Program-made: the position numbers and the translations under genes | Notes under the pieces: model-generated | Databases searched by the model: none | The model's input: the letters and a program-made list of their open reading frames with translations, nothing else | Told to the model about the DNA's origin: nothing | Shown: piece by piece, positions 1 through 33,298 of the stretch | Position numbering within the stretch: the stretch's first letter is position 1 | Layout: each line of letters begins with the position of its first letter | IMG/VR virus record: IMGVR_UViG_3300037847_002323 | Coordinates: 1-33,298 of that record | DNA length: 33,298 nucleotides | Strand: one strand, 5' to 3' | From: a virus

Positions 1-2
1 GA

Positions 3-395
3 ATACCTTTACTTAAAATGTGGCAGAAACATTTGTTTGTTTCAGCTAGTGCAAGTAAAGAGTTAAATCAGCTAAAAGCATACATTAGGGGTGAATTAGA
101 GCAAAATATTAAACATTTGGCTCACGAGGATGCCCTACAATTGCCTTTTGACTGTCCATTAAGGTTAGAGGTCACCTTTAATTTCCCCTATCTTAAAAAG
201 CATTCTGCTAAAGATAGAGAAAATAAAATAATAAAGACTACTAAACCAGACCTGGATAATACAGTTAAAATTCTATTAGATAGTATGGAAGAAGTTGGTT
301 TAATTATTAACGACTCTAGAATATGCGAGATGCATCTAGAGAAATATTACAGTAACCAGCCAGGAATAGTCTGGCGTTTAACAGAAAGGAAATAA
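3..395 (+). CDS. rusA: RusA-type Holliday junction resolvase (5' end outside window)
   Basis: This is the dimeric, metal-dependent endonuclease that resolves four-way junctions during phage replication, recombination or packaging. The family signature is clear: KPDLDN supplies two catalytic aspartates and NDSRI supplies a third. Counting from the ATG at 18, they are D78, D80 and D99, the same spacing as D70/D72/D91 of E. coli RusA. A conserved EKYY..QPG strand follows. The ATG at 18 has no Shine-Dalgarno sequence, and the frame stays open to the window edge, reading I-P-L-L-K before that Met. This fits the IPGxPxxK start of RusA proteins, so the true start is probably upstream. The stop lies one base before the ssb start, so the two genes are co-transcribed. 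Confidence 0.88.
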   Translation: MPLLKMWQKHLFVSASASKELNQLKAYIRGELEQNIKHLAHEDALQLPFDCPLRLEVTFNFPYLKKHSAKDRENKIIKTTKPDLDNTVKILLDSMEEVGLIINDSRICEMHLEKYYSNQPGIVWRLTERK

Positions 396-396
396 A

Positions 397-801
397 ATGG
401 CAAGTTATAATAAAGTAGTAGTTGTGGGTAATCTTACTCGTGACGTAGATCTAAAAACTCTATCCAATGGTACGTCTGTTGGTGAGTTTGGATTAGCTAT
501 TAATGATAGTTACATAGATAAATCAACAGGTGAGAAAGTTGATACGCCTGTATTTTTAGATGTAACTGTTTGGTCTAAACAAGCAGAAACTTGTGCTAAT
601 TATATTGGCAAAGGTAGTCAAGTATTAGTTGATGGTAAACTAAAGCTTGATATATGGGAAACTGATGATGGTGAAAAGCGACAGAAACTGCGTTTAGTAG
701 CTACACAAATACAGTTTCTTGGTGCCAAGAATACTTCTGACCAAGATGTAAATCAAGATCCAGGTGATAAATATCTTGATACAGAAGACATTCCATTCTA
801 A
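397..801 (+). CDS. ssb: Single-stranded DNA-binding protein
   Basis: This 134-residue OB-fold protein coats and protects ssDNA during phage replication and recruits partner proteins. The N-terminus (SYNKVVVVGNLTRDVDLK) and the central VFLDVTVWSKQAETCANYI..GSQVLVDGKL segment are typical of bacterial SSB. A short acidic linker leads to the C-terminal tip DTEDIPF, which matches the DDDIPF tip that binds replication and repair proteins. The start is supported by AGAAAGGA about 6 bases upstream and by tight coupling to the RusA gene. The last codons also contain a promoter for the next unit (776-804), so the 3' end of ssb does double duty. Confidence 0.96.
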   Translation: MASYNKVVVVGNLTRDVDLKTLSNGTSVGEFGLAINDSYIDKSTGEKVDTPVFLDVTVWSKQAETCANYIGKGSQVLVDGKLKLDIWETDDGEKRQKLRLVATQIQFLGAKNTSDQDVNQDPGDKYLDTEDIPF

Positions 802-804
802 TAT
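776..804 (+). promoter_or_regulatory. Sigma70-like promoter for the riboswitch-peptide unit
   Basis: TTGATA at 776-781 and TAATAT at 799-804 are separated by exactly 17 bases, each one mismatch from consensus. The expected transcription start is near 811, a few bases before the first riboswitch helix. The promoter lies over the last codons of ssb. It would let the downstream peptide be transcribed independently of the replication operon. Confidence 0.6.
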
Positions 805-814
805 GATTGCTTAA

Positions 815-867
815 TACGTTCATTCTCTCTGAGAACGGAAGTAGTACAATGTGTACGAAGGAACGCT
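815..867 (+). promoter_or_regulatory. Downstream-peptide type (glutamine-II) riboswitch
   Basis: The RNA starts 15 bases after the ssb stop. P1 is CGTTC (817-821) paired with GAACG (861-865). P2 is TTCTC (823-827) with GAGAA (831-835) and a three-base loop. The unpaired ACGGAAGTAG and GAAGGAACGC segments are what I recall as the invariant core of the glnA / Downstream-peptide aptamers. GTAC (844-847) can pair with GTAC (853-856), although in this class the third helix may instead be a pseudoknot. Known family members bind L-glutamine and sit upstream of very short ORFs in Prochlorococcus, Synechococcus and a cyanophage. Here an 18-codon ORF starts 21 bases after P1. The call is from memory of the consensus, not a covariance search. 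Confidence 0.85.
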
Positions 868-886
868 AACATAGAAAGGTACAGCT

Positions 887-943
887 ATGGAAGTGACTCT
901 AAACTACAGAGGTGCTACTTATAAAAAAGTAGTCAAGAAGTAA
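887..943 (+). CDS. 18-residue YRG micro-peptide under the glutamine riboswitch
   Basis: The peptide reads MEVTLNYRGATYKKVVKK. Translation is well supported: AGAAAGG (873-879) lies 7 bases before the ATG, the gene sits directly behind the riboswitch, and a terminator begins 8 bases after the stop. The L-x-YRG-x-xY core resembles the start of DUF4278 proteins, which are common in cyanobacteria. I recall that the Synechocystis PII-interacting regulator PirA (Ssr0692) is a small protein of this kind, but I am not certain. A plausible inference is a peptide made when glutamine is high that touches host nitrogen control. The function is unproven, and the peptide is far shorter than typical DUF4278 proteins. 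Confidence 0.75.
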   Translation: MEVTLNYRGATYKKVVKK

Positions 944-951
944 AAAAAAAG

Positions 952-976
952 ACCCCTTATTTTAAGGGGTTTTTTA
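952..976. terminator. Bidirectional Rho-independent terminator
   Basis: ACCCCTTA (952-959) pairs with TAAGGGGT (963-970) around a TTT loop and is followed by a T run on the + strand. A run of nine A (942-950) precedes the stem, so the - strand transcript also reads hairpin then T run. It ends the riboswitch-peptide transcript and can also stop late transcripts arriving from the giant virion gene. Confidence 0.88.
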
Positions 977-1006
977 TTGACAATATTAATTTAGTCGTTC
1001 TAGTAT
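977..1006 (+). promoter_or_regulatory. Sigma70-like promoter for a small RNA
   Basis: A perfect TTGACA (977-982) and TAGTAT (1001-1006) are separated by 18 bases. The promoter begins directly after the T run of the preceding terminator, so it would start a fresh transcript near 1013. No ORF with a ribosome binding site follows before the next terminator. Confidence 0.5.
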
Positions 1007-1012
1007 CTCTAT

Positions 1013-1082
1013 ATTAGTACTGCAGAACAGACTAATGTGCATAAGTGACCTACCCTTAAATTTCTAGGGGTAGGTTTTTTTT
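1013..1082 (+). ncRNA. Candidate two-hairpin small RNA, about 70 nt
   Basis: This is the predicted transcript between the promoter at 977-1006 and the terminator at 1048-1082. The first hairpin pairs ATTAGT (1013-1018) with ACTAAT (1031-1036) and CTG (1020-1022) with CAG (1028-1030), with one bulged A and a five-base loop. It starts exactly at the expected transcription start. An 11-base single-stranded linker (1037-1047) separates it from the terminator hairpin. Nothing here looks coding. I do not recognise the family. It could be a regulatory RNA or simply a decoy or relic transcript. Confidence 0.45.
1048..1082 (+). terminator. Rho-independent terminator
   Basis: ACCTACCC (1048-1055) pairs with GGGTAGGT (1068-1075) around a 12-base loop and is followed by a run of eight T. 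It works only in the + direction, because the other strand has no T run. It closes the small RNA unit and protects the convergent late genes from + strand read-through. Confidence 0.85.
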
Positions 1083-1097
1083 AAGTTATTACGATTA

Positions 1098-1199
1098 CTA
1101 CAATGAAATTAATACAACTTCTATTATAATAGCAAGCATCGTTATGATCAATATACCAAAAATAATTATTCCGTCATCATTATTTTTTATAAATTTCAT
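1098..1199 (-). CDS. 33-residue single-span membrane peptide
   Basis: The ORF starts with an ATG sharing ATGA with the stop of the giant virion gene, which implies translational coupling. It encodes a short charged head (MKFIKNNDDG) followed by about 23 almost uninterrupted hydrophobic residues (IIIFGILIITMLAIIIEVVLISL) with one glutamate near the C-terminal end. It is one transmembrane helix with essentially nothing else. It is the last gene of the late operon before the bidirectional terminator at 952-976. I do not recognise it. A small lysis-related or membrane-modifying peptide is possible. Its shortness lowers confidence, but start coupling and strong hydrophobicity support it. Confidence 0.5.
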   Translation of the reverse strand: MKFIKNNDDGIIIFGILIITMLAIIIEVVLISL

Positions 1200-4100
1200 T
1201 CTGATGTAATTTCCCTCCAAGTTTTGTTAATAGAGTAAGCAGCACCTTCTAATCCACGTAATCTAACAGCCCATTTATCAGCTTCTTCAAATCGTTTCTT
1301 ACGTAATGCATTTTCTAATTTACCATATAGTTCAGCTCTTGCCATTGCTAATCCAGCTCGTTGTACTTTATCTGGATCAAAACCATTTTTAGCAGCCGCT
1401 GCAACTATATCACTACCTATACGTTCTACGTTTGCTCTATGATTATATAACTTATCAAAGTTCTTTATATAACCTACATATAATTCACCTAATTGTTTAG
1501 AAGCATACCAACCATGTTTACCTTTTTTCATTTTAGCAAATGTAACAGGTATGTTAGGTAATGGTGTAGAGTTTTTATTTATAATATCTTGTACACTAAA
1601 TGGTGCAAACATTTTTAAAAAGTGTCCTACACGACCTTTTAAGAAACTACCTTGTGCTTCTAATACACCATAATAAGATGATTCATCTTTAAACGCTAAA
1701 TCCCAACCACCCATGCTACGACCAGAAATTTGTTCTATAGCTTGTTTTACAGGTATAGATAATTTATATCCACCTGTTCTTATAGGATTAGTAGCCCAAT
1801 CTTTAATTTCCCAACCTTGTTTACCCCATCTTAAATAAACTCTACGTTGTTCATTTGGACCACCATATTGTTTACTGTCATAGAATGGCATTAATCTATA
1901 TAATGGTGTGACATCAATATAACTAGCTCTACCATGTTCATTTAAATATGAGAATGGTTCATCATCATTCTCACCAAATGGTCTAGTAAGTGCATATATA
2001 GCAAATTGCAATGCGTTAGGTATACCAAACATAACTAATGGTACAAATCCCATCCAATAGTTTCTACGCATTTCTTTTTGCATATCACTATTAGATCCAA
2101 AGATATAATCTAAACCAGGAATTTGACCTGCACCTGCCATACCTAATGCACTATATGTCCAGTCAAATGCAAATGATACATTATTAGCAGTTTGTAAAGC
2201 TATAGGCGTAGCCCATAAATGTCTTTGGAAGTTTATACCACCATATAACTGATCAACATATTCACCTATTTCTGTAATAGCTTTTTGTTCATCAAAAGGC
2301 ATATTACGATCCATAGCTATTTGTTTATACTTATGTAAGAAACCTTCAGCTGTCCATATCTTTAATGGTGCATGTAATTGTACCCATAATTTAGTATCCC
2401 AATTCATTTTCATTTCTAAAAATCTATCTAATGATTTAGCCATACCACCAAACCTACGTTTGTTTGCCCATTCTATACTAGCTTGTATGTTTTCATTAAC
2501 TAAACCTTGTCTATAATCTGGATCCTGTAATGTAGCTTGCATACCTGTTTTATACCATTTAGCAGCTATATAAGGATCTTGAGATAAATTTTTTCTAAAT
2601 GCGTTAAATTCTTTCCATCTACCTGCTGGATTCCATACATCAGATTGCTTGACACCAAAGGCAACCATTCTAGATTCTACTAATGCAAGATGATGGAACC
2701 AAGATAAATACGGAATACCAATAGCAGCAAATTTAGTCCAGGCTAGTACACTTTCATATGCATTTAATAACTTACCTTCAGCACGTTTGTTAATAATCAT
2801 TTTAATAACATTATTAACATCTCCTCTTTGTACATATACTTTAGGCATACTAGGTATACCTGTATCATATTCTATGTAATCTTCTAGAGATTCAGCTACT
2901 CTGGTTATAAATGCTATATCACTTTCACCTCTATTACGTGAGATACCATTACCATTTTCTAATTGTTTTGCATATGCAGCAATAAACTGTCCACTTACTA
3001 TACCTTTTTTCTCAAATAATTCTATACTATTAAATAAAGGTACAACTGGCTGTGTTCCATCTGGTAATTGTGACATTAACATTGCTTGCCATACTGATGA
3101 CATATATCTATCTTTAGATGTTTCACGTGCATATCTTTCATATGCAGCAGCAGGATTAGAAAACAATGGTGTGTATCCTTGTTCTAACATATCTTCTAAT
3201 GTATTAATATCACTTGTACGACCTAGTGATCTAACAGTACCGCCATGATTAACATCTTCATTATTTAATTCACGTAATTCTTTTTTATACTGATCTTGTT
3301 TATAAAACAAAGGCATATAGTTTTTACGAAATGGTATTTCAGTAAGATATGCACTACGCTGTTTATTAAATTTATTACGTAATTGCTCAAATGAATTACG
3401 TATAGCTTCTTCTATTACTTCTGGTTTCTCCATCCAATCAGATTTTTGTAACATATAATCTTTATAGATTTGTGTTGCAGATTTTTTAGAATAAGTAGCA
3501 GTAGTCATTGGTATTAATTCTTTACCAGTTTTTTCTTTATATTCATTCAATCTGCCAAGAATAATTAAACTTAAACTATCTCCTATAGTTGTAATCTTTT
3601 TAATATTAGCAGTATCTCTTACGCTTTCTAATACTTTAATAGCTTCTTGTCTTCTACTTGAACTAAATTCTGGTTCATTCCAACGATTGCCTAATCGTTT
3701 TTTAAGTCTATTAATTTCTATTTCTAGAGCTTTCTCTAGACTTACTTCTATATCTTGTATACTTTGTACAACTTTTTCAGTACCTGTAATTTTAGCATGT
3801 ATAGCAGCTAATACTAAATTACCATGATACATGTTATCTTCTGTAATAGGTCTTGCACCTTTACCTAATTCTTTTCTAGCACCTACAGATTTTTCCCAAA
3901 CTTCTTGCATTAGTTTTGCAAGATCAGCATCTGTACGTGAGTCATTAAGTAATGTAATAAATTGTTTATGCATACCTCTAGCACCACCAAACATTAATGG
4001 TGATAAGTATGTAATAGCTTTACTATACTCATATAAAGCATAGCTTTCACTACCTACATCATTATTACTTCTTATTGTAACATTGTTAGGATTACCTATT

Positions 4101-7100
4101 TCTTTTAATGTAGTTTTTTGTTCTTTTATTATTTCTGATAAATATTCAAAGAACTCTTCACGATCAAATTCTTTTCCAAAAAATTCTGATGGTATATTAT
4201 TAATCCAATCAGTATTACCTTCTAATAAACTTTTATGTAATATATGTGAGTTTTCAAAATTAGTCTTTTCTGCCTGGAACCAAACGCTAGTTTTCTTACG
4301 TAAAGTTTGTTTTTCAGCATATCTTTCTACAATAATATCATTTAATACATCTACAAAACTATCATCAATAGAGTTATCATTAAATGATTCTATTTCTTTA
4401 CTGACATCTTGTGATAGTTTTCTACGTGCTGTTCTACTAATTAATGGTAAGAAACCACCAGCATATGTAACATCTGATAAACCATATACCATTACTTGAT
4501 GTCTGACTAATGCATCTTGTAATTCTTGTGGTAATTGACTAAATGCTTCTTGTGCATAGTTAATTAAGCTTTCTGGTACTGAAGCGTTTTGTAATGCACT
4601 TAATATTTGTATACGAGAAATGTCACCTTTGCTGTCACTAGTTTCTTCCAACATTTGTAAAAATAAATTACCAGGATTGCTTGCTTCAAACTGTTGTATT
4701 AATGAAATTAGATAACCCATTTCTTGTATATAATTAGGTTTATCTGTTTGTGTAACAGCTCTATTAGATAAAGCTCTTAATATAGTATCTTCCATATGAT
4801 CTATATAATAATCTCTAACAGTAGTTGTATTAACTCTATGTTTAGTTGCTACTTTGTCTAATAACTTTTTACCATTATCAGATAGCATAATATTTTGTTT
4901 ATATGCTTTATCTTTCATCTGGATTAAAGTAACTGCAACAGGTCGCATTACAGGATGCCATGTAGTTTTATTTATTTTAGATCCAGATGTATCAAATATT
5001 TTAAAACTATTATCTTCTAATGATTTTAATGCATTATCTTTTTGCATAATTTCACTAATAGATTTTGGCACTTCATGTTGTGTATCTAATAACTGACTAA
5101 TAGTTCCAATTTCTTGTATTACTTCGTCTAGTTTTAAAACTTTTTCTACTTGAGTTGTAGGTGCATCTTTAGATTTTAACTCACGTATCATTAGATTACG
5201 TATAGTATTAATTCTAGTATCTTTACCTTTATCAAATTCTAATGATTCTATAGTTCTTCTAGCATTTACATATGCTTGTACTGTATTTGTTTCTAAAAAT
5301 TCAACTATTTTTTGTACACGTTCTTTAATGTTTTTAGAGTTAATATCTGTTTGTAAAAATAATAAAGCTTGTAACATAGAAGTAGTAATTTCATTTAAAG
5401 AAAGTTTTTCCATTTGCTGATTACTAATATTATCTACAGTTAAGTTAATAATTGTAGTAGCATAATAATATTTTCTTTGTAATAGTTTTATATTTTCTTC
5501 AATTGATCCATCACTTGGTTCATATCTTACTGGTACACCACCATAAAAAGAAAAGTTATTACTTATTCCACTATTAGATTTTAATCTAAATTTTAAATGC
5601 TGTGCTACGTCATAGAATTTAATATAAGAAGCTGTTCTTCCTAATGCATCTAAAGCTGTTGAGTTTGCTTTATTTGAATAAGCTTCACCTTGATAAGAGT
5701 TGCTGTATATTTCTTTTTCTATACGCTCTTCATTATTCATTTTAGGTCTGATTTCATCTAATTGTTTCATGAAATCTTGAGCTTGTTGTTGTATTACAGG
5801 TAAGTAACTAGGATTAGTATACGTATCTGCCATTAATAATATTTGTAAATTTCTATTACGTGTTATAATATTAGTTTCATTTTTATCTAACAGATATTGA
5901 TAACCTATATCACCATCAAAATCTTCATCTTTAGCTAATACAACATCCATTGGTGTTATACTAAAGTTACCATTTAATTCTTTATTAACATGTTTCCATA
6001 ATCTATGTGGTATATGTGATTGTAAGTTTTCACCTGGAATACGTGATTCAATAATAATCTCTCCAGGTACAACTACTGCATTATCACCAAATTCATCTAT
6101 ATCATATTCTTCTTTTAATTCAGCTACAGTATATATTTCATATTCTCTAACAATTGCTTTAGTACCATTTTGTCCATTTTGTAATACGCCATTACTATCT
6201 ACTTCAAACATATCCATAAATTCTAAATAATTTTTTTTGATATGTTCTATAGCTGCTCTTTTACTTTTAAAACCTCTAGCTGTTCTAGCACCTTCTGTAT
6301 TTGATATAATCCAGGGCAGTCTAGTTTTACCATTAACTACTTTAAAGCTAGGTATTTTTAAATCGTAAGCAGATATTTTCTGCATCATAACTCTAGGTAA
6401 TTGTCTACGCATAGCACGCATTAAAAATCTAGCTTTAATTTGTTGTACAACTTTATAGATCTGTGGATCTATTTCTGTAACTTGATTATTTAATGCTTTA
6501 AATACAGAAGAGAAATAATCAGCATCAGTTTCTTTATGCCATGAATGACTAGATATTACATCACGTAATACTTCTATCATTTCTAAAGCTAACTGTTGTT
6601 CAGTACCTTCATAGTCATTATTGTTACGTAATTGTTTAACAATGTCTTCAATTACTTTAGCAGCTGGTTCACTTATTTGTGTAGTATCACCACGTTCTTT
6701 TATAATTTCATCTAATACTTCTGATGCCTTTACACTTTCTTGATATGTTTGGTTGTTAAACATACCAGTAAGAATATCAATATTTTCATTAACTAATTTA
6801 TATATTTGTTCTTGATGTAATCCATGTAACGTATCAGTTATTTGTTGTTTAGATTGATTTCTAATACTTGGTGTATTGCTGTAATCTAAATTTTGTACAG
6901 CTATAAATTGATCTCCTGTAATGCTTTCTATTACAGGATTTTCATAAGTAGATAATTCTTTTAATTTTTTATCACCACGTACCCATCCGCTTTTAGCCAT
7001 ACTTAATGGTATAACTAAATCTATTTGTGGATTTTGTTCTAAAAATTCTGCAATCTTTTTATATTCTGGACTTACATCTTTTGATAAAGAACTGTTAATT

Positions 7101-10100
7101 ATATTACCTTTTAATAATATTCTATTACTATTTTTATCTACAAATGATACTACAGGTTTAACACTAGTTGCTTCTTCTGCACCTAACATATAATCAGCAC
7201 CATAGTATTGTGCAAATTCTTTAGCAAAAGAACTACTCATAAATGCTTGTCCATCAAGTAATTTACTATCGTCTATTACAATATACTTTATTTCTTTTTT
7301 AGATTTAAACGATAATCCTGGTGTTGGTACTTGTGATGTACGTTTGTTCATATCAAAGTAATCTTTATATGACTCAAAATTACCATGCATTTGCTGATCT
7401 ATTTTACCTTTGTTTAAAATATAATTTAATTCAAATAAAAATCTGCTGATCTCTGGTTTGTTCTGAATATTTTTATTATCATAACCTTTTGATAATTGTT
7501 GTAATTTTCTAGCAACACTAGGTGGAACTAAAAATTGTTTACCATGATCACTTAATGAATTATAATATTCTTCATATTCTTTTATTGCTTCGTTTATAGT
7601 TTCTCTAGTTTTTAATAATGGCATTTCAAATATATAAATTTGATTCTTCTGACCCATTTGTCCAGAAGACTGCCAATATACATCTCTATTTCTTTCTAAC
7701 GCATCTATAAACATAGAACGTAATGTTTCTATACGTTCTTGCTCTGTAAACTTTTTAGCACCTTTCTTCTTATTATCTAGACCTCTACCAGATAATTGAC
7801 CCATTTTTGTATTTAATGCATTTCTAACATCTATTAATTGACTAGTAGATCTTAATGCTAATTCTTGTTCACCATCAGAGTTTCTATATTTAATAGCTAT
7901 ATCTAATTGACCTTGATTAAATTGTAATATGAATTGTGCTAATGTATTTTCATAATCAATACCATTAGTTTCTTTAAAGAAATATGATGTTAATGCTAAT
8001 GCAGCATCTGCTCTGTTATCACGTTTTTCTGCTATATTAATAGCCTTTTCAAAATCTATATAAAATTTACTTAATAGTTTAGGATTAAATCTATTAAATA
8101 TAGCTCCTGGTATAGCAGTTAATGTAGAGAAAAAGCTTACCATATCTTCATGATTAATATGTCCACTTTCTGATATAAAAGCGTTATGTCTTTTTCTTAA
8201 ATCTTGTATAGACGATTGTCTTAAAAACAATGCCATTTGTTCTCTAATTTGTTTATGTAATCTTTGCTCGTTAAAGGCACCATTTTTTAAATTAAGTTCT
8301 TTATATGTTCTACCATTACGTGTTCTTTCATTGTATTCATATACAGGTATTTTTTCTAAATTTTCATATCTATTAAATATTTTAACAAATGATTCGTGTA
8401 ATCTTTCTGCAGCAAGTAATGGATCTACATTTTTATTATTAGCTAATACATTATTTAAAGCTTTATGTAATACACGCAGATCTGCTATTTCATTTGTTTC
8501 TTCTAGGAATTTAATAAATGAAAACTGTCTGTCACGTAATGTTTTAAGAAACTCTCTAGTTGTTGGATTTTCTTTAAGTATATCATATAAGTGCATTAAA
8601 CCAGGAGAAGACTGTGTTAATAATTTATTAATCTCTTTTAAGATAGCTGTGTTATCTATATAGCTTACTAATCTTTCTGCATGTAAATATTCTATATAAT
8701 CAATTTGTGCTTCTAGCATACTGTCTTCAGTAGAACTTTCTTCTAATCTAAATGACACATCACTATTATTTAATATATCAAATGCTGCAGTAATAAATGG
8801 TGCAACATCTTCTGGATTATCTCTTTTAGCTGCATTTAAGGCTTTGTTTAATTGAAATAATACAGCTTGTGCTTCTACAGCTTCTGGTCCTTTTAAAGCT
8901 TGTACTCTAGCTTCTGCTTCAGATATTATTTCTTCTACAGCTTCTGGAGCTACAGGTTGATCTTTTGGTATATTAGCTAATTTTTCTTTAGTAGTAAGTT
9001 TAGGCTCTTCTGGAACTTCTTCTTTTGTTTCTTCTTGTTCTGGTGTTTCACTAGCAATTTCAGCTTTTTTAACAGATGGTTTCTTTTCTTTAACAGAAGG
9101 TGATTGATTCATCATTAAATCAATTGTTTTCTTACCTAGTAATCTAGTAAATTCATCTAATACAATGTCTTGTATTTTTTGTGGTACAACTACTTTACTA
9201 TATTGTTCTGAACCAGCACCTGCATATTGATTCATTATTGCAGCTTGAAATACTTTTGATAATACTTCTATTTCAGACCATCCCTCTTGATCTCCCTCTT
9301 TTCTAACATTAATACCTTGTTCTTTAGCAGCACGTAATAATGGCGCTTTTAACATTTGATATGTTTTATTGCTACCTTCTTGTACATCCAATGATTTAAA
9401 TACACCCTCTATTACTTCTTCAAAGACAGCTGATAGATCTGATGATGGTGCTATTTCTACAATAATTTTATTTGGATTACTTTGATCAATATAATTTCTA
9501 CCTGCAATAAATAATCTTTTTGTAGACTCTGGTGACCCTTCTAAATTATATCCAAATTGTTCATTAAACTCTCTAACTGTTCCAACTACTTCATAGTTTG
9601 GTAACATTTTAACTTCTATCTCTATTGGTACATTAGATTTATTTGTATGTTTATCTAAAGTTTCTAAAGCTTCAAATACTTGTTTAGCTTCTGCTGGTGT
9701 ACTCATGTTTAATAACTGCATTATTTCGCCAATAGATGCTGTATTTTTACTGTTTAATACATGAGTAATACTTGTACCCTCTATAGCACCAGACGCTTGT
9801 AATTTGCTATATGTAGTAGGAGATATAATTAATGTTGTTCTGTCTTGTTTTAAAGCTTCAATAACTTTTCCAACTTGTTGACCCATTTGATTTTCTTCAT
9901 AACGAGCTACAGTTTTATTTATATCTACTACATAAAAACCTCTACCATTACTATCTCTTACAAAGTTAGCTTCACCTTTCTTTATAAGATCTTGTACACG
10001 TTTACGTTGTATTTCTGTATTAGTTTCTATAACACCTTGTGCTTTAACTACTTCAGTAAAGTGTGTTTTTATATCTGCTTTAATTTCTTGTGTACTTTTA

Positions 10101-11857
10101 CCTTCTGCTCGCATAGCTTCTATACGTGCAGTAGTACTATCTATATTTAACATTGTAAGTGCTTCAGATATAGAACCTCTTTGTTCATATTTATCAAAAA
10201 GTCCAAAGTTATTTATCTTTGCACCTTTTAAAATTTTAGTTAGCAATGATGGATTATCAGCTTGTTCTATTGCTAGATCTACATATTCATCTATATAATC
10301 TGATAACTCTTTTGTTTCTTCATTTTCTAATAGTACAGCATCTGGATTATTAGCACGTAGTTTAATTAAGTCTTGTGCTTTTTGTGCTTGTTCATAACCT
10401 GCACCACCTAAAAATTTAGTTTGTGCTGCGTTTGTTGCAGCACTCATACCTGCACCAAATATTGTAAACGATACTGCTTCTAATGCTAATTGTTCTGGTG
10501 TAGGTAAAAAGTTTGGTTGTAAACCTACAGATGCTCTTAATACATCTCCTACACGTTCTTCATACATTTCTGCAATAGTTCCATCAAAACCAGTTTTAAA
10601 GAGCAACTCTTTTACTTTATCTCTACCTAATTGTTTTTCTAGATATGGTGTAATTGCAGCTTTTAAACCTGTATTAACATAAATTTTTTCTATTGCTTCT
10701 TGTCCTGCTTTTGTAAGACCGCTTCTTTTAGCAGCTTTTGTTAATCCTTTTCTAATTTTATTAGCAAAAACATCACCTTTCATTAAGTAATGCATAGTAT
10801 ATAAAGATGCACCAACTGATTCAGAGAAAAATTCTATACCTTGTGTAGCATATGCTTTAGCTAATGCTGGTAAAAAATCATCACCATCATCAACTAAACG
10901 TAATAATATTTCTTCATCTATATCGCCTTGTTCTGTTATAAATACAGGTGACATTCTTTCTAATGCATCTTTAACAGCATTAGGAGTTCTAAATAAATTT
11001 AATGCTGTAAAAGTTTCTGCTACACCACCGCCTAGTGATTTAGAAGTTTTCTTTAATGTATTTCCTACACCTTCTTTTTTTATTACATCTTTTAATAAAC
11101 CAGCTTTTGCTAATTGTGCAGTTTTTATTATATCTCTACTAAATTGTCTTTTAGCTACACGATCTGCTAAATCTAATGCAGCTACACTTATCTTTGATTT
11201 TGTTCCAGCTTCTTTAGCAGCTTTCTTTAAAACTTCTTTTTCAACTGGACTTAATCCACGATTTTTTAATGCAGTATTTATAGACTTTAATACTGCTTTT
11301 TTTGTACCAAATTTAGTTGCTTGTCCTGCAACAGTTTTACCAACTAATGGTGCACCTACTCCAAAAGTTGCTCCTGCTACAAATATACTACCAAGAGTTT
11401 CTAAAAAGAATGCAGTTGATTCACGTAATGTATCTACAATTTTATAACCAAATGTAGTAGGTCTAGATGCATCTAAAGAAAATTCTTTTACTTTTAATAT
11501 ATCTTCTTCTGAAGCTGTGCCATCTTTTACACGATTAGCTCTACCTAACATACGAGCAGTTTCAACTAATTCAGCATCACGAACAAATGGTATATACTTA
11601 TATCCATCTTTACTAAAAGATTCAGCCATTGCGGTAAAGAATGTTTTTTTATTCGGTGCGTCTTCTTTATCTTCTAGATCTAAATCTGGTGGTTCTGCAG
11701 TAGGAGTATTTGTAGGTTTAATACGATCTTTATATTCTGGATTGTGTGCTAAATAATCTTCAAATATTTCATCATCGGTTAAATTCATATAGGCAGGTAT
11801 ATTTAGCTTCTTAACCTCTTCTATAAACTCTTCACGTGTGTCATATATACGACCCAT
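1196..11857 (-). CDS. Giant internal virion protein, putative virion RNA polymerase with double-psi beta-barrels
   Basis: This 3553-residue protein is the last large gene of the ejection block, preceded by AGAGG before the ATG. The N-terminal ~500 residues are basic and helical with hydrophobic stretches (about 145-170 and 460-480). A degenerate zincin-like segment lies near 790-870. RIPGENLQS (1939-1947) precedes DFDGD (1979-1983) by 40 residues, close to the R-A-P-T to NADFDGD spacing of RNA polymerase beta-prime, whose three aspartates hold the catalytic Mg. A candidate first barrel holds DDSKLLDG (1529-1536), K1567, K1583 and S1619/K1622. The C-terminal ~700 residues, with a YGGINF...FDWTYS segment and a membrane-like helix (3266-3290), resemble giant ejection proteins. 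N4 and crAss-like phages inject comparable polymerases. The polymerase assignment is inference from motifs. Confidence 0.7.
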   Translation of the reverse strand: MGRIYDTREEFIEEVKKLNIPAYMNLTDDEIFEDYLAHNPEYKDRIKPTNTPTAEPPDLDLEDKEDAPNKKTFFTAMAESFSKDGYKYIPFVRDAELVETARMLGRANRVKDGTASEEDILKVKEFSLDASRPTTFGYKIVDTLRESTAFFLETLGSIFVAGATFGVGAPLVGKTVAGQATKFGTKKAVLKSINTALKNRGLSPVEKEVLKKAAKEAGTKSKISVAALDLADRVAKRQFSRDIIKTAQLAKAGLLKDVIKKEGVGNTLKKTSKSLGGGVAETFTALNLFRTPNAVKDALERMSPVFITEQGDIDEEILLRLVDDGDDFLPALAKAYATQGIEFFSESVGASLYTMHYLMKGDVFANKIRKGLTKAAKRSGLTKAGQEAIEKIYVNTGLKAAITPYLEKQLGRDKVKELLFKTGFDGTIAEMYEERVGDVLRASVGLQPNFLPTPEQLALEAVSFTIFGAGMSAATNAAQTKFLGGAGYEQAQKAQDLIKLRANNPDAVLLENEETKELSDYIDEYVDLAIEQADNPSLLTKILKGAKINNFGLFDKYEQRGSISEALTMLNIDSTTARIEAMRAEGKSTQEIKADIKTHFTEVVKAQGVIETNTEIQRKRVQDLIKKGEANFVRDSNGRGFYVVDINKTVARYEENQMGQQVGKVIEALKQDRTTLIISPTTYSKLQASGAIEGTSITHVLNSKNTASIGEIMQLLNMSTPAEAKQVFEALETLDKHTNKSNVPIEIEVKMLPNYEVVGTVREFNEQFGYNLEGSPESTKRLFIAGRNYIDQSNPNKIIVEIAPSSDLSAVFEEVIEGVFKSLDVQEGSNKTYQMLKAPLLRAAKEQGINVRKEGDQEGWSEIEVLSKVFQAAIMNQYAGAGSEQYSKVVVPQKIQDIVLDEFTRLLGKKTIDLMMNQSPSVKEKKPSVKKAEIASETPEQEETKEEVPEEPKLTTKEKLANIPKDQPVAPEAVEEIISEAEARVQALKGPEAVEAQAVLFQLNKALNAAKRDNPEDVAPFITAAFDILNNSDVSFRLEESSTEDSMLEAQIDYIEYLHAERLVSYIDNTAILKEINKLLTQSSPGLMHLYDILKENPTTREFLKTLRDRQFSFIKFLEETNEIADLRVLHKALNNVLANNKNVDPLLAAERLHESFVKIFNRYENLEKIPVYEYNERTRNGRTYKELNLKNGAFNEQRLHKQIREQMALFLRQSSIQDLRKRHNAFISESGHINHEDMVSFFSTLTAIPGAIFNRFNPKLLSKFYIDFEKAINIAEKRDNRADAALALTSYFFKETNGIDYENTLAQFILQFNQGQLDIAIKYRNSDGEQELALRSTSQLIDVRNALNTKMGQLSGRGLDNKKKGAKKFTEQERIETLRSMFIDALERNRDVYWQSSGQMGQKNQIYIFEMPLLKTRETINEAIKEYEEYYNSLSDHGKQFLVPPSVARKLQQLSKGYDNKNIQNKPEISRFLFELNYILNKGKIDQQMHGNFESYKDYFDMNKRTSQVPTPGLSFKSKKEIKYIVIDDSKLLDGQAFMSSSFAKEFAQYYGADYMLGAEEATSVKPVVSFVDKNSNRILLKGNIINSSLSKDVSPEYKKIAEFLEQNPQIDLVIPLSMAKSGWVRGDKKLKELSTYENPVIESITGDQFIAVQNLDYSNTPSIRNQSKQQITDTLHGLHQEQIYKLVNENIDILTGMFNNQTYQESVKASEVLDEIIKERGDTTQISEPAAKVIEDIVKQLRNNNDYEGTEQQLALEMIEVLRDVISSHSWHKETDADYFSSVFKALNNQVTEIDPQIYKVVQQIKARFLMRAMRRQLPRVMMQKISAYDLKIPSFKVVNGKTRLPWIISNTEGARTARGFKSKRAAIEHIKKNYLEFMDMFEVDSNGVLQNGQNGTKAIVREYEIYTVAELKEEYDIDEFGDNAVVVPGEIIIESRIPGENLQSHIPHRLWKHVNKELNGNFSITPMDVVLAKDEDFDGDIGYQYLLDKNETNIITRNRNLQILLMADTYTNPSYLPVIQQQAQDFMKQLDEIRPKMNNEERIEKEIYSNSYQGEAYSNKANSTALDALGRTASYIKFYDVAQHLKFRLKSNSGISNNFSFYGGVPVRYEPSDGSIEENIKLLQRKYYYATTIINLTVDNISNQQMEKLSLNEITTSMLQALLFLQTDINSKNIKERVQKIVEFLETNTVQAYVNARRTIESLEFDKGKDTRINTIRNLMIRELKSKDAPTTQVEKVLKLDEVIQEIGTISQLLDTQHEVPKSISEIMQKDNALKSLEDNSFKIFDTSGSKINKTTWHPVMRPVAVTLIQMKDKAYKQNIMLSDNGKKLLDKVATKHRVNTTTVRDYYIDHMEDTILRALSNRAVTQTDKPNYIQEMGYLISLIQQFEASNPGNLFLQMLEETSDSKGDISRIQILSALQNASVPESLINYAQEAFSQLPQELQDALVRHQVMVYGLSDVTYAGGFLPLISRTARRKLSQDVSKEIESFNDNSIDDSFVDVLNDIIVERYAEKQTLRKKTSVWFQAEKTNFENSHILHKSLLEGNTDWINNIPSEFFGKEFDREEFFEYLSEIIKEQKTTLKEIGNPNNVTIRSNNDVGSESYALYEYSKAITYLSPLMFGGARGMHKQFITLLNDSRTDADLAKLMQEVWEKSVGARKELGKGARPITEDNMYHGNLVLAAIHAKITGTEKVVQSIQDIEVSLEKALEIEINRLKKRLGNRWNEPEFSSSRRQEAIKVLESVRDTANIKKITTIGDSLSLIILGRLNEYKEKTGKELIPMTTATYSKKSATQIYKDYMLQKSDWMEKPEVIEEAIRNSFEQLRNKFNKQRSAYLTEIPFRKNYMPLFYKQDQYKKELRELNNEDVNHGGTVRSLGRTSDINTLEDMLEQGYTPLFSNPAAAYERYARETSKDRYMSSVWQAMLMSQLPDGTQPVVPLFNSIELFEKKGIVSGQFIAAYAKQLENGNGISRNRGESDIAFITRVAESLEDYIEYDTGIPSMPKVYVQRGDVNNVIKMIINKRAEGKLLNAYESVLAWTKFAAIGIPYLSWFHHLALVESRMVAFGVKQSDVWNPAGRWKEFNAFRKNLSQDPYIAAKWYKTGMQATLQDPDYRQGLVNENIQASIEWANKRRFGGMAKSLDRFLEMKMNWDTKLWVQLHAPLKIWTAEGFLHKYKQIAMDRNMPFDEQKAITEIGEYVDQLYGGINFQRHLWATPIALQTANNVSFAFDWTYSALGMAGAGQIPGLDYIFGSNSDMQKEMRRNYWMGFVPLVMFGIPNALQFAIYALTRPFGENDDEPFSYLNEHGRASYIDVTPLYRLMPFYDSKQYGGPNEQRRVYLRWGKQGWEIKDWATNPIRTGGYKLSIPVKQAIEQISGRSMGGWDLAFKDESSYYGVLEAQGSFLKGRVGHFLKMFAPFSVQDIINKNSTPLPNIPVTFAKMKKGKHGWYASKQLGELYVGYIKNFDKLYNHRANVERIGSDIVAAAAKNGFDPDKVQRAGLAMARAELYGKLENALRKKRFEEADKWAVRLRGLEGAAYSINKTWREITSE

Positions 11858-11888
11858 GATTTTAACCTCTATTCTATTGTAATATTAT

Positions 11889-14036
11889 TTATGGTATTTT
11901 TTGCATAGGAGTGCCTTCTACAGCTCCTGGTTGTGGCGTACCAAATACTCCACCAAATGGTGAACCCTGACTTTTCAAGTTTTCAATTTGATTGCTTAAA
12001 AGATCATTCATATATTGATATGAATTATATTTACTTTGTGCAACTTGATGGTCAAATTCACCCCATGCTACAAAATTATTTAATATAGCATTAAAAGATT
12101 TCATATGTTCATAAGCTTTATTGCTATTAGTAACATAACCATATGCAGAATTATAAGATTTTTGGTAACGGTTTTCTAATGCTTCAGCTGCATTTTTAAC
12201 ACTTCCCCATTCTTTAGAAAATTTATCTGATTGAAATTTATAACCATCAGATTCTAATATTCCAGCATTAAATAAAATTCCTTTATTACCATATCCACCA
12301 TGATTTAAAGTATACATTAATTTTTCTGCATCTCTAATTTCTAATTGTGTTTGTAGTGGTAATGCGGTAAATTCATCACTATTCATAATATTTTTTAAAT
12401 AATCATGTCTAGCTTGTATATCACCTCTTGCACTTGATACCCATTGAGCATCATTTGCTCCTTGTGCAAACAAATAATCTCGACCTTCTGGTATATCTTT
12501 TGTACCATAATTTCCAAATATCCACCAATTACTTTTATATTGTAAACCTGCTGGACTTGTATCTCTACCAAATATATATCTAGTATTACCAAACATATGT
12601 CCACCATAAGCAGATAAATCTGATTTTTTAGGCATTACTCCATTAGCTCCTACTTCTGCAAATTCTGCTGGAGTTAATTTTCGAAATACTAAATTTCCAT
12701 CTTTATCTGGCATATAACCAAATCCAGAATTAGCTGCATATAATGGATTATTTTGCTGAATTGTAGCTTGTAATTTATTCATTTCTCCAGCTAAATAAGT
12801 TTTACTGTTATTAGCTACTTGTATTAATAATGCTGATTTAAATGCAGCATATTTTTCTGTTTGACCTTCTACGCTTCCAAATTTTTTTTCAAAATAAGGT
12901 TTTATTAAACTATCAATTTGTGCCATTGCAGCATTAGCCATTTCAGTATTTGGTCCAAATTCAGCAGTTCTTCTAAAAAATTCATCTACACTTAATAATT
13001 CTTCTGTAAATGTTCCATCTTTTTGTGGAATTTTTAATTTATATTGTTGTCGGAAAAAATTTTCTATAGCAGTAGTGGCATTAGTTTGAAATGCTTGTAA
13101 ATCTAAAGTAGTAGCATCTTGCACATCTTGTGCAATTTTCATATCCTGCATTGATTGTTTTGATGCTATTTGAGATTTAGCATAAATATCAGCTCGTTGT
13201 GGATCATTGTATGTTTCCATACCTGTAGTATAATGTTTATTATATTCACGATTATAATTAGCTTCAGCTATCATTGCATTTTTATTAGCAAATTGTTGTG
13301 ATTGTTCTAATTTAAATGGATCATTACCAGCCCAAGCAGCTAATCCACCATCTATATGCGAATTTAAATCATCACCTGTTAATCCTTTATCTGTTCCTTC
13401 TTTTGTTAATTTAGCTAATTCTTCATTATAATCGCCACCCATTGATTGCTGTAAATTATTTCTTATTTGTATATATCTATTATAAGCTTTACCTGCGTCT
13501 GAGTTTGGATCAGCACTTGCATATTGACTCATTGTTCGTGATATTTCATCACTTAAAATATAATTATAATCATTAGGATTATTTGCCATTCTGTTAACTA
13601 TTGCTCCTATATTATTTTGCATATAGGATAAATCATGTTCAAAAGATCGTTGTTGTTTTTGATATTCAACTTTATTTGCTAAAGTTTGTGCAAAAATTTC
13701 ACCAGAAGCAAATTGTGCTTTTGTTTTTTGATTATCTAAAAAAGCTCTTTCATTATCATATTTTAATTTTTCAATATCATAAGGCATTGTTAATAATGAT
13801 TCATGATTTGCAATAGCAGTTTGTTTTAATGTTTCTTCTGCCTGTGCAATTTTAGATGGCAACATAGCCATTTGTGATCTCATATCTTGTCTATTAGCTT
13901 GTATTATTTGTAATGATTTACGAGCTTCTAAACCTGCTGTAATACCTTTTTGTAGACTTCCTTGCACATCTCCTTGCACAAAATCTCTTGGTCTGAAATT
14001 TGGATTATTTATTTTTGATTGATATTGTTTAGCCAT
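11889..14036 (-). CDS. Internal virion / ejection protein, coiled-coil rich
   Basis: This 715-residue soluble protein is dominated by long helices rich in Q, N, A and K (residues ~20-150 and 240-330). A mixed region (~440-530) holds many aromatic residues, including YKSNWWIFGNYG. The tail is Gly/Pro rich. There is no signal peptide or clear enzyme motif. Its place between a small helical ejection-like protein and the giant protein, plus its length and composition, matches T7 gp15-like core proteins that build the DNA translocation conduit. I do not recognise the sequence family, so the role is inferred from position. AGGA precedes the ATG, and the gap to the next gene is 31 bases. Confidence 0.6.
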   Translation of the reverse strand: MAKQYQSKINNPNFRPRDFVQGDVQGSLQKGITAGLEARKSLQIIQANRQDMRSQMAMLPSKIAQAEETLKQTAIANHESLLTMPYDIEKLKYDNERAFLDNQKTKAQFASGEIFAQTLANKVEYQKQQRSFEHDLSYMQNNIGAIVNRMANNPNDYNYILSDEISRTMSQYASADPNSDAGKAYNRYIQIRNNLQQSMGGDYNEELAKLTKEGTDKGLTGDDLNSHIDGGLAAWAGNDPFKLEQSQQFANKNAMIAEANYNREYNKHYTTGMETYNDPQRADIYAKSQIASKQSMQDMKIAQDVQDATTLDLQAFQTNATTAIENFFRQQYKLKIPQKDGTFTEELLSVDEFFRRTAEFGPNTEMANAAMAQIDSLIKPYFEKKFGSVEGQTEKYAAFKSALLIQVANNSKTYLAGEMNKLQATIQQNNPLYAANSGFGYMPDKDGNLVFRKLTPAEFAEVGANGVMPKKSDLSAYGGHMFGNTRYIFGRDTSPAGLQYKSNWWIFGNYGTKDIPEGRDYLFAQGANDAQWVSSARGDIQARHDYLKNIMNSDEFTALPLQTQLEIRDAEKLMYTLNHGGYGNKGILFNAGILESDGYKFQSDKFSKEWGSVKNAAEALENRYQKSYNSAYGYVTNSNKAYEHMKSFNAILNNFVAWGEFDHQVAQSKYNSYQYMNDLLSNQIENLKSQGSPFGGVFGTPQPGAVEGTPMQKIP

Positions 14037-14051
14037 GATTATTCCTATTTA

Positions 14052-14924
14052 TTAAAAGTTTCCAAAATAGTTTCCAGATCCAAAAGGTGCTACAAGAGGT
14101 AAACCTAAATTATAACGATTTATAGTATTTGGATCAGTTGATGGTACACCTGGATAAGGGAATTGTGTAAAACTTACATCTGGTACACGAAAGTTATAAT
14201 TACCATAATTAGATTGTCCTAAGTTTCCACGAGCATTTGCATTTTGTTCAGCTAATGCTAATTGTCGTGCATATAAACCTTCATCACCCCATAAGCTATC
14301 AGTCATTTGTTGAGCTCTAGCTTCTGCTCTATCTGCTCTTGCATCAGCTTCAGCTTCTCTTTTATTAGCATCTCTATCAGAAATAAATGAACCTAATGCT
14401 TCTACTACTGAATTAACTCTTTGATTATGTGCACTTGTTTTATCTTCATAACGTGCCATTTGTAATTCTGCTGCACTTGCCCATGCATCATATGCTTGAT
14501 TAGCTTTAGCTGTATCTGCACTATATGCTTGATCTAATCTACTTTGTGCTCTGTTATATAAATTATCAGCATAAGCCATTCCTGTTTGTACTAAATCTAA
14601 TTGATTTAATCCTAAATCCCTAGCAGTAACATTTCTTGATCTACCTTGTGATGCACTATATCCACCTTGCATAGCTTTTTCACCTGCTGTAGATTTTATT
14701 TGATCTACTACAGATTGTGGTAAATTACCAGACATCATACGTAATGCTGTATCTGCTTGCATACCTTCCATCATTGGTAAGTATGGTGCAAAATCTTCAA
14801 TCTTTCTATCTGGCATAGGTTCTGGTTTATATGCATCTATTTTAGGCATTTTAGGCTTATTTTTGCCTCTATAATATTCAGCACCTAACCCTACTAATAA
14901 TTTCATCCATCCACTATCTAACAT
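14052..14924 (-). CDS. Putative internal virion / ejection protein, alanine-rich helical
   Basis: This 290-residue protein has a short hydrophobic N-terminus (SGWMKLLVGLGAEYY), a Pro-rich segment, and a central helical stretch (~50-235) of A, Q, R and D residues such as AEADARADRAEARAQQ. The Asn/Gly/Tyr/Pro-rich tail ends in GSGNYFGNF. It resembles the small core proteins (T7 gp14-like or P22 gp7-like) that leave the capsid with the DNA. It lies 7 bases after the 414-residue gene and 15 before the 715-residue gene. The role is from context only. Confidence 0.55.
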   Translation of the reverse strand: MLDSGWMKLLVGLGAEYYRGKNKPKMPKIDAYKPEPMPDRKIEDFAPYLPMMEGMQADTALRMMSGNLPQSVVDQIKSTAGEKAMQGGYSASQGRSRNVTARDLGLNQLDLVQTGMAYADNLYNRAQSRLDQAYSADTAKANQAYDAWASAAELQMARYEDKTSAHNQRVNSVVEALGSFISDRDANKREAEADARADRAEARAQQMTDSLWGDEGLYARQLALAEQNANARGNLGQSNYGNYNFRVPDVSFTQFPYPGVPSTDPNTINRYNLGLPLVAPFGSGNYFGNF

Positions 14925-14931
14925 AATAAAC

Positions 14932-16176
14932 CTAACCCTTAGCTGTTACCATTTCTCCTAAACCACGTTGTGCATATAAATTAGCAAATTTGTCTGTATC
15001 AACAAATCCTTTAGATGGATCTAATTCATCTAGTCCACCAAATACACCACCAGTTCCTGCACTACCAAATTGGCTTCCGTCTGTTTCTATAAATTGTGCT
15101 TCTGGAATACTATCTCCTTGTGTAGATTTTTTACTTTTACTTTGTTTTGCAACTCCTGTAGTATTTGTTGCTCCACTATCTATAGAATAATTACCACCTT
15201 GACCCATTATAGGATTCATCATTGGATCTGGTCCAAAAAACGATCCATCTTGTAAGCTTTTTATTGTTGCGTCTGTAGCACCTAATCCTACTGTTGCTAA
15301 TGCTCCAGTACCCATTAAGCCACCAGATGCTGCACCTACAGCTAATCTAGTAGGATCAATTTTACCTTCTGTACCTAATTGATATGTACCACTTTGCATA
15401 GTACCTCTACCTATATTATAAAAAGCACTTTCAAATTTACTAGCATCTTCATAAGTTTTGGCTCCTGCCATTAGATTTTGATTTCCAATCTGCATTCCTT
15501 GACCTATTTTTTCTAAACCTATATTTTCAAAACCTTGACCAAGTTTATTTATTCCTTGACCTATAGCACCAAATGCAACATTTGCTAATGGTCCCATAAT
15601 AGCACCACTACCTGCTGATCTAAATGATGCATCACCAATTCTATTTATATCAAAATCATAATCATAGCCATATTTATTAGCTTGATACATATTATATGCT
15701 TCAGCACCTGTTCCCATAAGAGCTCCTACTCTTGCTCCCATAGTTAATCCTGCACCCATATTAGCAGCTAATCCACCTTGTAATAAACCACCTGCAGTAA
15801 AGTTAGCAACAGAACCTAATCCTACACTAGATAACCCTGTACCTAACATTCCGCCAAGAGCTGCTCCTACAGGAGTAAACATTAATGCTGCTGAAGCTAA
15901 TGTTTTTAAATCTATACCTAGATCATCTTCAATATATTCTCCAGCATCTTTTACAGCACCTTTAACATCATCTTCTATGCGACCATATTCTTCTTTAAGT
16001 TTTTGACCTCTTTCACTAATATTTAAGTTTTGGTCAAGATTTTTTAATTCTTCATTAACATCATCTACAGCATCTGCTATAGCACCACCAATACCACCAC
16101 GTGAAGAATCAACGCCTAATACATCGTCAAATACTTTATCTCTTATATCTTTCCATCTATCAGATAACCAACCCAT
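14932..16176 (-). CDS. Putative membrane-active ejection protein, glycine/alanine rich
   Basis: This 414-residue protein has a charged amphipathic N-terminus (~1-85) with many D, E and K residues. Long hydrophobic Gly/Ala/Met-rich stretches follow (about 90-165, 185-210 and 275-300). Such glycine-zipper-like segments occur in phage proteins that enter or cross the host envelope during DNA delivery. A serine/lysine-rich linker (KQSKSKKSTQG) and a glycine-rich tail close it. It is the first gene of the ejection block and lies 2 bases after the adaptor-like gene. No specific family is recognised. Confidence 0.55.
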   Translation of the reverse strand: MGWLSDRWKDIRDKVFDDVLGVDSSRGGIGGAIADAVDDVNEELKNLDQNLNISERGQKLKEEYGRIEDDVKGAVKDAGEYIEDDLGIDLKTLASAALMFTPVGAALGGMLGTGLSSVGLGSVANFTAGGLLQGGLAANMGAGLTMGARVGALMGTGAEAYNMYQANKYGYDYDFDINRIGDASFRSAGSGAIMGPLANVAFGAIGQGINKLGQGFENIGLEKIGQGMQIGNQNLMAGAKTYEDASKFESAFYNIGRGTMQSGTYQLGTEGKIDPTRLAVGAASGGLMGTGALATVGLGATDATIKSLQDGSFFGPDPMMNPIMGQGGNYSIDSGATNTTGVAKQSKSKKSTQGDSIPEAQFIETDGSQFGSAGTGGVFGGLDELDPSKGFVDTDKFANLYAQRGLGEMVTAKG

Positions 16177-16178
16177 AA

Positions 16179-17198
16179 TTAAACCCCTACTACATCTCCA
16201 TTTCCATAACCAATATCTGCATCTAATAAGTTATCTTGAACATCATATCTATTAACTTGTTTTCTTAATATACGTTCTACAATTCCTTCTAATGAAGCTG
16301 CACTTTTTACTTCATCATGTTCATAATGAACTAATGCTCTACACATTAGTTTTAATGGTGTAATCATATTAATTAACAATTCATCTTCATCATTATATGC
16401 TGGAGTGTAGCCTACTCTAAATATACCTCTTATAGTTGTATATTTATTTTCATCCATATCAGCTACGCCAAATATTTTAAATCTTCTATAAGATGGTGTA
16501 GTTTCATGTGGTTTATATGTTGATAATAATTCTTCATCTACTGTAGCATCACCATCTTTAATGCCTTTTAATAACATATAACCTTTTGTTTGTGGTTTTA
16601 TAACTTGTCTAATTCTATAAAAATCTGTTGCAGCATTATCTGTTGGTGTTGCTGACTCTTCTATAACACCATTAGTTAAAGATGCATGTGCAACACTAGG
16701 AGCTAAAGTAAAGTCAACACCAGGATTACCATCTGATCCATATATTTCATTACCATCAGAGTCAATACCTCTTACTGTTACTGTATATGTAGTAGTATCT
16801 CCTACTGGTCTATTATAATAGATTTTTAAATTTGGTGCTGTTTCTGATATTTCATACTCTGTAGGAAACTCTCCTACATCAATTAAATTTTGTTCTGTTA
16901 ATCTCCAGTTATCTGCATGTCCTGGACCATTATTAATATATTCATATTGTTTACCATATGGCTGTCCTATAATACCATTTACAGAAAATTTTAAAGGTGC
17001 TACAACTTCTGGTGGAAATGTAATTACTCCATCTTTTGCAGTAAATCTCATTTGTCTAATAGTATTAGCCCAATCAGTACTTTGCATAATAAACTCAATA
17101 GCTTCATTAATATATTCAACAACACGAGTATCTGTACTACTCATGTTTAATATTTCAGCTACTGGTCCTTTTGCATCTTGTAATAATAATTTAGCCAT
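16179..17198 (-). CDS. Putative head-tail adaptor protein
   Basis: This 339-residue protein starts with a helical region in which VAEILN.....RVVEYINEAIEFIMQSTDW resembles the N-terminal helices of podoviral adaptors (T7 gp11-like, binding the portal bottom). A beta-rich insertion follows (~115-190, with TYTVTVRGIDSDGNE). The C-terminal helices include MCRALVHYEHDE. The ATPSYRRFKIFGV and GIFRVGYTPAYNDEDELLI segments fit the usual surface-contact and helix-return parts of such adaptors. The start codon overlaps the previous stop by one base (TAATG). The assignment rests on secondary-structure pattern and neighbourhood. Confidence 0.6.
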   Translation of the reverse strand: MAKLLLQDAKGPVAEILNMSSTDTRVVEYINEAIEFIMQSTDWANTIRQMRFTAKDGVITFPPEVVAPLKFSVNGIIGQPYGKQYEYINNGPGHADNWRLTEQNLIDVGEFPTEYEISETAPNLKIYYNRPVGDTTTYTVTVRGIDSDGNEIYGSDGNPGVDFTLAPSVAHASLTNGVIEESATPTDNAATDFYRIRQVIKPQTKGYMLLKGIKDGDATVDEELLSTYKPHETTPSYRRFKIFGVADMDENKYTTIRGIFRVGYTPAYNDEDELLINMITPLKLMCRALVHYEHDEVKSAASLEGIVERILRKQVNRYDVQDNLLDADIGYGNGDVVGV

Positions 17199-17983
17199 TA
17201 GTTTATTTGTCCTATTGCAATATACGAAAATTTAAATTTACGACCTTGATCTTTAATGCTGTTTACAGTTGACAATAAGTCTACATTATCAGCTTTCATA
17301 ATAGTATGTGATGATTGAGTAATACTATGTACATGCATTCCATCATCACCATTTGCTGCAACAATTGTAGCACCAGAGTTCATTGCTTCTTCTTTTTGAA
17401 TACTTGCGTCAGTTGTTTTAACAAGTCCACGATTTTCTTTATAAGAATAAGCTATATCAAAACCAGTACTATTAATAACATTAACATTAAAATTAAAATG
17501 ACAATGTGGTTGAGTATTTACTGAATCCATAACACTACATGCTTGTGGTGTAATTGAAACAATGGGAGTAGCTTCTGAATTAAAAGCAGCAGGAAATATA
17601 AATTGAGTTTTTAAATTTGCGTCATCACTTGTTACTTGTCTAGTATTAGGTTCTCCTACAAGAGCAAATTCACCTGTACCGCTTTGTAAATATAAATTAG
17701 ATCCTAATGATTTAATTGCAAAATCTGTAGCAATACTTTGCCAGCTAACACCATTAAAATATTTAAATGCTATAGGGTTATTATTTTCATCTAATTCTAA
17801 CCAGGGTACGTTTTGATATTGTTGATCTGGAGCATTTTGTCCAATAGACATCATACTTAATCCGCTAGGCAATTCTGTTTGTATTTTTAAATAATTTGAT
17901 AAACTTTCGACAAAAGTTTTAGCATCTGTATAATTTGTTATACCAGATGTACTATGTGTTATTACGTTTTGATTTATGATCAT
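17198..17983 (-). CDS. Putative tail fibre or appendage protein
   Basis: This 261-residue, beta-rich protein has a short helical N-terminus (DAKTFVESLSNYLKIQ). A segment GVSWQSIATDFAIKSLGSNLYLQSG is of the kind seen in phage fibre and receptor-binding proteins. The C-terminal ~130 residues alternate hydrophobic strands, with a histidine pair HVHSIT and a final strand FSYIAIGQIN, and look like a compact receptor-binding sandwich. There is no enzymatic motif. It sits 8 bases after the 2180-residue nozzle gene and overlaps the adaptor-like gene by one base. The function is inferred and other tail roles are possible. Confidence 0.45.
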   Translation of the reverse strand: MIINQNVITHSTSGITNYTDAKTFVESLSNYLKIQTELPSGLSMMSIGQNAPDQQYQNVPWLELDENNNPIAFKYFNGVSWQSIATDFAIKSLGSNLYLQSGTGEFALVGEPNTRQVTSDDANLKTQFIFPAAFNSEATPIVSITPQACSVMDSVNTQPHCHFNFNVNVINSTGFDIAYSYKENRGLVKTTDASIQKEEAMNSGATIVAANGDDGMHVHSITQSSHTIMKADNVDLLSTVNSIKDQGRKFKFSYIAIGQIN

Positions 17984-17991
17984 AATATGCC

Positions 17992-20900
17992 TTAATTACT
18001 ATAATAGTCGGAATTGTAGCTAAACTCATCAGTTGTGTCTATCACTTCTGTAATTTTTTCTGTTTCTATGTTGACAAGTTTAGGTTGACTAATCTTTCTA
18101 CTACTTGTTAAAAACCTTCTAATTTTAATTTTTCCTGTCCATGTAAATTTAAATTGGAACTCATTACCACATCTAATAGGATGATTTTTACTTACGTCTA
18201 TTATGTCAGTAAAATCTTTTAATCTAATCATTGCTCTAGATTGTGGTGCTCCTACTTTAGTAGGATCTGTTGGATGACTTGTTTGTGCTTTTAATTGTAA
18301 TTCACCAATTTTATTATAAGTATCTACAACATCTGTTTTTAAATAACATTCTAATGTTACGTCATCTTCAATACCATCTATCCAAAAAGTACATTCTTCT
18401 AAATGTTTATATATAAATGGTGCATCTATATATGTATTTTCTGTTTTATATGGCATAGATCTTAATTCAACAGATTGTTCTATTTTGTTTTCAAAACTAT
18501 TATTATAATTATCTACACCACTATTATTTTTTTGTATTTCATATAAACAAGTAATTTCGTTTGTTCTAGGATTTGTTCTTGCTGGATCAGTATAATCTAA
18601 TGGTTGTTTACATAATGCTATACATTTTCTTTCACCATTTTCTATATAATTTAATATTTTATATATATTTAACCCTGTCCATAAACCATCATATGAACCT
18701 GTTTTTAATCTAGCACTAGTAGATGTTTTAGTACTTTTTGTATAACCAGCTAAACTAAAGTCATATGCAATAATACCTTTATGATAAACGCTATTAAATG
18801 TATTTGCTCCTACTTTATTTATTGCATTTTTATAAACTCTTAATGCTTCTACTAAAGTTTCATAACTATCAGCAGCATTTGGATTAAATAAAGTTAATAT
18901 ATATTCTACAGCAATTCTTTTATCTATATCACTTGTACCATGATTATATACTGAAAAAGCTCTATTAATCGCTGTTATATCATTTCCAGAACTCCAGGGG
19001 GTTTTACTACTATCACTAGAATCACTAGCATTTAATACCCATGATGTATAAATAGAAACTGCAATAACAGGATCTAAAACACTCCATTGATTAGTCATTG
19101 CTGAAAGATAAAAATTATATATAGGATTATTAATAGCTAATGTAGCTTTAAAAGATGGATTAGCATTATTTGTAAAATTATATATATTATAATTTTCAGT
19201 TGTAGTTATTTCACGATTTCTAATTTGTATATCATCTGTTAAATATTTGTTTTGTATATATTTATCACCATTACCTGCTTCAGTTTGTTGGTCTGTACCT
19301 AATTTTTGATTATATACTAATACTCTAATAGGACTTCCTAAAGGTGGTTCTATAAATGCATCTGCCCAAGATGTTCCCCAAAAACTTGCTTTTAATGATT
19401 TATCTTGGTTGTTTACTGGAGTTTTACGCATAGATGGCAAATCAGTAGTAAAATTATTTACTACACCTGTTGTTGCTGTTACTGGACTATTACCATTTAC
19501 TATAGCAGTTACTTCTTTTAATGTATTATCCCATGTAACTACAACTGTATTTAATTGATTATTAATTAAATGGTTTGTAGTACTTATATCTGTTGTAACA
19601 ATATTATTACTTTCATCTACATATATAAAAGATAATTGATTAGGTGTAGCAAACGATCCACCTTTTGCTGCTATAATAAATCCAACATCAACATCTATAC
19701 CAGTAACAAAATTTATATTACCATCTGTAATTCCGCCTAATACATTACCATGTCCATATAATGGTATATATCCATTATTGTATGTTTCATTATCACCAGA
19801 CCATACAAATTGTAATTCTATTGTAAAATTATCTGGTATAATTCTATTTACATTATGATCAGTTTGTGGATTTAAATCAAAAGTTTTAATATGACTACCA
19901 AATGCTTTTTGAAGTTGATATGTTCTATTTACTAATACAGCGTCACCTTGACCACCAATAATTTCATCGGCTACATAATCTTGTAGATTTGCTTCTGTTG
20001 GACTTTTAATTTGTGATAAAGTACTATCAGCTGCATCAGCATTCCAAACTGCTGCTTCACTAGTCCATCTATCAACATTAATAGGATTAATTTCTGTCCA
20101 ACTTGATATTGTATTATTTTTAGTAAATAAACTATCAATATAAGTATTATATAAATCTGGCATATTAGTAGTTACTATATCTGTATCAGCTTCTGTAGAA
20201 GTTTTACCTATTGCTTCGTATTCTGTTTTAGCATTTGTTTCAGCTTGATCTCTTGCTATTAACAATGACTCATATTCAGCACCTTCAGTTTTTATATTTT
20301 CTGGTGTAGTTAATGCTAATAAACGACTATCGTAATAAGCCATACTATTAAATTGACCATCATAATTTTTATCATTATCAATGTAATTACTAACTTCTCT
20401 ACTTATTTCGCTAAATCTAAATCCATTATTAGCTTCAGATATACCTACTGAATAAGATCTTATACCTTCTGGACTACGATATAGAATGTCTTCATTAATA
20501 TTAATAAATGCATCTTTACCTACAATAGTACTACCAAGTAATTGTACTTTTTGTATACCTATATCTAACCAGGTTCTTCGTGGATTATTAATTGCAAATG
20601 TGCTGAATCCGTTCCTACAAATGGCAAGGAGGGGACCATCTCCAGTACTTGTATCAGCAACATTTGCAAATTGTAAGGATATGATTTCACCTAATTTACT
20701 ACCAACATTAAAGCCACCACCTTCATTAAGAATTTTAGTTTCTTTAAATTTTAACACATTATTAGGCTCATATGATAAATGAATATCTCCTATTCTAAAA
20801 TGATAAGGACTAATTTGTACAGACAGTCTACCTTGACCATATGCCATATTAGTTCCTACAGGTACTTCATCATTTTCTGTATTGCTATCTCTTAAATTTG

Positions 20901-23900
20901 TACCTGTTAATATTTTTGGAGTTTTAATTCCATCTTGAATAACAAAATGACTTTCAACTTGTGTCATATATACTTTGTCAACAAAATCAGATAATCTATT
21001 ATCTTGTCCTGTTAAACATAATATTTGATATGTTTCTAAATTTATTAAAAATATATGACCAGACATAACAACAACTAAATAAATAGCATTATCTGTATAA
21101 TAAATATCTGATCCTTGATAATGACCTTGTTCAAATATTCTTAAACTATTATTTTGAAATTGTGTTAAAGATCCTAATCTAACTACTTCATTAGCCCAAA
21201 AATTAAAATCTCGTAATTTAAATATAGATAAATTTTCCCACTCTGGGTATCCCCATGCTATTTGTGTATTTATACCATCAAAATCATGTGTTGCAGTTAC
21301 GTCATCTACATAGTATTCCATACGTACTTGAGAACTTGTAGTTGTTAAATTATTTTGACTAGCATCACCTATAGAAAAATATAATTCAGTTGCATCTGGA
21401 TTACCTGCACTAAAATGAGTAGCTTCTATAGTTGTCCATTCATCAAAGTTACAATCTACAACAGATGTTTGACTTGCTTCTAATTCACTAGCTGACCAGG
21501 GACTTCCTGTTCTATCAGCCATTACTATACGACATGTCATTTTAACACTAGAAGGTTCTGATCCAGCACTATATGTTCCTGTAGCTGTTCCAGATATAGG
21601 TCTTACTCTAGCTCGTATTTTAATTTTAAAAGGTTTATGTGGATTAACTTTTGTTGTATTTGGATAAGCTCCACCAGGATTTGTAGCTTGAACAGTACCA
21701 TCTTCTTGTGGACCATAATATAATAAATATGCTAATGAATGTTGTTGTTGGCTTCTATCATATACACGTATAGCTTTTGTTCCACTAGGAATATCTACAG
21801 TTGTACTATCTACTACTTCAAATGATGCAATATCAGTAGTTCCATCATTTTTCTGTATTAAAGGTCTTGCTGCCCAAGAATCTGGTATTCCAATAGGATT
21901 TTCTACATCTGTAGTATCTTCAAAAGAAGAATTAACTATAAAATTATTATTTGTTAAATTAAAAAATGATGGATTAGAAAATGACCATGTATATGTTTGA
22001 TTATATTCTTCTTGTACACTTTTCCAATATTCAGCTAAAGCTACTATATTACTTTGTTTTATTTTTAAATTTAATTTATGATTAGCTATTGCTAATGGAA
22101 TATTTGTTTTTATAGGTAAAATATCACCATCATTAGTTGTTATTGGAATATCATCAGTCATATTAAACGCATTAATATCTGCACTAACACCATTAACTTT
22201 TACATTTTTTATTAAAATTCCATTATCAGCATTTACATAAGTTATATTATATGGATTAGATTGTATTTCTTGAAAATATACATCTCCAGAAACAAAGTTT
22301 CTAACTCTAGTATCTGTAGCATCTGTAATACTTCCTGCACTCCAAGAACCGCTTTGAGTAGAGTGATAAGGAGTAATAACAGTTTCATTTGCTAAAACAT
22401 TGTTTGTATAATATCCATCAAATAATCCTAATTTAATTGTTTCGTTTGCAACAGTTTTAACTGCTGCTTCTGCTGAAGGATGAATTGTTTCTTTTGCTAA
22501 TCTATGCGGATATACAGCAACTATATCTGCTGTTACTATTGAATCACCTATTTGTTGTTGAATACTAGTTGGTTCACTACTTCCTGTATGTTTCCACCAT
22601 TTTGTAGGAGAATCATCTCTTATGTCATCAAAAGTTTTCCAATTATTTTTTGTACTAGCATCTAATGCTGGATATGTTCCATAATCAATTTCTTCATGTA
22701 AATAATCTTCTAAATTCAAAGTTAATGTTGCTTGAAATGAATCAACATCTTTATTAAATAAAATAAAATAATCAGCTTCTAATTCATTATCAGTTTTTTG
22801 AATTAATTCTGACGCACATTTTATTGCTACAGATCTTAATTCTTTATCTTCATCATTTTGTTGTTGTGGTAATTTTTTTATATTTTCAAAATCATTATAA
22901 ATTTTTTCTGTTAAATCTTCATAATTATTTGTTGTATTGTCTATATCTATATTATTATCTAAAGACATATTAAAATTATTATTTTCATTTGCTGTATTAT
23001 TTAACTGAAATACATTTGGTTTTTTTTGAACCCATTGTGCTGCATAATAATTTTCTCTATTAACGCTATCAGAACGCTCAGATGAATCTGTATCATTATG
23101 ATATGATGAACTTTGTTGTTCTATATAAGTAGAATATGAACTAGAAGTTCCTGTTCCAACTCTTGTTTCTGTTAAGAATGTTTTAGTATTAAAAGGAATA
23201 TTATTAGATGTATATGGTGTTACCCAATCAGAAGTTTCTCCATTTAAACATATTATAATATCATCAATCATTGATTGTGTTAATGTGCTATCTTTAGTTG
23301 TTCCTCCTGTAATATAATTTGTTGATAATATATCTTTATATTGTCCAATACATAATAATTTATATAAAGTTTCTCCTAAAACAGCAGATCCTTTAGGTGT
23401 ATATTTAATACCATTATATACTCCCCAATTACTTGTATTACCAAAATTACCAGAGCTATCTAAAGGTGATCCAAAAATTCCCCAATCTGTATATAATGCA
23501 GAACCACGTGTACTAAATCCTTGTAAGTCAAAATATGATGGATGTGTTCCTTGTGCTATTAAATAATATGGAGTGGTATTTCCTATATATATAGTTCCTA
23601 AATTTGAAATAGAAGTATTGTTTGCTTTTGAATGTGTTATTTTTTCTAAATATATTCTTTGGCTAGTATAAGCATATTTAGTAACATCGCTATTTGCTTG
23701 AGTTGTTCGTGGATTAAATAATAAATGTGTGTTAATAGGTACTGGTTCATGCTCTTCTCTTGTATCATAATTACTTGTACCATCAATTGTAGGTGCAATA
23801 TATTTTTCCATTCCATAAGGAGCTATAAATCTATAAGAATTTGGTATGTTTGCTGTAAATTTATTATAAACACCTGCGTTTATAGCTTGTCTTACTACTT

Positions 23901-24534
23901 CATTTTCAAAAGGAAATAATATAGAATTGTTAATTAATACCCTTCCTGGCTCACCAGTATTAGAAGTACCTCCATATAAAGTTGTATCATTTTGTGAAAA
24001 CTCATTATTAATAACTCTCCATCCAGGAACTGATCCTGCATAATGACTACCATACAAATATTTAATAGTTATATCTTTACCAAACATTAAATTTTCATTG
24101 TAAAAATTAGAATCATTAATGCTGGTAGGTATAGATATATATTGTAATATACTATTAATTAAATCAAAATTAGAACCTGGTATTCCTACATCTATAGGAT
24201 GTAATAAATCTGCATTTAATAATGCAGTATTTATATCAGTTTGAATATCAGTAAGTTCTCCCCAACTATTATTATAAGCTTCAGTAGCTGCAACAAGACT
24301 ATTTGATGCATCTGATAATAATGCTTGATATTCAGATCTTTGGTCTTCTGTAGGTAAATTATCTGTAACAAATGGTTTTAATTCAAAAGATGGTCTTGGA
24401 CCAATAACACCATCACGACATACTATATTACGACCACGAAAATATTGATCTGAAGATACATGACCAGGATCAAATCCACCCTGCATGCCACCTTGAAAAC
24501 TTTCTTGGCTATCATAAAAGTATGTATCTGACAT
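17992..24534 (-). CDS. Giant tail nozzle / appendage protein with lectin-like inserts
   Basis: This 2180-residue structural protein opens with FRGRNIVCRDGVIGPRP (~33-48), the pattern of podoviral nozzle (T7 gp12-like) proteins. The propeller-like part (~1085-1410) contains repeated strand motifs and SPEGIRSYSVG. The end carries GNEFQFKFTWTGKIKIRRF, typical of nozzle C-termini. Two modules look inserted. One is a beta-sandwich (~860-1085) reading NNFIVNSSFED...IPDSW, like a carbohydrate-binding module. The other is LamG/concanavalin-A-like (~1560-1710), with FTIELQFVW and LNTVVVTWDNTLKEVTAIVNG. It may combine the tail tube with glycan binding at the host surface. T7 gp12 is about 800 residues, so this is greatly enlarged. 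It starts immediately after the preceding stop (TAAATG). Confidence 0.7.
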   Translation of the reverse strand: MSDTYFYDSQESFQGGMQGGFDPGHVSSDQYFRGRNIVCRDGVIGPRPSFELKPFVTDNLPTEDQRSEYQALLSDASNSLVAATEAYNNSWGELTDIQTDINTALLNADLLHPIDVGIPGSNFDLINSILQYISIPTSINDSNFYNENLMFGKDITIKYLYGSHYAGSVPGWRVINNEFSQNDTTLYGGTSNTGEPGRVLINNSILFPFENEVVRQAINAGVYNKFTANIPNSYRFIAPYGMEKYIAPTIDGTSNYDTREEHEPVPINTHLLFNPRTTQANSDVTKYAYTSQRIYLEKITHSKANNTSISNLGTIYIGNTTPYYLIAQGTHPSYFDLQGFSTRGSALYTDWGIFGSPLDSSGNFGNTSNWGVYNGIKYTPKGSAVLGETLYKLLCIGQYKDILSTNYITGGTTKDSTLTQSMIDDIIICLNGETSDWVTPYTSNNIPFNTKTFLTETRVGTGTSSSYSTYIEQQSSSYHNDTDSSERSDSVNRENYYAAQWVQKKPNVFQLNNTANENNNFNMSLDNNIDIDNTTNNYEDLTEKIYNDFENIKKLPQQQNDEDKELRSVAIKCASELIQKTDNELEADYFILFNKDVDSFQATLTLNLEDYLHEEIDYGTYPALDASTKNNWKTFDDIRDDSPTKWWKHTGSSEPTSIQQQIGDSIVTADIVAVYPHRLAKETIHPSAEAAVKTVANETIKLGLFDGYYTNNVLANETVITPYHSTQSGSWSAGSITDATDTRVRNFVSGDVYFQEIQSNPYNITYVNADNGILIKNVKVNGVSADINAFNMTDDIPITTNDGDILPIKTNIPLAIANHKLNLKIKQSNIVALAEYWKSVQEEYNQTYTWSFSNPSFFNLTNNNFIVNSSFEDTTDVENPIGIPDSWAARPLIQKNDGTTDIASFEVVDSTTVDIPSGTKAIRVYDRSQQQHSLAYLLYYGPQEDGTVQATNPGGAYPNTTKVNPHKPFKIKIRARVRPISGTATGTYSAGSEPSSVKMTCRIVMADRTGSPWSASELEASQTSVVDCNFDEWTTIEATHFSAGNPDATELYFSIGDASQNNLTTTSSQVRMEYYVDDVTATHDFDGINTQIAWGYPEWENLSIFKLRDFNFWANEVVRLGSLTQFQNNSLRIFEQGHYQGSDIYYTDNAIYLVVVMSGHIFLINLETYQILCLTGQDNRLSDFVDKVYMTQVESHFVIQDGIKTPKILTGTNLRDSNTENDEVPVGTNMAYGQGRLSVQISPYHFRIGDIHLSYEPNNVLKFKETKILNEGGGFNVGSKLGEIISLQFANVADTSTGDGPLLAICRNGFSTFAINNPRRTWLDIGIQKVQLLGSTIVGKDAFININEDILYRSPEGIRSYSVGISEANNGFRFSEISREVSNYIDNDKNYDGQFNSMAYYDSRLLALTTPENIKTEGAEYESLLIARDQAETNAKTEYEAIGKTSTEADTDIVTTNMPDLYNTYIDSLFTKNNTISSWTEINPINVDRWTSEAAVWNADAADSTLSQIKSPTEANLQDYVADEIIGGQGDAVLVNRTYQLQKAFGSHIKTFDLNPQTDHNVNRIIPDNFTIELQFVWSGDNETYNNGYIPLYGHGNVLGGITDGNINFVTGIDVDVGFIIAAKGGSFATPNQLSFIYVDESNNIVTTDISTTNHLINNQLNTVVVTWDNTLKEVTAIVNGNSPVTATTGVVNNFTTDLPSMRKTPVNNQDKSLKASFWGTSWADAFIEPPLGSPIRVLVYNQKLGTDQQTEAGNGDKYIQNKYLTDDIQIRNREITTTENYNIYNFTNNANPSFKATLAINNPIYNFYLSAMTNQWSVLDPVIAVSIYTSWVLNASDSSDSSKTPWSSGNDITAINRAFSVYNHGTSDIDKRIAVEYILTLFNPNAADSYETLVEALRVYKNAINKVGANTFNSVYHKGIIAYDFSLAGYTKSTKTSTSARLKTGSYDGLWTGLNIYKILNYIENGERKCIALCKQPLDYTDPARTNPRTNEITCLYEIQKNNSGVDNYNNSFENKIEQSVELRSMPYKTENTYIDAPFIYKHLEECTFWIDGIEDDVTLECYLKTDVVDTYNKIGELQLKAQTSHPTDPTKVGAPQSRAMIRLKDFTDIIDVSKNHPIRCGNEFQFKFTWTGKIKIRRFLTSSRKISQPKLVNIETEKITEVIDTTDEFSYNSDYYSN

Positions 24535-24960
24535 TTATTTTACCTGCGAAGATCCAAAATAAAATCCAACTAAAGCTAACATAGTTTGACGAACTTCTGG
24601 TAATAATACATAACCTTGTAATTCAATCCAACCATTACCTTTAGAAAATAAATCTCCAAATAAAAAACCAAATATACCACCAGCTTTATTAGCTTCTATG
24701 GTTACAGGTTGATTAAAAAAAGCGAGAATAAAAGGTGCAAAAATTACTGCAAATAATGTACAGATAGCTATTACTCGTCTTACTATTGCACCTGCTTGAC
24801 CACCACGTTTAGCTGCTCTATCAGCACTAGCATCTGCTGCTTCTTGTTTTTTTAACATACCTTCAAGCATTTGTGCTTGTGATTGCGTTTGTGCTGCAAT
24901 TAGTTTCATTACGAAACCAGATAAAGATCCACCTAACATTGCTAATAATTCTACACTCAT
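24535..24960 (-). CDS. Small membrane protein, holin-like (three hydrophobic segments)
   Basis: This 141-residue protein has an N-terminal hydrophobic/amphipathic helix (~4-24), a central charged helix (QAQMLEGMLKKQEAADASADRAAKRGG), a strong transmembrane helix AIVRRVIAICTLFAVIFAPFILAFF (~58-82), and a final helix ending VRQTMLALVGFYFGSSQVK. The C-terminal GFYFG pattern recalls the three-TM holins of gene transfer agents and related phages. It overlaps the upstream coiled-coil membrane gene by four bases (ATGA), so the two are probably translated together, perhaps as a lysis pair. A structural virion membrane protein is the alternative. No endolysin is seen in the window. Confidence 0.5.
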   Translation of the reverse strand: MSVELLAMLGGSLSGFVMKLIAAQTQSQAQMLEGMLKKQEAADASADRAAKRGGQAGAIVRRVIAICTLFAVIFAPFILAFFNQPVTIEANKAGGIFGFLFGDLFSKGNGWIELQGYVLLPEVRQTMLALVGFYFGSSQVK

Positions 24961-25220
24961 ATTAATTCTCCTCTTATTAAAATAGTTATAACAGCTGTAA
25001 TAGCTGCATAACTTACAAAATTTGCTATTTTTATAAATCGTTCATGTCTATCTAAACGTGTTTGTATAGATGGACTACCATTGTCTACATATAGTCTTCG
25101 CTCTAATCTATCTACATCATCTTTTAGAGCTTCTACTGCTTTTAAAGTATTAGTTTGTATAGATACTAATTCAGCATGTTTTACAGACATATCGTTAATT
25201 TTTTCTTCTAGTGCTTTCAT
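24957..25220 (-). CDS. Small coiled-coil protein with C-terminal membrane anchor
   Basis: Starting at the ATG at 25220, this 87-residue protein has a coiled-coil region (MKALEEKINDMSVKHAEL to DVDRLERRLY) and then GSPSIQTRLDRHERFIK. A single transmembrane helix near the end reads IANFVSYAAITAVITILI. The pattern resembles small phage membrane proteins of the XhlA type found next to holins. A longer frame exists from a GTG at 25253, but that lies inside the terminator hairpin, so I reject it. There is no good Shine-Dalgarno sequence before 25220; an ATG at 25190 is an alternative start. It follows the capsid terminator, so it needs read-through or another promoter. Confidence 0.6.
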   Translation of the reverse strand: MKALEEKINDMSVKHAELVSIQTNTLKAVEALKDDVDRLERRLYVDNGSPSIQTRLDRHERFIKIANFVSYAAITAVITILIRGELI

Positions 25221-25226
25221 GATAAT

Positions 25227-25258
25227 AAAAAAAAGAGAGGACCCGAAGGTCACTCTCT
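25227..25258 (-). terminator. UUCG-capped terminator after the capsid gene
   Basis: On the - strand, AGAGAG-T-GACC (25258 to 25248) pairs with GGTC-CTCTCT (25243 to 25234) around a TTCG tetraloop, with one bulged T, and is followed by eight T. It begins 14 bases after the capsid stop. Since late genes continue downstream on the same strand, it probably reduces rather than blocks their transcription. Confidence 0.9.
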
Positions 25259-25271
25259 ATTATTTAATTTA

Positions 25272-26960
25272 TTAACTAATTGCGAAGTCACTATTTTGTG
25301 CTAGGACAGTTGCCCAATCAGCAGCAGTAGACTCAGCAGTACCATTAGCGTCTGTTACAGGAATAAATCTGTAACGACCATTACCATAATCCCTAGAGAT
25401 TAATAGATTTTGAGTATCACTAGTATTGTATGTTGCTTCAACTACATCACCAATTTGTTTTGTGTTAAATGCTGCAGATAACGTAATTTCAACAGCTGTA
25501 TATGCTGTATCTGTATCCGTTGATCCTTCACCATTATCAACAACTGCACTGAATGCTTCTGCAGTCATTCCTGTGTCAGAAGATGCTGCATTATCAGAAC
25601 CAGTACCTTGTGCTGGTTGCACAATTGGCACTACTTGATGTCGTCTATGCAATAATACTAATGCATTATCTACTTGATCTAAAGGTTCTGGAGCACAATT
25701 AAATCGTGCAAACATGAATCCTGTTTCCCCAAGCAAGTTGGTTTCACGATCTTCAATGTTGATCCATTTATAAGTACCTAAGTTAGAAGCACCACCAAAT
25801 GTAGCACCAGCTACAGCTGTTGGGTTTTCTGGAACTAGACCACGATATACATCTTTAAGGAATATGATAGATAACTCAAATGGAGCATATACATAATCTT
25901 TATTGATGTTAGTTGCATTACCGATAGATGTTGGTGTGAACTCATAAGGATATACACGTTCTAATTTCCCACCTACAGTTGGCTTGTAACGTGGAGTTTC
26001 CAAGTCATGCGAGTGTGCGAAGTTTTTATATCCTGTAATTGTTCCATAACCTTCTAGTAAGAAACTAGGTCTTGCATAACGCATATCTTGATTTCTTACA
26101 GTATCTTTACTAATCAATTCAGTTGAAGTTTCAAATGAAGTAACTAGTGCAAATACAGGCATTCCATTTTCACCATCAGCTACTTTACCTGGTCTTGCTT
26201 GTCTTGCTAGGTACTGATAATGATAATCTAGAACATCTTGTGAAAGTACGCCAATTGAATCCATAGGTGTACCACCTAAGTCAATTTCACGTAATCCAGC
26301 TTGGTTAACAACAGTTCCAGAAGCACCATTTGTAATGGTGAATGATGGGAATCCTTCAGCTACTAATTGCTTTGTAGCAAAAGTAACATAAGTTTCTCTT
26401 AACCATTTTTCCCAAGCACCCAATGTAATATCAGCAAGTGAATTAAAGATCATCTCTAATTGTTGCTCGAATTGCCATTGGAATACAATATCACGTAAAC
26501 AAATATCTCGTGTTCTACGAGTTGTTTCATAGATAGTGTATTGCTTTTCTTCGAATCCATAATCAGTTACGACTGGATTGTATTGTCCTAAGTTACCGAC
26601 ATCTTCTGCAGGTGACGCAGCATCACCACTACTAATATCATGTAGTAATGCATCATTGTCGCCTCCAGATGATTTATTATCACGTTTCTGTAGGTCTGTT
26701 AAATTATACCAATCACCTGCAGAGTTCGTTGTTTCTTTACCACCATAGAAACTATGTTTCTTCATGATGAATCCACGACCATACTCGAAATTACCGAGTC
26801 CAATCATGTCACGCCATATAGACATTGTTTCTTTGGATTTATTAGATATAGCTTGGTGAACGAACTGTTCTGCTCGAATGAACGCATTGTTCAAATGATC
26901 AACAGATTGTGCGCTACCGCTGCCATACCCAGTTGTTACTTGATCGCCTGGTTTAGCCAT
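25272..26960 (-). CDS. Major capsid protein
   Basis: This 562-residue protein forms the capsid shell. Evidence is its position between a scaffold-like gene and tail genes, its length, and its content: a helical N-arm (HLNNAFIRAEQFVHQAIS), a long helix (FQWQFEQQLEMIFNSLADITLGAWEKWLRETYV) and mixed domains typical of HK97-fold capsid proteins in N4-like and related podoviruses. A linker GTGSDNAASSDTG near 444-457 leads to about 100 extra C-terminal residues with strand-rich character. The gene is visibly less AT-rich than its neighbours and has its own promoter, structured leader and terminator, all consistent with very high expression. GGAG lies 8 bases before the ATG. The specific fold is inferred. 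Confidence 0.85.
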   Translation of the reverse strand: MAKPGDQVTTGYGSGSAQSVDHLNNAFIRAEQFVHQAISNKSKETMSIWRDMIGLGNFEYGRGFIMKKHSFYGGKETTNSAGDWYNLTDLQKRDNKSSGGDNDALLHDISSGDAASPAEDVGNLGQYNPVVTDYGFEEKQYTIYETTRRTRDICLRDIVFQWQFEQQLEMIFNSLADITLGAWEKWLRETYVTFATKQLVAEGFPSFTITNGASGTVVNQAGLREIDLGGTPMDSIGVLSQDVLDYHYQYLARQARPGKVADGENGMPVFALVTSFETSTELISKDTVRNQDMRYARPSFLLEGYGTITGYKNFAHSHDLETPRYKPTVGGKLERVYPYEFTPTSIGNATNINKDYVYAPFELSIIFLKDVYRGLVPENPTAVAGATFGGASNLGTYKWINIEDRETNLLGETGFMFARFNCAPEPLDQVDNALVLLHRRHQVVPIVQPAQGTGSDNAASSDTGMTAEAFSAVVDNGEGSTDTDTAYTAVEITLSAAFNTKQIGDVVEATYNTSDTQNLLISRDYGNGRYRFIPVTDANGTAESTAADWATVLAQNSDFAIS

Positions 26961-27080
26961 TCTATTTCTCCGTTAGAAGTTTTAATTAACAAAAATGTAA
27001 ATCTATTATAATAGACTTACCCTAATAGTTGTTCTCTAACGCTTGAACTTGCGAGTTGTTGTTAACACACAACAGGGCGT
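26961..27080 (-). promoter_or_regulatory. Structured 5' leader of the capsid mRNA
   Basis: About 120 bases separate the predicted transcription start (~27080) from the capsid ATG. Three pairings are visible. A small hairpin pairs 27057-27062 with 27069-27074. A 10-bp stem pairs GTAAGTCTAT with ATAGATTTAC around TATA (26997-27020). A long-range 7-bp stem pairs CGTTAGA (27041-27035) with TCTAACG (26977-26971) and encloses the 10-bp hairpin. The last helix touches the first G of the GGAG ribosome binding site (26971-26968). It may set mRNA stability or ribosome access. No known riboswitch is recognised. Confidence 0.5.
27002..27015. repeat. Palindrome TCTATTATAATAGA (one of four copies)
   Basis: This perfect 14-base palindrome contains TATAAT on both strands. 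The same 14-mer occurs at 16809-16822 (adaptor gene) and 31716-31729 (cysteine-rich protein gene; 18-base palindrome there). A 13-of-14 match lies at 1120-1133 in the 33-residue ORF. Here it forms part of a leader hairpin. Three copies are in coding sequence where ATT-ATA-ATA or TAT-TAT-AAT codons explain part of it. Confidence 0.4.
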
Positions 27081-27086
27081 GCTTTC

Positions 27087-27116
27087 TTTATATTAGAAAT
27101 AGAATATTTATGTCAA
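27087..27116 (-). promoter_or_regulatory. Sigma70-like promoter of the capsid gene
   Basis: On the - strand a perfect TTGACA (27116-27111) is followed 18 bases later by TATAAA (27092-27087). TAATAT at 15 bases is a second possible -10. It lies between the scaffold-like gene and the capsid gene, in the longest non-coding gap of the late operon. The - strand runs straight from it into the structured leader. Confidence 0.65.
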
Positions 27117-27124
27117 GTAATTTT

Positions 27125-28309
27125 TTACGCTAAACCTAAGTCTTTCGAAATAAGGCTGGCAATTCCTTTATTAGTTGATACAGCTTCTTGACTAATGTCA
27201 CTATCAAGTCCTTGATCCCCATCACCAAATGTAGCACGACCACCTTTAAGGTTTTCAATTTCTGCAAGAGCTTCTTGTAATTTAGCTTCTGTAGCTTCGT
27301 ACATACCTTTATAAACTGGCGCTGCAGCACCAAGTAACATTGCTTGACTTTGCACTTCTGGATCATCTTGTTCAAAAATTGTATCAACTTCTTTATATAA
27401 AGCGTCAACGAATTGATTATATTCATCATTACCTTCTTTCTTTTTAAAGATAGAAAAACCTTCTTTAATTACAGCATCTTGTGCTGTTTGTCTTAAAGCA
27501 GTTCTATATTGTTCAACACGATTAGTGTCATTAAGTATCTGCTCCTTTTGTAAACTCTTTTTAGTTTCAGCATGTTTTTGTAATGCTACATTTCTTTCAG
27601 AAGCTATTTCATCAATTCTTGCAAAATAAGGTGCAATTACTGTTCTATATTCTTCTGGAATATTTTCTTTCATAAATTTAACACGCTCTACTGGATTCAT
27701 AGATGCTAATTTATATACATATTGTGGAGCATGTTCTTGATCTTCATCATCTAATGTAGGTTTAATTACTTCTACAATTTGTTTTAAATTGCTTTCTATA
27801 GGTCTACCATATTTAGCTTGAAATCTAGGATCTTCCATTAATGAAAACTGTCCGAGTTTATCATATGCATCATCTAATTTAGATTGTAAATCTTTATCTA
27901 AACCTTCTGTTTTAATATTAAACTCATCATCAACAATACCAGCTTCTTTTAATTTAGTTATTAATTCATTTTGTGAAGTAATTTTTTCTTTATTTTCAGC
28001 TAACTTTTCACGCATAGCTACCATATTTTTTTTGTAGCTTTCGTTAGGTGCATTTTCTATAGCATTATCAATTTCTTCTATATCAATATTCTTTTTAGTT
28101 TCACCTGCTTCAAATCCTGGTGGTAATTTACTATCAGATTTTTTTTCAGATTGTATTGGTTCTGGTGTTTCTGTAGTTTCTTCAACAGTTTCTACAGGTG
28201 TTTCTACAGGTGTAGACTCTTCTGTTGGATACATTTTATTAACCATTTCAGTTAATGCTTCTTCTGATGTATGCTCTTCTGTTAATTCTTGCTGATTTGG
28301 GTTTGCCAT
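27125..28309 (-). CDS. Putative capsid scaffolding protein
   Basis: This 394-residue acidic, helical protein lies directly upstream of the capsid gene, the usual site of scaffold genes. The N-terminal ~70 residues are Glu/Thr/Pro rich (TPVETPVETVEETTETPEP) and probably disordered. The middle is coiled coil (~85-120, MVAMREKLAENKEKITSQNELITKLKEAG, and ~235-275), and the C-terminus again coils (ATEAKLQEALAEIENLKGG) before a flexible end. Such proteins guide procapsid assembly and leave or are degraded before packaging. AAGGAG precedes the ATG. No protease is seen. Confidence 0.75.
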   Translation of the reverse strand: MANPNQQELTEEHTSEEALTEMVNKMYPTEESTPVETPVETVEETTETPEPIQSEKKSDSKLPPGFEAGETKKNIDIEEIDNAIENAPNESYKKNMVAMREKLAENKEKITSQNELITKLKEAGIVDDEFNIKTEGLDKDLQSKLDDAYDKLGQFSLMEDPRFQAKYGRPIESNLKQIVEVIKPTLDDEDQEHAPQYVYKLASMNPVERVKFMKENIPEEYRTVIAPYFARIDEIASERNVALQKHAETKKSLQKEQILNDTNRVEQYRTALRQTAQDAVIKEGFSIFKKKEGNDEYNQFVDALYKEVDTIFEQDDPEVQSQAMLLGAAAPVYKGMYEATEAKLQEALAEIENLKGGRATFGDGDQGLDSDISQEAVSTNKGIASLISKDLGLA

Positions 28310-28319
28310 CTAATTCTCC

Positions 28320-28622
28320 TTATTCAAATGTTTCTTCTAATTCTTCTGCTACTGTTTCAACAAGTTGATCAAGTTGCATCATTTCTGATGTAGCATGACT
28401 TCTTCCTAAAACATATCCTAATACTGCACATGCAGAATCTTCACCTGTTCCTGGTACATTAACTAATTTACCAGCAGCTTTATCTGGTGTTGATAGTGCA
28501 TATAATATACTACCTACTAATTTAGTCATACGGTTATTTTTCCATTTTACATAACTTTGATGTAAATGACTACCATCGGTATTAATTTCATTAATTAACT
28601 GATCAATTTCAGTTATATTCAT
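28320..28622 (-). CDS. Small helical protein between portal and scaffold genes
   Basis: This 100-residue protein has an acidic helix at each end (ITEIDQLINEINTDG and QLDQLVETVAEELEETFE) and a central hydrophobic part (MTKLVGSILYALSTPD..AGKLVNVPG). There is no signal peptide or metal motif. Its start overlaps the portal stop (TAATG) and it ends 10 bases before the scaffold gene, so it belongs to the head assembly block. N4-like and related phages often have small head genes here, but I do not recognise this one. Confidence 0.65.
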   Translation of the reverse strand: MNITEIDQLINEINTDGSHLHQSYVKWKNNRMTKLVGSILYALSTPDKAAGKLVNVPGTGEDSACAVLGYVLGRSHATSEMMQLDQLVETVAEELEETFE

Positions 28623-30820
28623 TATCCCTCCATTTCAGCACTTGCTTTAGCTTGTGCTATTCTTATTTCATTTTCTGCTTTAGCAGCAGCTATTTGCATT
28701 CCATGTTGTGCTTTAGCTACACGTACTTGATGGTTATGTTTTTCTTTCATAACTTTAAACTGTTGTTCAGCTTGTATTTCCATCATATGTTTTTGTAACT
28801 CTGTTGCATCACCACGTTCAGCCATTGCTTTCATTTGTTCTTGTTGTTCTCTTGCTTTTTGCTCTCTTACTTCAGCAAATTTATTAGCAATTTTTTCTAT
28901 TTGTTTAGAAACACGTATCATATTAGCTAATTGCTGTTCATATTTTTTCATTTTACTAGCATGTAGTTTATCTCCTTTAAGGAATTGTACATGTGTGCTT
29001 AAATGTTTCAATATAACAGGTATAGCATCCATTGCATCAAATATATCTTTTTCTTGTGGATCATCTAATAATTGAGCTAGTTTTGTTTGGAAGAATCTAA
29101 AGTGTGTATCTAAATGTGTAGTATGTAAATCATCTATACTAACAATACTTTCAAATCCTTGTAATAAATCATTATTTTCTAGCTGTGCTATTTGATTACT
29201 CTTACTAGGCATAGTATCATCTTCAAATGGTGGATAATATCTATTAACAGAATCTGGTCCACCTCTAGCTTCAATAAAGTCTTCTATTACTGCACGTTTA
29301 CCCATTTCTGGTAAATATGGTGCTATAGATAACATTTCTTGTGTAGTCATATTTTTCATTACTGTAGATCCAGAACCAATTGTTCTAGGTGCTTTAAACT
29401 CCCAAGCACTTAAATCTTTTAATAATTCTTCTGGAACACCACGTTCTATACATCTATTACGAAAACCTTTAGCATCTGCTTCTTTAGAAGTAAATATACG
29501 TCTAGCCATTTCCATATATAACATATCAACTTGTCTGTAATATAAAGCTATATCAGTTTTTTCTAATTCAATTTCTTCAATAGCTTGTATTCCAGCACCT
29601 CTAGCTGTGTATTTTTGTACATCTGATCCTGCTACAGATCCTAATCCTGGTCTTTTAACACCTACACTAGATTGGTTTACTTGTGATAATAAACCATACA
29701 TATTAGTAATACCTTGTAGATTAGTAGATAAATTATTAGTTTCTAATCCTGCTCCAGATGGTAATATAATTTGATTACCTAATCTTAATGTTTTACCTTT
29801 ACGACTTGTACCATCTTTAAATGATACAACCATAGATGCACTATCCATAGCACCATCTACTGCTCTACATAAAAATCTATTGTTAATAACTACAGAAGGA
29901 TATATTCTATGTCCTATACCTTTTAATCCATGAAAATATCCATTACCTATATTACATATAAATGGTATAAATACTTCTTGTATTTTATCATATGCATCTT
30001 CACGTTTATATAAAAATTCACTTTGTTTACCACGTTCAATTATATAATGACTAATTTTACCTGTTTGTTCTCTAACTAATAAATGTGCAATTTTAATTTC
30101 AGATTGTAATACTGTTTGATATGCTAATGCATTATTTTCAATATCTCTTTGTATTTCTTCCCAATCCATTGTATCATATGCATTTTTTTGTAAACTGTCT
30201 TCTATTAGTTCTCTAATAGCACTTCTATTCCATCCCATATCTGAAGCACTTTTATTTTGCATATATTTATATAATGTAGGAATACTAGCAGTATCTAATA
30301 CTACTGCACATTCTATATAATCTACAGATGCTTTAGTATTTTTAGGGAATAATACTTCACCAGTTTTAAATGCTTTCCATTTCCATGATTCTGGATCACT
30401 AAATAATGGAAAACCATCACCATGTAAATTCATAGAATTAGCTAACACCATCATTTCGTATTCAAAACCACACCAAGAGTTAATTAAGTTTTTTAACTCT
30501 TCTGTTACAATACTTTGCCAATGTGTTCCTCTGCCTAGATAAATAGCTAAATCTTTTAATTTACAATCAATAATACTGCGACCATCTAAAAATAATTCAA
30601 AAAATGAAGTATTACGTGCTTGTATAATACCTTCACCTTCACGAAAGTTTACATTACATCTATGACCTTGACCTGTTTTTTTAAGCATTTCTGGGTCAAA
30701 TGGTGCATTACCTGCTACCATACCACTTACTTTAGCTCGTTTATTAGCTCTTGTTATATCATAATGTATTAAATCTTGAACAATACTGTGTGCTTTATCT
30801 GGATCAGTTATTTTTCTCAT
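28622..30820 (-). CDS. Portal protein
   Basis: This 732-residue protein would form the dodecameric ring at the packaging vertex, binding terminase and the head-tail adaptor. Supporting features are the N-terminal ANKRAKVSGMVAGNAPFDPEML and RCNVNFREGEGIIQARNTSFFELF segments, typical of podoviral portals in which early helices hold N-x-N. A long mixed clip/stem region follows. A helical crown with barrel-like coil occupies the last ~110 residues (KMKKYEQQLANMIRVSKQIEK to ENEIRIAQAKASAEMEG). The length fits the 700-760 residues of N4-type portals. It overlaps the upstream gene by 17 bases. Confidence 0.88.
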   Translation of the reverse strand: MRKITDPDKAHSIVQDLIHYDITRANKRAKVSGMVAGNAPFDPEMLKKTGQGHRCNVNFREGEGIIQARNTSFFELFLDGRSIIDCKLKDLAIYLGRGTHWQSIVTEELKNLINSWCGFEYEMMVLANSMNLHGDGFPLFSDPESWKWKAFKTGEVLFPKNTKASVDYIECAVVLDTASIPTLYKYMQNKSASDMGWNRSAIRELIEDSLQKNAYDTMDWEEIQRDIENNALAYQTVLQSEIKIAHLLVREQTGKISHYIIERGKQSEFLYKREDAYDKIQEVFIPFICNIGNGYFHGLKGIGHRIYPSVVINNRFLCRAVDGAMDSASMVVSFKDGTSRKGKTLRLGNQIILPSGAGLETNNLSTNLQGITNMYGLLSQVNQSSVGVKRPGLGSVAGSDVQKYTARGAGIQAIEEIELEKTDIALYYRQVDMLYMEMARRIFTSKEADAKGFRNRCIERGVPEELLKDLSAWEFKAPRTIGSGSTVMKNMTTQEMLSIAPYLPEMGKRAVIEDFIEARGGPDSVNRYYPPFEDDTMPSKSNQIAQLENNDLLQGFESIVSIDDLHTTHLDTHFRFFQTKLAQLLDDPQEKDIFDAMDAIPVILKHLSTHVQFLKGDKLHASKMKKYEQQLANMIRVSKQIEKIANKFAEVREQKAREQQEQMKAMAERGDATELQKHMMEIQAEQQFKVMKEKHNHQVRVAKAQHGMQIAAAKAENEIRIAQAKASAEMEG

Positions 30821-31283
30821 TAGCTTCTTTCTTTTTTATTGCAGCTATTATTTTATTTGCAACTTCGTTTTTAGGAGCACCATTTTTTATAGAAACGTCA
30901 ATTTGTTGATCGTGGCACCATTTTCTTAATTCACCATATTTTTGTTTTACTAGTTTTTTACGTAGATTGTTATAAAACTCTTCTTGTTGTTTTTCAATAC
31001 TTTTTACTTGATCTTTTTCTTTTTCTTCTTTTGTTTGAAATTTATATTCTGTGTATTCAGTAGGTATTGCAGCTAAACTTAATATTTTTAGTAGATCAGT
31101 AAAATGACTAGATCTATGCATAGTTTTTACACCATCTTCCATATCATTACAGTCTTGTGTTATTTCTTTTACAAAAGTATTACCTTCGACTGTTGTAGCA
31201 CTACATAAAGCTTTAGCTTTCATTACAGGATAACTACCTGTTTCTTCAAACTCCCATTCTATTACCACTTTGAAGTTACTCAT
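30804..31283 (-). CDS. Hypothetical protein with SAP-like C-terminus
   Basis: This 159-residue protein has a beta-rich N-terminal half (FKVVIEWEFEETGSYPVMKAKALCSATT). A charged linker helix (QTKEEKEKDQVKSIEKQQEEFYNNLRKKL) leads to a C-terminal helix-loop-helix, YGELRKWCHDQQIDVS..GAPKNEVANKIIAAIKK, which resembles SAP/LEM-like nucleic-acid-binding modules. It sits between TerL and the portal and overlaps both adjacent genes slightly (TAATG at its start). A role in packaging or DNA recognition is possible, including a small-terminase-like job, but that is inference; TerS is normally upstream of TerL. Confidence 0.55.
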   Translation of the reverse strand: MSNFKVVIEWEFEETGSYPVMKAKALCSATTVEGNTFVKEITQDCNDMEDGVKTMHRSSHFTDLLKILSLAAIPTEYTEYKFQTKEEKEKDQVKSIEKQQEEFYNNLRKKLVKQKYGELRKWCHDQQIDVSIKNGAPKNEVANKIIAAIKKKEANEKNN

Positions 31284-31795
31284 TATTTACCTTTCTTTTG
31301 CCAACAATTTGTTGGATGATTGTTATAATTATTATTTTCTATTTTGTCTAGAATAATTTTATCTTGATTAATTAACTGTGATATAAAACATTTTGATATA
31401 GAGCATACATCTCCTAAATCTTCATGTTCTATATTATATTCACAATCTAAACAAATATCATATCTTTCTCTTGCTGTATCTAAATCAACAGCTTTATGTT
31501 TAGTTTTTCTTTTTAGTAGATTAATTTCTGTATCTTTATTTAAAACATCAATATCATCTACATAATATTTATTTGTATGACCTATACAAAAACCAGTTGG
31601 ACATTCTTCGCATATTGCATTTTGTATTAATAATTCTATATTTGTAGGAACTTCTAAATCATTTAAGATATAATTATGTATTACATCTTCTACTAAATCA
31701 TCATATGTTTCTGCTTCTATTATAATAGAAGTTTCTTCTATATAATAAACCCATCCGCATCTAGGCGTTAATGAAGTGTCTTTTAATTTATACAT
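31283..31795 (-). CDS. Hypothetical cysteine-rich, probable zinc-binding protein
   Basis: This 170-residue protein carries two cysteine clusters. One is CEECPTGFC near the middle. The other is C..C (ICLDCEYN), then VCSISKCF and a final NCW, a spacing that suggests a zinc ribbon. The R-x-x-x-C-x-x-C...C-x-x-x-C...C-W pattern recurs in small phage proteins of unknown function. It overlaps the TerL stop by 8 bases and abuts the SAP-like gene (TAATG), placing it in the packaging block. It contains an 18-base perfect palindrome (31714-31731). The role is unknown. Confidence 0.6.
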   Translation of the reverse strand: MYKLKDTSLTPRCGWVYYIEETSIIIEAETYDDLVEDVIHNYILNDLEVPTNIELLIQNAICEECPTGFCIGHTNKYYVDDIDVLNKDTEINLLKRKTKHKAVDLDTARERYDICLDCEYNIEHEDLGDVCSISKCFISQLINQDKIILDKIENNNYNNHPTNCWQKKGK

Positions 31796-33298
31796 TTAAT
31801 TCATTCCAATCACTAAAATCTTCTTCAATACCATCTTGATCAGAAAAACCATCTTCGTTATACTCGGATTCTATTTCGGCTAATTCTTCCCATTCATCTT
31901 CTGCAAAAGAACCAACTCCACCTTTATTACTCATAGGTAATATATTTAAACCTTTTCTAACAACTTCTAATGCAACTACTGCTGCATCAGCTTCATCTGG
32001 AGAATATCCTAATCTTTCTCTCAATATTGTTTTTGATTCAATAGTTACTTTTCTACTATCTGCAGAAGAAAAATCCAATAACCTTGTGCAAAATTGTTTG
32101 CAAGCTTCTTCATCTAAATTACGGATCATATCATTTTGTACATATAATCCAAATCTACCCCATAATTCTGTTACATAATTAGAATACAAATCTCTACCAG
32201 GTCTTTTATCTTGTATTGATATAGGTTCATCACTTGCACTACCAGAAAATTTAACACGATGTATACCAGTATTACCCATTGTTTTTTCTAATGCATCTGC
32301 TAATAACCATTGGTTACCTGTACAATCCATACCTACATTATCAATAGTACATCCTATTGCATTTAAATGATGTTTTATATTCTCACATAATGTATCAATC
32401 ATTAATTGATCTTTTTTAGCTACTAGATTAATACCAATAGGTTCTTGAAATTCTATTGCATATTCACCTGTATTACTCATACCTACTTTAGCAGGATATA
32501 AAATACATTTATCACCACCAGCAGAATAAGCTGGATCAATACCAGCAACCATTGTAGGCTGACTAGACCATATAGCTGTATCTCTTACATGATATTGTTG
32601 TATAGTTTTTTCATTTAAAATAGACCATATAATACCATCTGGTGGCATAAATCCTCTACGCATAGTCCAAAAACGTGGACTATCCTCTCCTGGATCTATA
32701 CGCATTTCATCTATTTGTTTTTTTGTTAATAAAAAAGGATATTTATCTGGATCATCTACTCCTGGACTTTTTAATCCATCAAAATATAACGTATGTCCTT
32801 TAGGTGTTTTCCATTCTTCTAATTCACTAGATAGTTTTTCCCATCCGCCTACAGGTATAGATTTAGCACCTAATGGATCCATTTTAGACATAGGGTTACC
32901 CATACCTAAAAATCCACCTTCTATTAATCCAGAAGATAAGTTATCCCAAGCTGTTACTGCTGCTTCACGAGTAGCTTGCATTTCGTCAACTATTAAATAT
33001 ACATGTTCATTATGCATACCTATTAAGTTACCTAATGCATCTGCTTGTGTACCCATTTGTACTGCTACACCATGTATACCAGACAATGGATTTTCTGGAT
33101 CAAATAAAATACTAGTTGTAGATCTTCTTATAACACCAGGAAATTCATGTTCACGCATTTTATAAAACTTTACTACTTCTCTCCATATACGTTTTTCTAA
33201 CATTTTACTAGTAGTAGAACATACTATAACAGTTGTATTGTGTGGTGATGCAAGCCAAGCACATAATGCTAATACTCCTGCATCTGTAGATTTACCAG
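31788..33298 (-). CDS. terL: Terminase large subunit (5' end outside window)
   Basis: This is the DNA-packaging motor ATPase and headful/end nuclease. The frame is open to the window edge. Its first visible codons read GKST (33296-33285), the end of Walker A, followed by ALCAWLASPHNTTVIVCST, so the ATG at 33203 is internal. VYLIVDEMQ is Walker B with the catalytic glutamate, and GMGNP is the coupling motif. The nuclease domain shows GIDPAYSAGGDK, DCTGNQWLLADAL and DEADAAVVAL, which carry the conserved acidic residues of the RNase H-like fold. The C-terminus is acidic (EDEWEELAEIESEYNEDG). The arrangement fits TerL proteins of podoviruses; the missing part is mainly the N-terminus. Confidence 0.96.
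   Translation of the reverse strand, partial: GKSTDAGVLALCAWLASPHNTTVIVCSTTSKMLEKRIWREVVKFYKMREHEFPGVIRRSTTSILFDPENPLSGIHGVAVQMGTQADALGNLIGMHNEHVYLIVDEMQATREAAVTAWDNLSSGLIEGGFLGMGNPMSKMDPLGAKSIPVGGWEKLSSELEEWKTPKGHTLYFDGLKSPGVDDPDKYPFLLTKKQIDEMRIDPGEDSPRFWTMRRGFMPPDGIIWSILNEKTIQQYHVRDTAIWSSQPTMVAGIDPAYSAGGDKCILYPAKVGMSNTGEYAIEFQEPIGINLVAKKDQLMIDTLCENIKHHLNAIGCTIDNVGMDCTGNQWLLADALEKTMGNTGIHRVKFSGSASDEPISIQDKRPGRDLYSNYVTELWGRFGLYVQNDMIRNLDEEACKQFCTRLLDFSSADSRKVTIESKTILRERLGYSPDEADAAVVALEVVRKGLNILPMSNKGGVGSFAEDEWEELAEIESEYNEDGFSDQDGIEEDFSDWNELNV

Follow-up and report, generated by a model that had tools for sequence, protein, structure and literature searches.

The 33,298-nt stretch analysed here (the window) comprises positions 1 to 33,298 of IMG/VR virus record IMGVR_UViG_3300037847_002323, read on one strand from 5' to 3'. 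Close to its beginning, two opposing gene blocks face each other: the plus strand carries RusA, SSB, a glutamine riboswitch and an 18-codon peptide ORF, while the minus strand carries a long late operon, which ends with a gene for a 3553-aa protein (giant ORF, 1196-11857, minus strand) followed by a gene for a 33-aa hydrophobic peptide at 1098. A candidate small RNA unit is located between these early (plus) and late (minus) operons, antisense to the late 3' UTR. The features of this junction are as follows (G002 is a related record described below):

815-869, plus strand: glutamine riboswitch aptamer (RF01739; 49.5 bits vs a gathering score of 35), the upstream neighbour of the unit
887-943, plus strand: ORF of 18 aa (MEVTLNYRGATYKKVVKK) beneath the riboswitch, DUF4278-like, with a YRGATY motif
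952-970, both strands: bidirectional intrinsic terminator, ACCCCTTA-TTT-TAAGGGGT, with a T run on the plus strand and a T9 run on the minus strand
952-1097, minus strand: predicted 3' UTR of the convergent late transcript (from sequence and terminator position), spanning a sequence complementary to the entire small RNA
977-982, plus strand: -35 hexamer TTGACA (sequence scan; TTGACA at matching distance in G002)
1001-1006, plus strand: -10 hexamer TAGTAT (sequence scan; 18-bp spacer)
1010-1039, plus strand: 5' hairpin with core stem 1013-1036, bulged A1019 and apical loop CAGAA (1023-1027)
1013-1082, plus strand: predicted small RNA of about 70 nt (fold; start placed 7 nt past the -10 hexamer)
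1040-1046, plus strand: linker, not conserved, with an 8-nt insertion in the G002 alignment
1047-1082, plus strand: intrinsic terminator of the small RNA and its U tract (scan, MAFFT and covariance-model alignments)
1098-1199, minus strand: last gene of the late operon, encoding the 33-aa hydrophobic (membrane-type) peptide, with an ATGA overlap with the stop of the 3553-aa gene

The terminator at 952-970 is predicted to end the SSB-riboswitch-peptide operon on the plus strand as well as the late operon on the minus strand. Within the window, the riboswitch is the only element that passes an Rfam gathering threshold, and a permissive Rfam search of 940-1110 returned best matches far below threshold. 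The block at 815-943, in which the riboswitch lies directly 3' of the phage SSB gene and is followed by the small peptide, resembles the cyanobacterial glnA/Downstream-peptide arrangement (PMC2864571).

Searches against phage records with the DNA of 780-1200, the TerL protein, or the last 499 aa of the giant 3553-aa protein yielded no match, and the 33-kb virus is, by these sequence comparisons, without close relatives among the isolate phages searched. A search for a phage RNA polymerase (PF00940) likewise found no match, but carries little weight, since the control search was also silent. The junction is common to three phages including the window, each with RusA, SSB, the glutamine riboswitch (present in 3/3) and a small peptide facing a late operon. 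The two relatives are viral contigs, namely records G001 (locus L003) and G002 (locus L009), and both have short hydrophobic ORFs at the place of 1098-1199, with little sequence identity. In G001, the counterpart of the 18-aa ORF encodes a 54-aa product that has three YRG motifs, with a match to PF14105 (DUF4278) at 6e-7. A search of viral contigs for the SSB-to-riboswitch pattern recovered only these two known relatives, and the same pattern had two genome matches, one of which was read and looks unrelated; the riboswitch is found in neither. Three further relatives, identified via a capsid-operon protein, showed no match to the junction genes. As separate observations, L017 (16199-16750, minus strand) and L018 (4747-5331, minus strand) are phage genes for short, secreted-looking proteins that end in a PEP-type sorting signal (IPEP, a hydrophobic stretch and a basic end; NCBIfam matches weak, below cut-off), a possible clue to the host, and a 12-bp palindrome, CTATTATAATAG, occurs at 1121, 16810, 27003, and 31717 of the window (four copies vs 0.04 expected), with four copies in G002 and one in G001. 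It is the commonest among the palindromic 12-mers counted over the window and five related records, and is possibly an operator or other binding site.

The promoter that the first-pass annotation had reported right after a terminator is present: TTGACA-18-TAGTAT (977-1006) lies just 3' of the terminator 952-970 and agrees with the sigma-70 consensus at 10 of 12 positions. Because such sites are common by chance in AT-rich DNA (22 promoter-like sites with at least 9 matches were seen in 5 kb vs 29 expected), the hexamer match by itself lacks significance, and conservation was therefore tested. TTGACA itself is scarce in the window (6 copies vs 25.6 expected), and two of the six copies fall in the intergenic 1.8 % of the sequence (binomial p 0.005). 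The second of these is followed 18 bases later by TATAAA and precedes the gene at 25272-26960 (capsid operon, unconfirmed), where it is kept in five related genomes; this phage group thus plausibly uses TTGACA-type promoters. The leader of that gene (26961-27124, minus strand) is noteworthy in its own right: the TTGACA promoter and roughly 100 nt of leader are conserved in the five genomes, a short stem keeps its pairing despite two-sided changes (TGTTG/CAACA, TGTTA/TAACA, TGCTG/CAGCA), and an AT-rich hairpin with a T run precedes the start, with no Rfam match for this leader in the window.

The RNA 1013-1082 is predicted to fold with -24.1 kcal/mol (z -4.0 vs dinucleotide shuffles). The hairpin claimed at its predicted start was confirmed as AUUAGU-A-CUG-CAGAA-CAG-ACUAAU, with nine pairs, one bulged A at 1019 and a 5-nt loop; it would grow to 12 pairs (1010-1039) given a slightly earlier transcription start, and the 24-nt hairpin alone is equalled or beaten by 0.7 % of shuffles. 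The closing terminator, equally part of the original description, consists of 12 pairs with a 6-nt loop (1047-1076) and T1077-1082. Terminators are enriched in the first 5 kb (5 vs 1.6 expected). The unit had also been described as free of ORFs, and the longest one inside it has 10 codons (MCISDLPLNF, 1035-1067); it was rejected as a coding candidate, with no Shine-Dalgarno sequence and no conservation in G002.

In G002, a distant relative, the same order of elements recurs: TTGACA, a hairpin (AAUAAAG-A-GUG-UAGAA-CGC-CUUUAUU), and then a terminator. TTGACA and the bulge are 42 nt apart in the window and 41 nt apart in G002 (p about 0.0009 in shuffles), while the -10 hexamer, TAGGAT in G002 (promoter at G002 5317-5344), matches at just 4/6 positions in both phages and the spacers differ (18 vs 16 bp). 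A descriptor comprising the bulged A, a 3-bp upper stem and a YAGAA loop has one match each in the window and in G002, both at this junction, compared with 0.03 matches on shuffles. This descriptor was designed after both sites had been seen, and a covariance model was therefore also built from the window unit alone. It detected G002 5349-5427 on the same strand and at the same junction, over its full length and with 38.9 bits (E 7.8e-8), the next best hit in G002 reaching 14.3 bits. On G001 and three capsid-side relatives, this model found nothing above 13.7 bits, and a two-sequence model found nothing above 13.5 bits on 135 kb of other loci. A search of viral contigs with a loop-and-stem pattern gave L013 and L014, which were discarded as chance matches in coding sequence. 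A sequence-only model scored 2.6 bits at the G002 site, below noise.

Covariation in homologous phages had been proposed as a check of the unit, and between the window and G002 the stems indeed covary around a fixed loop: 10 of 24 base pairs are changed on both sides, five per helix, and the bulged A is kept. In the alignment, 97.9 % of cells are paired, falling to 38-54 % when the partner is slid. The two sequences share AGAAC at the loop, GUGAC in the base of the terminator and UUCU within its loop, and a plain MAFFT alignment likewise brings these letters into register. The G-U pairs and T runs favour the plus strand for the unit. Because any two terminators show paired changes, the terminator helix is weak evidence, and it is the 5' hairpin with its loop and bulge, together with synteny and the -35 hexamer, that carries the weight of the case. 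The G002 hairpin doubles as the tip of the late-strand terminator, which the window hairpin does not, and part of the conservation there could therefore serve the other strand. The expectation that both hairpins and the promoter would be conserved among relatives was borne out in part: G002 retains them with the -35 hexamer at the same distance, but in G001 a lone bidirectional terminator separates the peptide gene from the hydrophobic ORF, and the small RNA unit is absent. One of the three syntenic phages thus lacks the unit, and both sequences that carry it are metagenomic.

Taken together, the unit at 977-1082 is likely to be a genuine small RNA gene, whose expression is predicted, and on balance a lineage-specific small RNA gene, with OOP-like action as its most likely mode, offers the best overall explanation. 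Host-type sigma-70 RNA polymerase would use the TTGACA/TAGTAT promoter to initiate at about position 1013, producing an RNA of roughly 70 nt, with the bulged-A hairpin at its extreme 5' end and the intrinsic terminator at its 3' end. It would be transcribed towards the late operon, and its complement would be the region between the membrane-peptide gene and the late terminator. In the window as well as in G002, the entire unit falls within the late 3' UTR, to which the small RNA is fully complementary. Given this complementarity in both phages and the analogy to OOP of phage lambda, the preferred reading, drawn from geometry, is that the RNA acts as an antisense to the 3' end of the late mRNA. 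Pairing with the late mRNA 3' end would presumably start at the exposed, conserved apical loop, and the resulting duplex could lead to double-strand processing or an altered stability of the late message. We infer the transcription of the small RNA, its pairing and its effect from these features; that cis-antisense action is its main role seems plausible, albeit somewhat short of an even chance.

The unit was originally described as a stand-alone, trans-acting small RNA. The first part holds in that promoter, 5' hairpin and terminator recur in G002, but the trans-acting label remains unproven, given an unconserved linker, chance-level targets, the antisense position to the late 3' UTR and the absence of the unit from G001. 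In particular, the linker 1037-1047 had been put forward as the targeting seed. It cannot be aligned, with 7 to 10 nt in the window vs about 18 nt in G002, and shuffled linkers attain its best target energy among the phage start regions in 82 % of cases. Predictions of phage targets from the linker or the loop did not exceed chance, and a comparison of orthologous start regions showed no common best target. A trans-acting RNA pairing with host or phage mRNAs is accordingly rather doubtful; the layout is typical of small RNAs and the conserved apical and terminator loops could be contact sites, but no phage start region stands out.

Only marginally less probable, and likewise unlikely, is that the unit is part of the early operon's 3' UTR instead of an independent gene, the promoter match being incidental. 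The hairpin and second terminator would then catch readthrough and protect or mature the SSB-riboswitch-peptide mRNA at its 3' end. Tandem terminators are ordinary at convergent junctions, promoter-like sites are common, and G002 is without a clear early-strand terminator between the peptide ORF and the unit; in the window, however, the bidirectional terminator precedes the unit, and TTGACA, although rare in these genomes, recurs in G002 at the same distance. A further scenario, to which we assign a low probability, is that the conserved bulged-A/AGAA-loop hairpin is a specific docking site in a new phage RNA family, recognised by a protein of phage or host or by a kissing partner, and serves to control the long late transcript at its 3' ends, beside a glutamine-sensing early operon. 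It is quite improbable that transcription itself is the function, with the unit firing against late polymerases and fencing off the early operon from antisense readthrough: the site between convergent operons and a promoter and terminator that face the late operon would suit such a role, but the conserved bulged hairpin, fixed loop and compensatory changes would be left unexplained. Chance, that is, two ordinary terminators with a random promoter match, is largely excluded by the syntenic covariance-model match (E about 8e-8) with nothing comparable elsewhere, despite the many promoter-like matches in this AT-rich genome and the lack of the unit in G001.

The preferred cis-antisense reading has its closest parallel in lambda OOP, a 77-nt RNA acting in cis, which is transcribed from its own promoter pO and brings about the cleavage of cII mRNA by RNase III (PMC12197685; PMC5869508). 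Both RNAs are cis-antisense to a convergent phage mRNA, the promoter of the candidate being predicted; whereas OOP pairs with cII mRNA, the complement here is the predicted late 3' UTR, which is untranslated. The likeness is one of geometry, and a sequence relation is not claimed. The 68/69-nt antisense RNA Sar of phage P22 (PMC12197685) is similar in size to the candidate, but blocks translation of ant mRNA by pairing, while the candidate covers no start region. CfrI of the lytic cyanophage S-PM2 is likewise antisense and situated close to a gene's 3' end (PMC12197685), but it is about 225 nt long and is associated with psbA and with a gene for a homing endonuclease. For misc_4 of phage phiR1-37, an RNA-seq candidate suggested to act on host mRNAs (PMC12197685), expression was seen, whereas for the present candidate it is conservation that was seen. 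The candidate probably represents a small RNA family that is new but belongs to a generally known kind, outside Rfam.

Since short sequences seldom yield alignments, small RNAs are difficult to spot in phages that are represented solely by metagenomic data. In the present case, the elements stand in the same order in one relative, with structure conserved where sequence is not, which points to a concrete RNA in a lineage without close isolate relatives, and the candidate is placed exactly where early and late transcription meet.

Follow-up and report, generated by a model that had tools for sequence, protein, structure and literature searches.

The 3553-residue protein encoded on the minus strand of the window (the whole stretch analysed, 33,298 nucleotides of IMG/VR virus record IMGVR_UViG_3300037847_002323) very probably carries, at about residues 1474-2206, a DNA-dependent RNA polymerase (RNAP) of the type represented by gp66 of the crAss-like phage phi14:2, that is, a single-chain enzyme with two double-psi barrels, which we predict to be packaged and ejected for early transcription. 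The giant ORF (1196-11857) is a predicted virion RNAP gene; it is the last gene of a late operon, and a ribosome-site-like sequence, AGAGG, lies 5' of its ATG. All features given below with coordinates are on the minus strand, nucleotide positions being those of the window and residue numbers those of the giant protein unless gp66 is named. The catalytic core, as delimited by hhalign, occupies 5240-7438, so that the span of 5800-7300 claimed in a preliminary description of this DNA lies in the right region but is somewhat smaller than the homologous core.

A profile of four sequences for the window protein was compared with a family profile of phi14:2 gp66 (PDB 6vr4) and 12 diverse homologues, the gp66 family having members in Crassvirales and in Flavobacterium phage Fpv1. 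When residues 761-1520 of gp66 were used, the best alignment (E=1.9e-5) covered the proposed beta-like part (residues 1475-1626), and RIP...DFDGD was spanned, in order, by a second one (E=0.005); both barrels of the earlier proposal are therefore matched, in their order, by the crAss gp66 RNAP family. The score was 54.3; the reversed profile scored 21.7, and none of 199 column shuffles exceeded 24.3. With gp66 extended to residue 1720, the two alignments fused into one collinear hhalign alignment of 612 columns joining residues 1474-2206 to gp66 862-1667 (E=4.8e-10, hhalign probability 96.6%, identity 18%), which scored 93.1, the top value among 100 column shuffles being 27.1, and in which the linker between the barrels is poorly aligned. 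Thus, homology of the catalytic core to gp66-type RNAPs is statistically significant, with shuffled controls far lower. A separate MAFFT alignment also matched the RIP, DFDxD and GIGxxAN-like elements with those of the crAss sequences. In a tree, the four proteins formed one clade (100/99 support) well apart from the crAss sequences, on whose side the branching order is unsure because the branches of Fpv1 and ProJPt are very long.

All the motifs quoted in the preliminary description are placed exactly where it had put them (DDSKLLDG at 1529, K1567, K1583, S1619, K1622, RIPGENLQS at 1939-1947, DFDGD at 1979-1983 and TVDNISNQQMEKLSLN at 2140), and most of them have a counterpart in gp66. The core begins with HGNFESYK...KR (residues 1491-1506; 7340-7387), which crAss RNAPs have in common as GDxxxYK...KR. 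The beta-like barrel region (residues 1529-1626; 6980-7273) contains D1535-x-Q1537, K1583 and K1622-x-G1624, whose partners in the profile alignment are D962-x-Q964, K1027 and K1065-x-G1067 of gp66. Of the three lysines proposed earlier for this block, K1567 (7157-7159) is paired with gp66 K1005, while K1583 (7109-7111) and K1622 (6992-6994) occupy positions that are lysine in all compared crAss sequences; the latter two are 39 residues apart in the window protein and 38 in gp66. The R-x-P...DFDGD arrangement, which had been likened to RNA polymerase beta-prime, has a counterpart in the profile-profile comparison, where RIPGENLQS (6017-6043) lies against gp66 RIPNQGQSS, with the arginine paired with R1322, and DFDGD (5909-5923), with the proposed Mg-binding catalytic residues D1979, D1981 and D1983, lies against D1361/1363/1365. 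The interval from the arginine to the first aspartate is 40 residues here and 39 in gp66. DFDGD occurs a single time in the 3553 residues, 0.0013 occurrences being expected from composition. Beyond it, STALDALGRTAS (residues 2066-2077; 5627-5662), a possible bridge-helix element, aligns with GxxxIGxxAN of the crAss sequences, and TVDNISNQQMEKLSLN (residues 2140-2155; 5393-5440) aligns with gp66 VDNAKDP...N, VDN2141-2143 being paired with VDN1611-1613, in keeping with the earlier assignment of this segment to a giant phage protein family. Further pairs of the window protein with gp66 are G1492-G880, Y1497-Y885, K1498-K886, R1506-R894, D1535-D962, Q1537-Q964 and S1947-S1330. Two sequence features of a gp66-type enzyme, DxDxD with an upstream RxP and beta-like lysines in the same chain, are found by alignment. 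Since the gp66 match spans both barrels and the named residues, the earlier reading of a multisubunit-type, single-chain polymerase, as opposed to a T7/N4 fold, is well supported at the level of sequence, where both the core homology and the conservation of residues are evident.

This conservation extends to the relatives of the window protein. Eight IMG/VR contigs were reached through the terminase at the right end of the window, two of which have homologous giant genes (G006 and G002, with 47% and 38% core identity, respectively), and a fourth, distant protein (L017, about 31%) was found by a profile scan and confirmed by reciprocal search. R1939, P1941, S1947, H1948 and the three aspartates are invariant in all four proteins, while K1567, K1583 and K1622 are so in the three other than L017, whose contig starts past the beta-like part. 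With G006 and G002 the window protein has R1939-I-P, Q1946-S-H, DFDGDIG, G1492/N1493, Y1497/K1498, D1535 and Q1537 unchanged, and L017 retains RIP...SH...DFDGD.G. Residues 1901-2000, with 40 of 100 positions invariant, are among the most conserved 100-residue bins. Outside the core there is a conserved N-terminal region (residues 70-500; 10358-11650), with 45-50% identity in two relatives, and a C-terminal region (residues 2874-3521; 1295-3238), a candidate virion or ejection module, of which some 650 residues are common to L017 (28%, E=2e-55, blastp); the giant proteins are therefore related beyond the core.

Other searches returned little. When IMG/VR was scanned directly with just the window protein, no relative was found; the N-terminal region as query brought no further ones, scans of genome contigs gave no match, and among 50,697 phage records tblastn of the core turned up chance matches only. 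A DNA pattern for KxEDFDGD led to six contigs, three with the known relatives and three with unrelated ORFs. The 3553-residue protein has no sequence match in Pfam, PHROGs or PDB (the last at E<=0.1), and a match to 60S eL20 (E=0.012) was judged to be due to chance. As phi14:2 gp66, an established RNAP, likewise has no match in Pfam or PHROGs, these empty searches are not evidence against a polymerase.

Structure prediction followed by Foldseek, a check suggested in the preliminary description, gave a match to gp66 for one of two models. Both AlphaFold models were made from four sequences and have low confidence (mean pLDDT 48.7 and 50.8). For model 1, 6vr4 was the sole match at E<0.001 among 350,542 PDB chains (2.9e-4, the next being 0.68), and in a viral library five matches had E<0.001 (best 1.8e-6), mostly crAss-like RNAP proteins and including giant proteins of ProJPt-Bp1, cr111_1 and cr118_1, which tblastn places in the gp66 family; phi14:2 itself was found there at 3e-3. 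For the shorter model 2 nothing significant was found, the best E being 0.23 and the top rows (sigma factors) non-significant. We take the models as weak support, and since their confidence is low and the shorter has no significant Foldseek match, the two double-psi barrels and the clustering of aspartates and lysines are predicted from the sequence rather than seen in a model.

From the terminase through the giant ORF all genes are on the minus strand in a contiguous head/tail operon, in the order terminase, presumed portal (732 residues), scaffold-like (394), capsid-like (562), tail proteins, a 715-residue protein and the giant gene. One of the tail proteins has 2180 residues. The terminase large subunit (31788-33296), its N-terminus cut by the window end, was recognised by the motifs GKST, VDE and GIDPAYSAGGD. 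The presumed portal (28622-30820; 71-74% identity in relatives) was assigned by position, the presumed major capsid protein (25272-26960; 64-74%) by its place after the scaffold-like ORF, and the 715-residue protein (11889-14036), directly upstream of the giant gene, may be an internal virion protein. RusA and SSB genes are convergent to the giant gene. A search upstream of the terminase for repeats that could be virion RNAP promoters gave no convincing family. The phi14:2 gp66 gene is also at the end of a structural cluster, and gp66 is annotated from virion MS/MS (phi14:2 record); we count this shared position in favour of a virion RNAP. Gene position and homology likewise suggest that the label "virion protein", used in the preliminary description, is appropriate, and its interpretation of the giant protein is largely supported.

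The phage itself is a different matter. The TerL, portal and head proteins of phi14:2 match phrog_6681, phrog_6547 and phrog_11589, whereas TerL, portal and capsid of the window have no match at E<=0.1 to the PHROGs that recognise these and no convincing hhalign match to phi14:2. The phage is therefore not evidently crAss-like; membership of Crassvirales, which we would have recognised by crAss-type TerL, portal and major head proteins, was set aside, and the best reading is a podovirus-like phage outside that order.

In two-barrel RNAPs the aspartates hold the catalytic metals, and the arginine and barrel lysines contact NTP and RNA. By analogy, D1979, D1981 and D1983 would bind the metals in the beta-prime-like barrel, which also supplies R1939, and this arginine would touch NTP and RNA together with K1583 and K1622, and perhaps K1567, from the beta-like barrel. 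The conserved segments past the aspartates would be the equivalent of those of gp66, probably a bridge helix and trigger region. On the model of gp66 (PMC7886860) and P23-45 gp96 (PMC10770324), the giant protein would be produced late and packaged in the virion, aided by its large N- and C-terminal regions, and after injection, having been extruded with or ahead of the DNA, it would refold and transcribe the first phage genes.

One may also consider other explanations. A genuine gp66-type polymerase need not be part of the virion: P23-45 gp64 is a non-virion single-chain two-barrel RNAP (PMC10770324), its DYDGDIGY resembles the DFDGDIGY found here, and our placement of the giant protein in the virion draws on gene position and homology. 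However, as evidence against an enzyme made during infection to transcribe later genes, the giant gene ends a late structural operon that runs on one strand throughout, its product has 3553 residues with large conserved terminal regions as against the compact 616 of gp64, and it is gp66, a protein packaged in the virion, and not gp64 that is matched over the full length. We therefore regard a non-virion role as unlikely. It is very unlikely that the core has degenerated from a gp66-like enzyme, lost catalysis and been retained for structure or ejection; dead domains could occur in giant ejection proteins, and 18% identity is low, but the three aspartates, the arginine and the lysines are invariant in every homologue covering them, including L017, and residues 1901-2000 are, as noted, among the best conserved bins of the protein.

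Two further alternatives concern the kind of enzyme. While template and substrate are not fixed by sequence alone, and QDE-1 and archaeal PolD are also two-barrel enzymes (PMC10770324), the nearest relatives of the core are virion RNAPs of phages, described as transcribing early phage genes (PMC7886860), so an RNA-dependent RNA polymerase or a PolD-like DNA polymerase seems extremely improbable. The size (about 3500 residues) and genome place of N4 gp50 (PMC5512222, PMC12633501) could suggest an N4-type virion RNAP with a T7-like single-subunit fold and a coincidental DFDGD, yet the whole protein has no PDB sequence match at E<=0.1, N4 virion RNAP included, and the significant full-core homology is to gp66, which already contradicts this; we consider its probability practically negligible.

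The strategy of injecting a single-chain two-barrel RNAP is already established for phi14:2 gp66 and P23-45 gp96, and the window protein is for this reason a divergent new example rather than a new strategy. What appears to be new is a separate, very divergent gp66-type branch that belongs to a seemingly unrelated lineage of phages and has its polymerase embedded in the chain, flanked by conserved regions at the N- and C-terminal sides; a literature search of partial coverage gave no description of it. This suggests that infection also starts with an injected RNAP in a lineage seemingly unrelated to crAss-like phages. Chances are about even that an undescribed podovirus-like lineage either took up a gp66-type RNAP or has retained one since ancient times, placed between two large ejection regions in one chain of 3.5 thousand residues. 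If so, early transcription would be part of the genome-entry machine in this lineage, and injected two-barrel RNAPs would be a general phage strategy and not mainly a trait of Crassvirales. On the main reading, virion-type, cellular-like single-chain RNAPs extend to phages whose head genes are not detectably crAss-related. The four sequences with their conserved catalytic residues may help to define a minimal motif set for two-barrel RNAPs, which, since this protein and gp66 both escape Pfam and PHROGs, can hide in giant proteins labelled "hypothetical" or "structural".

Among known systems, N4 gp50 (Schitoviridae), the virion RNAP with a T7-like single-subunit fold, is similar in its size of about 3500 residues and in being injected by a short-tailed phage for early transcription, injection being predicted for the window protein, to which it has no sequence relation (PDB sequences, E<=0.1). 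SP-beta YonO is, to our knowledge, not known as a virion protein. It is a single-chain two-barrel RNAP with DNDGD (PMC5467207), but the other motifs of the window core are absent, and in a single-sequence comparison with the window profile there was no detectable match. P23-45 gp96 and gp64 have RxP followed 38 residues on by D[FY]DGD, and in gp96, too, a single-chain two-barrel RNAP is embedded in a giant virion protein, here the tape measure of a long-tailed phage, and lacks a clamp (PMC10770324); however, both are without GNxxSYK...KR and the D[AG]Q motif, and in a single-sequence comparison, a weak test, 14 columns were aligned with gp64 and 19, away from the motifs, with gp96. With other motifs absent and no alignment beyond the DFDGD stretch, these proteins and YonO were set aside as the closest family in favour of gp66. 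The virion cargo of crAss001 includes three RNA-polymerase-associated proteins (PMC10172136), and phi14:2 gp66 is presented as a virion RNAP that transcribes early phage genes in the passage of PMC7886860 citing Drobysheva et al. The window protein differs from gp66 in having DFDGD where crAss sequences have DFD[IV]D, in its 18% identity, its own clade and its own N- and C-terminal regions, and in belonging to a phage in which a family search found no crAss-type TerL, portal or head protein. It nevertheless shares with gp66 a collinear series of GN/GDxxxYK...KR, D[AG]Q, two lysines 38-39 residues apart, RxP...S, DFDxD 39-40 residues past the arginine, a GIGxxA-like element and VDN...N, in a single chain whose gene closes the structural cluster.

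The type of RNA polymerase represented by gp66 of the crAss-like phage phi14:2 has a homologue in Flavobacterium phage Fpv1, namely a 4401-aa protein annotated as a "structural protein" (L044, positions 34368-47573 of the record). Fpv1 is recorded as a phage without Crassvirales classification, and its gp66 homologue is a second hint that this polymerase type reaches beyond that order. Among the top structural matches of the predicted window polymerase core there was also an uncharacterised protein of Virus NIOZ-UU157 (BFVD A0A7S9STY9, E = 4e-4), which is a further candidate RNA polymerase.

The distant relative of the giant window protein (L017:2-8476) is a polyvalent-type protein. The part that separates its polymerase core from its C-terminal region carries the zincin-like motifs HEYQH and HEIQH as well as an LPD23 domain (E = 7.6e-14), and one stretch of it is shared by jumbo phages, Phabio and PhiPA3 among them. 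In the homologue from contig G002, 3208 aa long, there are unknown bases (XXXX) near the C-terminus, and the remainder appears as a separate 314-aa ORF (region L012:5531-6610). This break is probably an assembly gap, in which case the true protein would be longer than 3208 aa.

Within the window, the only strong PHROG match was that of a 141-aa protein (24535-24960) to phrog_38283, of unknown function (E = 2.4e-42); this protein contains hydrophobic stretches and is possibly holin-like.

A small, secreted-looking ORF (L003:2300-2851) has a C-terminal IPEPLAISLIATSGLTLLIIKRK similar to a PEP-CTERM sorting signal, a possible hint to the host group. Adjoining the terminase of G002 on its upstream side is a calcineurin-like phosphoesterase, assigned by sequence motif (L003:4015-5010); the structural cluster of phi14:2 also includes a metallophosphatase gene, g075.
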